Assembly: GCA_030280995.1 (NCBI GenBank)
Contig: JASXTE010000014.1
Coordinates: 28,552,150 to 28,616,149 of the forward strand
Reading direction: 5' to 3'
Length of the DNA: 64,000 nt
Source: Hemileia vastatrix
Lineage: Eukaryota > Basidiomycota > Pucciniomycetes > Pucciniales > Zaghouaniaceae
Shown here: positions 1-64,000 of the stretch, piece after piece
Numbering within the stretch: the first letter of the stretch is position 1
Layout: each line of letters begins with the position of its first letter
The notes under the pieces: model-generated
What the model saw: only the letters and a program-made list of their open reading frames with translations
The model's database searches: none
What the model was told of the DNA's origin: nothing
Program-made: the position numbers and the translations under genes

Positions 1-159
1 AACATTAGAATTATAAATTTACCTAATTTTACTTATTAATTTTCTAAAATATTATAAGTAATTTATTAAGTAAGTATAACTAATAAAATGAGAGGTAAAG
101 GAATAGATCTACTCTATCAAATAATTAATTATTTACTGGGTAAGTCTAGTAGCCTGGCT
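1..159. other. AT-rich edge, nothing recognised
   Basis: Short AT-rich stretch at the window edge. No motif, repeat or reading frame that I can support. Confidence 0.5.
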
Positions 160-587
160 GAAAGTGGGGGTGTCCTAATTTAGTTGCATTCTAAGTGCCA
201 TAATAAGAATCATACTTAGTTTTAGTTTTCAGCCAGTTGATAAGTATGAGGTGATCATATTTTTTTAGTTGAAATTTCTTTGATTTCTCAGCTGATTGGG
301 GGAAAGAGGGAGTATTGGGATTTAAAGAACAAGTGGGGGAAAGCTACCTTTGAGAAGATATGTGATGACAAGTAATTTTAAGATATCTGTTGATGATGAT
401 GAAAAGGAGCAGAAATGAGTAGATGAGATGGGGAGGAATATGAATGGATGGATGGAATAGACAAGATGGTAGTGCACAGCAAAATATGGAGGCTAGCACA
501 TTCATAAAGTTTTCCAAGATGTGGTTATGAAAAATTGAGAATTAAAATGCCAGATAATAGGTGAACTTTGACACATATAGTTTCTAA
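160..587 (-). pseudogene. Fragment of the right end of a second Harbinger-like element (Myb-like gene 5' part)
   Basis: This stretch is a diverged copy of 28820-29240. Read on the minus strand, about 405-160 keeps the motif LILINWLKTKTKYDS seen in the better copy at 28797-29039, with several stops and shifts. The upstream part (about 480-587) matches the sequence that lies between the Myb-like gene and the right terminal repeat of the complete element. It stops just before the expected terminal repeat, where the next element begins at 590. It is a truncated older copy of the same transposon family, not a working gene. Confidence 0.55.
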
Positions 588-589
588 TA

Positions 590-790
590 GGGGATATTAA
601 TGTTCAGGGATCCACAATTAGGGATCAGGAATTTTTTTTCTAGGATCAGACATTATTAATTGTGGAAGATTCTTATTCACTAGCCCTGGTGCTAGTGAAT
701 ATGGATTGCACAATAATGCTTTATCCCACCTCTTATACCCCAATTTCCATTCCTCATTCCTGATCCCAAACTCATCACATCTATGATTCA
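590..790 (+). repeat. Left terminal region of the Harbinger-like element, with internal palindrome
   Basis: About 200 bp shared with the left halves of the short copies at 20989, 21445 and 23279. It includes an imperfect 30-bp palindrome at 673-702 centred on CTAGCCCTGGTGCTAG. The same palindrome is perfect in the copy at 23341-23370. Confidence 0.75.
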
Positions 791-968
791 TTTATGAGAA
801 AGTCACATGACATACAATTTTGGATGCCATCCTTAAGTCTCTCTTCACTCTATGCTACTTAATTCTGGTGGTGAGCATAAAACATTTTTTCTATCTATAC
901 ACCCCATCTGCTCATTTGGTGGTGAATTCCCACTTCCCACTCATCACCTAAACCTTCTACCAACAATA

Positions 969-1450
969 ATGAAGAACCTCTCTACTAGGAAGCAAATTCA
1001 CTCAGCTATGAATTCACTCACTTTAGCTTTATCTTCTGACTCTGATTCTGACTCTGGTTTGGAAGACACTTTAGCTTATATGTCTTTTCTTTCCCAAAAG
1101 TGTTACATCTTCCCAAGGAGGCCAAATCTTTATCATGATCCCAGATATGATCTTTCCTCAATTCTTTAAATTTCTCATTTAAACTTCACACAACTTTTTC
1201 AAACTTCTCCTGATTCTTAAAAGAAACTTTCTCAACTCATCTCTGATCATCCTATCTTCCATTATAATTTCCATAACAAACAGTGTAGTTCTCCCTTTCA
1301 ACTTTCTGTTGCACTATGTCTTTTTGCTTCAAATGGAAATTTTTCTTCTGTAAGACTTTTAGATAGTCTCTTTACAATAGGATATAATACCATCATATTA
1401 TACACCAAGAGCTTTATGATTGCTATCCTTTCTCTCAAGTCACAAACACT
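969..1450 (+). pseudogene. Harbinger-like transposase, N-terminal half (broken)
   Basis: A likely start is the ATG at 969, which opens an acidic serine/aspartate stretch (SSDSDSDSGLED). The frame then meets two stops (about 1167 and 1216) but stays recognisable: a block about 1230-1440 reads like the helical region before the DDE domain, with SVALCLFASNGNFSSVRLL and IGYNTIILYTKSF matching the conserved order (small basic residue, SNGN, GxGTVxxYT) of DDE_4 transposases. The reading frame is cut at 1450 by the CACTA-type element and resumes at 11155. It would encode the DNA-binding and linker part of the transposase. An alternative upstream ATG exists at 852. Confidence 0.7.
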
Positions 1451-1501
1451 CACCACGGGAAATCTAGGGGTGAATTGCTAGCAATCCCCTCTCTTGAAAT
1501 T
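1451..1501 (+). repeat. Left terminal inverted repeat of the CACTA-type element
   Basis: Starts CACCACGGGAAATCT, then AGGGGTGAA and a small palindrome ATTGCTAGCAAT, then CCCCTCTCTTGAAAT. The CAC terminus and the embedded GCTAGC-centred palindrome are shared with the right end and, in layout, with the 261-bp MITEs at 42855 and 63226. Confidence 0.85.
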
Positions 1502-2029
1502 TAGAGTGTCCCTTAATTATTCCAGGTTTATGAATACTTTATAAACATAAGTAAATTAGAGTTAGATTTACATTTATTCTCAGATTGATTATAGACAGAA
1601 TATCAACTGATTCCAAATTATGCACAAGTTGATCCTCCAGAACTTGATTTTGGTCCTCTGATGAGAACAAATTGAGCACAAATTGATCTAACCTAAGCTT
1701 ATGCATATATAATAATTCAGGATACTTGCTCTATTAAATTTGATAATAATAAAAAATATTGATGAATTTATATAAAAAGAATTATTATGTAAGATATTAA
1801 ATTATAAATTTAGGCATCATAGGAGGGCACCTAATAGAACTTAATTATACTATGTGACACCTTAATACTGTATCACGCAGTTTGAAACATTTAAAACAAA
1901 ATGAGTCATAATGGGCAATGAAATTTCTTGGACAGACTCTTTCAAAATTAATACTGACCATAATACACAAGTATGAAACCTTGGCATCTATCCAATAAAA
2001 GATTTTCCTTCTGATAAATGGATTTTTCT
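1502..2029. other. Left subterminal region, no gene
   Basis: AT-rich sequence between the terminal repeat and the satellite. No reading frame or clear repeat is visible to me apart from scattered similarity to the short internal motifs of the element. Confidence 0.5.
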
Positions 2030-2240
2030 CAGTTACTACCTGCTAAAAGTGTCCTTCTGTGGTTTGTCTGACCTTCAGGGGGGTAATTTGGCCACATCAC
2101 ACTACTTCTATTTCCATGATTGACCAAAACATCATCCTCATTCCCATCTAAAGAGTTGATCTCATCTGACTGTGGCTGATCAAAGGGGTCCACCACAAGT
2201 TTAGCCAAAATTTTGGTGAACACTTTTTTGATGGATAGTG
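2030..2240 (-). repeat. Inverted, diverged copy of the satellite unit
   Basis: Read on the minus strand this segment follows the same order as the satellite units further right: the GTGAACAC-type palindrome arm, CAGTCAGATGAGATCAACTC, a GGAATGAGGATGA stretch, AGAAGTAGTGTGATGTGGCC and a second imperfect inverted repeat. It is the only unit in opposite orientation and marks the left boundary of the array. Confidence 0.65.
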
Positions 2241-2289
2241 ACTAACTGGTGCTTTCCGAAATTGTCCACCTCAAGTTAGGATAAACTTC

Positions 2290-3010
2290 AGGAGGATAAA
2301 TTTATTATGAATACCAAATTAACTGAAGAATACTTTTTCCCTAGCTACTCTGCATCATAAAAGTGTCCAACTGAGGTTTAGCCATAATTCAGGTAGACAC
2401 TTTTGGAAAGGCACAGTCTGATGGGTTTAATATCTATATATGGCAATACGTATCAGTTTTTTATCAACATGGAGCTAGAATTAATTTAATATGGCCAAAG
2501 TATCCACCTGAAGTTTGGCCAAAATACAGGTGGAAATTTTTATGAGGATTACTTGATGAAATGAAGAAGACTTGCAATTACTTTCCATCATAAAATTTTC
2601 AAACTTAAGTTTATCAAAAATTGTGGTGACACTTTTTCCAGATCCAGTCATATGGGATCAACTCTCTATATGGCAATGAGAATCAATTTTTAGTCAATCA
2701 TGGCATTAGAAGTAATTTTATATGGAAAAACTTTCCACCTGATTTTTGGCCAAAAATAAGTTGGAAATGTTTATGAGGAATACTAGATTAACTAAAGAAG
2801 ACTTGCACCCTACTACTGTCCATCATAAAAGTGTCCACCAGAAGAATTCTCAAACTTGTGGTTGACACCTTTGGCCTGGTCCAGCCATATGGGATCAATT
2901 CTGCATATGGAAATGAGGATTTAATTTGGTCAATCATGGTACTAGAAGTAATTTGATATAGATAAAGTGTCCAACTAAATATTGGAAAAAAATCAGTTGA
3001 AAACTTCATT
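2290..3010 (+). repeat. Three short (about 235-bp) degenerate satellite units
   Basis: Palindrome-like centres near 2381, 2614 and 2850 are spaced about 235 bp apart instead of 608. Each unit keeps only the part from the GAAGAAGACTTGCACCC motif through the second imperfect inverted repeat and then jumps straight to the next unit. The palindromes here are eroded. These look like older, internally shortened units at the edge of the array. Confidence 0.65.
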
Positions 3011-6000
3011 TAGTTTTTCAAAAAATCAAATTAAGTAAAATTTTATTCCTGATGATGCCCATTTTATCAAACACCTCTTCTGAGCCTTGAAAGTAGGCAT
3101 TTAGCTTGAATTTTGAATATCATATAAAATCCCTATTATTCAACCTATTTCTTTTTATCCCTTTTTTTCTTTTAGATATCAATTAATTTTATGTAAAACA
3201 AATCATTTTCATAATTTTTTACCTGTATTTAATAGAATTATTAAAGGTTTAACATCACCCTGTAAGCATTTGGCACATGTTTTTTTTCTATACTAGTAAA
3301 AATAATAATATACTGGTAACAAAAAATTGATCAAATGATAAAATATTAATAAAACAGAAAGATCAAATACCAGTGGATATGTTTAAAAAAAATACCAGTT
3401 GCACTGAAGAAGAGCTGCACCCTAGATACTCACCATCAAAAAAGTGTCCAGCACAAATTTGGCCGAACTTGTGCTGGACACTTTTGGTCAGTTGCAGTCA
3501 TATGAGATCAATTCTCGCTATGGCAATGAAAAAAAATTTTTGGATAAAAAACTTCACTAGAAGTAGTTTTACTTAGCCAAATTTTCTACCTAGATTTCAT
3601 CCAAACCACAGGTGCACAATTTTTTATCTTTGAAAAAAAGTCAATTTAGTACAATTTATCCCTGATGGCTCTCATTTGCTTCAACACCTCTACTGGCCTT
3701 TGATAGTAGGAATATTACTTGGATTTCTTTTTTCATATTTGATCCCTTTAACTTAATTTTTTATTCCTAATATTGCTTTTGGATATCAATTAATAATTTT
3801 TATAATAAATTATTTTCATATTTTTATACATTTATTTAATAATATTATAAATGGCATAAAATCACCTGGTATGCGTTTGGCACATGAGTTTTTTCTATAC
3901 TTATAAAATTAATAATATAATGGCGACCAAGAATTAATAAAATCATATTAATGAGTGAGGAAAAAATATAAAATACCAGTAGACATGTTTGTAAGAAATA
4001 CTAGGTGAACTGAAGAAAAATTCTACCCTAGCTACTCTACATTAAAAAAGTGTCCAGCACAAGTTCGGACGAACTTGTGCTGGACACTTATTGTCAGGTG
4101 CAGTCAGATGGGAGTAATTCTCTCTATGGAAATGAAGATAAATTTTTGATAAAAAATTACACTAGAAGTAGTTTGATATGGCAAAATTTTCATGCTGAAG
4201 TTTTGGTAAAGCTCAAGTGGATTTTTTTTTATTTTTACAAAAAAGAAAATTTAGTGCAAGTTTAGCCCTGATTGTTCTAATTTAATTCAACATCTCTTTT
4301 TTCTGTTTATGGCAGGAATTTAACTTGGATTTTAATTTTTATCTTTGATTTCTTTTATTTTACTTTATTCCTCTCATATTGCTTTTGGATAGAAGTTTAT
4401 TTTTTGTAAAATAAATCATTTTCATATTTTTTTACCTTTATTTAATAATATTATAAAAGGTGTAACATCACCCAGTATTCATTTGGCACACAAATTTTTG
4501 TTATACTGATAATATTAATAATATAATGGTGACAAAAAATTAATCAATTGATAAATATGAGTGAGGAACAAAGATTTAATAACAGTGGAAATGTTTATAA
4601 CAAATTTCAGATGATTAAAAATGACTTGCACCCTGGATACTCTTCATGATAAAAGTGTCCAGCACAGGTTTTGCCAAACTTGTGATGGAAACTTTTGGTT
4701 GCATGCCATCAGACGCAATCAATTCTTTTTATGGAAATGAGACTGAATTATCACTCCATCATTGCACTGAAAGTAGTTTTAAATAGACAAATTGTCCCCT
4801 GGAAGTTTTTCCAAACCTACAGTAGACAATTTTTTCCTTTGGTAAAAAGTAAATTTGATCCATGTTAATCTATGATGGTGCCCATTTTTTCTGAAGCCTC
4901 TACTGGCTCATGATAGCAGAAATTATACTTAATATCTTTATTTCATGTTTGATCTCTTTAATTTTAATCTTACCCTTTTATTTATCCTTTAGCTTTTAAA
5001 TATCAATTTTATTTTTGTAAAACTGATAACTTTCACATTTTTTTATATTTATTATATTATATTATTAAAGTTGTAAAATCATCCAGTGTACATTCATTAC
5101 ACATTTTTTTGCTATACTAAAAACATTAATAATATAATGGTGACTAAAAAATAATCAAATAATAAATATGGATGACACAGAAAGATCAAATACCCATAGA
5201 CATTTTTAAAATGAATATAAGATTAACTGAAGAAGACTTGCACCCTAGCTACTCTCCATCATAAAAGTGTCCAGCACAATTTCAGCTGAGCTTGTGCTGG
5301 ACACTTTTGGTTGCATGCAGTCAGATGGGATAAATTTACTCAATGGAAGTTAAAATGAATTTTTGCTCAATCATTGCACAAGAAGTAGCTTTATACTGCT
5401 ATACTATCCTCCTGATTTTTTGGAAAAAATCAGGTGGACACTTTTATTAATTTTAAAAAAAAGAAAAAATATTCCAAATCTAGAACTGGTGGTGCAAATT
5501 TGGTCTGAAAACTCAAATTATCTTTGATGGAAGAAATTTTATTTGAATGTTTAATTTCATATTTAATCACTTTTATTTTACTTTTTTATTCCTGTTTTTG
5601 CTTTCAAATATCAATTTATTTATTGTAAAACTAATAATTTTCATATTTTTTTTACTTTTATTTAATAAGATTATGAAAGATGTAGCATCTCCCAGTATGC
5701 ATTTGGCTTACAAATTTTTTCAATACTAATAACATTAATATTATAATGGTGAATAACAATGAATCAAATGATAAATATGAATGACACAGAAAGATCATAT
5801 ACAAGTGGATTTGTTTATAAGGAATACCTGATGAACTGAAGAAGAGCTGCACCCTAGATACTCACCATCATAAAAGTGTCCAGCATAAGTTCGGCCGAAC
5901 TTGTGCTGGACACTTTTGGTTGCAAGCAGTCAGATGGGATAAATTACTCTATGGAAATGAAAATGACATTTTGCTCAATCATTGCACAGTAAGTAGTTTG

Positions 6001-6839
6001 ATATTGCCAAAATGTCCTCCTGATGAATTTTCAAAACTCATCAGGACACTTTCTTTGGTTTAACAAAAAAGAAAATATAGTGCAAGTTTAGCCCTGGTGG
6101 TGCACATTTGATCTAACACCTCTACTTGTTATTGATAGTGGGAATTTTCCTTAGATTTTTTTTTCTTATTTTATCCCTTTTATTTTACTTTTTTATTGCT
6201 CATATTGCTTTGGATATCAATTTTTAATTTTTAAAATAAATAATTTTCATACTCTTATACCTTTATTTAATAATATATGATTAAAGGTGGAACACCACCT
6301 GGTATGCATTTTTCACACAAGTTATTACTATAGTAATAACGTTAACAATATAATGATGACAAAAAATTAATCAAACGGTAAATTTAAATGACACAGAAAG
6401 ATCAAATTCCAGTGGAAATGTTTATAAGAAATCCCTTTTGAGTTTAAGAAGATTTGCTGTATGCCTACTCTCAATTATAAAAGTGTCCAGCACAAGTTCG
6501 GCCAAATATTTTTTATTTTGTATTTGATCCCATTTATTTTCATTTTACTTTTCTATTACTCTTTTTAATTTTAAATATCAATTTATTTTTTTAAAAACTA
6601 AACATATTCATATTTTTTTAACTTTATATAATAATATTATTAAAGTTGTAACATCACCAATTTTGCATTTGGCATGCAGGTTTTTTCTATACTAGAAACA
6701 TTAATAATATATATGGTGACAAAAAATTAATTATAAGATAAATATGAATGATAAAAAAAAGTTAAAAACCCAATAGAAATGTGAAAAACAATAAACTGAT
6801 GTACTGAGAAACACTTCCACCCTAGCTACTCTCCATCAT

Positions 6840-6885
6840 AAAAGTGTCCAGCACAAGTTCGGCCGAACTTGTGCTGGACACTTTT
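6840..6885. repeat. Perfect 46-bp palindrome
   Basis: Arms of 23 bp with no loop, starting AAAAGTGTCCAGCACAAGTT and centred between 6862 and 6863 on TTCGGCCGAA. No mismatch between the arms. Confidence 0.95.
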
Positions 6886-7451
6886 GTTCAGGTGCAGTCA
6901 GATGGGATCAATTCTCTCTGTGAAAATTAAATTAAAAAAATGCTAAATAATTACATTAGAAGTAGTTTGGTATGGCTGAATTATCCACCTTGAGTTTTTC
7001 AAAACCTCAGGTGAAAAATTTTTTATCTTTAAAAAAAATTAAATTTTATCAAATTTAGCCCTGATGGCACCCATTTGTTTCAACACCTCCACTGGCTCTT
7101 GAAGGCAGGAATTTTTCTTGAATTTTTCTTTTTCATATTTGATCTCTTTTACTTTACTTTTTTATCACTCATGTTACATTTGGATATTAATTTATAATTT
7201 TGGAAAAGAAATCATTTTCATATTTTTTTAACATTTTTTAATAATATTATAAAAGGTGTAATATATAACATGGCATGCATTTGGCGCACAAGTTTTTTCT
7301 GTACTAATAAAATTAATAAAATTCTAATGACAAAAAATTAATCAGTTAATAAAATATGAATAACACAGAAAGATCAAATACCATTTGACATGTTTTAAAA
7401 AAAATAACAGTTGCACTGAAGAAGACCTGCACCCTAGCTACTCTCCATCAT

Positions 7452-7497
7452 AAAAGTGTCCAGCACAAGTTCGGCCGAACTTGTGCTGGACACTTTT
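7452..7497. repeat. Perfect 46-bp palindrome
   Basis: Identical to the palindrome at 6840-6885 and 612 bp further on. The flanking bases differ more between units than the palindrome does. Confidence 0.95.
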
Positions 7498-9832
7498 GGT
7501 CAGGTGCAGTCAGATGGGATCAATTCTCTCTATGGAAAGAAAAAAATTATTTGATAAGAAACTTCACTAGATGTAGTTTGATATAGCTGAATTATCCACC
7601 TAGAGTTCATCCAAACCACAGGTACACAATTTTTTATCTTTTAAAAACAATCAATTAAGTACAATTTATCCCTGATGGCTCTCATTTGCTTCAACATCTC
7701 TACTGGCCTTTGCTATTAGCAATAATACTTGGATTTCTTTTTTCATATTTGATCGCTTTAAATTAATTTTTTATTCCTCATATTGCTCTTGGATATCAAT
7801 TAATAAATTTTAAAATAAATTATTTTAATATTTTTATACATTTTTTTAATAATATTATAAAATGTGTAACATCACTCAGTATGCATTTGGCACACGATTT
7901 TTTGCTATACTTATATAATTAATAATATAATTAAGACAAAAAATTAATCAAACAATATGTATGAGTGAGGCACAAAGATAAAATACCAGTAGACATGTTT
8001 GTAAGAAATACCAGATGAACTGAAGAAAAATTCTACCCCAGCCGCTCTCAATCATAGAAGTGTCCAGCACAAGTTCGGCCGAACTTGTGCTGGACACTTT
8101 TGCTCATGTGCAGTCAGATGGGATCAATTCTCTGTATGGCAACAAAAAAATTTTTTTATCAAATTTCACAAGAAGTAGTTTGGTTTAGCTGAATCATCCA
8201 CCTGCTGTTCTGCCCAATATCAGGTGTATAATTTTTTATCTTTAAAGAAAAGGTCACTTATTACAATTAAGCCCTGATGGCTCCCATTTGCTTTAACACC
8301 TCTACTGGCTCTTGATAGCAGGAATTTTACCAGTATTTTTTTCATATTTTAACTCTTTGACTTTTATTTTACTCTTTTATTCCTCTTTTTACTTTTAAAT
8401 TTCAATTTAATTTTTGTAAAACTATTCCTTTCAATATTTATTTACATCTATTTTAAAAAATTATTGAAGGTATAACTTCACATGGTATGCATTTGGCACA
8501 CAAGTTTCTGCTATACTAATAACATTGATAATATAATGGTGATAAAATATTAATCAGATGATAAATATGAAAGATACAGACTGATCAAATACCAGTAGAC
8601 ATGTTTATAAGAAATACAAGATGAACGAACTGAAGAAAATTTCCACCCAAGCTACTCTCCATCATAAAAGTGTCCAGCACAAGTTTGGCCGAACTTGTGC
8701 TGGACACTTTTAGTCACGTGCAGTCAGATGGGATCAATTCTCTATATGGCAACAAAAAAACATTTTTTTATTAAACTTCACTACAAGCAGTTTTATTTAG
8801 CTGAATCATCCACCTGTTGTTCTTCCCAACCTCAGGTGTATAATTTTTTATCTTTAAAAAAAAGGTCACTTATTACAATTTAGCCCTGATGGCTCCCATT
8901 TTTTTCAACACTTCTACTGGCTCTTGAGAGCAAGAATTATACTAGTATTTTGTTTTTAATAATTGATCTCTTTGAGATTAATTTTACCTTTTTATCCCTC
9001 ATATTGCTTTTGTATATCAATTTATTTTTTGTAAAACAAATCATTTTCATATTTTTTTACCTTTATTTAATAATATTATAAAAGGTGTAACATCACCCGG
9101 TATGCATTTGGCACACGAGTTTTTGCTATACTTATAATATTAAAACATAATGGTGACAAAAAATCAATTAAATGATAAATATGAGTGAGGCACAAAGATC
9201 AAATACCAGTGGACATGTTTATAAGAAATACCAGATGAACTGAAGAAAAATTCCACCCTAGCTAACCTCCATCATAAAAGTGTCCAGCACAAGTTTGGCC
9301 AAACTTGTGCTGGACACTTTTGGTCACATGCAGTCTGATGTGATCAATTCTCTCTATTGCAATGAAGATGAATTTTTCTTCAATAATTGCACTAGAAGTT
9401 GTTTGATATGGCAAAATTGTCATCCTGAAGTTTTGGTAAAGCTCCAGTGGATTTTTTTTTATTTTTACAAAAAAGAAATTATAGTCCAAGTTTAGTGCCA
9501 CTGGTGGGCGTTCACCCCATCATGTCTACTTGCTCTTGATGGGAGGAATTTCACTTTAATTTTTTATTTCATATTTGATCCCTTTAATTTTACCTTTTTA
9601 TCCCTCATATTGCTTTTGGATATCAATTTATTTTTTGTAAAACAAATCATTTTCATATTTTTTTACCTTTATTTAATAATATTATAAAAGGTGTAACATC
9701 ACCCGGTATGCATTTGGCACACAAGTTTTTGCTATACTTATAATATTAATAACATAATGGTGACAAAAATCAATCAAATGATAAATATGAGTGAGGCACA
9801 AAGGTCAAATACCAATTAATCAATAGTTCTTT

Positions 9833-10419
9833 TTAATATTATAAATTTTTTGATTAAATAAAATGGTAATAATGAATTATATTTTTCATCCACAATTCCA
9901 CTCTAATGATTCCCACTGCACAAAAAGGGTTCACTTGGTCCTTTCTTTACTGCTTGTGCATATATTTTATTGCCCACAGTACTACAATTTTTTGTAGTGA
10001 TTATCCCACATCTGATTCAGGAATATTTTTAAACAATATAAGTTTTTTTTAAAAAAGACCTTATCATATCCAATATCCCACAAAAAATACAACCTGTTTT
10101 TGTATTAAAGCCCGTTAATTATTAAGAAATTGTTAAAATAATTAGATTAGACCCTGGCACAGCTAGATCCATACCAACCGACCTAAAGTCTTTTCAATAT
10201 TGAAAACAATTAAATAAAATTATGATATCATACTAAATTATGGGCACCAACCATAATTCAGCACTTCTCATTTGCTCTGCTACAAAATGAGTGCATGTAG
10301 CATTTTTCTAACGTCGGACTGTTTTTCTTCCTTCCCTCACACCTTTAGTCCAGAATGAAAATTTAGTATGAGTTTTGGTCAAAATGGTTTGCCAGTGTTA
10401 TCTGTATGCAATATGAATT
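9833..10419. other. Right flank of the satellite, no gene
   Basis: AT-rich unique-looking sequence inside the CACTA-type element. I see no gene, hairpin or tandem repeat here. Confidence 0.5.
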
Positions 10420-10479
10420 CATATTGCATATTTCTATTTATGCATAAAATATACTCGTTAAGCATCATTTTTTTTGCAT

Positions 10480-10765
10480 TTTTCAATCATTATGCATATT
10501 TATGCATATTCATATGCATATTCATTATAAAGATTTATATGCATATTAATATATTTTATTCATGTACATATATGCACCTTTTTTTTGCATATTCAATATG
10601 CATATTTTTAATGCATATTCAATATGCATATTTTTATGCATATTTAATATGCATATTTTTATGCATATTCAATATGCATATTTTTTATGCATAATCACTA
10701 TGCATATTTTTTATGCATTTTTTTATGCATTTTTTTTATGCATATTTATTCTTCATAGTCATTAT
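10480..10765. repeat. TATGCATA minisatellite
   Basis: Repeats of TATGCATATTCAATATGCAT-like units with runs of T between them; each unit contains self-complementary ATGCAT or TATGCATA cores. Unit length varies from about 18 to 36 bp. The two open frames across it (10368-10694 and 10562-10813) are products of the repeat and not genes. Confidence 0.8.
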
Positions 10766-10899
10766 GCATACACTTTGGATGGGCAATTCACATCAATTTT
10801 TAGCATGCAATAAGTATCCACCATGCAAATTCAAATGCATATGCATCTATATCATACACGCAACATATATTCAAGTTTAATATTTGAATATTAAGGTAT

Positions 10900-11099
10900 G
10901 CTAAGTGATGTTGTTCAACCTTTTGCCAAACCTGAGATTAACTGATGTTCAATGTGGTTCTTAAGCTCTGCTCAAGGAGGGATTGTTCTGGATTCAATCT
11001 GTGACAGTTTATTTTTTCAATGTTTTTTCATCAGATTTAAAAACATCTTTCTGACAGTTTCAGGATGGTTTCCCAACAGTTTCCTGACAAATTCCTAAT
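10900..11099. repeat. Right subterminal region with short direct repeats
   Basis: Several copies of a (T)GACAGTTTC or AACAGTTTC motif occur between 11000 and 11100, directly inside the right terminal repeat. The 261-bp MITEs have a comparable row of GAGTTCAGTCT repeats at the same relative place. In CACTA elements such subterminal repeats are binding sites for transposon proteins; that role is inferred here. Confidence 0.55.
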
Positions 11100-11151
11100 A
11101 GTTTCAAAAAGAGGGAACTGCTAGCAGTTCACCCCCAGATTTCCCGTGGTG
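11100..11151 (-). repeat. Right terminal inverted repeat of the CACTA-type element
   Basis: Read on the minus strand from 11151 it begins CACCACGGGAAATCTGGGGG, then TGAACTGCTAGCAGTTC and CCTCTTTTTGAAAC. It is the inverted partner of 1451-1501. Confidence 0.85.
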
Positions 11152-11860
11152 ACTTGCTTGGCCAATTCCACAACTGTGACTTGAATCCTCTAAAATAATT
11201 CAAGCTGAAGGTTTCTCTGGCTGTGCAGGTTTTGTTGATGGTACAAATATACCATTGAGCCAAAATCCTGCTTATAATGGAAACCATTGTTTTGATCACA
11301 AAAAAAGGTTTCTTCACAATTTTCTCAAATTTCTCATTTTTCATGAACTAGCTTTTTATCTTCTTTCTAGATACTCTATAGCTGTTCAAATTGTGTGTGA
11401 TTTCAATAAAAATCTTATTGCTTTTCATAGTGGCTGTCCCAGCTCATGTCATGACTCTTCTGTGTCCCACAGAATGAGGATCTCTCAAAATCCTGAAAAA
11501 TACTTTGACAAATCTCAGTACCTCCTTGAAGACTCAGCATATGCAAGTGGAAAATACATTATACCTGCTTTACAAGGTGCAACTTTAGAAAATGATCCAA
11601 AAACAATGTTTAATTATCACCTTGAAAAATCAAGAGTACAAATTTAACATGCTATTGAGATTCAAAAGGGAAGGTTTTCAAGTCTCTGTGAGCTTAGAAT
11701 CAAATTTCAAAAAAAAATGACCTCAAAACTGCAAATTATTGAATAATGACTTGTGTAATACTCCATAATATCCTAGCTGATTTGAAGGATTAGTGGTATG
11801 ATCTTTATGAAGAAGAAGATCCTGAACCTGCACCAGCTCTCCCCCCCCCTTTTAATTGCA
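11152..11860 (+). pseudogene. Harbinger-like transposase, DDE half (broken)
   Basis: The frame resumes right of the CACTA-type insertion and reads EGFSGCAGFVDGTNIPL, where VDGT carries the first catalytic aspartate, then AYNGNHCFDHKKR. A 63-bp intron (11308 GT to 11370 AG) follows; after splicing the frame continues YSIAVQIVCDFN, then GCPSSCHDSSV with the second aspartate, and LLEDSAYASGKYIIPAL, an A/DSAY block of DDE_4 proteins. HLEKSRVQI is followed by a stop where the family has a glutamate, the likely third acidic position. The frame goes on through GRFSSL to a C-terminal TCVILHNILADL, with two more stops and a small shift. Together with 969-1450 it gives one transposase gene, now inactive. 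Confidence 0.8.
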
Positions 11861-12289
11861 AAACTTAACTTCCACTGGGATATACTCTATCATTATGCCA
11901 ATCACACTCCATCATTTCTCAGCACAACTCCTTTGAACTTTTTAATATCTTTAGCGCTTATTTTCTTTCATCCTTCATATCCTTTTCCTCCTCTCCATTT
12001 GTATCTCTCAGAAAATATGTAGTTAAGTTTCCCAGCCTGATAAAATTAAATGTATTTTTCTAATGATATACATCCCTTTTGATAATAATAATTATTATTA
12101 TCAATTTCTAAACAACAATTATTATCCAATAATTTAAAAAAAAAATTCTATCATGTAGGTATTCTAACTTTTTTTTATCATTAATGTTTATATAATCAGA
12201 CATTAAAACATCTGGTATAACAATTTTTAATGTTTTAATAGATTTTGATAGTCTTTTACTGGTTTGAATTGAAGAACCTTGCCTTTCAA
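11861..12289. repeat. Spacer with a 22-bp perfect palindrome
   Basis: No gene is visible. The palindrome GATAATAATAATTATTATTATC (written here as GATAATAATAA and its complement) occupies 12081-12102. Confidence 0.6.
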
Positions 12290-13030
12290 ATTTACCAAAC
12301 TCTTTTACAGGAGTGGTTTGACAATATATTTTGTTAGGAGGAAAAATAATGACTCATAAACTATCACAATTCTCAAACTCCACCATATACTTGAGCTCTG
12401 GAAAGATAAAGTGGCCTCCATATTATCTAGGTATTCCTTCCTTTCAAGAATTTTCATCCAAAATTCCATCTAAAGCTTTTGGCCACCAAAAACCCAGGCT
12501 AAGATCACTGACATATAAATCATTGTGTGGGACATTGGAAAAGCCTCTATAATTCCAAGTTAAGTTACTTTCAAATATATTAAGATCATCATAGCAAGAA
12601 AGATCTAGTTCATTTGCCATTTTCAGAGATTTATTGTAGTACTTTGAAGCAAGATGCTTAAATAAAAAGGTTTATTAAAAAAATATGAATTCAAAAGCCC
12701 CCTTACTTGTTCATCATCTATTTTTAAATTTACCTAAAGACCTGGAGACTTAATAAGTATAATGAAGTAAATAAATAAATAAATTTTCTTACTGATTTCA
12801 AATATATGTTGAGTAGAAGCTCTTTCTTCAGCAGAATACATTTTACCCTCACCACCTCCTTTTTTATAAGCATAATTAGTCTTTATTTTATGCTTCAAAA
12901 TTCTTAGGCATTCACAACATTTCCTGGCATCTTCCAACATCCCCAAGCTCTTCAATTCTTCAAGTTTAAAGGACTTCACAATCACCAGATGAGTTTTAGG
13001 ATTAGAAGGTTGAATTACTGAAAGTTTTGG
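12290..13030 (-). pseudogene. TET/JBP-type 2-oxoglutarate/Fe(II) dioxygenase remnant
   Basis: On the minus strand, 12985-12790 reads LKSLGMLEDARKC and KKGGGEGKMYSAEERAS, resembling the region before the core in fungal TET/JBP-like proteins (GGGxKMYxxGWRAS). A GTAAG donor follows near 12790. From 12660 down the frame reads LNIFESNL, then GFSNVPHNDLYVSDLSLGFW, where H-N-D fits the iron-binding HxD motif, then WP, two stops, YGGHFIFPELKYMVEF and a distal stretch where the second iron-binding histidine appears to be lost (YCQTTPV). TET/JBP enzymes oxidise 5-methylcytosine or thymine in DNA. In basidiomycetes these genes are expanded and often travel with transposons, notably KDZ elements. Here the copy sits inside a Harbinger-like element, opposite in strand to the transposase. 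Confidence 0.6.
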
Positions 13031-13292
13031 TGAGACATGAGCTATGTGATAGGTTCCAGTGTTGTAAGAATCAGAGAATGTAGGGATAGGGCCATAAGAT
13101 GTAGCACCCTCTTAAAATGGATAGGTTTGGTACCAACCCTCTTCAAATCATCTCCCACCTCATTGCTCTAGGCCTTATCCTTCATTCTTAAATAAGAGTT
13201 CTTATTTGGGTGTCCATTTTCTCTTCTTGTCATATTAAATCTGCTTTAAATTAAATAAAAAAATAAAAAACCTATTCAAGATAGAGCTAATA

Positions 13293-13439
13293 AAACACAC
13301 TTAAAGCACTAAAAGACATCTTCCAACAATTATTTTTGTTTTTAGGGGTGTGGCTACAGCTAATAAACTCCACTTAAAGCCCCAACAGACATCTTCCAAT
13401 AAATATTGTTGTTAGTGTGGGGGCTACAACTAATAAATC
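13293..13439. repeat. Minisatellite, about 70-bp units, split by the LTR element
   Basis: Two units read CACTTAAAGC, AGACATCTTCCAA and GGCTACARCTAATAAA. A third unit is cut after AATAAATC by the LTR retrotransposon and resumes at 24608 as AAATCCCACTTAAAACCCC. Confidence 0.75.
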
Positions 13440-14904
13440 TGTCAGCCAGGCTTTACCAGGAGCCCAGTAAATGTTATTTTAATTTACTTCAACCAAAAGA
13501 GGGCATAAAAATATGCATATTATGTATATAAATTAATATTATATTGCATAATGAAATTATATAAGTATCTTATTAAATATAGGTAAAATAAGTATTATAT
13601 TAATTTTATTATTATATAAATTATATATACATTTAAATTAAGCATAATTAATTTTATATTCTATGAATTCTGGCATATTTTTATGTATTTAATAATTAAA
13701 AATTAATAATTAATTAATTATAAAAATATATTATAATTATAAGTATAAAATTGGCTTATAATGTAATTAAATTTATATATTAGGGGGTATCAAAGCTGAA
13801 AATTTGTAGTTATTTAAAAGGCATTTCAAAGTACAAAAAGAAACCCACAAACTTGACATTGATTCTCAGTAAAAAGGTGTTTTGGGGGCACAATATGGCA
13901 TATTTTAAAAAATAACCATGGTAGATTTTTTTGAAAAAAGAGGCATTTTGAAATGTAAGATTTCTAACTTTGATACCTCCTATTAAATAATACCTTTCAT
14001 ATCTTATTAAAAAGAAATATTGGGCACTTTTTTGACTCATAATTGTGTCATCAAAGTATTAGAAAATTTAAAAAGTTTTATTAAATAAATTATTAATGTT
14101 TTCTTCTAAAAATTAGTAATTTTATCAAAATAAATACTTTTTTTGACTTAAAATAATTATTACACTAATAAAAATAGTTAAAATAATTAATTACTCATGT
14201 TTTATACTAAATTAATTAGTTTCACTATTTTTATGTGTTAAAATAAGTTTATTTTTCATGTTTCACTTAAATTGGTTATAAATTAAAAGGTTATAAGACA
14301 TGTTTTAAGTTAAATTAGTTTTTTTTATGTGTCTCAAATATATTTAATTACTCACTAACTTTATGGTAACTGTTTGGGTTTAAATTGGTGGATATTTGGG
14401 CTCTAACTCATGTTTCTTAGTTAATTGTGTCATATTTTCCCCTTAAATTTAGTCAAATATGAGTTATTTGTTATTATGGTTTCATTACACTTTGTATATA
14501 CTTTATTGTGGCGCTTCACAGGGCCCCTTGCCTATATAAAGTCTTTGGGTAACCCCCTGTAGCCTCACCACTTATTACTTACTTTTTTTTTATTATCATT
14601 AATATTATTATTAATATAAAATGTTATATATACATTAGTTTTACTTATGGCGCTTTTTTGCCTCTGAAATATAGTATAAAATATATATATAAAGGTTGCT
14701 TTAAGATTATTCAATATTAGTATTTTTTACTTAAGCAGAGAGAATAAAAGACTTACTATATATCCTTCCCTAAATATCTCATTATAAGTTTTGTAACTCC
14801 CCAGACCAAGTTTTTTCTAATCATTGTTGTTACTGTTTTTTTTCCTTTCCTCTTTTCCTTCTTCTTCTTCTCTTTTCCTCCTTCTTCTAGACGACCAGCC
14901 CACA
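13440..14904 (+). repeat. Left LTR of the chromovirus
   Basis: Starts TGTCAGCCAGGC and ends GACCAGCCCACA, slightly eroded compared with GCTGACA at the end of the right LTR. Carries the small insertion at 13783-13980. Confidence 0.85.
13783..13980. mobile_element. 198-bp inverted-repeat element in the left LTR
   Basis: Starts GGGGGTATCAAAGC and ends AACTTTGATACCTCC, flanked by TATTA on both sides. The ends resemble those of the Harbinger-like family but differ right after GTATCAA. It occupies exactly the LTR position held by another element (21445-23236) in the right LTR. Confidence 0.75.
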
Positions 14905-16090
14905 ATTGAAGGCCTTTCCAAACAACAACAACAATTTCTTGACAATTGGACAAACAATTAATGCACGGACCACCCTTGTGCGCAAGTTGAACTTTTGCTG
15001 CGACTGGGAATTGAACTGTTGTTCTCACATAACAAGTTATATACTTTAGAGTGAGTTTTTGATCACTATAGTAAGTTTGCCTTTGCACCTAGAAAATCTA
15101 TATTAAATTTTTTATTGCAATAACAGTGTTTTTGGCTTAATTGCTGAATCACTGTGTAAGTTGGTCTTCCTAAATCATTTTTTTTCCTAGTTGACCATGA
15201 TAGAGAAACCCTCTTAGTCCTAGATGAATTTTAATTTTGACATATCAATTTATGGTCATAATAAAATAATTAATTTTCAATATAAATATTGTTGACAATA
15301 TTTTATCTAATATTATAAAAAATCATGCAATCATTTTGAAATAGAAATAAAATGTGTGTGAATATTGATTATTGTCAAAATAATTAAATTAAATTTATAA
15401 TATAAATATTTGTGACAATTTTTGTCCAATATTATAATAATCATACAATCATTTTTAAGTATAAATGAAAATGTGTATATTTAAAAATTTAATTTTGACA
15501 TATCATTTATTTCTGATGAATTATTAATTTAATTTTCTCATTTATATTTGGTATTATTTGTTGACGATTATAGCATTTTCTGCTTAGTCCCAATTTTTGC
15601 CATCAATTTGGTATTATTTATTTTGGTAGACCATAATAATACTTTTTGTACTTAGTCACCTTAATAAATTTTATTTTATTATTATTTTATAAAAGATAAA
15701 TAATAATTCCAAATAATTTTTTATTTTTTAATTATTGTTTGAGGAATAAATGATGATTATAAAATGAATAAATGAATTTTTATTATTTATATAATATGAA
15801 TAATCAATAACTCAATTTGATTTCATTATTATTTTATACATATTACTGATAATGATGAATTATTCTATTAATTTTTGTTTGAAAATAAATAATAATTATA
15901 TAACAATGAATTTTTTATTTTGGTAAAATATAAAATAATAATCATAATAAATATATAATTTTCTATCTTGTTGTTTATTCTTTTTAAGATTAATTGGCAT
16001 ATAGAAATTAACAGTTTTTTGATTTTATTGATAATAAAATTTTTGACATAAACTGATTTAAAATTTTGTTTATTTAAAATTTTCAGGCCA
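14905..16090 (+). other. Leader region of the chromovirus, no gene
   Basis: AT-rich sequence between the left LTR and the gag remnant. I could not identify a convincing primer-binding site after the LTR end, and no reading frame is supported. Confidence 0.5.
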
Positions 16091-16642
16091 ATGTCTGCAA
16101 ATATTGGTAACATGACTGCCATTGAGAAGATAAAAATTAATAATTATGATGAACAATCAGTAAGTTTCTCTCAGTATTAAATACTTTATATTCTGCTTCT
16201 TAATATATTGGACCTGCAGGACATAAATATAGATACAGAAATTAAAGTGGATCCCAACAACAGTCATGATAAACTTTCAACTGACTTGATAATGGAAAAT
16301 ACTCCTTTAATGCAACAAATCACAGATCTATCAGCTCAATGAATGGCATTGAATGAAGAAAAATTAAGATATAATGCTAAAGTAGAACTTCTGCAGGACA
16401 AGATTCAAGAAATTGTATTCAATTTTCAGGTTCTAAATCAGAACATTTTCATACCTCACAATCAGCTCCATAAACGTAGACATGCTCAAAGCCTGTTCAA
16501 ACCTCAAGAAGATATTGAAGGTTGCATATGGAGGTGTGAGTGTCTGATGACCAACTTATATAAATTTCAAAATTCAAATTCTCCTCAAGTTGAAAATCAA
16601 CCTGAAAATCCTGAAAAAGGAGGCAAGATAAAGAACAAGTAA
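16091..16642 (+). pseudogene. Chromovirus gag remnant
   Basis: Begins MSANIGNMTAIEKIK at 16091. A short stretch around 16160-16220 looks like an intron or insertion. The frame continues through DPNNSHDKLSTDLIMEN, a stop at 16340, and then a charged, helical region (EEKLRYNAKVELLQDKIQEI) to 16642. Its position after the LTR and leader and its similarity in style to the first frame of element Y (MSAPKDI start) support gag. No zinc knuckle is seen. Confidence 0.5.
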
Positions 16643-18724
16643 ATTTCATGTTCCTTAAAGCCATGATACTTGAATTATTTGATAAGATCATTTTATGTAT
16701 ATACTTGTCTCTGACTCTACAAGTATTGTAATTACCACTGGTGAATGAACATAAAACTTCAATGTAAATAAAGCTAAATTAAATAGTTGATTCAATTGAA
16801 TATTATAATTTTTTAGATGATTATCTGAATTATACTTCAACTTCTTTTTATTTAATCTATCTTTTAAAGCATTGAATGAGTCATAAATCCTGTAATTTAT
16901 TATGTTTTCGAATAAAATTTCTGCATATTTTAAGATGAGTGATATGAATATTTTAATCAATCTCTTTGATTTGAAATATCAGACTCTCAGTAATTTAATT
17001 CTTTATTCCCACTTTTGAATTAAAATGTTTCTTTGGATATTTTATTGAGACTATTTCACAAGGATTAGAATTGCAAAAATTGAGATATTCATTTCATAAT
17101 ATAAAGGTTTCCCACATTTTGATCATTTTTCTGATTCAATTTACAAAGAATAGTTTTGCTCAAAATAGTTCAAAAAATATGAGTAGAAATTTTGACTATT
17201 ACCCTAATTTTGAGAGTGATTCTTCATTAGATTGGAAACATTTTATTTTAGGAAATTGATCATATAAATTGTTCTTATAAAATGGCCTGATGAAGAGAGA
17301 ATTTTGAGACTAATCTACTTATTTACCAAAAAACATCTCACATGTTTATATCAGTTATGATTATATGAATAAGTATAATGTGCCTCTCATTCATCTGGAA
17401 CACCCAAGAAGTTTATAATAAAGATTTATCAAAATTCTTAGAGAAATGATTCTAAAATAGTGCTTAAAATTATTCAATATTAAATTTTACAAACAACAAA
17501 ATTGGTAACGGATTTAAATTTTACCATAAATGACCTTTTGGAGTAGCTTCATACCTGTAAAAATTATTTTTTCAAGATATTTGCTTAAAATAGTATGAAA
17601 TGAGGCATTTTCTCTGCAGGAATTTATATGAGATAATTATTTCTCATGTATAAATTCCAGAAAACACTGGAACACTTTGCCACTGTTGCATAAAAATGTA
17701 TGCAGCAAATACTTGTTACAAATATAATAAGTATTGGCAAAAATATCAATTTATGATGAAAGAGTATATCTTCTTGAACAACTATATGAGTCTTACCTTG
17801 ATCCAGTTCAACTTAACTTTACTTTATGTTACTGTCAGAATATATTAATTATGAAAATTAATCTACTAGTGAAGTCTTCATGTTAAAACATAATGTTCAG
17901 AATATGAATAAAACTTATGATTTTCATAAAAAATTGATTCATCTTCAGTAGATATTTCTATTTTAATGAATTTTTAATATACTTCAATGATAATTTCTTC
18001 TTTGAAACCACCAGTCATAATCAACAAATTTTTTTCTGACTCTGGTATTTAAGGTTGTATTGTATCTAACTAAGAATTAGTTTGTATAAAATAATTATCA
18101 TATGAAGGTGACACCAATAGCCTCTGAATATTCATAAGGTTATTGATCTGTCTTTCATCCATTTGGAAAAAACAAATACAATCCATTTTTATAATGATTA
18201 ATTTGCTTATTCCATATGTGATTTTCTTTTTTATCATTAAAAATGAAAACTTAATTAATTGGTACCTAAATGGGCATTTAAATTTTTATCCTTATTGGTA
18301 TAAAATAGACCCTAATAACCAATTCTTTATCCAATTTTTAGATGGTAAAAGGAATTTTAATTTCCCCAAATAACATTTTCTGCACCTTTATTGATACCAT
18401 TTGATTAAATGGTTCAATATAATGGTAGCCCAAAATTTAAATGAATCATTAATTCATATAAAGGTTTATCTTTGATTTTTTAAATTTTTCTTCATTCTAG
18501 AAAGAATTAATCTGAATAATTATATATTTTCCAATTATTTTTTATTCTATGGAATGCATATATTAGGAGTGGTTATAGATGGAATGAAATTTTATTCTTG
18601 CCATAAATAACAATCTTTCCTACTTTGAATATAAATAATTTGAATTCTTAATGACTGCAATAACTATAATTTTTCTAGACATTAATTAATTAATCAATTA
18701 ACTGATTATTGTAATTCATTTAAA
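16643..18724 (+). other. Heavily decayed gag-pol interior
   Basis: No domain can be read reliably. By position this stretch should hold the end of gag, protease and most of reverse transcriptase, but stops are too frequent to show it. Confidence 0.45.
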
Positions 18725-20640
18725 ATGATAACAGTTTTTCTTGAATTAATTGTCTTTCACCAGTGTGACATACTGTCTGATATTTGTTTGTTATATTTCA
18801 AAATCTTTAGATATAGTGAATTAAAATATGGTGGAGATCAATTATATTGTTTAGCAGTTTTCTGGACTTTGAAAAATCTTCATTATTATGTGAATACCAT
18901 CAATTAGATTGGTTTCTGACTATAGTGCAGTAAAAGTACCTCTTGAACTTAAAAACACTGAACAATAACATTTATTTAAGAAAATTAGAAGTTCAAGAAT
19001 AAAAAATTTGAATACAATTATTCACAATTCTGGAAAATTTTTGCCCAAATGTGAATATGGTTTCTAAATTATCTTTACCAAATGATGCTTCCAATCCTGC
19101 ATATGTGCCTGAGGATAACAAAATTTATATACATGGCATATATATTGTTAATATGGAAGAATAACTGTTACAGTTAATTTTTTGAATTTTATGAAAAGGA
19201 TTTTAACTTAAATAAATTAGTTTACAATCTTAAAAAATCCAAAAAATGCTTCTATTCAAGCATTGATAAAAATTTTCCCTCCAAGGTATCTAAATGCTTT
19301 GATTAAAAGAAAATTTTGAATGATGGTTATATTTATTACAGGAGAAAAATTTACTAATGTCAATTTTATTCCTCCTTTTCAATGAAATACATCATCTTGA
19401 AAACTTTTCATGATGACATATTGGTAGGTCATTTTGATCTAGAAAAACCATGATCAGAGATACTTCATGGTAGGTTAATATGTCTAGGGACAAAATATTA
19501 TATTTTTAATCTTGTATTCATGCCAAAAATCTTAAAGATTTACTGGAAAAGGGAAGGATTACTGCAACATATTAAGTAACCTGATGCCCCTTGGCAAATC
19601 ATTAATATGGTTTTTGTCACTGGTCTTCCATAGCAGGTAATACATTTTTATTCTTTATGGGTCAAATTTGATAGATTCACAGAGATGTGTAAAATTACTC
19701 CTGCCCATAAAAATATTTCCACTAAAAAATTTACTTTTTCATGGTGGTCAAATATGTTCAATACTGTTGGATTTCAAACCATCATATATGACAAAGATCC
19801 AAAAGTTTTACATGTAAATTCTGAATATCTTAAATGAATATATGTGGTTGTGTTTTGAAATTATATGCTGCTCACCATCCTCAAACTGATGGTTTAACTG
19901 ATATGATTTTTCCAACTGTGAAATATGATTAAAAGGTATTGTTCCTTTGGTTTAGAATATAAAGAAAAGGACATATCTACACATGACTGGGTAACCTTAC
20001 ATCCTAATCTTGAATTTTCTTATAAAAGCTCTGTCCACTCTGTCACTTATATGAAGCCTTTTGAGCTCTGGCTATTTTATGTCCCCAAAAATTCTGCTCA
20101 AGCTCTCAATAAAAAATTGAAAAATTGGAATTTCTTCCTTGTATTAACTTTTTAATTCAAATGCAACATCTTAGCAAAAAATTCCATATAGTTGAAAAAT
20201 GCATTTAACATAAGAAGATGGGATAAATCCATATATATAATACTTTTAATAGGATGTTTAAATACTGTTATCTTCAGTTTTCTTTAAACTTCAAGGATAA
20301 AATAAATGTTAAGATCCTTTTAAAGGACTGTTTGTTGTTGAAATGTTGATTGATTTTAGTGCAATTATATTCTCCATATAACAGTAAAAAATCCTGTTCT
20401 TTACAATTATTATCTTAAGCCTTATACTTCCAACAGTGATTTATTATTCCAAGAGAAATAAAAGAACTGAGAGTCCCAAACAAATCACATAAGTTTTGGA
20501 TATTTAAAATTCTAATGATAGAATTGTCATCTCTGAAAAAAGTTATTGAGTATTTATTGAGATATAAGAATTACTCACATGAGGATAATTCATGGATATC
20601 TGGGAACAAATTTCTAACTCTCAAACAATATGAAAACTAT
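18725..20640 (+). pseudogene. Chromovirus pol remnant: RNase H, integrase, chromodomain
   Basis: SELKYGGDQLYCLAVFWTLK (about 18813-18872) matches the RNase H part of element Y. LPNDASNPAYVPE (about 19075) and FHDDILVGHFD (about 19410) match the linker and the integrase zinc region. FDRFTEMCKITPAHK and DKDPK near 19790 mark the integrase core, with the first catalytic aspartate region changed (NMVFV for NMDFV). A longer open piece, 19925-20155, holds RYCSFGLEYKEKD and the conserved HDWVTLHPNLEF. Near 20530-20600, VIEYLLRYKNYSHEDNSWI is the chromodomain, the histone-mark reader that guides insertion in chromoviruses. Many stops and shifts show it is dead. Confidence 0.75.
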
Positions 20641-20682
20641 AATAAATAAGAAAAAATCATAGCATTTTTATATTGTTTTTTT

Positions 20683-20694
20683 AGAGTGAGGGAG
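20683..20694 (+). promoter_or_regulatory. Polypurine tract before the right LTR
   Basis: AGAGTGAGGGAG ends directly at the TG of the LTR, the normal place for the plus-strand primer. Confidence 0.7.
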
Positions 20695-20988
20695 TGTCAG
20701 CCAGGCTGTACCAGGAGCCCAGTAAATGTTATGTTAATTTACTGGAACCAAAAGAGGGCATAAAAATATTCATATTATGTATATAAATTAGTGTTATATT
20801 GCATAATGAAATTATATAAGTATCTTATTAAATATAAGTAAAATAAGTATTATATTAATTTTATTATTATATAAATTATATATACATATAAATTAAGCAT
20901 AATTAATGTTATATTCTATGTATTCTGGCGTATTTTTATGTATTTAATAATTATAAATTAATAATTAATTAGTTATAAAAATATATTA

Positions 20989-21377
20989 GGGGGTATCAAT
21001 GTTCAGGGATCCGCAATTAGGGATCAGGAATTTTTTTTCCCAGGATCAGACATTATTAATTGCGGAAGATTCTTATCCACTAGACCCGGGGCTAGTGGAT
21101 AAGGAATCCACAATAATGAATTATCCCACCTCTTATACCCCAATTTCTATTCCTAATTCCTGATCCCAAACTCATCACATCCATGAGGCATATCCAGAGA
21201 GTAGTCCAAAATGTGGTTATGGCAGAAAGTTGTGCAACATGTGGTTATGACAGAAAGTTGTCCAAGAAGTGTCTAATAGCCCAATTATTAGCAAAAATAA
21301 TTGTGGAAGATAATTGGGGTATAAGGATTTTTATCTGAAATTAATTTAATTGGGGATCCCTGAACATTGATACCCCC
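20989..21377. mobile_element. 389-bp Harbinger-like MITE
   Basis: Starts GGGGGTATCAATGTTCAGGG and ends CCCTGAACATTGATACCCCC. TATTA is duplicated on both sides; the left LTR of the host element shows the empty site with a single TATTA. The left half matches 590-790 and the right half matches 29118-29347. Confidence 0.9.
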
Positions 21378-21641
21378 TATTATAATTATAAGTATACAAT
21401 TGGCTTATTATGTAATTAAATTAATTAATTAAATTTATATATTAGGGGGTATCAATGTTCAGGGATCCGCAATTAGGGATCAGGAATTTTTTTGCCCGGA
21501 TCCGAAATTATTAATTGTGGAAGATTCTTATCCATTAGCCCTGGGGCTAGTGGATAAGGAATGCACAATAATAAATTAACCCGCTTCTTATACCCCAATT
21601 TCCATTTCTAATTACTGATCCCAAACTCATCATATCCATGA

Positions 21642-23092
21642 GCAATTCACATGGTTTCAAATCATGTATCCTAACCTTATTTCTTTCTGGAGCATAACAC
21701 TCCTACATTTCTGTTCTTAAGCCCTAAAATAAAAATTTTATCTGCACACCTCACTCAAAGATTGGTCCAAGTCACCCTCACCACTTGTAAATTTGTCTAA
21801 GTCACTCACAACACTCAAACATTTGTCTGAGTCCCCCTCACCATTCATAAATTTGTCCAAGTCACTCACAACACTCAAACATTTGTCCAAGTCACTTGCA
21901 CCACTCAGAAATGTGTCTAAGTCACTTGAAACACTCAAAAATCTGTGTGATTCACTCTCCCCACTTGGAAATGTGTCTAAGTTACTTGCAACACTCAAAA
22001 ATTTGTGTTATTCACTCTCACCACTTGGAAATATGTCTAAGTTGATTGAAACATTTAAAAATTTGAATAATTCACTTTTACCACTTGAAAAATTGGCTAA
22101 GTCCATATTTTTTAAATTTTTCTTGGAGGAAGTTTCCACTGAGAAAACCAAGGAGATGAAAAGCCAATGAGAGATAGGTGTATGAACTCCAGCAGAAATG
22201 AAAGAAAAAAAATGTTTTTGAGAGTTGAGGGTGAGCGTATATGAGCAAACAGACTTGACAAGGTAAGGAAGAATAGATGGCTGTCACCAGACAACCTACG
22301 CACAAGGTCGAGGGTGTTCCTGGAAGTAAGATGAGGAGAGTAGTTTAGAAACTTCTTCAAAGCACAGAGGAAATGTTTGAGGAAGTGATTCGAAGATGAC
22401 TCAAAGGAAGAGCTACTGCTTCGAGATATGTTCGATAAGAATTCTAATATAATTTAAAGGTAATATTAATATTCTTAAGATCTCACAAAGGGTTGAAAAC
22501 TCAATAATCAAAGATTTAGGATTTAGAAATGATTACTGAGAAAAATAAGGAAATGTACAATAATAATGATTTAACCTGAAGCTTTACCACTATTAACTAT
22601 TTATACGTTTTTTAAAATTTAATTCTAAAGGAATATCGAACCAGAATCCAACCCCTTTTATATCCATTACTCCTCCTTGCGTTGAACTCATACCCATCTA
22701 TCATTCCGCACACCACAGACCACCAAAATTACACCAGTTACACCTGGACCCTCCTCACTAACATCTGTTAACCCTTTAATCCTCCACTAACCATCCCGTC
22801 CATGCTCACTACCCCTTTTAATAACCCACAGATACTTAATAAACCTTTTAGCGGACTATTACATTGACTATTGCACTGTGTGTCGCTTATTGAGGAAAAG
22901 ACTAAAACACACTATTGAGAGATTGACTAATTTAGATTTAAAGTTTAGACTAGCGCAGTTGAATAGTGAGTACACAAAGGAAAGTTGCAGTTGCTATGTA
23001 GAATTGTTTTCTGCGCTTCGAGTATGGATTTAGACCTCTGTATTATTGATTTAATAAGCTTCTTTTGCCTTGAGTGTTACGTGGCACGTGAC
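21642..23092. other. Unidentified 1.45-kb insertion within the MITE
   Basis: Foreign to the MITE family, with a tandem repeat at its left part and richer GC content around 22600-22900. The right end reads TGTTACGTGGCACGTGAC. I could not find convincing terminal repeats or a gene. Confidence 0.5.
21750..22110. repeat. 33/66-bp tandem repeat, open in two frames
   Basis: About eleven units of roughly 33 bp built on AAATTTGTCYAAGTCACTC alternate in two types, giving a 66-bp super-unit. Because the unit is a multiple of three, it is open on both strands (plus: SKSLTTLKHLS repeats; minus: SVVSDLDKF.SGEGDLDK repeats). I cannot decide whether either is a real protein. Confidence 0.7.
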
Positions 23093-23278
23093 AATGGCCA
23101 AGTTGTGGTTATGAAAAACTGAGTAGAAAAATGTCAGATAAGAGGATTAGCAAAAATAATTGCGGAAGATAATTGGGGTATAAGGGTTTTTATCCGCAAT
23201 TAATTTAATTGCTGATCCCTGAACATTGATACCCCCTATTAAATAATACCTTTAATATCTTATTAAACATAAATATTA

Positions 23279-23704
23279 GGGGGTATCAATGTTCAGGGAT
23301 CTGCAATTAGGGATCAGACATTATTAATTGCAGAAGATTCTTATCCACTAGCCCCGGGGCTAGTGGATAAGGAATCCACAATAATGCATTATCCCACCTC
23401 TTATAACCCCATTTCTATTCCTAATTCCTAATCCCAAACTCATCACATCCATGAGGCATATCCAGAGAGTAGTCGAAAATGTGGTTATGGCAGAAAGTTT
23501 TGCAACATGTGGTTATGACAGAAAGTTGTCCAAGATGTGGTTATGAAAAATTTAGTAGAAAAATTTCAGATAAGAGGTGAACATTGACACATAAAGTGTC
23601 TAATAACCCAATTATTAGCAAAAATAATTGTGGAAGATAATTAGGGTATAAGGATTTTTATCTGCAATTAATTTAATTGTGGATCCCTGAACATTGATAC
23701 CCCC
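23279..23704. mobile_element. 426-bp Harbinger-like MITE
   Basis: Starts GGGGGTATCAATGTTCAGGG and ends CCCTGAACATTGATACCCCC, flanked by TATTA and TATTG; the left LTR has one TATTG at this site. Contains a perfect 30-bp palindrome at 23341-23370 (TTATCCACTAGCCCC and its complement). Confidence 0.88.
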
Positions 23705-24607
23705 TATTGGGAGCTTTATTGACTCATAATTGTGTCATAAAAGTATTAAACAATTTAAAAAATTTTATTAAATAAATTCTGAATGTTTTATTCTAAAAAT
23801 TAGTAATTTTATTAAAATAAATACTTGTTTTGACTTAAAATAATTATTACACTAATAAAAATAGTTAAAATAATTAATTACTCATGTTTTATACTAAATT
23901 AATTAGTTTCACTATTTTTATGTGTTAAAATAAGTTTATTTTTCATGTTTCACTTAAATTGGTTATAAATTAAAAGGTTATAAGACATGTTTTAAATTAA
24001 ATTAGTTTTTTTATGTGTCTAAAACTTATTTAATTACTCACTAATTTTTAGGTAACTGTTTGGGTTTAAATTGGTGGATATTTGGGCTCTAACTCATGTG
24101 TCTTAGTTAATTGTGTCATATTTTCCCCTTAAATTTACTCAAACATTAGTTATTTGTTATTATGGTTTCATTACACTTTGTATATACTTTATTGTGGCGC
24201 TTCAGAGGGCCCCTTGCCTATATAAATTCTTTGGGTAACCCCCTGTAGCCTCACCACTTATTACCTACTTTATTTTTTCATTATCATTAATATTATTATT
24301 AATATAAAATGTTATATTTACATTAGTTTTACTTATGGCCCTTTTTTGCCTCTGAAATATAGTATAAAATATATATATAAAGGTTTCTTTAAGATTATTT
24401 AATATTAGTATTTGTTACTTAAGCAGAGAGAATAAAAGACTTACTATATATCCTCCACTAAATATCTCATTATAAGTTTTTTTAACTCCCCAGACCAAGT
24501 TTTGTCTAATCATTGTTGTTACTGTTTTTTTACTTTCCTCTTTTCCTTCTTTTTCTTTTTCTTCTTCTTCTTCTCTTTTCCTCCTTCTTCTAGATGACCA
24601 GCTGACA

Positions 24608-24904
24608 AAATCCCACTTAAAACCCCATATAGACCTGAAAGAAGTGCATTTGCTCTATTAAGTTAAATAGTAAAGAGCTTGCATTATTAAAACTTAAAGT
24701 TCTGAAAATTAAAATATATGAAATCTGTAAGTTTAAAAGATGAATCATCTTCCCCAACAGCAAGGGGCTATTTAGATTACTCATTATCTTTCTTTTCTCC
24801 AGATTTTTCACCTTTTTTTTCTTCCACTATTTTTTTGCTTTGCTCTTAAAATGTGTGACTTTTTAATTTTGGTGCTTCTTTTTTTTCTTTTTTTTCATAG
24901 CTTC
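24608..24904. other. Resumed Harbinger-like interior, no gene
   Basis: Starts with the interrupted minisatellite unit, then AT-rich sequence. No supported gene. Confidence 0.5.
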
Positions 24905-25530
24905 TTAGCCAGGTTTTTCCTGGCTGGGGGAGATTAGAAGTTGCTTCTTGGTGCAGAAACCTTGGTTGTAAAGTTGAGTTGTTTGTGCACTTTTTTTATC
25001 TTTTTTTATTTTTATTTATTTATTTATATTTTTCTTTACTTCTCTCTAAGCCAGTCTCTTCCTGGCTAGGAGAGAACCAAAGTTTCTTCTCAGTGCAGAA
25101 AACTTGGTTGTTAAAGCTGAGTTGTTTGTGCAATTTTTTTTTCTTTTTTTACTTCATTTGTGTGTGTTTTTTATTTATATTTTTTTACTTATTTCCCAGA
25201 CAGGCTCTTTCTGACTGGAAGAGAGCCAAAGTTGCTGCTTGTTGCAGTGACCTTGGTTTTTAAATTTGAGTTGTTTGCTTTTTCTTTTTCTTTTTTTTCT
25301 TTTTTTTTCACTTCACTCCCAGCCAGGAAGAACCTGGCTGGGAGAGAACCAAAGTTTCTACTTGGTGCAGAAACCTCTGTTGTTAAAGGTAAGTTGTTTG
25401 CACACTTCTTTTGTCTTTTTTTTTACCTTGTTTGTGTGCTTTTTATTTATTTATTTTTTACTTCTCTCCCAGCCAGGCTCTTCCTGTCTGGGAGAGAACC
25501 AAAGTTGTTTCTTGTTCCAGCAACCTTGGT
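24905..25530. repeat. Five tandem 122-150 bp units, each with a hairpin
   Basis: Units begin near 24907, 25050, 25199, 25321 and 25471. Each has an inverted repeat such as CTCCCAGCCAGG paired with CCTGGCTGGGAG, then GAGAACCAAAGTT, a GGTGCAGAAACCTTGG block and a T-rich tract of variable length. The overlapping open frames here (24979-25673) come from the T-rich tracts and the repeat. Confidence 0.85.
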
Positions 25531-27611
25531 TTTTAAAGTTTAGTGTTTTTTTATTTATTTTACAGACAGATTCAAAATGGTTGGTGCAGTTCTGTAAAAA
25601 GAACCTAAACATTTATACAGAATTCTTGACATTTGAAAGAGAAACTGGCAATTTTTTGTTTATGGGAGGCTAAGTTTGCTCTCAAAGGAGAAATTGGAAA
25701 ATGTTATAGTAATTGGTGATGATGTTTCAGAATTAAAAATTAGGGGTGTAGGCCAAGTTAAAGAAGAGTTTGAAGACTCATTCATTTAAGTTGGTTATAT
25801 CCTTGTTGATTTTTATTGAGAAGGAAGTCTTGAAGTTTTTGTGTAACAATGATAACAACCTCTATTCTAAATGTGCTGGTAACTACCCTGAGTGGGTCTG
25901 TCTTTACTATGAGGACATGGATGAAGTTTTTGGTAAATAAGTAAATATAGATCCTTTGCACATAGGAGATATCCAAGTTGAGTATTTGGAAGAAAAAGAC
26001 TCTTAAAGCTCACACAAAATGCAACATAAATTTGGGGAGACAAATTCTTGAGAAAAGTGGTATGGCTAAGTTTTGAGAATTTCTTTCACATTCTTTCACA
26101 TTTGTCAAGTATTTTTTAGCTGCACTGAAAAATTGTCTGCCGCTGTGGCAGTTAAAAGTTTAGTATGGTGCTTAATTTTATTAATAAATGGATTTTTGGG
26201 GAATGATTGTTTAGATTGGAAATGCCAATCTAATTTTAAAATGGTTATATTAAATAAAATAAGTGTTAAAAGTGGTTAAAAAGGGTTAATTTTATGGGTC
26301 AAGATTTAACAAATAATTACCAGACAGGAGATTCAAGTATATGTTTAAAAGTGAATGGGAAAAAAATTCAGGAGTCTTAAGAACCTTTACAAATTTTTCT
26401 GTAATTTTTGCTATTTTTCTACTATTTTTAATAATTTAATAAATATATTTGATTATTTACAATTTTTCATAATTTGCTTAACTTTGATCATATTTATTAG
26501 GTAAATAGGGCTTTAAAGGTCAGGAAAATTAGAGCGGAATATGTAGAAGAAGTAGATCTACCATCTGTAATTTTTCTAGATTTTTTGTTGATATTTTAAA
26601 GGTTCTAATTGAGTCCGGAAGTCCATACAAGCTCTGGACAAGCTCTGGAATGCTCTGGTTAGGGAAAGTATGGAAAATGACATACTATGCATATAAAGCC
26701 TGTTGAGTCAAAATTAGATATGATCATATAGCCATCTAACAACTTCTATTATACAAAAACCAACCACAACAACACATATTATAACAATCATTTATTATTA
26801 TCATAACAAATTTTAAAATTTTAATACCCTTATAAATATAACACTTTTAAGTAACAATATATAAAATTCACTCATCATCATTAATATTAACTTATAAGGT
26901 ACCATTCAAAGGTCTAAACAATAGGGAATAGATTTTAAAAACTAAATCTTATAAATATAAAAGCTTCATAAAAAGATATTTTTCAATCATTTATATAACT
27001 TTTCTAAATACAGCTTCACTCTTGTGTTTTTATTACCCTCATTATAAAGAACACTGATTCTAAATCTCAGCACTTTTAATAACAAATAGTTCATTGGTAA
27101 TTTTATATTAAGTAGAGGTTATAGCTTAGTAAATTGTGAACTCTTTATTTACTTAAATGGATAGGGTTTTCTTAGGTTTATCCAACTCCCTTGGATTCTG
27201 CTTACAGCAAGGCGACTGTAAGAGTCTTTCTACACAGCTTGATTAACTAGGGGGGAAACATTGAGTTTAGGGTTGACGAATTCAACATCAGACATGGTAA
27301 CAGTAGGGTACAAAAAGGCTTGTAAATGAGGTCTAGTAATAATTCAAAATATATATATATATTGTAATGATAACTTATACTTCCTTCTATGAGGTGTTGG
27401 CAGAATATTCTGAAAGATCATTAAATTGTGCTACATGCTTGTTGAGATGTGAAATGTACTGTAAATCTTTGTCAGATGAAGAGTAAAAAAGTATGTACAC
27501 ATCAATTTGCAGTCTAACCAGCAACACAGACTAAGGATTATACTAGTTAACTTTCATGTGCAAAAAATTATAAACAAGTGAAATGGGAAATAAAACAAAA
27601 AAAACTAGTAA
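25531..27611. other. AT-rich interior, no gene recognised
   Basis: Nothing in this 2-kb stretch gives a supported gene. By position it is the middle of the Harbinger-like element, or an older insertion in it. Confidence 0.4.
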
Positions 27612-29039
27612 TCAATTAAATATTTTCATTAAGAGTTCATTTTCCTCAATAGATTTATTGGCTTTAACACATTCTCTCAAGAAATCTTTCTTTTTTGAAC
27701 CATCTTCAAGTTGATACTTGAGTTTCATTTGATCCAATAGGAAATTGTACTCAAGAGCCTTCTCCTCTTTCTTTATCTCGAATTTCTTCTCCTCCAAGTC
27801 ATGTGCCCTCTCATCCCTCTTTAAAAAAAGCTCAAATTTCTTCTTCTCCAAGTCTTGTACCCTCCCATCCCTCTGTAAATAAAGCACATATTTCTTCTCC
27901 TCCAATTCATGTGCTCTCTCATCCCTCTTTAAAGAAAGCTTGAATTTCTTCTCCTCCAAGTCTTGTGCCCTATCATCCCTTTGTAAAGAGAGCTTGTGTT
28001 GTTTCTTTTAAAAGTTGAGAGTATCTCTTGCAACTTTAACTTTACTTAGAGTGAAAAGGAATATTAACAAAAGAAAAGAAAAGCTCACTTAATTATTAAG
28101 AGGTATGCTATCACTTGCCAGATTCATGTTTCTCCAGAAAATCATCAATGGAAGAAAAAGGGGTTTGGGAAAAATTATCTCTGTTTTGTTTTCTTTGACT
28201 GTTGAAATTCAGAGTAGTTGATGGTCTTTTCTTTTTTTTGGAGGTAACATTTTCCTCTTCATCATCAATGCTAGCTTCAGACTCACTTGATTGAGGCTCC
28301 TGGGTTTGTTCATTAGACTTTATAGAAATAAGAAAAAGAGATGTAAATAATAAAATAAAACAACTGGACATGAAATAAAATCTCACTTGAGTGAGATCAG
28401 GTTGATTTATATCACCATAAGAATTTATTGAAAAGATATCTTGATTTGTGGAAGTCAAATGAGGGGAGGCTTGAGTAGAAGGGGAAGGGAAAAGATTTCT
28501 TTCAACATCATGTTTGGAGATATCATCTTCTCCATCCAACATTTTTGCAGGATTAACATTGGCTCACTCTCCAAATATGGAATCCATCTCTTTATAGTAA
28601 GGCCATAAAGAATTAAGCTTATCATTTATAGATTTAATGCCCTTACTGATATCAATGTCAGTAATACCAAAGCCAGTAAAAGATGAAAGAGTCTTAGCCT
28701 TCTTGTATTTGGCTCAATAGTGCTTGAAGTGTTCAGATATTTGTTTTGGAAAAAGACCAATCCTTACCTTTGTCTTATTTCTTAATTCATTGGCCATTAG
28801 AAGATAGCCATTGACTTTTGATGCAGGGGGGGGTGTCTTACTTTAGTTGCATTCTCAGTACCAAAATAAGAATCATACTTAGTTTGAGTTTTTAGCCAGT
28901 TGATAAGTATAAGATGATCATCTTTTTTTAGTTGAATAGTCTTTGATTTCTTAGCTGAGTGGGGGAAAGAGGGAGTAATGGGATTTGAAGATAAACAGGG
29001 GGGAGGCTGCCTTTGAGAAGATCTATGAGGACAAGGCAT
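27612..29039 (-). pseudogene. Myb/SANT-like accessory protein of the Harbinger-like element
   Basis: Probable start ATG at 29039 (MPCPHRSSQRQ). First block: KKDDHLILINWLKTQTKYDS. A one-base loss near 28815 shifts the frame; it continues VNGYLLMANELRNK, then LFPKQISEHFKHY, a stop, AKYKKAKTLSSFTGFGITD and LNSLWPYYKEMDSIFGE, a trihelix/Myb-like DNA-binding layout common in basidiomycete transposon proteins. A second stop precedes NVNPAKMLDGEDDI. An intron of about 68 bp (GTGAGA donor near 28387) and probably another (about 28105-28010) follow. The C-terminal part is coiled coil built of four 18-residue repeats of the LKRDERAHELEEKKF type (27780-28000), ending at 27612. In Harbinger elements the Myb-like partner helps the transposase bind the ends. 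Only three lesions are seen, so inactivation may be fairly recent. Confidence 0.65.
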
Positions 29040-29117
29040 GTTGAGATATTTGAAGATGAAAAGGAGAAGAAACAAATAGATGAGATGGGGAGGGGTTCTG
29101 AATGGATAGAATGAATA

Positions 29118-29347
29118 GACAGGATGTGGTTATGAAAGAAAGTAGTGCAAGATGTGGTTATGACAGAATTTGTCCAAGATGTGGTTATAAAAAATTGAGG
29201 ATAAAAATGTCAGATAGAGTTGAACATTGACACATAAAAGGTCTAATAACCCAAATATTTTCAAAATTAATTGCAGAAAATAATTGTGGTATAAGGATTT
29301 TTATCCGCAATTAACTTAATTGCGGATCGGCTAACATTGATACCCCC
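29118..29347 (-). repeat. Right terminal region of the Harbinger-like element
   Basis: Contains repeated ATGTGGTTATGA blocks, then TTATCCGCAATTAACTTAA and the terminal repeat ending at 29347. The right halves of the MITEs at 20989 and 23279 are copies of this stretch. Confidence 0.75.
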
Positions 29348-29352
29348 TAATA

Positions 29353-29515
29353 GTGGATCCCACACAAAAAGCAAATATCTGATAAAACTCAAACTTTGAT
29401 GCGTTGCACATCAAATAACCCATTTATTGTCAAAAAAATGACGGAAAATAATTGGGGTACCTCATTTTTTATCCGCCATTAATTTAATGGCGGATTTGAG
29501 TACTTTGATACCCCC
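29353..29515. repeat. Right-end fragment of a related element
   Basis: Ends TTTGAGTACTTTGATACCCCC followed by TATTG. The terminal repeat is of the TCAAAG type, like the 198-bp element at 13783. The left end is missing. Confidence 0.65.
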
Positions 29516-29966
29516 TATTGTACACTTTTAGAGACCAATGAGCGCAGGGCACTGATACATTATATTTGTAAAAGTATGTCTGCTGGTGTGACAAACTTCA
29601 ATCTTCTTCAGCGCTGTTACAAGCAGGATTGATGAAAAAACTACCGCAGATTTGAACAATGCGTTCAATGTGTGTTCTGTTTTAAGAAAGGCATCGATTT
29701 CCTAATCCACGGATAACCGGGTTAAAGTGTTACCACCACTATTCTGCAGGTTTAGGTGCAGCTACGCTCGCACTTGACTAAAATGCATGGAGCAAATATT
29801 CGTGTTGGTCAGTGTGTGTCTTGTTAAGCAAAAGGGGATGCCAATATTTTGAGACTGTTTTGGGAGTATCAGTGTTTATCGCGAACCATGAGAACACCAT
29901 TTCTCCAATCAGTAATATCGATTATATGAATCCCATTCATCAAAAAAAAAAAAAAAAAAATGCGGG

Positions 29967-30139
29967 CACCTGATAGCAGTTGCCAATCCTTATCTTTGAT
30001 TAAACTCAGCTTTAGCTCAGCCGTAAAACTTCTGCGAAATCCGCGCATTGAGCACTGAGCTCAACAGGTTGCATAGCATCAAATTTGAGTTTGTCAAACA
30101 TCACAAATGAATTTAGAGATTGGCAACTGATAGCAGGTG
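29967..30139. repeat. 173-bp inverted-repeat element
   Basis: Begins CACCTGATAGCAGTTGCCAA and ends with its inverted partner (22 bp, two mismatches). No clear target duplication. Confidence 0.6.
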
Positions 30140-30608
30140 ACTGGTTTTTTGTGATGATTGATTGGAAGTTTTCTATAGCTGATAGTCTGTGAAAATTTGT
30201 GATGATCTCTTAGCCCTTTTGTCCAAAAATAATGACATTTCGACAGCTGTCAAGCAGAGACAGAGACAAATGTAGGTGCTCCAACATCATTCCTGCCTCT
30301 TCCTCTCTCAGTTTCCCAAATATGAGGTGCTTTTTTTTGCTGTAAGAGCTACTTGGGGCTTGGCACAAATATAATAAATATATATAAGAAATGAGTATAA
30401 TAGGCAGCATTTTTTTTCCGGTTGCACTTTGACCGATTTTGGTAACCAATCTTCTATCATCATATCCAAGCATATTACAACTAAACCCAAAAAGTTTGCC
30501 GTTATCTTGCCCCCATCCCCCGCCATAATCATGAGTTTTTATTATTTTTCAATTTCATTAAATCTCACCTAAACAAGGATATGAGGGAGAAGAAGACTGG
30601 AGGCTAAG

Positions 30609-30804
30609 TACAGCTGTTCTTTGAAAGGTTGTCTTCAAAACGGAAAAATGTTTGCATGTTTTAGACAGAAACATTGACCTTTGACAGCAAAATTAGCCTT
30701 CTTGAGCCAAAAATATGCTAAGTTTGCTGTCATATGTTAATCTTTACGTCAAAATTTTTTGAAAATTTTGCATTATGACGACAACCTTTCCATGAACAGC
30801 TGTA
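30609..30804. mobile_element. 196-bp TA-flanked MITE-like element
   Basis: Ends are TACAGCTGTTC and, inverted, the same, with GAAAGGTTGTC just inside both. The outermost TA may be the target duplication, as in Tc1/mariner-type MITEs. Confidence 0.6.
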
Positions 30805-31300
30805 TTTACACGTTTCTTTGGGCAATGTAGAGAATTTTTGGCGGGAACCCAACTGCCAGCTTTTTGGATTTAGCAGTAACTTTGACTTGTTTTTTCCCAC
30901 AAGGAGTGCAGGCAAACAGGTCGACAGGCATTACCTGGGTGATGAAAACAGTTTCAAAGAAATGAAAAGCACCATAATAGCAATCATATTCGCGCTGATC
31001 TTGCGGGAAAAATGACAGAATTAAATGGAACTAATAGAGAGATTATAATAGATTTCTCTGAAACTTACCTCTCATTCAAAGCATACAAGGACATTGTATA
31101 TGCATTTACGTAAACGCATATACTAACATGAAGCGGCTGATGGGTTCAAAAAATAAGTGAGCACAGGACACATCGAAACACAGTAACGTTTGAAACTAAT
31201 TACACGATCGGTAATAGTAATATTTTCGAGACTCAACCAGGAAAAACGATAAGGATAGCATTCTTTGTGAGAATGTTACTGAAGAAAATAAAATATAATA

Positions 31301-31425
31301 TACAGCTATTTGGGAAAAGCTTGCTGTGTTTTTGCCTTCCACTCCCCGCCAAAAACATGAGTTCAAGCCACTTATGGCGGGGGATGAGGGGCGAAAAAAG
31401 AGCTAGGTTTTCCCAAACAGCTGTA
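31301..31425. mobile_element. 125-bp TA-flanked MITE-like element
   Basis: Starts TACAGCTATTTGGGAAAAGC and ends TTTTCCCAAACAGCTGTA. It shares the TACAGCT terminus with the element at 30609 but has a different interior, with an internal inverted GGCGGGG/CCCCGCC pair. Confidence 0.6.
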
Positions 31426-33900
31426 ATTACAAGGGGAATCCAAGAACTTTTTGCATAAAATCTACAAAATATAAATCAACCTGACATTAACATTCAAAAC
31501 TCAAATACGTGCAAGAGCCATCCAGAATGCATTAGCATGTATGGAGATAAAACTTCTATCTCTTTATATCTATATAGATCTTGAGGATAAAAAGGTATTT
31601 GAAATTCGTTAAATCAGTCGTATATGCAGTTATTTTAGCTACATCTGTTTGGTTAAGTAGTGAGCTTTCTCTTCTTTTAGAAAACACAGTGGGAGATTTC
31701 ATCGAAAACAAGGTCAAAGCATCATAACTGATATATCAAATCACAGACTTTTTCATCTAATTCGGTACTTATATCAGTTAAAGTTTTCTAACTCACCAGT
31801 TTCTTCATCCTTGTTAACTTGAAGTATGTTAATGAATAACTTTATCCTTCCATTCAGGTTAATCCAATTGCACTGTCAATTTTGTGTGTTACTAGACAAC
31901 GAGCTGAATTGAGTTGTCCAGGTTTATAACCAAAAAGATTTAGTAACTAGTTGCAGCATCAGCAAAAACTATCAAGTTGCAATTGGGATGAATCCGATAA
32001 ATGGGGAGTCTAAAGCTGGAAACAAAACACGGAGAACAATAAAAAATAAAAAATAAACGTGGCGAGGGATGATTAGTAAATTATCGAGTGCGGTAAGGCA
32101 AGGGGCAAAGGGGAAAATAAAATAAAACACCAATGTTAGTATCAAGTTTGAGTTGATTACATGATAGTATATTTGAGATATTATATGGTGATTCAAAAAC
32201 ATTAATTCAATTTGCATAATAAATTTGGATTGGGATGGTCATTTTTGATGTTTTTTGTAGGGTTGTTCTGTATTGAATTTCATTGATTACATGGCCATAT
32301 GATTTAGAACAAACTGATAGTAAAAAAAAAGGATGGTTAAGGTCAGACATGATGTTCGGTTTGATATATGTATTTGTTGTGATTTTTACTTAAATATGAA
32401 AGTCAAAACGATAAATTTATTACCCCTTAAGTGTGTTTAATAGATGTTTCTTTCAAAGAAGAGGTAAAATCCAGCTATCTAGTGAGAGTGTGTTGGCTAT
32501 ATCAGCCACTAGATAAACTCCCATACATAATAATTGTTCAGATACTACCCAGCCCTTTATAGCTTGTATGCCAACTTTACTTTTAAGTCAGAGATGATGC
32601 AATACATCTAGTTTTTCACACATGAGGGAGCATATAGGATGAGCGTGAGCAACAATTCAGTGATTATTCATTTTGAATGATACCAAACGTCTTATCAATG
32701 ATGCTTTTTGTGATGGTGTCATTTCCGAAGCTGTGGCTCAAACGTGATACAGGAAGAAGGATTGTTTCAGGGGTGATGTAAAGAAAAAGCACCATGGAGT
32801 CTGATACAATGACACAATTTAATGTCATATTATGAGATTTACAAGAAGATATTTGTATACAGTGGGTTTAGATTGGATTTAGTAAGAGAAAGCTGTCACA
32901 GTCAATTGAGAGGCGTCAGGGATTAAAGGGATGGACAGTGTAGATGCAGATTGCTAGGAGAGGCAAAATAGGCTGAATCTAGACATAAGGATCAACATGT
33001 CAAAAGAAATGAACATAAGTAGACCAAAGCATCCCTTATCTCTTAAATCTTATGTATTTTTATGTGTCTGTATGACTAACCATTAATTAAAATATGGTAT
33101 CTCCCAGACTTAGCATTGATATAAATTAAAGTCCTTTCCCAGGCACAGCTGGGTCTGCCTTTGTTTCCCTTGAAGTTAATCAACACAGTTTTAATTTGGC
33201 CTTTCAAACCCCTAGCTCTTTTACATTTGTCAGCTCAGTCAACTTGAGAGGTTTCTTCCCTTTTATCTCTCTTTCCTTCTTCCTGGTCATCATCAATATC
33301 ATAACTTATTTTTCATTCTCCCCAATATCATTGATATTAACACCCTTCCTGCTTTAGCAAGTCTACTTTCACCCCATCTAGTCCTCATCCATCTCCACCC
33401 TTGGCAATCAATTGCAATCCATCCAATTATCATTCTTTTCTTTTTCTTATCCTGGTTTGTCTCTTATTTCTTTTATCTCTTCTTTTGTCATACCATGCTG
33501 TGGGCTATTCCCTTCATTAAATGCAGATAATTCTTATATTCTTTGTCCTCCCGTCTGTATCGGGCTTAAAATTCAAATCCAGTACAAGCGCAAGCGCACA
33601 CACCACTACAGTAGCAGTGACAGTTGAAAGTGTGATTCTATTGCCCCATTTTAGCTGTTAAACAACACTGCAATCCACTAGCAATTATGTTTGTTTTTTG
33701 CATCTAGGTTGTTTGTTTTTTCTTTGGGGAAGATCATGGAGGCTTTTTTGCTTTGTTCTTTTACTAAAAGCACTTTCCTCACTTGATCCTCTTTTTTGTG
33801 TATTTTTTTTGTTGCATGTGATTTAATGATGCTTTCCTACTTTTACAGCCTCTCACTTTACCTCCTCCTTCAGGCCACTTTTCATTTAGCAGAGATATTC

Positions 33901-34265
33901 TCATCTATTTTCTTATTGTCTTCATTTGTGCCATCCAAAACGCAAGTGGGATAGGCAATAACCACTGGAACAAAACTAAGAACAAAAGGAAGTGTTCAAG
34001 CTTTTCATCCACTGCCTCATCGCCAGCATCACTCTCTTTCTTCCCGTCCCCGACGTCCTTTAACTATCACCTTTTTTGTCCCCGACTTTCAACTATTTCT
34101 TCTTAAGGTGAGTCTCCGCTCTCTGCCGCTTGTCACTGAGTTCGTTTGAGATCCGTCTTGGAGGATGCTGCATGGCTAGACTGAGAAGAAATGATGGAAG
34201 CGTGGGTCCTGATGACTGATGTGACTCCCATTTACACCCCTTCTTTGTTTGCTTTGGCAGACACA
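33901..34265 (+). promoter_or_regulatory. Presumed promoter and 5' UTR of the DUF262 gene
   Basis: Pyrimidine-rich tracts precede a good donor (AAG then GTGAGT near 34109) and an acceptor TTTGGCAG at 34260, which could form a 5' UTR intron ending five bases before the chosen ATG. No TATA element is convincing. Confidence 0.4.
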
Positions 34266-37200
34266 ATGTATGTCGATGATGGAGATCATGCCAGTGATCA
34301 CGACTATCTAGAAGAAGAGGCAGAGGAGCCGATACCCCTCACGGGAGACGAAATCCCCGGTGCTTTGGAGAGCGCCAACAGTCGGGTATTTTCCACCAGA
34401 GTGAGTGGCAACCAAATAAACGAATGAAAATCATTCATTGTTCACGTCGATTCGTGGGCTTTCTGCGCTTGCATCTTGATATTCACCTCTTTAAATGGAG
34501 GGGGCTTCTGCATCATTATTTTATTTTATTATATTCTCTAAATTAGAATAAGAATTGCAAGTGCAATTATCTCAATTGTATCGAAACATTCTTTGGTTTC
34601 TCTTCTCTCAATTTAAGTACTTGCTATGAATATCGAACCGCCTTACTAACTCATCTCTTCTTCCAATCATTCCATGTCTTGTTCCATCTCATGGTCACCT
34701 TCATTACATCCCCTCGATCCCTTACCATCCTAGGAACTGTTTGAAAAAATGATCAAGTAAGTCCTTATCCAGCATCATGTTTCGGCGTGTATTTGCTCAA
34801 TTGATCTGATTTTATTTCTTGCATTTTTGTCCCTCGGTTTTAGAGGCAGAATTGATGTGGCTCCCCCGTACCAGCGTGACGTAGTCTGGCCCAAGTTGTC
34901 AGTACTTAATTTCCTCATTGTACTAGCTAAATCATTTTAAGCCTTATCTTTATCTTATCTATTACTTTGAATCTTTTTCAATAGATCCCAATCTACCCTC
35001 ATCGACTCTATTTTCAAAAAGTTTGTTGACTATTCCATCTATCTATTCATTATCAATCTGCAACAGTCTATTCACTGCTTGTTTTTCCATTGTGCAGCAA
35101 ATGGGTACCTACCCTACTCTTCAGTCAACGCATGGGTTTACCAGGTGCCCCTGAACAGTGGGTTTGCATGGATGGAAAACAGAGATTGACCTCCATTCGG
35201 CTGTATGTCACGTTGGCCATCTGCAGCTGTCTATGAGCTGTTTTCCATTAACAATGTTAAATTTTCTTGCTCCCTCTCTTATTTTCTTATTCCGATCTTT
35301 TAGATTTATTGAAGGTGAAATACCCTGGTATAGGTCAGCATTTATTTTTTTTCCTCTTTTTCTTTTTCTTTTTCTTTTTCTTTTTCTTTCTTTCTTTCTT
35401 TTATTTCTATTTCCTGATTTTTTGACTGGTTCTCACACATAAGAGCCGACGGCAAAGCGTGGTATTTTACTCAATCGAAACCTCCTAGTGGTACTCGCCG
35501 AATACTGTCTGATCACCTGAAAGACACTTTTCTTGATAGAGGCTTGAATACTGCTCTGTATTCTGGGCTCAACGAATTGCAAGAACGTGATATTTTCCGG
35601 TTGGTCCAGGAAGGGCGGCCATTATCTATTGGCGAAAAAATGCAGGCGGCAGCTGGGCCGTTAGTGTTTCTTTAAAGTAAAGGAACCCGCTCATTTTCTG
35701 ATGGTCAATACTTGTTTACTATATCATCTTATAGATGGAGCAGTTATTTAGAGATGATGGTCTCTAAGTATATGACTCGCAACCCCAAATCGCCTAATGG
35801 TTGGAGTGGCCGTTTCGCTAATCTAAAGCGGGGAGCCGTAAGGCAAGAATTTAATTTAATTTGATATTTTGACTAATCTTGCCATTTTTTTACTTCATAG
35901 GACTTTAAAACTATGGCTTCGATTGTTTTTTCAATTCAAGACTTTTATTCCTCGAAAAGACCTAATCTTTATACCACCATCCAGTTGCAAAAAGCCATCA
36001 AGTCTTTAGAGTGCAAACCTGTTCCAGATTCCCTTAAGCAGCAAGTAGGATGTATATTAGACCGGTTTATGGAACTTTCTCTTTTAGCAGCGCCTGGAAC
36101 AGTGCGTTCATCATCAGAACCTGTCACACCAGATGCATTTCTTGTCCCAATACAAGGATCTCGAATGACCACAATGTCTCCCGTTGAGCTTATTTGGATT
36201 CCTTATCTGATATATCGCCATAAAGCCTTGCCCAATGGAGAGTTACTAGAGATGATTGAAATGCTCAAGTTTGCTCGTAAGTTGGATGTTTTCCCAGGCT
36301 ATTGTGCTGTTATATGGCTTGTCAAATCTTCCACACTATACTAACACACACTTTCCCATTCATTCAATAGTTAGAAGTGAATTCTCAAAAGAAGTGAAGA
36401 ACAATAAAATGGTTGTGACATTTATTATTAATTGGATAGAAAACTTTAAACCTCAAGTACAACTCACTCATAAATATTTGCACTACACCGTGCCAGCAAA
36501 TGCTCCAAGCGACTGCTCATCACTTAGTGAACTGTCAGATAATGACAACCCGGCTCCAATGGCGTCTCGTCTTTCCAAAACTTCAAGCAAGCGGACTTTT
36601 CAAAGCACTACCTGCCGGCAATCGGATATTAATAAAAAAACTAAAGTTGCGGAAGGTTCAAAACCAAGCTCAACTTCACAAGCTACGGAGAGCGTCCGCA
36701 TCAAGCCTGATCCTGATATTCCAGTGAATGTGCAGACATCCTCTCATCCTTTGCTAGCCACTGGAGTCGGGCTTAACGGCCAACTTGGTTCTGCTTCATC
36801 GTGTCCTACCAATTCATCATCACCTCAGATGCCTGCGAGGCGCTTGTCTGATCATCTGATTGCCCCAAGACCGACCTCAATGGTACCTATGACGCGTGCA
36901 CCATTTAATTCGAATTACAATCCTTCCAATCAGTCAAGTGGTGTGGCAGGTTCTAGTATGCGCCAAGCAGCAGGATCAAATGCTTATAACCAAGTATCCT
37001 ATGACCCTCGAACAATGTATCGCCAAAACATCCCTGGCCAGTCCCAACCAGGCCTATCTGCCCCACTTTCTGCTAATGCTCGTCTCTCATCTGCAGCATC
37101 TTCAAATGCATCTTATTATGTCTCTAATAATTTTCATGGGGGTCCGAGATCAACAGCACCTGTTTATTCACATGTTGCTGATATTCGCAGCTCTCCTTCC

Positions 37201-37458
37201 GTAATGTCATCTCCTTATCAAGGTTATGGGAACTTGGGTTCATCGCCTGGTCTTTCTAGTGTTATGGCTAAAATTAAATTTACCAAAAAGTCAACCACAG
37301 TTGATGGTGGTAGCGCGAGTAATTCTGGTACGGCCAATACTAATACTATTACTAACACCAATACTAATAATTATAATTATAATTATAATCATAATCACAA
37401 TCATGGTAGCTCACGAAGCAGTTATTCAACCACCATCAAGCAAGAATGCTCCAGCTAG
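34266..37458 (+). CDS. DUF262 (GmrSD N-terminal / ParB-like) domain protein, ten exons
   Basis: Exons: 34266-34400, 34734-34756, 34844-34894, 34985-35020, 35098-35202, 35304-35333, 35444-35665, 35735-35837, 35901-36276, 36371-37458. All introns are GT-AG and phases agree, giving 722 residues; starting at 34191 would add 25. After an acidic N-terminus (HDYLEEEAEEP) come RIDVAPPYQRDVVWPK and TLIDSIFKNKWVP, typical of DUF262, then MDGKQRLTSIRLF, the (D/E)GQQR-type motif that in GmrS-like proteins binds and hydrolyses nucleotides. About residues 130-360 are helical and family-like (WSGRFANLKRGADFKTM). The last half is low-complexity, rich in Ser, Asn and Pro, with basic patches (FTKKSTT) and an Asn-Thr, Asn-Tyr, Asn-His run near the end. 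No endonuclease domain is visible after DUF262. The cellular role in fungi is unknown. It is the only intact-looking gene here; a 23-bp exon 2 is notable. Confidence 0.88.
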
Positions 37459-38532
37459 CAATCATTAGAAGAAAAAAGCATGGATCATAACCTCTACGCG
37501 CTCATCAAAATCTAATGCCGGTTCACGAAAGCTAGCCAACAATTTGCATGCAATACTTGATTATTTACGATATATTCAAGGCGGGCAGACAATTGCTATT
37601 GTCTTCTTCATGTACTTCTCGTTTTATAACGAAGAACATTTACAAATGATTTTACTTTATTCCTTTTATTCTTTATTTTGTTCTTTATTTTTCATTTTTT
37701 TACTGCAGGCTTTGTTTATCAAAAGTCAATGAAAATTTACTGTTGATTAAATTCTAAAATTTATGGTATTTTTTCTCTGTCCATTCCTTTGGGCATTCAT
37801 CATTACCATTATTGCTACTTAACTTCATAAAAAAGCAGACATCTAAGATTTCTTGTTGATTTGACTACTGCCATCCAATTTCATTGGCCTAATACAACTA
37901 CCATTCTTCCAAATTGAAAAAAATCTTGTGTTTTTTGCTTGGTAAAAAATACATTGCCAAAGATAAAATTTTGGAGGGGCATGAAAAATGTTTATTATAC
38001 TTCATTACATGACCTATGTTTCATAAGGCCCAGGTGTTGTTATTTGACTTTTGTTAGTGAAATAATAAAAAATGATATTGTTTTGCTTTCACATTAACAT
38101 AACTGAGATTTAAAAGAATCATATATAGATGAATAATATGATATATACAAGGACTTGTACCTGTAGAAATGAAGTCAGCATACCTGAAATTCTAGATACA
38201 GGATGACAATTAATGTAAAATTTATGATGGAACAAAGAATAAGAGAGTACTATGGTTGAAGAGATGGAGAATGCAAGAGAGAAAAAGGATTTTTTATCAG
38301 AGCATGGCATGTCTAATGCAATAGAAGTAGACAATAGCTTATAGGAGGTCTCAAAGTGAGAAAACCAGCAATTAATTTTGACAAAATCAGTGCTTAATTA
38401 ATTTTCTATTTGTAAACAACACTCGCTTCAACACTAGTTTATTTCAACAATGAAATGATATACTGTTTTTCTTGAAAGCATTCCTTCCTCACAAGAAAAG
38501 TAGATTTTGTTATCTTTGAGAATGTCCATTTA
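37459..38532. other. Downstream of the DUF262 gene, no gene
   Basis: Presumed 3' UTR followed by AT-rich spacer. Short open frames at 37544-37732 and 38119-38334 lack recognisable features. Confidence 0.5.
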
Positions 38533-38935
38533 TGTCAGCCAGGCTGTACCAAGAGTGCAGTAAATGCTATGGGACTTAAGAGTAAATATAACGTAAAATA
38601 TGATTGCATAATAATATTATATACATTTATTTTAGTAAAACTTAGTTAAAATAAATGTTTGTATTATTATAATAAAATATAGACACATTAAAATAAAAGT
38701 TATATTATTATTTTTACAATAGGGCACTTTTTTTTGACCCTTAATGTGTCATAACAACACTAATAGTTAAAACAACCCTTGTTTCACTCTCAATTAAGGG
38801 TCTCAATGTTTGCATATAAAAATTTCTTTAAAATTGTTTTCATTTCATTATTTTTAATATATTTCCAACATGTAACTATTTACTTAAAATATAAAAGGGT
38901 TTCTGGTCCCTTAAATTCCCCTTTTGACCTGACTG
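38533..38935 (+). repeat. LTR fragment related to the chromovirus at 13440
   Basis: Starts TGTCAGCCAGGCTGTACC, as the LTRs at 13440 and 20695 do, and keeps GGGCACTTTTTTTTGACCCTTAATGTGTC at the matching position (compare 14010). The interior has large deletions. The right boundary, near GACCTGACTG, is approximate, and no coding part follows, so it is a solo or truncated LTR. Confidence 0.55.
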
Positions 38936-39333
38936 TTACTTGTTACATCTCCTTTTCTTTCTTTTGTTCAATTTTAAGTTGTCACTCCTGAAGAAGGTTG
39001 GCAGATGGAGCACCCGAATTCAGGTATCTAGGTTCTTGTAAAATCTCTGATGATGAAGGTCAAATAATGAGGTGGAAGTTAGTTAAAGATAGTAGAGGTA
39101 TCATAAGCAAGCACTCTCTGAATTTCTAAGAAGGTTTACATGGCAAAGGCAAGAGTGTTGCAACTGCTATGTGCTTTGCTCATGGTTTATGAAAAAATGA
39201 TGATCAAGGAGGTTAAGCAAAGTTAAAAAGGGGAACTATGTACAAAGTGCTTGAGTTACATTTCTAATCAAAGTGAAATGAAGGAAGATTATGATTAATT
39301 AGAATAACCATCAAAAATGGAGGGGAATCCTTT
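38936..39333. other. Spacer, nothing recognised
   Basis: No supported gene or repeat. Confidence 0.5.
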
Positions 39334-40023
39334 TCATTCTTCAGACATGATGAAGTTATTGGGATCCACAGGAAACCCAGGGATTGATGAGGAACTGATT
39401 TCATTCATTAGTTGACCAATCATTTCAATATGATGGTAATGGGAATTCAACTCATTTTTGGAGAGTGCAGGAGTGCGAATATAGGAATATGACATGGTGT
39501 CATAAATAAGGAAAGTCTCAGAAAGATTTGCATCAATTTCACAAATGGGAGAGGTTGGGGGACCCATCCTAAGTAAATAGTTTCATTAAAACCTTTGAAT
39601 AAATTGAAATTAGAAAATATTGTGTAAAGAAAAAGGTGATGGACTCACTAGCTAATAGAATTGTAGGCTGACCAGATGGGGATAGTACTCTCACAGTGTT
39701 GAGAGCATGTGAAGAGGATGACTTTAATACCACATATGGTTCTGAAGGTGAGGTGAAGGAGATTTTGCCTTGGTCTGGATAGAGATTTCTTGCCGACAGT
39801 ATGTAGGGAGAGATTTACTGTCAGCAGGTAAGGTTTCAGAGGAAGGATGAGTAGCACTACTGGGACTAGCTATTATAGTGGGAGCAGTAGAATTATCTCC
39901 AGAAGGGAACTGGATATAGCCATTAGGAGAATTAGGACATGCATAGGAAAAAGTGCAAGTCTTATAAAACTTGAAGAATTTATTGCATGCAGGTCTAAAA
40001 AAATAGCCAAATTCATCCAACAA
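39334..40023 (-). pseudogene. Decayed protein-coding remnant (unknown), minus strand
   Basis: Two open pieces on the minus strand, 40023-39724 (with PACNKFFKFYKTCTFSYACP, a cysteine and aromatic-rich block, then a Ser/Pro-rich tail) and 39567-39334 (NELNSHYHHIEMIGQLMNEI). The codon texture looks protein-like, but I recognise no family. They could be two exons of one gene separated by a broken intron. Confidence 0.35.
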
Positions 40024-41010
40024 ACAACAACACTTCTATGCAACAATCTCCTAGTGCTCCCAGAGAAATTTAAACAACAATTTCAAGGTCCCATAATTCC
40101 AAAACTTCCAAAATTTCCAAAAGACCTGCTAGAGCTCCCCAAGGAAGAATCAGAACTCCCAAAACTGATCCAAACCCAAAACTACCTTCTCCATCCAAAA
40201 GAAGAAACTACACCTCTCCTCTGGCTGCCAAATACTCTTCTGAAAGTTCATTTTCTTCAAGAAATTCATCCTAAAGATAAAAGTTGGCCCCATGATCATC
40301 TTCAACTGTCCCATCTTTTGTCAACTTTGGTTCTCCAGAACCAGCAACCAATCCAATTGAGCAGGATATCAATTACAACAACTATCCTTCTCCAACTATG
40401 CTCCAGGAACAGCTCTATCCCAGTTCACCTTCTCAGCACCCAATGGAAGAATATCAAGACAATCAATATTTATCTCTGGCTGATCATCCAACTATGCACC
40501 TTTCCATTCCTTCAGAAGTCCAAATCCCTATGGCTTAAAATTTTGAGGAACTTCCCATCTTTAAGTACCATAATATTTCATTCAATTTCATCAACAAAAA
40601 ACAACTTCTGAGCAAAATTCTTCTTGTTTAGATGGCATCCCTCCTCCTAAAACCAATATTGGAGTTTTTCAGCCTCTTGAAACTTCTTTAACCCTGGATA
40701 ATGAGGATATGAAGCAAAACCAAAGCATCATGTTTTTGAACATACTAAATTCTTTTGCTCTTCATGGACCATTGAATGAGTTTGAAAAGACCATGAGAAA
40801 GAAGCTTCTGGATGACCAATTTAAGATGTCAAGAATCATCAAGCACACCTTCCAACATTCTATTCCAGCATCTTTTGCTTCCTCCCACAAACTACCTTCC
40901 AAAACAGTTCCAGAGCATTACAGCCCAAAAAATCCATCCAGAAGAATGCACTTTAAAGAACACAGTGCATCCACCAACCCCAACAAAAAAAAATCTTCAA
41001 CACAATCCTA
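40024..41010 (+). pseudogene. Decayed protein-coding remnant (unknown), plus strand
   Basis: In one frame, 40024-40540 reads as a Ser/Pro-rich, basic protein (TPKTDPNPKLPSPSKRRNYT, YNNYPSPTMLQEQLYPSSP) with several stops; near 40709 the frame changes to an open piece with LNSFALHGPLNEFEKTMRKK and a basic tail. It is head-to-head with the remnant at 39334-40023. No family is recognised. The alternative 254-residue frame at 39847-40611 looks like a shadow. Confidence 0.35.
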
Positions 41011-41059
41011 ACCAACCTCCAAAAGCTTCTTCTTCCAGACATTAAATTATTGAAAAAAG

Positions 41060-42299
41060 AAAAAAAATTAATAATTAGCAATTTTTATTTTTATTTTTAT
41101 TTTTATTTTTTTATAGATTACTACCTATAACTACTAGAATACTAAAAGAAAACTTGAAAAGAATTAAAACCATAATGCCAAAAAAATATATGATAGCTGA
41201 GAGAATAAAATGAATAATAATAAAATAAAATAATAATAAATACAAATGGTATCCCCCAGCCAATTGATAAGCTGATCCCCTGATACCTTACCCACATCCA
41301 AGTGCAACTTGATATGGATACACCTTTAAATAATTTTTGAATAATTTTGAACTGAAATAAAATATAATTAATAATGAAAATAAAAAATAAAAAATAAATA
41401 AAAGAAACTAATAAATAATAATGAAAAGAAAAATAGCATTGCATGGCCAATTGATGAGACATTCCCTACCAATGCTTGCTCACATCCAGATGACCCTGAT
41501 GTGGTGACACCATATAATTTTGATTTTAGTTTCCCCTTTTATCTAATTAACTCCCATAAAAAATTAAAAGAAAAAAGGAAAAAAAATAAATTAATGTAAA
41601 ACCACATCCATAAACACATAACACATAATAAAATAAAATAAATAAAATAAGAGAAATACAAGGTCAAGTCCAGTTCAAAGAGAAGATTACTGGGTGGGCT
41701 CCCTCCAATAAGTAAAAATGATGGGAGAACACCAGTTATCCACCACCATTCCAAACAAAAAAAAGATTAAGGAGCCAGTCCATTCCAGTTAAAAGTCATA
41801 TAGGACTAAAAAACTGAATGAAAAAACATAACTAGAATTCAGCTAGGACAAACAAAAGACTTGAAACAGACATTCTAGGGTAACTGTTCTACAGAGAAGC
41901 CTGCTCATCAGTTTCCCCCACACTTGCCAGAATTAAATCTAGAAGCCCCCCTGGGTACCTTCTAGCCAAAAAAAAAACATTCAACAAAATAAACCAAAAC
42001 CATTAATAATAAAAAGTACAGCACTTGAAGACCAAAGATAAACCAATTTAAAGTCATAGAGGAATAAAAAACCTGTGAAAAGAAACCAATACTAGGGTTA
42101 AACTAAATTAAGAGAAGGGATTTGAAACAGAAAATCTGGGGAAACTGTTGATAGAGCAGCCAGCCCACCAGTTACCCCCACACTTTCCAAGATCAAATCT
42201 AGAGCCCCACCTATGGGTAACTCTAACAAAAAATTTTCAACACAAATCTGCTCTTCAGCAATCCAAAATCCAAAATTAAAAGAATGGTAAATAGTTTAT
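41060..42299 (-). repeat. 3' non-coding part of element X with internal duplications
   Basis: A TTTTTA run lies at 41082-41110. Two blocks sharing CCAATTGATRAG and CTCACATCCA-type sequence are offset by about 187 bp (41261 and 41448). Two longer blocks, from about 41788 and 42046, share AAGTCATA.AGGA.TAAAAAA and AGTTWCCCCCACACTT and are offset by about 259 bp. No gene is supported; no 3' LTR could be delimited. Confidence 0.55.
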
Positions 42300-42429
42300 C
42301 CTCATTGCAGAGTCAGTATTCTTCATATCTTGTGTCCGTAGGATAAAATCACTTGACTTGATCTGCAGACACTCTTCTCTTTAAGAATGAACTATTAAAC
42401 TCTTCCAAAACATAAGAACCTCCAGATAC

Positions 42430-43820
42430 TTGAGATCTTACTCTGTAAGCTCCATTCCATCTGTCAGAAAACCTTTTTTCCCACTGACTCTCAAAACTTC
42501 TATTATGAAACAACACCAAACATCCAGGCTTTAAGGGATTCCTGAGTCTATGAGCATACTTCTTGTCTCAGTATCTGACTGATTGATTTCTAATCTTCCT
42601 CATTCTAAAGTATTCCTTCTCTTGACATTCTTCTTTAGATTCCAACTGTTGCATCCTAGCACAGAGCTAATCTTCTGTTGAGTGCACCTCATCCCAATCA
42701 ATTCCAAGATATGAAACAGCTTCCAGGTCCACTGGTAAAACTGCCTTCTTCTCAAACATTAACTCATAAGGAGAATAGCCAGTGTCCTTTTCAAAGTGAC
42801 CCTATCAGCAAACAAAACCAAAGGTAAATAATGCCTCCACTTTTCAGAACCATCCACCACACAATATGGGGGGCGGACTTGCTAGCAAGTCCGCAACCTT
42901 GGACCCAAACTCACCATAGATTGAACACACATTGAGCTATTGATAAAGGAACCATACAATCAGGGATGAACACCACTCAGCAGAACAGTTTTAGGTGGGT
43001 GTTCAAGTAGAGTTCAGTATGGGTTCAGTCTGAGTTCAGTCTGAGTTCCATCTGAGTTCCATCTGAGTTCAGGTTGAGGACTTGCTAGCAAGTCCACCCC
43101 CTATATTGCGTAGTGATCTCCACACATTTTCACAAATGCATTCTTGATAACTTGATGACCTTTTTCTACCATGACTTTAGCTTCAGGACAATAAGGCGTA
43201 GCCACTCTAACTTTAGAACCAATGATAGCCACATCTTCTTTGAATTCAGCTCCAAACTCTGGCCTACCATCAACAGTCACCAATTTCATTAACCCATATC
43301 TATAAAACCATTCCTTTTTCAAAAACTTGGCCACACTTTTAGCAGTCAAATTAACCAGAGGCACAGCCTCAACCCATCCAGACAAATCATCTCTGTAAAC
43401 AATCAAGTATTTATACCTGCCCTCTTTAATATGGACAGCATCCAGACTGACTCTTCCAAAGACAGTTGATTCACCAGTAGCATGGCCAACCTCTTTATGT
43501 TTTAAGTGACTTCTTCTTTGAAATTATTCACAAGATTGGACCCAACACTGCACAGCCAACTTCATACCAGGCCACCAAAATAAGTCTGCTACTCTTCTAT
43601 TAGTCTCCCCAAAGCCTCTATGACCAAGGTCTTCATGCAAAGACATCAACACCACCTCTTGACCCTTCTTCTGAGTCACCACAACTTGATAATTTAGAGG
43701 CCTCTTCCTCATCAACCTTCTCCCTGACACATAAAATCCAGGACTCTTCTTCTTGATTGCTAACCAAGTATTATCATCACAACTATCTGGCCTCTCCAAG
43801 GTCAACAGATATTCCACCAT
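42430..43820 (-). pseudogene. Element X integrase, split by a MITE
   Basis: The upstream piece 43820-43524 carries LMSLHEDLGHRGFGETNRRV and a PGMK.AVQCWVQSCE stretch, the histidine/cysteine zinc region. The piece 43440-43116 holds VSLDAVHIKEGRYKYLIVYR, VTVDGRPEFG (second aspartate) and VMVEKGHQVIKNA (glutamate). The 261-bp MITE lies after KMCGD. Downstream of it the frame resumes at 42851 with GSEKWRHYLPLVLFADR, then a one-base loss shifts the frame near TGYSPYELM. The lesions besides the MITE mean that X was already decaying or has decayed since. Confidence 0.75.
42855..43115. mobile_element. 261-bp CACTA-type MITE, copy A
   Basis: Left end CACCACACAATATGGGGGG, right end (minus strand) CACTACGCAATATAGGGGG, each followed by the palindrome GGACTTGCTAGCAAGTCC. 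ATC is duplicated at 42852-42854 and 43116-43118. Removing the element and one ATC rejoins the integrase frame. Five GAGTTC-type direct repeats lie just inside the right end. Copy B at 63226 has the same length in the opposite orientation. Confidence 0.92.
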
Positions 43821-44034
43821 AAAAAAATAAAACCCAGACTGACCCCAGGTCTTATCTTCAAATTACAGCAAACTAACATCCAAGGGCACAGCCCTGTCAT
43901 CAAAATCACCAGTATGCAAATGGGCCAATTTACCAGCCCATCCAGGACACCAATATTTAAATTTTGGCATGTACTTCTCTTTCAACTGAATTTTTAAAGA
44001 ATCCAGTGCACCAACAAAACCACATTTTTTATAT

Positions 44035-44262
44035 TTGAGCTATCCCAAACAACAGCCCCTTCTTTCATCAATAAAAGCATCCCAATTACCAGAATCAAGA
44101 TCAGATCCAGGAAGTTTAACCTCATGGGGGAGGTCTAAACTTTTATCAGAAACAAAAATATCACCAGCCAGTTTAACCTCATTGGGGAGGGCTAAACCTT
44201 TATCAGAAACACAAATATCACCAGCCAGTTTAACTTCATGGGGGAGGGTAGAAAAAGCTTCA
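44035..44262 (-). repeat. 57-58 bp tandem repeat in the X polyprotein
   Basis: Three copies of AGTTTAACCTCATGGGGGAGG with TATCAGAAACA, starting near 44113, 44171 and 44228. It lies between RNase H and integrase. Confidence 0.75.
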
Positions 44263-44267
44263 TCACC

Positions 44268-44900
44268 TTATGTGCTGGCCCTAACCACTGGAAAATATTC
44301 ATCAAACTCTTCAAAATCATAATCATCATTTGTAGGTGGCCTCCTTGAAAACCCATCAAGCATAGTAAAAGTTTTACTTGGATTGTACACTAAATAAAAA
44401 TAGGAATGTTGAATGAATGCCACACAGCTAGTCATTGGGGGATTTGGGAAACTAGGTGTATTGATCATCTGAACCAAAGATATTGCATCCACCTGCAGCT
44501 CAAAATGCTGACCCCACAAAACAACCTATAGCTTCTTCAAGATTTTAGCTACCCCACATGATTCCAACTTAGGCTGAGAATACTTAGATTCCACCTCATT
44601 AAAAACCACTGACTCATACCTTACTGGCCTGACCATCCAGGTTTTCTTTTCCTGAGACAAAACAGCACCAGAAGCAATAAAGCTTGAGTCAACTGCTAGA
44701 TAAATTTTTCCAGCACTAAAACCCTAATCCAACTTGTGAAGAATATTATCTTAACCTACCACCTTTTTCAACTTCTGAAAAGCCTCTCCATACTCCTTAA
44801 TCCACTCCCAGTCTGCATCTTTTCTTGTCAGCTTCCTTAAAGGTGAAGCCAACAAAGAAAAATCCTTAATAAAGATCCTGAAATACACACACACACACCC
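44268..44900 (-). pseudogene. Element X RNase H region
   Basis: Piece 44519-44268 reads LQVDAISLVQMINTPSFPNP, then MTSCVAFIQ and FTMLDGFSRRPP, the end of RNase H and the LSRR linker of retrotransposon polyproteins. The upstream part (44900-44560) is readable only with stops. Confidence 0.6.
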
Positions 44901-45141
44901 AAAACTCCCGTGAATCCAGTAGTATTTTTAGGTCTTTGCCATGACTGAATTTTATTGATCTTCTTCTTTACCATAATTCTTCTTTCTTTACACACCACAT
45001 GACCATGAATTTTCAAAGAAGGGAAACAACAACAAAAGTTTTACCCAGATATGTTCAAACCAGCCTCTTTAATCCTAAACAACCTTCTTTCTAGATTTAT
45101 TGCATATTCCCATACAAAACTCTTTATACCAGGATTTTATT

Positions 45142-45944
45142 TCAAAACTTCATTACTATAATCAGTGGATGGTCCTTTAATTCCACCATCATAAATAAAA
45201 ATTCCAGCATGAGTAGGAACCTCATCCTGAAAAATCCAAGCCATTTGTGCTTGATAAACTTCCAGTGAATTTTTTGCTCTTTGAAGCTACCTTGTGAGCT
45301 GAAATCTCCCCAAAAGAGTCTCAAAAGTTGTGAGAGGCCTTGAATCTACATGAAGTACCCTCATAATAACCACCCATAATATCACCCAAACTAGAACACA
45401 CTCTTCCAGAAAAAGCTTCAAAAAAATCCTCTGCACTTGTTGGCATACCAGCATCTTTTATAGTGACTCTACTCAAAGCTCTAAGATCATTAACCACTCT
45501 TAACTTCCCATTTTTCTTCTTCACAAAGAAAACAGGACTTGAATAACTGGATTTTGAATTTTCATATAACCCAATCCTGACCCTCTCCCTGACAGTCTCT
45601 ACAAAATCATCTATGATGGCAGCCAGAATTGGAATAGGTTTTATTTTCCAAGGTTCATGAAAAACTACAGTAATTAAGTAAGGTTACCCATAAGAGTGTT
45701 TCAACACCCCCCTTTCATGCTCTACAAATGAGACAGCCTTCTCTCTCAGAAAAATAATGTGAAACAACAACTTCTTTTTATTTTCATACAACCAACCATC
45801 AGGACCAAAATTAACAACTTTCAAATTTTCCACAGTTACTCTAGCAGTTTCCAAAAAATAAGGAGGATTCTTCACCAGAGGAGTACAATATGGATCTCTT
45901 GAAAATAGAGGTCTCTTCAAAGGAGGATTAAAACCCACAGGCAT
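45142..45944 (-). pseudogene. Element X reverse transcriptase
   Basis: 45944-45684 is the protein before the polymerase core (GFNPPLKRPLFSRDPY, then VENFGP-like sequence). SSPVFFVKKKNGKLRVVNDL, then GRVCSSLGDIMGGYYE gives the first catalytic aspartate. Much of the palm after this is deleted: the sequence jumps near 45325 towards the active-site motif. The paired aspartates read IYDGGIKGP at about 45195, so the first aspartate is a tyrosine. Inactive. Confidence 0.7.
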
Positions 45945-46028
45945 AGGCTCATTGAAAGGCCTAATATTCTGAGCTACCTTCTTACATTGTGCAACTCCAG
46001 CTTCAACTTGAGGAATATTCAGAAATTA

Positions 46029-46600
46029 TTATAAACCAGACCTCATACAAAAACCAAGAGTTTCCCCATTGCTCACATGTGTGGCCAAGGTAATGTTTTT
46101 GAAAGGTGTATAAAGAACCCTAGCAGTGCACGTATGGGAGGATTTACTTTTAGACCCCAACCTCACCACTCCAAAGCTTTTCCTCACATCTGAATCATCA
46201 TCTTCACTCAAATCTTCCAAATCTTCAAATCTTGATTCATTCACACAATCACATCTTCTAATCTTGTTCAGTTTAATCTCATGCTGGAGAAAAAACCTTT
46301 ATCTTTCTGATCTTCACAAAAATTGATTTTATTTTCTTTCTTCATTATCTGCAGATTTTCTTGTTGATTATCTCTAATTATCTTGAAATTTTTTTCTTCT
46401 TTTCTTGAGTTTTCTTTTGACCTAAAAAAAACCAGGGGTCTCCCCAATGCTCACAGGTGTGGACAAGGTAATGTTTTTGAAAAGTGTAGAAGACACCCTA
46501 GTAGTGTGAAATTGGGGGGACATACTTTTAAACTGCAATCTCACCACTCCAAAGCTTATCCTTATATCTTTCAATTAAGATATGAAACCAATCTTCTTAA
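46029..46600 (-). repeat. Direct duplication of about 385-bp offset in the X linker
   Basis: A block beginning near 46046 (CCAAGAGTTTCCCCATTGCT) returns near 46431 as CCAGGGGTCTCCCCAATGCT; similarity goes on for about 130 bp through CTCACCACTCCAAAGCTT. Minus-strand translation of the left copy is acidic (SRFEDLEDLSEDDDSDVRK). Confidence 0.7.
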
Positions 46601-46952
46601 ACATGAATAAAAAATAATTTAGAATCTTGATAGAGAAAAGAGACTTGATAAAAACTTGAAGAATACTTTCAGAGAAGAGAAGAACTAAAAAGAGAAAGTT
46701 GAAAATCCACTTGGTATATCTCCAAGGGAGCTGACCTACTACAACCTGGGATTTCCTCAACTTTGGGAGGGGTTGTAGCACTTTGGTTATCAGCCCTTAT
46801 TATTCTGAAAAAGACAGACTCTTACTAGAGCCTGAGCCACACACCAAAAAACCAGAGGCAGCACCCAAATCTCTTCTTCTCCTGCAAAATTCCATACACT
46901 GGCACATTGATGACAAGCCAGGCCTGGTCTCCCAACCATCCTCTTTTGGGTA

Positions 46953-47340
46953 TTATAACCTCATGTGAAGCCCTCTTTCATCTTCACCAGTCAACTCCAA
47001 ACTGATTCCAACATCAAACTGATAGCCAATTCTTTCTTGAAAATCCATCAAGAATAGACCTCCAAAAACTGCTTTCACTGCCCCCTTGGAAATGTAAAAA
47101 TGAACCCTCCCTGAGGCTCCACCAACATCTAATTTAAAAAATTCAGATGTTCCCACCAATTCAGTGACATGGCCACCAATCCCTCTTCAATTTACACCAA
47201 TACCAGTCTTGATGGAGAGGCCCAAATGAGTAGCCTCATACAAAGAAATCAGGTTAATCTGAGAGCCTGAATCCACCAATGCCTTAGCCTCCCTACCATT
47301 AAGGGTGACATTAACATAACCCAGAGGAGCAGAAAACATG
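46953..47340 (-). pseudogene. Element X aspartic protease
   Basis: Reads GYVNVTLNGREAKALVDSGS then QINLISLYEATHLGL; DSG is the retropepsin active site. One stop interrupts it near 47195, and the frame continues as GTSEFFKLDVGGASG and ends at 46953. The enzyme would cut the polyprotein. Confidence 0.75.
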
Positions 47341-47352
47341 AGTTTCCAACCC

Positions 47353-48321
47353 TTAACTAAACCTATAAGTAGAATAACAAATGTATTTCACCTCCCCAGA
47401 AGAAACCCTTCTCCTGGTCAACAACATCTTTTTTCTATCATCCAACCCACGACTGATAGCATACAACTCCCCATAAGTAAGGTAAACCTGACCCCGATTT
47501 ATCCTATCCAACACAGAGTCCATTAAATTAACTTGAAAAGTAACAACTGGCCTCTCAAAGTAAGCCCTTGGCTTCACCACCTTGGTCCTAGAAGATTATT
47601 GAAGAACAGAACCAACAATAGATTTACCTTCAACAGGAATCAAACCAGATCACTTACCAGACCCTCTAACTCCAGAAGGCTTTGGAAATGAAGCCAAAGG
47701 GACATCCTAATCAGAGTCAGAATCAAACTCCATAGGCATTGGCTCACCATTCATGTCCAATGCTCCAAAACTAGGGGGCCCATATCAGCCATACCCTTCT
47801 TCATTTTATACAGCTCCTCTTTTCTGTACTTCTTCCTAGATGCACTCAGCTTAGGATCCACATTTGAGTCCTTAGGCTTTGGTTGGGCCTGAGAACTTCT
47901 CTTATGCCTTCCAACTTTCCTGCTTACACATCATAAACACCAGCCAAGCATTCCCCACATGACTTTCCACCACAAGAATACAGCTCCAAACCACCAAAAA
48001 AGATGTGAATGAGACTCTATTAGTATCCTTACCTTTTCCCTTTCTGTAATCTACACCTTTATTAGAAGTGGAAGCCTCATTAGGCAACTCTTCAAACATT
48101 TTCCTCCTTGAGATTAAATTATGTCTCCTCCTCACCAATTCCACTAAAGCCTGACCATCACTAGGCTTAACAAAATAACCATAAGGGAACTTAAACATCT
48201 TCCAATAAAATTCTACCTTCCCTTCAGACACATCTAAAATTAGTGCCCAAAAATCATTGAACTTCTGTCCCTTTCTGATACAGTAAGAGCAGATACAAGG
48301 ATCACTTCTACCAGCCCTCAT
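47353..48321 (-). pseudogene. Element X gag C-terminal region
   Basis: 48321-47902 begins MRAGRSDPCICSYCIRKGQK, a broken zinc-knuckle-like Cys pattern, and later has EASTSNKGVDYRKGKGK. 47580-47353 (KPRAYFERPVVTFQVNLMDS) is the usual stretch before the protease in this group. Two or more frameshifts lie between. Confidence 0.6.
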
Positions 48322-48509
48322 TTCAATACAACTAGGCCGAAAAGGAGCCTTATTGGCCTTCTGAGAAACCTGAAAAAATATGTAACTGTTTTTTAAGATC
48401 AGCCAACTTCTCCACTACTGGATCATCCACTTTAGGCTTCTCAGGAGCCTTCCCCTTATTCACAGTCTCCTTCTTCCTCCTTGAATCCTCCACATCCTCA
48501 GTAAAGGCT

Positions 48510-49202
48510 TCACTTACCTTGCTGACATTCTTGGTGATAGCTTCTTAGCAAGAATCCAGTGCCAATAGTTTGAGGTGGTCCTTCACAAACACTTTCACCA
48601 CAGAAAGAGAAGGCAACTTCCGGTTCCCGTTGGGAAGAACCTTCATTCTTTCCTTCCTTTCCAAACTCCTTCAACACATCAATTCTGACCTCTCTTGCCA
48701 GAGCAGACCAGAAAATATCCCTTGCAGAATCAGAATTTTCCATCTCCTGCATATTCACCAAATAATAGACCACTGGCTAAAACTGAGCCACAACCTTCCT
48801 ATAGGAGTGAAGATTATCCACCCCACCATAAGATTTCCATTCACTTGAAATAATATTGAGATCCACCATAGAGTACCTAGATCCCCACCTGTCTGTCATT
48901 TGTAGACACAACTTTTTCCAATCCTTTCTTCTATAACCCTCCATAGCATCAACCTCCTTCATCAGAGCCCTGTATTCAATGTAGAAGATGACTTGCTTCA
49001 CCATTTCCAAGTGAGAAGCACAATCCACTTTCACAGAAGCTTCAAACAGCTCCAGTAACAACTTCACCTCCTCCCCCATTAACATAGGCCCCTTCCAGAA
49101 CTTGATCCTGAAAGAGGGCCTAACAGAAACAGGATGGTTAACATCTTCAGCAGCACCAGAAGTGCCACTACCAACACTAGAGAAAGAGAGTCTAGAAGCC
49201 AT
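48510..49202 (-). pseudogene. Element X gag N-terminal region
   Basis: ATG at 49202 (MASRLSFSSVGSGTSG). A helical region follows with LLELFEASVKVD and WKKLCLQMTDRWG. An in-frame stop near 48775 precedes PVVYYLVNMQEM; the frame ends at 48510. Structural protein by position after the primer-binding-like site; no detailed domain is recognised. Confidence 0.6.
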
Positions 49203-49288
49203 GGTATAATAGAATCCAGAAACCCAATTTTCAACCAAAGATGAGATTCCAACAGTAACAGGATGTCCAAAAAGCTAACAAATCCTCA

Positions 49289-49305
49289 CCCCACGTTGGA
49301 TGCCA
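49289..49305 (-). promoter_or_regulatory. Primer-binding-like site of element X
   Basis: Minus strand TGGCATCCAACGTGGGG, beginning with TGG and lying 87 bp upstream of the gag ATG. Directly upstream the sequence reads GTCTACA, which could be the end of an LTR. Confidence 0.5.
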
Positions 49306-49324
49306 GAAATGTAGACAATCCTAT

Positions 49325-50503
49325 TGTCAGTATGTCTAGTATATAAGTATGATATAATAGTATTTATTTATAGACCTACTACTTATTGATAAATGATTTA
49401 GTGATTAAACCTCAGGGGAAGACTAATTAAATAGTTATACTCAAATAAAACTCACAATACTTGGATTTAAATGTGTTTTTAGTGGTGGAAAATAGATAAA
49501 TAGAATATAGTTATAGCTTATATAATGATAATATCAACTTGTAAAAGGCTTTATAATATATTTCTACATGTTAATAATTGTATTTAAGTGTTTTATTGAA
49601 TTGTAGTAAGTAATTGATGATTAATAACCTGTCAAAATCCCTCCTTACTTATACCCAAATCCCCTGGAGTGCACAGACCTTCAATCCAGATGATGTCACT
49701 GCTATCCACAGCAATTACAGCACTGTGAGGGCCCATCACCTCCCCATGGCTTCCACTTCAAGCATATTCAACACCCAGACCTCCTGTAAGGACCCTCCAT
49801 CACAATTAATGATAACACAGACCCAAAACATAATTAGAAAATCCAGATAAAAGCGGATACCATAAAGAAACAGGTAAAATAAATAATCCAAAAGAGATAA
49901 AATGAGACCCAAAGCATATAAAGAAAAAAAATAAAATTTCAAAGCCCCCAATAACATCCCCAAGCATCCACATTAACCCAGCAATGACCTCCCAACCCAT
50001 AAATCCATGAATATCCATCCAAGAAAGCAGATTAAGTTGTCCAAACTGAGTGTATGCGCCTGAAATAGATGTCTATGCTTCTTTAGGCGTTGTGAATCCA
50101 CTGATTACTTCCATATGACCTAAAATAAGCAGAAAAACAAAGGTTATAGGCTATTAAGGGGCTAAAACCCACTTATAGACCTAAATATACATAATATACT
50201 GCATATTTCACTGAATATGAGCTTTATGTATACATTTAAGCTTATGTATGTCAATAATTACTTAATATCACTTAAGATAAGTATATTATGACTCCATCAA
50301 CACCTTAATAAGTATTATTAGGCTATGGATAAGCTATTTAAACTACTATAAGTTAGATAATAGTGTAATAATTATATATATATGTATTATAATCATATAT
50401 ATAATTGTTTTAACCTTATTTTTAAGAGATAATCTTTATGTAATTAAAGTTATCTTATTTTAAGTATAAGAAATACTCAGTCCAAGGGATTTCTAGGCTG
50501 ACA
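49325..50503 (-). repeat. 3' LTR of chromovirus Y
   Basis: Minus strand starts TGTCAGCCTAGAAATC at 50503 and ends ATACTGACA at 49325. The TGTCAGCC start is shared with the chromovirus at 13440. Confidence 0.65.
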
Positions 50504-50514
50504 CTCTCTCACCC
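50504..50514 (-). promoter_or_regulatory. Polypurine tract of chromovirus Y
   Basis: Minus strand GGGTGAGAGAG directly before the LTR start. Confidence 0.65.
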
Positions 50515-50616
50515 AAAAAAAACAAAAAAAATGTTAAGACATTTTTATTAAAAGTAAGGAGTAAATAAAAAAATAATTTTTAAATTTTCTATAATACATA
50601 TACTGAATAAACAGTA

Positions 50617-51279
50617 TTATTTTGATTTAAATTTTTTCAAGAGATTTTGAAGATCAGAAATTTCATTTTCTGGAATCCACTGGTCATATTCACTTGATTT
50701 ATTTTTAAATCTTAATAGATACTCAACTCCCTTTTCTTTTGTAAGGTGTCTCTTTTTAAGTATCTTTTCAATTTCTGCCTTTTCAACTATTTCTTCAGGT
50801 TGCTGTTTATGCCTTCCTGATCTTCTTGGAAATAGAGCAGTATCATTAGAATGGTATGGTTTTATAAGAGATATAGGAAATACTGGATGTTTTCTATCAT
50901 ATGGTGCATATAGAATAACCTCAACAGCATTGTTACCAACCATCTTTTTCACTACAAATGGTCCAATGAATGGATCCTTCAATTTAATATTACAATTTAA
51001 ATTGAAATTTAGTGTATAAATAAGGACTTTATCACCCTCTTTGAGCATTTGTTCTTTATAGGCTTTATCCCATCTTTTCTTCTCATACTCAAATGCCTTA
51101 TCTATACATTCTTGAGCATGTTTTCTGCATAATTCCTGCATCTGAAGAAAAGACTTAGTACCTGGATGGATATCCAATCTAGTTAATTTATTAAGACTTA
51201 TAGAAGGGGGGTACATAACCCAACCATAACTCAAATGGCTTTTTTCCAGTGACAGAATGTACTGTACTATTGTATGCAA
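50617..51279 (-). pseudogene. Y integrase C-terminus and chromodomain
   Basis: An open frame, shifted by one relative to the integrase core which it overlaps (51191-51279). It holds DKVLIYTLNFN and LKDPFIGPFVVKKMVGNNAV, the integrase C-terminal fold, then PVFPISLIKPYHSND and finally VEYLLRFKNKSSEYDQWIPE, the chromodomain. Ends at 50617 near the polypurine tract. Confidence 0.8.
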
Positions 51280-51823
51280 ATTCTAAACCTGGGATAAGGG
51301 TTACCCAATCATGCATGAATTTGTCATTTTCTTTAAATTTAAGACCAAAAGCACAATATCTTCTTATCATATCTTCTAAAGTTTTTATCATTCTTTCTGC
51401 TAGCCCATCAGCTGATGGATGGTGTGCTGTAGAAAGTTTTAATTGACACCCTGAAACATCCATAAGTGATGTCCAGAACTCAGAAGTAAATTTAGGATCT
51501 TTGTCTGAGACTATTGCTTTGGGGAAACCTGCTATATTTAACATTTGTGTCCACCATAAAAAAGCTAAGTCCTTTGCAGAAACCTCTTTGTGAGTAGGAG
51601 TAAATTTACACATTTTTGTAAATCTATCTACAACTACCCAGCAGGAGTTATAACTCTTATGCCCTGCTATTGGAAAACCTTTTACAAAGTCCATGTTAAC
51701 TATTTCCCATGGAGCTTTGGGTTGCTCAATTTGCTGTAATAAACCAGCTCTTTTGCCTGTTAATCTTTTAGATTTTTGACAAGAATCACATGTCTCAACA
51801 TATTTTTGAGCATCATCAGACAT
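51191..51823 (-). pseudogene. Y integrase core
   Basis: TCDSCQKSK gives the two zinc-binding cysteines; the matching histidines lie in the preceding frame (CHDDILAGHFD). Catalytic residues are visible: D45 in NMDFVKG, D107 in VSDKDPKF and E143 in LAERMIKTLEDM. The conserved HDWVTLIPGLEFAYNS follows. A frameshift near 51200 separates it from the C-terminal part. Confidence 0.85.
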
Positions 51824-51868
51824 GTTAATCCACCAAGCTGTGTTTTTTACTCTGGTTAATGTTTTATG

Positions 51869-52435
51869 TTAGTCAAAATGACCTGCTAATATATCATCAT
51901 GACATATACTTAACATTAACTCCTTCATTGAAGGGGGAATTACAATTACATTACTTAATTTTTTCCTGTCATATATAAAACCATCCTCAATGGAAAATTT
52001 TCCTTTTTCTAATGCTTCTTTATACTTATTTGGTAATGTTTTTATTAAAACATTCATTGAAGCATTAGATGGATCATTTAATATTGTAGTGAGTTTACTT
52101 AAGTCAGGATCTGAATTATAATTATCAAGAATTGATTGCATAAATTCATCCTCAAGATCTACAATATAAATTCCATAAATGTTAATAATCTCTGACTCAG
52201 GAACATAAGCAGGATTATCATCATTATTAGGCAGATGTACTCTAGATAACAGATCTACATTAGAGTGCAAGGTTCCTGCTCTATGTGTAATAGTCATCCG
52301 TCCTCTGTATTCTTGTACAGCTAATTGCCATCTAAACATGTGTCTATTAGGAGTTTTCATGTTTAAGAGTGACTTAACTGCACTACAGTCAGTTATTAAC
52401 TCAAATTTTTGGTCTTCAAGGTAATAATGTAGCTT
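51869..52435 (-). pseudogene. Y RNase H end and integrase zinc-region linker
   Basis: Reads KLHYYLEDQKFELITDCSAV, then MKTPNRHMFRWQLAVQEYRG, the end of RNase H, LLSRVHLPNNDDNPAYVPES and CHDDILAGHFD. It is separated from the reverse transcriptase frame by a stop at 52436 and from the integrase core by a stop at 51869. Confidence 0.8.
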
Positions 52436-53437
52436 CTAAAGAGCCCATACTACTTCCAAACATTCAAATTGAGTAGTACCATATTTCAATTCACTACTTC
52501 TCAGAGTACATGAAATATAGCAGGTTACTACTTCTGACATTTTTCCTTCAATAAGTTGTTTTTGATGCAAAGCAGCACCCAGACCAATAAAACTTGCATC
52601 TGTATATAATACAAAAGGTAATTGGAAATCACGTAATCTCAAGATAGGAGCTGTCATCAAACATTCTTTCAACTTATCAAAATCCTGTTGTCTTTCATTA
52701 TTCCAAATGAAAGCTTCTGATTTCTTTATCAGTGTGGTCAATGGTGCAGCAATTAATTGGTAGTTTTTTATATATTGTCTATAATAACCACACATGCCAA
52801 GAAAAGATTGTACATCCTTTACATTTTGAGGAATGCCAATATTCTTTATTGCAGCAACCTTATTTTGGTCTACACATATTTGTAAGCCAGATACAATATG
52901 ACCAAGCACTTTTAAAGATTCAAACCCAAATTTAAATTTTTTCAATGCAAGGGTCATTTTTATTTCATCCATTTTCTGAAATACCTTTTTTAAATGGATT
53001 AAGTGTTCATCATATGTTTTAGAGAACACTATGATGTCATCAATGTATACCATTAACCATCCTTCAATCATTTCATCATGGAATGTTATATCCATTAACT
53101 TCTGAAATACTGATGGAGCATTTTTTGGTCCAAATGGCATCCTGAAATATTTATAAATTCCCATATGTGTTGTAATCAACAAAAAGTTCTGTGAATTCTT
53201 TTCAACAGGAATTTGATGGTACCCTTTATTTTCATCTAGGCAACTTATATACTTAGCACCTTTAAGGGTAGCATATATAGAGGCAATCTTTGGCAAGGGA
53301 TAAATATCATCTACTGTAAATGTATTTAATGCTCTATAATCACCGCACAGTCTTGCTTTATCTTGTTCATAAGAAATCAGCACTGGTGATATTACACAAT
53401 ATTTTGGAGTAGTTTCAACCATCTCAAGAATGTTCAT
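52436..53437 (-). pseudogene. Y reverse transcriptase and RNase H
   Basis: 333 open codons. RLCGDYRALNTFTVDDIYPL is the template-grip block; SCLDENKGYHQ holds the first catalytic aspartate (68); FRMPFGPKNAPSVFQ and YIDDIIVFSK (131-134) are the remaining palm motifs. LGHIVSGLQ and SFLGMCGYYRQYIKNY lead into RNase H, whose first aspartate is in LYTDASFIGLGAAL (280). All reverse transcriptase residues I can check are present. The frame ends WAL then a stop. Confidence 0.88.
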
Positions 53438-53440
53438 TTT

Positions 53441-53806
53441 TTATAACATCTTAATATTATCCTCAATGTCTTTCCTCTTCATTGGTGAAGCAGGGTATGG
53501 TTTATTTTTAAGACTAGCAGAAATATTATCCATATCACAGGTTAAACTAATTTTCATCTCATGATCTTTTACAAGGCCAAGTTCATTGGTCCCATGTGCA
53601 AATACCATTGGAAATGCTTTAATTAAGTCCAAAATATTTGTCTTCTCAGCTTCACTTATCTGAGTGCCAAATGATGCTTTAGAAATTTCTGTTTCAAGAA
53701 GTTCCATCTCATTGGATTCTCTTCCTTTGCACAGAGAATTTGTTACTGACTCAATTTGTAAGACTGTGTTAAAAGAATTTATTTTAAATTTCCTTTTACC
53801 ATTCAT
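53441..53806 (-). pseudogene. Y protease to reverse transcriptase linker
   Basis: Reads KASFGTQISEAEKTNILDLI, AFPMVFAHGTNELGLVKDHE and MKISLTCD, the conserved stretch preceding reverse transcriptase in this group. A stop at 53438 separates it from the polymerase frame. Confidence 0.7.
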
Positions 53807-53970
53807 GCCAATTTAAAATTATTATTAGCAGGGTCTAATTTCACACCAAACTTAGTCAGAATATAATTTCCAATGATAAAACAGTTACTACAGTTAGTAT
53901 TGTCCATTACTACAAAGTCACAAGTTACTCTTACATAACCATGTTGATGTTTAAAGAAAACAGCAGCTTT

Positions 53971-54783
53971 TTATCTACCAATGGGGTGTAGCACTGATCC
54001 AAAACCTCTCCAATTTTTACTTTGAAGGGGTTCAAGCTTAGACTTATATTCACTATCAATTTTCTGTAATGTATTAGTAGAAACAACAGAACCAGAAGCT
54101 CCTGTGTCCAATACTGTATTAACATTTTCACCAGAAATGATAGCTGGAACCGTGATAGGTGTCATTTTAAAGTTATCAGCTTTTATATCCTTAATGATTT
54201 CAGAATCCTCAAAATTCATTAAAGATTCATTTGAGTCCATATTTAATATTGGCTTTTCAAAGATGGAAAAATCATCTTCCAACACACAGACTTCATTTTC
54301 ATCACTATATGAGATATTGCTGTCATAATCACTTGATTCTTTACTTTTTTCAGTTTCAGTTTCAGATTCACGTTGATTTTCAACAATATTTATATTTTTC
54401 TCACATTTGTGAACTTTAACACAAGGTTTGTTACACTTATAACAAGTATTTGTTTCATACTTTTTAGGTACTACAGGTGCAGTAGGTTTTTTCTGCTTCT
54501 CCTGAAGTGTTTTTGAATTCTGATTTTTCACAGGTTCAACATTTTGTTTATAAGTGGAATACCTTGATTCATACTTATGGTTTAATAATATTTCATTGCA
54601 AATATTAATAAAGTCAGAATATTCAGTAACATTTAATTTTCTAGCTACAACAATGTCTCTGACAGATATAGGTAATTTAAATATTATCTTATCTTTCCAT
54701 AAGTTAAAATCCATATTAGGCTCAATGGTTTTTAATATTTTATTTAAATTCATTAAAAATACCATAGGTTTGTCACCATTCAA
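53971..54783 (-). pseudogene. Y gag core, zinc knuckle and protease
   Basis: The first 80 residues are the end of the gag capsid-like domain (LNKILKTIEPNMDF, ISVRDIVVARKLN). CYKCNKPCVKVHKC (114-127) is a zinc-knuckle-like cluster that binds RNA. An acidic linker follows, then VNTVLDTGASGSVVS with the DTG active site of the aspartic protease (226-228). A stop at 53971 cuts the protease. Confidence 0.8.
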
Positions 54784-55023
54784 CGGATTGTACCTAGTTT
54801 TCTCATAAAGTCTCTGCTAAGTAAGCCTGAATTTAGAACCTCTAAATTTTTTTTCAATAAGTTTTTTCCATTCAACCCAAGAGTAATCTTTACCCTCACT
54901 CAATACAGCTTCAAACCATAATAAAGCAACATCCTTAAATAAAGAAATTAATTTTGATGTTATTTCTTCATCTGGTAACTTATATGAGAACTTTAAATTG
55001 TCAATTCTTTGTATAAAATGTTT

Positions 55024-56478
55024 TCAATCAGAGCTGGATTCCCCATCATAAGCTGGGTACTGATCTATCTTAGGCCAGTTTTTCTGATTGGATTTTATCT
55101 CACTAATCTTAGGTAAATTCAATAACTCATTTACTCTTGATAAATGGTCTTGTATTTCATCCTGTATGGATTTGTGACTTACATTTTCAGATTTGACACT
55201 ACCACCAGATGGTTTTAGTTGTGGTGGTATAGGGAAGGAATGAGATTCCCTTTTGCCAATGAAAGGATTATTATTATATTGAGTATACTTATGATTATCC
55301 TGGTTCATTAGTAGATTGACAGTTTCAATCTCAACCTTAGTTAATCTTTGTAGTAGCTCAGAGACACTTTGATTTGTCTGGGCAAAAGATAACTTAGTTC
55401 ATGATTCAGTTTTCAACAAGTGTGCTTCATACAATTTTTCCAACTCACAGAATTTGTTTGAAAGTTCACTATATTTGTTACTCAATGAATCATATTTAAG
55501 AGTTAGAGACAAACTTTCTTTCTCTAATTATTTATTATGTGTTGCCAGTTGAGAAATATTTAATGTCAAGGATGAAATTGTATTACTAGTGAGCTTAACT
55601 TTCTACTCCTCACAATCAGTCATTCTATTCCACAATGCTGAAACAATTCTATGGACAGTTGGATTATTGTTAAAATACTCCATGTCTTCCTTTTCAATTC
55701 TCTCACTCTCCTGTGAACTTCTCATCTCACTAGTAAGTGTTGGCAACTGATGATTAACTGTATTATTATTATGAATATTACTGTTATTGTGGACAAAAGA
55801 CAAGTCAGTTGTATCTACATCAAACCCTAAATTTCTTAAATCCTCCTCTATTTTATGCACAGATTTGACATCAATAGTATTACCTATATTGTAATTATCA
55901 GTATTGTGTTAAATCTGAGAGGGTAATCTACTTACCAAGGGATAGATTCCAGTCCTGATTTTTGGCGCTTTTTTCCTTTGTATGGGTGAACTGAGGAAGT
56001 CTGATGAGGTGGAGGATCCCTGTTGCAGCTGTGGCTGGTCCATTGTTGATGGAACCAGTCCCACTTCCATTTTTCTACCAGGATTTTCTCCTGGGAGTGA
56101 TGTGACCCACCTGGGATAGGGGGTTGCTGACTTGGTTGACTTGGCTGGCCTCCCTTTAGCTCTTCCAGTGTTTGATGCATTTGTTGGAACCCTACCTTGC
56201 AATTGTTCTGTAATTGCTCTACCTCTTTGAGCATGAGTGACTTGGATTCTTCCAACTTCAAGACCTGTTTGGCCAGGTGGGATAGTTGATCCTGAAGAGG
56301 AGGAGATGTCTTTTTTATGGTAATCTTTTTTAATAGGGCGTCTTTTTCCTCTATGCTCATCTTCTCTGCCTGGGGGTATGACTGACCCTCCATGGTTATG
56401 TCCTGGATAGTTTTTGTTAGCTTTAGAACTGGTATTATAAGCAGGATTTTCACTTAAAATGTCCTTAGGAGCACTCAT
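55024..56478 (-). pseudogene. Y gag N-terminal region in several frames
   Basis: 56478-55909 (MSAPKDILSENPAYN) and the overlapping 56453-55932 (QDQLSHLAKQVLKLEESKSL, a coiled coil) are both long; the true protein probably shifts between them after an insertion or loss. 55860-55603 is hydrophilic, and 55308-55024 ends with WPKIDQYPAYDGESSSD, the typical start of the gag capsid-like domain in this group. Confidence 0.6.
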
Positions 56479-56770
56479 ATTGATAAGAATGACAATATAT
56501 CATTTCTACAGAAATTAAAACCTATATGGAATTAGTAGACAAAAAGTATTAGAAATGTTATTACTAATAAAAAAGCACTGGAGCTTACCCTGAATTTATA
56601 TCTTTATTTATTTAAATAAAATATAAGAAAAATTAGAAAAAATCTGTTAAAAAATTAATAATAAGTTTAACTAGACCTTTATAAGGGTGAATAATTAGCT
56701 TACCAAGCTTTAACCAAATACCAATTTAATTGGGTGTTATATTGGTGTCCAAATACCAAGTGAAATCGGG

Positions 56771-57508
56771 TTTATGTCAGGCTTAGTCCAAGTCCAGAGA
56801 GGTGAATAGCTTGCTGGTCTAGTGTCTAGAAGATTTACAAAAGGTCCCAAATGAATACAATGGTATAAAACAAGCAAGTAGTAGAATAAAATCAATTATA
56901 AGGCTCAGTAATTTACTCTCACTTATTATAATTGGTATTACAAGGCTTATTGTTGTGCAGAAAAATAGATGTAATATATTTAAAATACTATTCAAAGACT
57001 CTCTAAAGTACTAATGAAATGTAAGATAAATTTTATTGGTTATATATTGTAATTGTAATTGTAAAAAATGATAAATTGAATGTAGAAAATATGACCAAAA
57101 ACCCCCTCCTTTTATACCCAATAATTCCCCAATGATGCCCCTTGATGATTCCAATCCTATAAACGGCCAAATGCGCCTCAAAATAACTAATAGACCTGTC
57201 CAACAACATAAGGAATGACCAATGAAAACCAAATAATAATATCACATGCCAAAATCCTGAAATAATTGGGATAATCCATCACAAATAAAGAATAACCCAA
57301 AAAAGAGTGTATATGCATGTAATATCTATTTTTAGTATACTAAAAATAAAGAAAAGGTACTAAATATAACACAGTATTAAGGGGGATTAACAGCAGAAAT
57401 TTTAGAGTTAATTATTACAAATTTATACGTGAAATCCCTGTCCAAAAATAAGCATTATTGACTGAGAAACCACTGAAAAACCTAATTTAATGCGTGTAAG
57501 GGCTGATC
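56771..57508 (-). repeat. Probable 5' LTR of chromovirus Y
   Basis: Minus-strand end AAGCCTGACA at 56771. CCCCCTCCTTTTATACCCAA near 57100 matches CCCTCCTTACTTATACCCAA in the 3' LTR at about the same distance (about 315-330 bp) from the end. The outer boundary is uncertain, and the LTR is about 440 bp shorter than the 3' copy. Confidence 0.45.
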
Positions 57509-58550
57509 CCTGTATGCAGACTCTTGGCAGGCGTAACCACGGGTAAATCCTTGACTAAATAGGCGATTTTTAAGCGTGGTAGCATAATTGGGCGCCAAGA
57601 CTGATGTAACTAATGCAATTAGTGCATTTTACCAAGGGAGTTGGAGAAAAACCAGAGAGAAAATCCCCTGTCCCTTTGAGAAATACCAGGTGAGATTAAT
57701 CTGCTACAGCAAATTGGAGACTGTTGCAATAACCATTCCAGCACACTTCTTGACTTCTTAAAAAGTCAAGACATTAGCCCAGATGACTAAAAACCAAGGA
57801 AAACCTGAAATGGAGAAAGATCCACACCAGGAAACAAAAACACTGTGCACTTGTTGCACAGAAAACAGCAATAATACTTGATGCAGGTTGCAAAGCTACA
57901 CCATTGAAACAAGTTTCCAAAGTAGAGTTAAATGAAAAACTCACCTTGAAACAAACACAGCCAATTGTGGTCAAAAAACAGTGAAAACAGAGTAAGAAAC
58001 AGTAATCTAATTACCAGATGATTGTATGATAATTAAAGTTGCCCCAAACTGTCTTATTCAGTATGTACACACAAAACCCCATCTGAAAATCTATGCTACA
58101 GATACTAATTTGGCGCTTCTGCCAGCCAAATTTCATAAAAACCCTTTGGAAGCACTCCCCAGAATGCTATGGCAGAGGGGGGAAGGCCCCCTGATGCCAG
58201 ACCACTAAAAACAACTAAAAAACCAGAAAACAACAGAAAACACCTTAAACCTTAAAATATACTAAAAAATCATATTGACATAAAACATAGAGAAAAATCA
58301 GGGAAATCTAATGGTACTAAGAACTTAACCCTAAAGCTTGAGGTTATTTTGGAAATCACAAAAAACAAAATTAAACAGTTATAGTAAAATATGAAAAGTA
58401 ACTAAAAGAGCCCTTAAAACTTAGAATAGAAAAATATCATCAAAAGATAAAATATAGAGAAAAACCAGGGCTATCCAATGATAATGGCATTTCCCCTGTA
58501 ACTCCAATATTCAGCCTGTGAATCCATAAAAACACCATAAACAGAAATGA
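57509..58550. other. LTR-like or leader sequence between Y and Z
   Basis: 57641-57780 (ACCAAGGGAGTTGGAGAAA, CCCCTGTCCCTTTGAG) is repeated in diverged form at 62619-62760. It may be the rest of the X LTR left of Y, or an LTR of another element. No gene. Confidence 0.4.
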
Positions 58551-58594
58551 ATGCCATTTAAGACATCACCAAACCATACCAAACAACACAACAA

Positions 58595-59235
58595 ATGCCC
58601 CAGCCAATTTTGGATGACCTCGATACATATCCAGTTTCTCCCATGTCATTACTTCTTAAATTGTTTAACAGTGCATATTTACTTTATAAAATTGATCTCA
58701 GAGGTGCTTACAACCTTATATGTATTGCAGAAGGTCATGAACCTTTGACTGCAATGCATACCAGATTTGGTAGTTTTTAATATTTAATAATGCCCTTTTG
58801 ATTCTGCAATGCACCATCAACTTTTCAAACGTTTTTCAATGATATCTTCCAAGATATTGTCAAATAGTTTGTTGTCATCTACCTAGATTAAATTTTAATT
58901 TTCCTGAAGTCACTCAAAGAAAATATTCAACATGTCAAAATGGTTCTTACTTGGCTTTGAGAATAAGGACTCTATGCCAAGCACACCAAGTGCATATCCA
59001 CCTTAAAACTATCAACTTTTTGGGGTCTACATTGTCCACTAAGGGTTTGGAAATGGATAGTAAAAAGTTTCAAAAAGTTTTGGAATGGACAGAGCCAACC
59101 AGCCTTAAATCCTTACAGGTATTTTTGGGTTTTGCAAATTTTTATAGAAGATTTATAAAATATTACTCTAAAACTATAAAAAATCTTACATCTCTTCTTA
59201 AAAAAGATATTCCCTTTTTCTTCACAGATATATGA
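58595..59235 (+). pseudogene. Z reverse transcriptase
   Basis: YKIDLRGAYNLICIAEGHEP carries the first catalytic aspartate. A stop follows GSF, then NAPSTFQTFFNDIFQDI. The active site reads YLD followed by a stop (about 58881-58893), so the second paired aspartate is lost. The frame resumes as FLGFANFYRRFIKYYSKTIK near 59100. Confidence 0.8.
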
Positions 59236-59307
59236 TGGAAATAATTTTCAGAATTGAAAAATGTGTTCACCACAGCTCCAATCCTTTGACACCTTGATCC
59301 TACAGCC

Positions 59308-59637
59308 TTGACAATAGTCGATTCAGATGCTAGCAATTATGCTATAGCAGGGGTAATATCTCAATTCAATTCTGAAACAAAATTGTTTTATCCTGTTGCA
59401 TTTGAATCACACAAATTGGTCACAGCAGAATCAAATTATGAAATTCATGATAAATACTTACTAGCTATTATTCATTGTCTTAAAAAATGGTGTTCTTTTC
59501 TTCTCAGTCTAAATAGTTCTTTTCAAATACTAACTGATCATAATGCTTTGAAATACTTCATGTCTTCCAAAGTACTTACTAGAAATAAGGCTAGGTGGTC
59601 TGAGTTTTTATCTAAATTTTATTTTACTATTAACTAA
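59308..59637 (+). pseudogene. Z RNase H
   Basis: MTIVDSDASNYAIAGVISQF contains the first aspartate; ESHKLVTAESNYEIHDKYLL has the glutamate block and LTDHNALKYFM the next aspartate. The frame ends at 59637 where the LSR linker should begin. Confidence 0.8.
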
Positions 59638-59984
59638 GACCCAGGAAAAAATTGTGTAGTTCCAGATATTTTATCATGTTGGGGAAATGTTTTTCCTCAG
59701 TGGGGGGGGGATTTTCTGACAAGAATCTAGCAAATTTGAAGTCAATCCACAACAAATAAATGTTAAAAATTCATCAACTTAATTCAATGACAATAAAACC
59801 AATCCAAAATCCACCATCCATCATTTGAGAAGGTCAATCTATGGATGATTATTGTTTGGAGATTAAAGAAAAAAATACTCTCTAAGCAAAGAGCCAAGAG
59901 ATTAAGTATAGAATCAGGTATTTTAGTCTTCAAAGGTAGAGTAGTCATACCCAACAATAAAGATATAATGTTATAAATTTTTAA

Positions 59985-60960
59985 TAGTTGGCATTATTCT
60001 CCATTAGCTGGTCATTTTGGGGTTGATAAAACCTACCAGTTAATAGCAAGGGACTTCTTCTGGCCAGTAATGAACAGGGAAATAAAGGCCTATGTAAAAG
60101 CCTGTTATAAATGTAATAGGAACAAGGTACCTCAACATAGGAAGTATGGGTTGCTTCAACCACTTCTGATTCCCTCTAAACCATGGGAATAAATTTTGAT
60201 GGATTTTATTTCTCAATTACCTCCATCAGATAACTTTGATGCTATATTAGTCATATTTAATAGATTCTTTAAAATTTCTAATTTTATTAAAACTAATACT
60301 AGTGCAACCACAGAAGATTTATCTAAATTATTTTTGGAATTTTTATTTTCCAAAAATGGCTTACCCACTGATATTATTTTAGATAGAGAATCCCTGTTTG
60401 TCTCTGCTTTCTGGACTTAACTTTGTCAACAACTAAATATTACAAGGAATCTTTCCACTTCTTATTATCCTGAAAACAACAGGCAAACCAAAAGAATCAA
60501 CCAAATCCTCAAAAAATATCTTCTAATGTATGTCAACTACCAAAAAGGAAATTGGACCAAATGAGTACCATTGGCCAAATTTGCTTAAAACAACTTGACA
60601 CATTCCTTGACAAAAAAATCTCCTTTCAAAAAAATCTATGGAGGAAATCCTTGATTAAATCCAATTCATGTAGGAATTAATCATCCTTCTGAACATTATC
60701 TTCAAAACATTTCACAACTTCAAGGCAAACTACAATCTAACCTCAAGGTGGAAAATCAAAGATATAAGGAACAGGCCAACAAAAATTGACAATCTGCTCC
60801 ACCTTTTAAAGCCAGGCAATAAAGTATGGCTTGACTCTAAAAATATTCAAACAACTCAGAAATCAAGAAAATTATTTGAAAAGCGCTTGGGTCCATTTGA
60901 AATTGATGCAGAAATTCTAAAAATGCATATTGATTCAAGTTACATCTAAAATGGCAATCA
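59985..60960 (+). pseudogene. Z integrase
   Basis: PLAGHFGVDKTYQLIARDFF and CYKCNRNK make the zinc region. MDFISQLPPSDNFDAILVIF has the first aspartate, TDIILDRESLF the second. The glutamate motif reads NRQTKRINQ where the family has QTERVNQ, so the catalytic glutamate is a lysine. Stops at several points; FHISFLELAQEY near 60975 is the end of the C-terminal fold. Confidence 0.75.
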
Positions 60961-61051
60961 ATTCATCATGATTTTCACATATCTTTTCTGGAACTTGCTC
61001 AAGAATATACCCAGGCAAGAACCAACCTGTTAAGACCTAAGAAGGTGGACT

Positions 61052-61350
61052 ACCACTAGCGCTAACACTAGCCTAAGGTGGGACTGACTATTCTGGATGC
61101 AGCACTGAGACTAACTAAGACTGACTATGTTGGGACTTCTAACAGTGAGAGACGACAGGACTGACTATGCCATTTGTCAGTGAGACTAGAGAATAACTGG
61201 ATTACTAGATAAGTTTTCTGATGCGGAATGCTCCACAGCACTTGCCACATATAACCCCCTTATGAAATATCCACTCTTCTGCATCTTTAAAATGCATAGC
61301 ACCCGTAGTGCTCCTCCTCCCCACCTCTCATCAAAATCCTAAAATTACCC
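61052..61350 (-). repeat. Long direct repeat, left copy (probable LTR of W)
   Basis: ACCACTAGCGCTAACACTAG to about ATCCTAAAATTACCC, about 300 bp, repeated at 63531-63828 in the same orientation with roughly 10 per cent difference. Probably the 3' LTR of the minus-strand element W. Confidence 0.65.
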
Positions 61351-61359
61351 TCTCTTTTA

Positions 61360-61688
61360 CCTCATCTGTACCCTGCGCTCCTTCTTAAACTCCTTCAACC
61401 TTTACTTTGCATTCACCAAATTTTTCACTGGCTCCCAAGACCTACCTCTAACCCCATAACCTTTCCCCTATACACCCTCTCAGAAACAACTTTCTCCACT
61501 TCAAACTCCTCTTCATTTCCCACATAGATTGGCGCTGGTGGCTCCTCTGAGAATCCTGGAATTTTATCTCCATTATTATTTGTGAGAAATAAAATTTTGA
61601 AGACTGGATGTACTTGTCTCATTGAGATTTGTAGTTCCAGTTCATAGGCTGAGTCAGATACCTTGCATTTGACTTTGAATGGCCCCAC
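61360..61688 (-). pseudogene. W integrase C-terminus and chromodomain remnant
   Basis: MGPFKVKCKVSDSAYELELQ and MRQVHPVFKILFLTNNNG are the C-terminal fold; NEEEFEVEKVVSERVYRGKV opens the chromodomain. A frameshift follows, after which SWEPVKNLVNAK completes it. Confidence 0.75.
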
Positions 61689-61939
61689 TTTCTTGTGATC
61701 TAATTTAGCTCTGGGACGTAATGTGAAAAGGAGACTTGAGCTTAACTAAACCTTTTTACCTACCTGTATTCCACATTTCTGGGTCCTTCCTTGATTTTGA
61801 TGAAGCTCCATTGATTTTTGAGAAAATTTGAGAGCCACTTCAATTTCCTGATGTATAATCAATATTCTTTGGATCTGCTCTTCTGCTTCTGGAACTTGTA
61901 ACGTGGATGGGTACAAATTGAGAATGTTGGGTGATACCC

Positions 61940-62440
61940 TTAGTTAGCATAGAATGGTGACATGCCTGTTGCAGCGTATTCCCGCTTGTTGTATGAAAAT
62001 TCAGCTAATGGTAACAGCTGTACCCAATTATCTTGCTGATAGTTAATGAAATGGCACAAATAATTTTCAATTGCTTTATTCACTATCTCAGATTTTCTGT
62101 CAGTCTGTGGATGCCATGCTGTTGAAAAGATGGGCTTGATTTTCAGTTTCTCATACATTGCTTTCAGTAGCTTATAGTTAAAAGTATTTCCCCTATCTGA
62201 TACTCTACTTTCAGGTAATCCATGTAATTTCCAGAAATGTGCCACCATTAAGTCTGCAATTCATTCTGATGTAACCTTGGTAGTGGTGGGAACAAAGTCT
62301 GCCATCTTGGTGCAGCAGTCAACTACTGTGAAGATAGAATTGATTCCTCGTAACTTGGGTAACTCCACTATAAGATCATGAGTTCCTTCCATGGATGCTT
62401 TGCTATGCTTAATGGGGTTAGTGGTGTGATTATTGGGCTT
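61940..62440 (-). pseudogene. W integrase core
   Basis: SRVSDRGNTFNYKLLKAMYE has the second aspartate; HPQTDRKSEIVNKAIENYL has the glutamate; WVQLLPLAEFSYN follows. The upstream part with the first aspartate is readable only with a stop near 62250. Confidence 0.75.
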
Positions 62441-62618
62441 ATCTTGTTCCTCTGGAGAGAGTCACATGCTTCTAAATAGTGCTGGATATATGCCTTCATG
62501 GACTTCCAGTAAAAGTTGTGATTTAAAAGCTCCACAGTCTTCAGCTGTGCTGATTGGACAAAATTTTAAGACGAAGGAAGCCGGTGTAGAAAATTCTATA
62601 GTGCTAGCTGTAGGCCTT

Positions 62619-62760
62619 GACCAAGGGAGTTGGATAGAAACCAGAAAGAATAACCCCTGTCCCTTTAGAAAAAAAAGTGAGATTTACCTGTTGCAGCAAA
62701 TTGGAGATCTGTTTGCTAGACCCTCTAATTAAACACTCTTGACCTCTTTAAAAGTGAAGA
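62619..62760. repeat. Diverged copy of 57641-57780
   Basis: ACCAAGGGAGTTGGATAGAA, CCCCTGTCCCTTTAGA and GCAGCAAATTGGAGA correspond to the earlier copy. Function unknown; it may be LTR or leader sequence shared by two elements. Confidence 0.6.
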
Positions 62761-63225
62761 TAATAGTTCCAGGCAGACTACCAGAAAGAGTTGAAATGAA
62801 CAGTAATATATTCCAACAAAACACAAGCCAATGAGACAGTCAGGAACCCAGAGGAGATGAGTAAAGAGATAAGATGATTCCCTAAAAATCTTCCCACACA
62901 CACATCATACAGCCAGTGCACAGACCACCCCAGCCTAATCCTTGCCAAAAATAAAGCTCTCCCACCTTTCTACATGCATAAAAAATGCCTCTAAAGGCTT
63001 CCATGCACACAGGCGGGCAGGCCACCTGATGTAAAGATTACCGCTTAGAGGTGGGTGGGCCGCCCGACATTGGGATGGCTGCTTTTAGGCCTTTAAATGC
63101 CCAAAAACACCCAAAATCCCCCTCTAAAACAACAAAGCAACAGTAACTACATGTAGAAACAAGAAAACACCAATAAAAACACCATAACCCCAACTATACC
63201 CTACATTACAAATACCTAAAAATAT

Positions 63226-63486
63226 CACTATGCAATATAGGGGGTGGACTTGCTAGCAAGTCCCCAACCTGAACTCAGACAGAACTCAGATGGAACTCAG
63301 ACTGAACTCATAATATACTCATACTGAACTCTACTTGAAGACCCACCTAAAACTGCTCTGCTGAGTGGTGTTCATCCCTGATTGTATGGTTCCTTTGTCA
63401 ATAGCTCAATGTTTGTTCAATCTGTGGTGAATTTGAGTCCAAGGTTGTGGACTTGCTAACAAGTCCGCCCCCCGTATTGTGCGGTG
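63226..63486. mobile_element. 261-bp CACTA-type MITE, copy B
   Basis: Left end CACTATGCAATATAGGGGG, right end (minus strand) CACCGCACAATACGGGGGG, with GGACTTGCTAGCAAGTCC inside. TAT is duplicated at 63223-63225 and 63487-63489. Reverse-complement copy of 42855-43115 with the same length. Confidence 0.9.
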
Positions 63487-63530
63487 TATGCACTCCAAAG
63501 GCCTACCCAGGTTTGGATCACCACACCGGA

Positions 63531-63828
63531 TGACCACTAGCACTAACACTAGCCTAAGATGGTACTGAATATTCTGGATGCAGAAGTGAGACTAACTAAG
63601 ACTGACTATGTTGGGACTTACAACAGTGAAGAAAAACAGGACTGACTATGCCAATTGGCAGTGAGACTAGAGAATAACTGGATTACTAGATAAGTTGTCA
63701 GATGGGGAGTGCTCCACAGAACTTGCCCCATATAACCCCCTTATTCAATATCCACTCTTCCACCTCTTTACAATGAATAGAGCCCATAGCACTCCTCCTC
63801 CCCACCTCTCAACTAAGTCCTAAAACAA
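63531..63828 (-). repeat. Long direct repeat, right copy (probable LTR of W)
   Basis: ACCACTAGCACTAACACTAG to GTCCTAAAACAACCC; partner of 61052-61350. The neighbouring minus-strand TGGTGATCCAAACCTGG near 63510 could be a primer-binding site. Confidence 0.65.
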
Positions 63829-63837
63829 CCCCCTCCA

Positions 63838-64000
63838 GAACTGTTTGAAGTAGAAGAACATCTTGAGTGGGAAGTAAGTTGGATTCTTGATTCAAGAAGG
63901 CCCAAGGGGAAATTTCAATACCTTGTGGAATGGTGAGGCTACCTTGATGACTCAAATAAAACATTGTGGGAACCTTCCATCAATGTTTCAAACTGTCCTG
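63838..64000 (+). pseudogene. Chromodomain of chromovirus Z (runs off the window)
   Basis: EVEEHLEWEVSWILDSRRPK, then GKFQYLVEW, a stop, GYLDDSNKTLWEPS. This is a canonical chromodomain with one stop, continuing the plus-strand element Z after the W insertion. Confidence 0.8.

What the first reader, a model, noticed from the sequence alone, without database searches (positions are those of the whole stretch)
1451..11151. A 9.7-kb CACTA-type transposon whose boundaries are proven by an interrupted transposase gene
Seen directly: inverted CACCACGGGAAATCT ends, ACT duplicated outside both, and host flanks that rejoin in frame when the element and one ACT are removed (upstream frame ends KSQT, downstream begins with a WPIPQ then EGFSGCAGFVDGT). 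Known: CACTA elements begin CAC(T) and make three-base duplications. Inferred: it is a very large non-autonomous element, since it has no transposase frame and most of it is satellite DNA. Such a satellite-dominated CACTA carrier may be undescribed in fungi.
Basis: partly seen in the sequence, partly recalled or inferred. Interest (0 to 1): 0.9.

Follow-up and report, generated by a model that had tools for sequence, protein, structure and literature searches.

The report
Satellite-filled CACTA transposon in coffee rust
A 9.7-kb piece of DNA with no genes of its own, filled with tandem repeats that each carry a 46-base palindrome, is a jumping element of the plant-type CACTA class that has spread to roughly 2,500 places in a rust-fungus genome, and its palindromes look as if they are kept by selection.

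Summary
Confirmed. The element is 9,701 bp (1451-11151), with inverted CACCACGGGAAATCTRGGGGTGAA ends and ACT on each side. A paralogue of the interrupted Harbinger-type gene aligns without a gap across the rejoined site. The assembly fits the published Hemileia vastatrix Race I genome. The 24-bp end occurs 1,599 times exactly and 5,015 times with up to 3 mismatches, control 0: about 2,500 copies, modal length 10.4-10.6 kb. Twenty fetched copies carry the satellite; 3 of the 3 showing both ends have a 3-bp duplication. It has no transposase frame. CACTA (tnp2) transposases abound in the genome, but none was linked to these ends. New here: each ~607-bp monomer carries a 46-bp palindrome that mutates like its surroundings after insertion (class-matched rates) yet differs 4% between old monomers against 25% elsewhere. 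It looks like a selected cis-element, perhaps an expanded form of CACTA subterminal binding repeats; that function is inferred. Novelty: new variant of a known kind.

The parts
1451..11151 (+). whole non-autonomous CACTA-type element, 9,701 bp
   Evidence: TIRs, TSD, empty-site paralogue, thousands of other ends
1448..1450 (.). target-site duplication ACT, left copy
11152..11154 (.). target-site duplication ACT, right copy
1451..1500 (+). left terminal inverted repeat (A form), with inner palindrome ATTGCTAGCAAT
11102..11151 (-). right terminal inverted repeat (G form), with inner palindrome AACTGCTAGCAGTT
1585..1745 (+). left subterminal stretch with five TTGAT motifs; homologous to the subterminal region of a second CACTA-like family (F3)
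   Evidence: 5 motifs, 1.2 expected, P 0.007; alignment score without the first 60 bp 46, shuffle maximum 29 of 200
2045..3003 (+). left block of divergent dyads (AAAAGTGTCC...GGACACTTTT layout); 231-bp unit at 2433-3003, first unit inverted
3065..9816 (+). ~607-bp satellite array; this copy lacks about 254 bp in monomer 6 at 6506/6507 compared with most other copies read
3440..3485 (.). 46-bp palindrome, monomer 1 (two mismatched pairs)
4046..4091 (.). 46-bp palindrome, monomer 2
4651..4696 (.). 46-bp palindrome, monomer 3 (degenerate)
5263..5308 (.). 46-bp palindrome, monomer 4
5872..5917 (.). 46-bp palindrome, monomer 5
6479..6502 (.). half palindrome at the deletion in monomer 6
6840..6885 (.). 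46-bp perfect palindrome
7452..7497 (.). 46-bp perfect palindrome
8056..8101 (.). 46-bp palindrome, one mismatched pair
8666..8711 (.). 46-bp palindrome, one mismatched pair
9276..9321 (.). 46-bp perfect palindrome, both CpG changed to TpG/CpA
9817..11101 (+). right arm, with ATGCATATT minisatellite at 10549-10770
837..1450 (+). upstream part of the interrupted, decayed Harbinger-type gene
11155..11647 (+). downstream part of the same gene, DDE_Tnp_4

Best explanation
It is one copy of a young, high-copy, non-autonomous CACTA (EnSpm) DNA transposon, normally about 10.4-10.6 kb, in a rust fungus that is almost certainly Hemileia vastatrix. Shown: defined ends, 3-bp duplications, about 5,000 recognisable ends, one satellite-filled interior in the 20 copies read, no coding frame, and tnp2 transposases elsewhere in the genome. 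Inferred: a tnp2-type transposase supplied in trans cuts and pastes it. Shown: about 12 evenly spaced 46-bp palindromes stay nearly identical between old monomers although they mutate like their surroundings, class for class, once a copy has inserted. Inferred: they are functional cis-sites of the transposon, most simply binding sites for a dimeric DNA-binding protein of the element family, an expanded version of the TnpA-type subterminal repeats of plant CACTA elements.
For: Ends, TSD and empty site. Copy number: 1,599 exact and 5,015 near-exact ends, control 0. Among the first 100 listed of 1,599 exact ends there are 17 convergent pairs; 14 are on C2, where 1.4 are expected by chance. 16 of 17 pair one A-form with one G-form end, and 8 of 17 are 9.9-11.1 kb long. 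TSDs in other copies: ACT, TAT and CCT in 3 of 3 testable of 20. Youth: 0.4-1.7% from consensus over the left 2.25 kb (L009 over 1.64 kb) in 19 copies and the window. CACTA transposase source: PF02992 over cut-off in 150 of 150 scored of 2,198 candidates; an open 767-aa stretch scores 56 bits, cut-off 28.6. Palindrome constraint: divergence 0.040 against 0.248 between 12 consensus monomers, lowest of 585 windows, while singletons per cell are equal, 0.00975 against 0.00984; 0 of 20,000 base-matched resamples were as low. Rust EnSpm families have CAC..GTG ends and 3-bp TSDs (PMC12730594, passages).
Against: No autonomous copy with these ends was found. 0 of 13 tnp2 or Plavaka-type sites on C2 and C19 lies between a convergent pair of exact ends (compared by eye). 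The number with an inward-facing end within 30 kb, 2 of 13, is not above chance (P 0.15). No protein has been shown to bind the palindrome. Known CACTA binding repeats lie within several hundred bp of the ends (PMC8978399 and PMC2613891, passages), whereas these run through the interior. Classical subterminal repeats are weak here: five TTGAT on the left, none on the right. Counting all substitutions, the palindrome changes more than the rest, 0.0244 against 0.0131 per cell, because it is CpG-rich. Sequence 53-82 bases from the palindrome's left edge, to its right, is also fairly conserved, 0.11-0.18.
Confidence: 0.72

Rival explanations
1. The palindromes are kept alike by hairpin-driven gene conversion or replication template switching between or within monomers, not by selection for a function.
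For: Palindromes are known to be corrected and recombined (general knowledge, not from a call). Variants in the left block keep much dyad symmetry while the inner arm sequence differs from the main type, as arm-to-arm correction would also give.
Against: After insertion the palindrome changes like the rest, class for class: CpG 0.171 vs 0.150, other G/C 0.0186 vs 0.0210, A/T 0.0094 vs 0.0091 per cell. Divergence rises at both palindrome edges, from 0.02-0.07 inside to 0.16 and 0.28 in the bins that straddle them.
Confidence: 0.25
2. The array is transcribed and the hairpins are a source of small RNAs that act on the host's defence, on a competing element or on the family itself.
For: One 612-nt monomer folds better than 20 of 20 shuffles, z -4.0, with the palindrome as one long stem.
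Against: Any 46-bp palindrome folds so. No Rfam match in the window. No expression data were available.
Confidence: 0.12
3. The satellite is passive cargo: an array captured by a CACTA element, as reported in Chenopodium.
For: Capture of satellite arrays by CACTA elements is published (PMC8978399, passages).
Against: The array is conserved in order and spacing among the copies read, and the palindrome is constrained. Genome-wide palindrome and end counts give about ten palindromes per element if all lie in it, which was not tested.
Confidence: 0.2
4. It belongs to another superfamily with 3-bp duplications (PIF/Harbinger) and only resembles CACTA.
For: Three-base duplications are shared by canonical Harbinger elements (PMC12730594, passages).
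Against: The duplications are ACT, TAT and CCT, not the TWA that I recall for Harbinger; the ends are CAC..GTG.
Confidence: 0.04

Closest known systems
EnSpm/CACTA families of rust fungi (Puccinia striiformis and relatives; Kojima 2025, PMC12730594, passages seen)
   Same: CAC..GTG ends, 3-bp duplications, same fungal order
   Different: Those families encode a transposase (three also a TET/JBP dioxygenase); this one encodes nothing and is mostly satellite
Soybean Tgmt*, a 20.5-kb CACTA element (PMC2613891, passages seen)
   Same: Large CACTA element with 3-bp duplication and an asymmetric set of repeats forming 2 + 12 palindromes, described as domains for TNPA-like protein binding
   Different: There the repeats lie within 159 bp and 732 bp of the ends and the element encodes its transposase; here a 46-bp palindrome sits once per ~607 bp through the interior
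Chenopodium quinoa CACTA element with a captured 171-bp satellite array (PMC8978399, passages seen)
   Same: A satellite array inside a CACTA element with complete ends
   Different: There the array is an addition to an element with a Transposase_21 domain; here it is most of a high-copy non-autonomous family
Helentron non-autonomous elements carrying satellite-like repeats in oyster (PMC7492417, title and start of abstract in search listings only)
   Same: A non-autonomous mobile element disperses tandem repeats
   Different: Rolling-circle class, no TIR or target-site duplication (recalled)

Membership tests
CACTA/EnSpm DNA transposon | Terminal inverted repeats beginning CAC | tested here: met
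CACTA/EnSpm DNA transposon | 3-bp target-site duplication | tested here: met
   window ACT; 3 of 3 copies with both ends in view, of 20 fetched
CACTA/EnSpm DNA transposon | tnp2 (Transposase_21) transposase in the element or its family | tested here: inconclusive
   None in this element. tnp2 genes are common in the genome but not linked to these ends
CACTA/EnSpm DNA transposon | Subterminal repeats bound by an element-encoded protein | tested here: inconclusive
   Five TTGAT on the left, none on the right; interior palindromes instead. Binding is not testable here
Non-autonomous derivative of a CACTA family | Shares ends with an autonomous element | tested here: inconclusive
   No autonomous copy found on the listed stretches; only 100 of 1,599 exact ends were listed
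MITE | Short (under about 0.6 kb, recalled), non-coding | tested here: not met
   9.7 kb here; modal pair length 10.4-10.6 kb
PIF/Harbinger | TWA target-site duplication (recalled) | tested here: not met
   ACT, TAT, CCT

The most novel reading that the evidence does not exclude
The element is a new kind of CACTA parasite whose transposition or escape from silencing depends on a long regular ladder of about 12 CpG-bearing 46-bp palindromes, kept by selection against rapid CpG decay. The satellite would then be working machinery of the transposon (an expanded protein-binding platform, possibly methylation-sensitive) and not cargo.
Probability: 0.4. Interest if true: 0.78.

Novelty: new variant of a known kind. 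Interest (0 to 1): 0.6.

Why it matters
If the copy estimate holds (5,015 ends, two per element, about 10.4 kb each), one gene-less element makes up very roughly 26 Mb, about 3.5%, of a 748-Mb rust genome. The copies read, which lean to the young, lie within a few percent of each other. Its satellite palindrome occurs about 25,000 times. It ties satellite DNA and DNA transposons together in a fungus with a testable reason for the satellite's persistence: comparing mutation after insertion with divergence between monomers separates selected sites from drifting ones. The titles and abstract starts listed by seven text searches showed no such element in a fungus. The TE library deposited with the assembly was not available to me.

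Tried and rejected
Autonomous partner: Plavaka (PF18759) and Transposase_21 (PF02992) searches gave coordinates that I compared with the listed ends. Inward-facing exact ends within 30 kb were found for 2 of 13 sites on C2 and C19 for this family (expected 0.70, P 0.15), and for 2 of 24 sites on C2, C19 and the listed part of C26 for family F3 (expected 0.74, P 0.17). No link is claimed. One tnp2 site on C11 was not used. Protein comparison of eight tnp2 frames with the 20 copies and the window, E up to 1e-4, showed no hit there; the output for the eighth frame was cut. One 1.5-kb stretch beyond a transposase gene showed a sequence that I read by eye as an LTR, because the same start recurs at insertion junctions, and no element end that I could recognise. 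Copies whose match breaks off early carry other things: L012, L015, L017 and L018 frames that I read by eye as retroelement-like, L016 a Harbinger-type insertion, L010 another CACTA-like element. Rfam and tRNA scans of the window were empty. Harbinger and MITE were rejected as classes (membership test). A search by the right end did not complete; a search for more copies of one transposase did not complete.

Limits of the sample: the 20 copies read come from the 40 best-scoring of 2,750 first-look candidates, so they lean to young copies. The consensus test used 17 of the 20 plus the window; L009, L017 and L025 were left out (large deletion, early insertion, divergent subfamily), and some of the 17 only up to a nested insertion. 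One search left out L025. In one search cells with local identity below 85% were dropped. On all substitutions the palindrome is higher than the rest (0.0244 against 0.0131), because 40 of its 552 positions are CpG; rates within each class are similar.
Full report
What is there. The window holds a 9,701-bp insertion at 1451-11151. Its ends are inverted copies of CACCACGGGAAATCTRGGGGTGAA (left A, right G), 42 of 50 matching over the first 50 bp, and ACT lies on both sides. With up to three mismatches no other copy is in the window and none arose in 100 shuffles. Inside there is no frame longer than 111 aa. About 70% of the element is a ~607-bp satellite and about 80% is satellite plus a left block of related dyads.

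Boundaries. The flanks are two halves of one decayed gene of the DDE_Tnp_4 (Harbinger) kind. In copy L016 of the same transposon another Harbinger-type sequence has inserted. Its protein, itself with stops, aligns to the rejoined flanks across the junction with no gap there (42% over 237 columns, 6 gap positions elsewhere, E 2e-60). This is a paralogous empty site. It also shows that the two transposon kinds insert into each other.

Organism. The window's own assembly has 747.6 Mb in 791 contigs, and contig C26 is 71,415,227 bases long. This fits the Hemileia vastatrix Race I assembly: 747.98 Mb, 794 scaffolds, largest scaffold 71,415,227 (PMC10652848, first of two parts of the text read). Of the 120 listed of 622 hits of a window Gypsy frame, those that bear an organism name are from the rust Austropuccinia psidii. 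The name is therefore an inference, but a strong one.

Copies. A 301-bp query over the left end gave 40 scored places out of 2,750 candidates. The 39 besides the window are 97-100% identical, and the similarity begins between 14 bases outside the TIR and its first base. The 24-bp end occurs 781 + 818 times exactly, and 2,516 + 2,499 times with up to three mismatches; the control pattern occurs 0 times in both searches. Of the first 100 listed exact ends, 17 adjacent pairs face each other within 40 kb. On C2 there are 14, where random placement gives 1.4 (maximum 7 in 2,000 trials); 16 of 17 are one A-form and one G-form end; 8 of 17 measure 9.9-11.1 kb. I fetched 20 copies as 10-kb stretches. 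Only three show both ends, and all three have a 3-bp duplication: ACT with 6,400 bp, TAT with 9,821 bp, CCT with 8,103 bp. The last base before the left end is A or T in 20 of 20 fetched copies, in a genome of about two-thirds A+T. The left 2.25 kb is 0.4-1.7% from consensus in 19 copies and the window, L009 over 1.64 kb only and L025 left out, so the spread of these copies is recent. The sample leans to young copies. The satellite array keeps its order and spacing from copy to copy, apart from nested insertions and deletions. The window copy has lost about 254 bp in its sixth monomer.

The palindrome. The monomers carry AAAAGTGTCCAGCACAAGTTCGGCCGAACTTGTGCTGGACACTTTT or a close variant. The consensus of 18 copies has 12 of these, and divergent dyads of the same layout on the left. 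In the window the palindrome is the least divergent 46-base window of the monomer: 0.075 against 0.249, first of 595. In the consensus the contrast is 0.040 against 0.248, first of 585, and no base-matched resample of 20,000 came as low. Inside, ten-base bins show 0.02-0.07; the bins that straddle the edges show 0.16 and 0.28; further right a stretch at 0.11-0.18 is also fairly conserved. To ask whether the palindrome is merely slow to mutate, I counted changes private to single copies, which arose mostly after insertion. They are as frequent in the palindrome as elsewhere (0.00975 and 0.00984 per cell), and class by class the substitution rates are similar. All substitutions together are more frequent in it (0.0244 against 0.0131), because it is CpG-rich. 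CpG sites change about seven to nine times faster than other G/C, yet the consensus keeps 40 CpG positions in 552 palindrome positions against 44 in 6,968 others. The simplest reading is selection acting on the copies that go on transposing. Conversion limited to hairpins remains a rival.

How it works. A tnp2-type transposase in trans would cut at the CAC ends and insert with a 3-bp stagger; this is the known CACTA route and is inferred here. Transposase_21 genes are plentiful: 150 of 150 scored places over the Pfam cut-off, out of 2,198 candidates. Two families have long open frames. None was tied to these ends. In plant CACTA elements a second protein binds repeated subterminal motifs, and in soybean Tgmt* these form 12 palindromes at one end (PMC2613891, passages). 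I propose that the interior palindromes are such sites, multiplied together with the satellite. This is inference.

Relatives. Two 261-bp elements in the window, 42855-43115 and 63226-63486, have ends of the same layout (CAC, a G run, a TTGCTAGCAA-type palindrome) and 3-bp duplications ATC and TAT. A third family (F3) is nested in L010. Its first 260 bp align with this element's left end (score 53, shuffle maximum 29; without the first 60 bp 46 against 29), and its end occurs 2,163 times with up to three mismatches, control 0. It may be a closer lead to the mobiliser, but the position test was not above chance (P 0.17).

Novelty. CACTA elements in rusts with CAC ends and 3-bp duplications are published (PMC12730594, passages), and satellites inside CACTA elements are published in plants (PMC8978399, passages). 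A high-copy fungal CACTA made mostly of a palindromic satellite did not appear in the titles and abstract starts listed. I file it as a new variant of a known kind.

Noticed in passing
window 42855-43115 and 63226-63486: Two 261-bp CACTA-like MITEs in opposite orientation with ends like CACTACGCAATATAGGGGGTGGACTTGCTAGCAAGTCC and TSDs ATC and TAT; a minisatellite (GAGTTCAGTCT) inside.
   Followed up: partly
L010 (nested insertion inside the copy at G000:C2:13352664-13362663): A third CACTA-like family, end CACAGAAAAAATGGGGGGGTATTGCTAGC, five TTGATC motifs in its first 300 bp; 2,163 near-exact ends in the genome.
   Followed up: partly
left 2.25 kb of 19 copies and the window: Young substitutions include many G-to-T and C-to-A changes (157 together, against 136 G-to-A and C-to-T), unlike a pure CpG or RIP spectrum.
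   Followed up: no
window 1-14000: No CpG at all in the 1,450 bp before the element; CpG observed/expected is 0.016 just after it (11152-14000), about 0.2 in the element and from 14001 on.
   Followed up: no
G000:C2:9102153-9102657: Palindrome copies spaced about 236 bp apart, not 607 bp, suggesting a compact form of the satellite like the 231-bp unit in the left block.
   Followed up: no
L025; C2:22387051-22395041 and 22900244-22908253: A shorter form of about 8.0-8.1 kb; L025 has a left end 95.8% like the consensus. That the C2 pairs are the same form is a guess from their length.
   Followed up: no
window 50617-54816 (-): Broken-up Gypsy chromovirus: protease, RT/RNase H, integrase and chromodomain frames.
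   Followed up: no
window 36256-37458 (+): 400-aa open frame with a sub-threshold match to the EED insertion domain (21.1 bits, cut-off 27).
   Followed up: no
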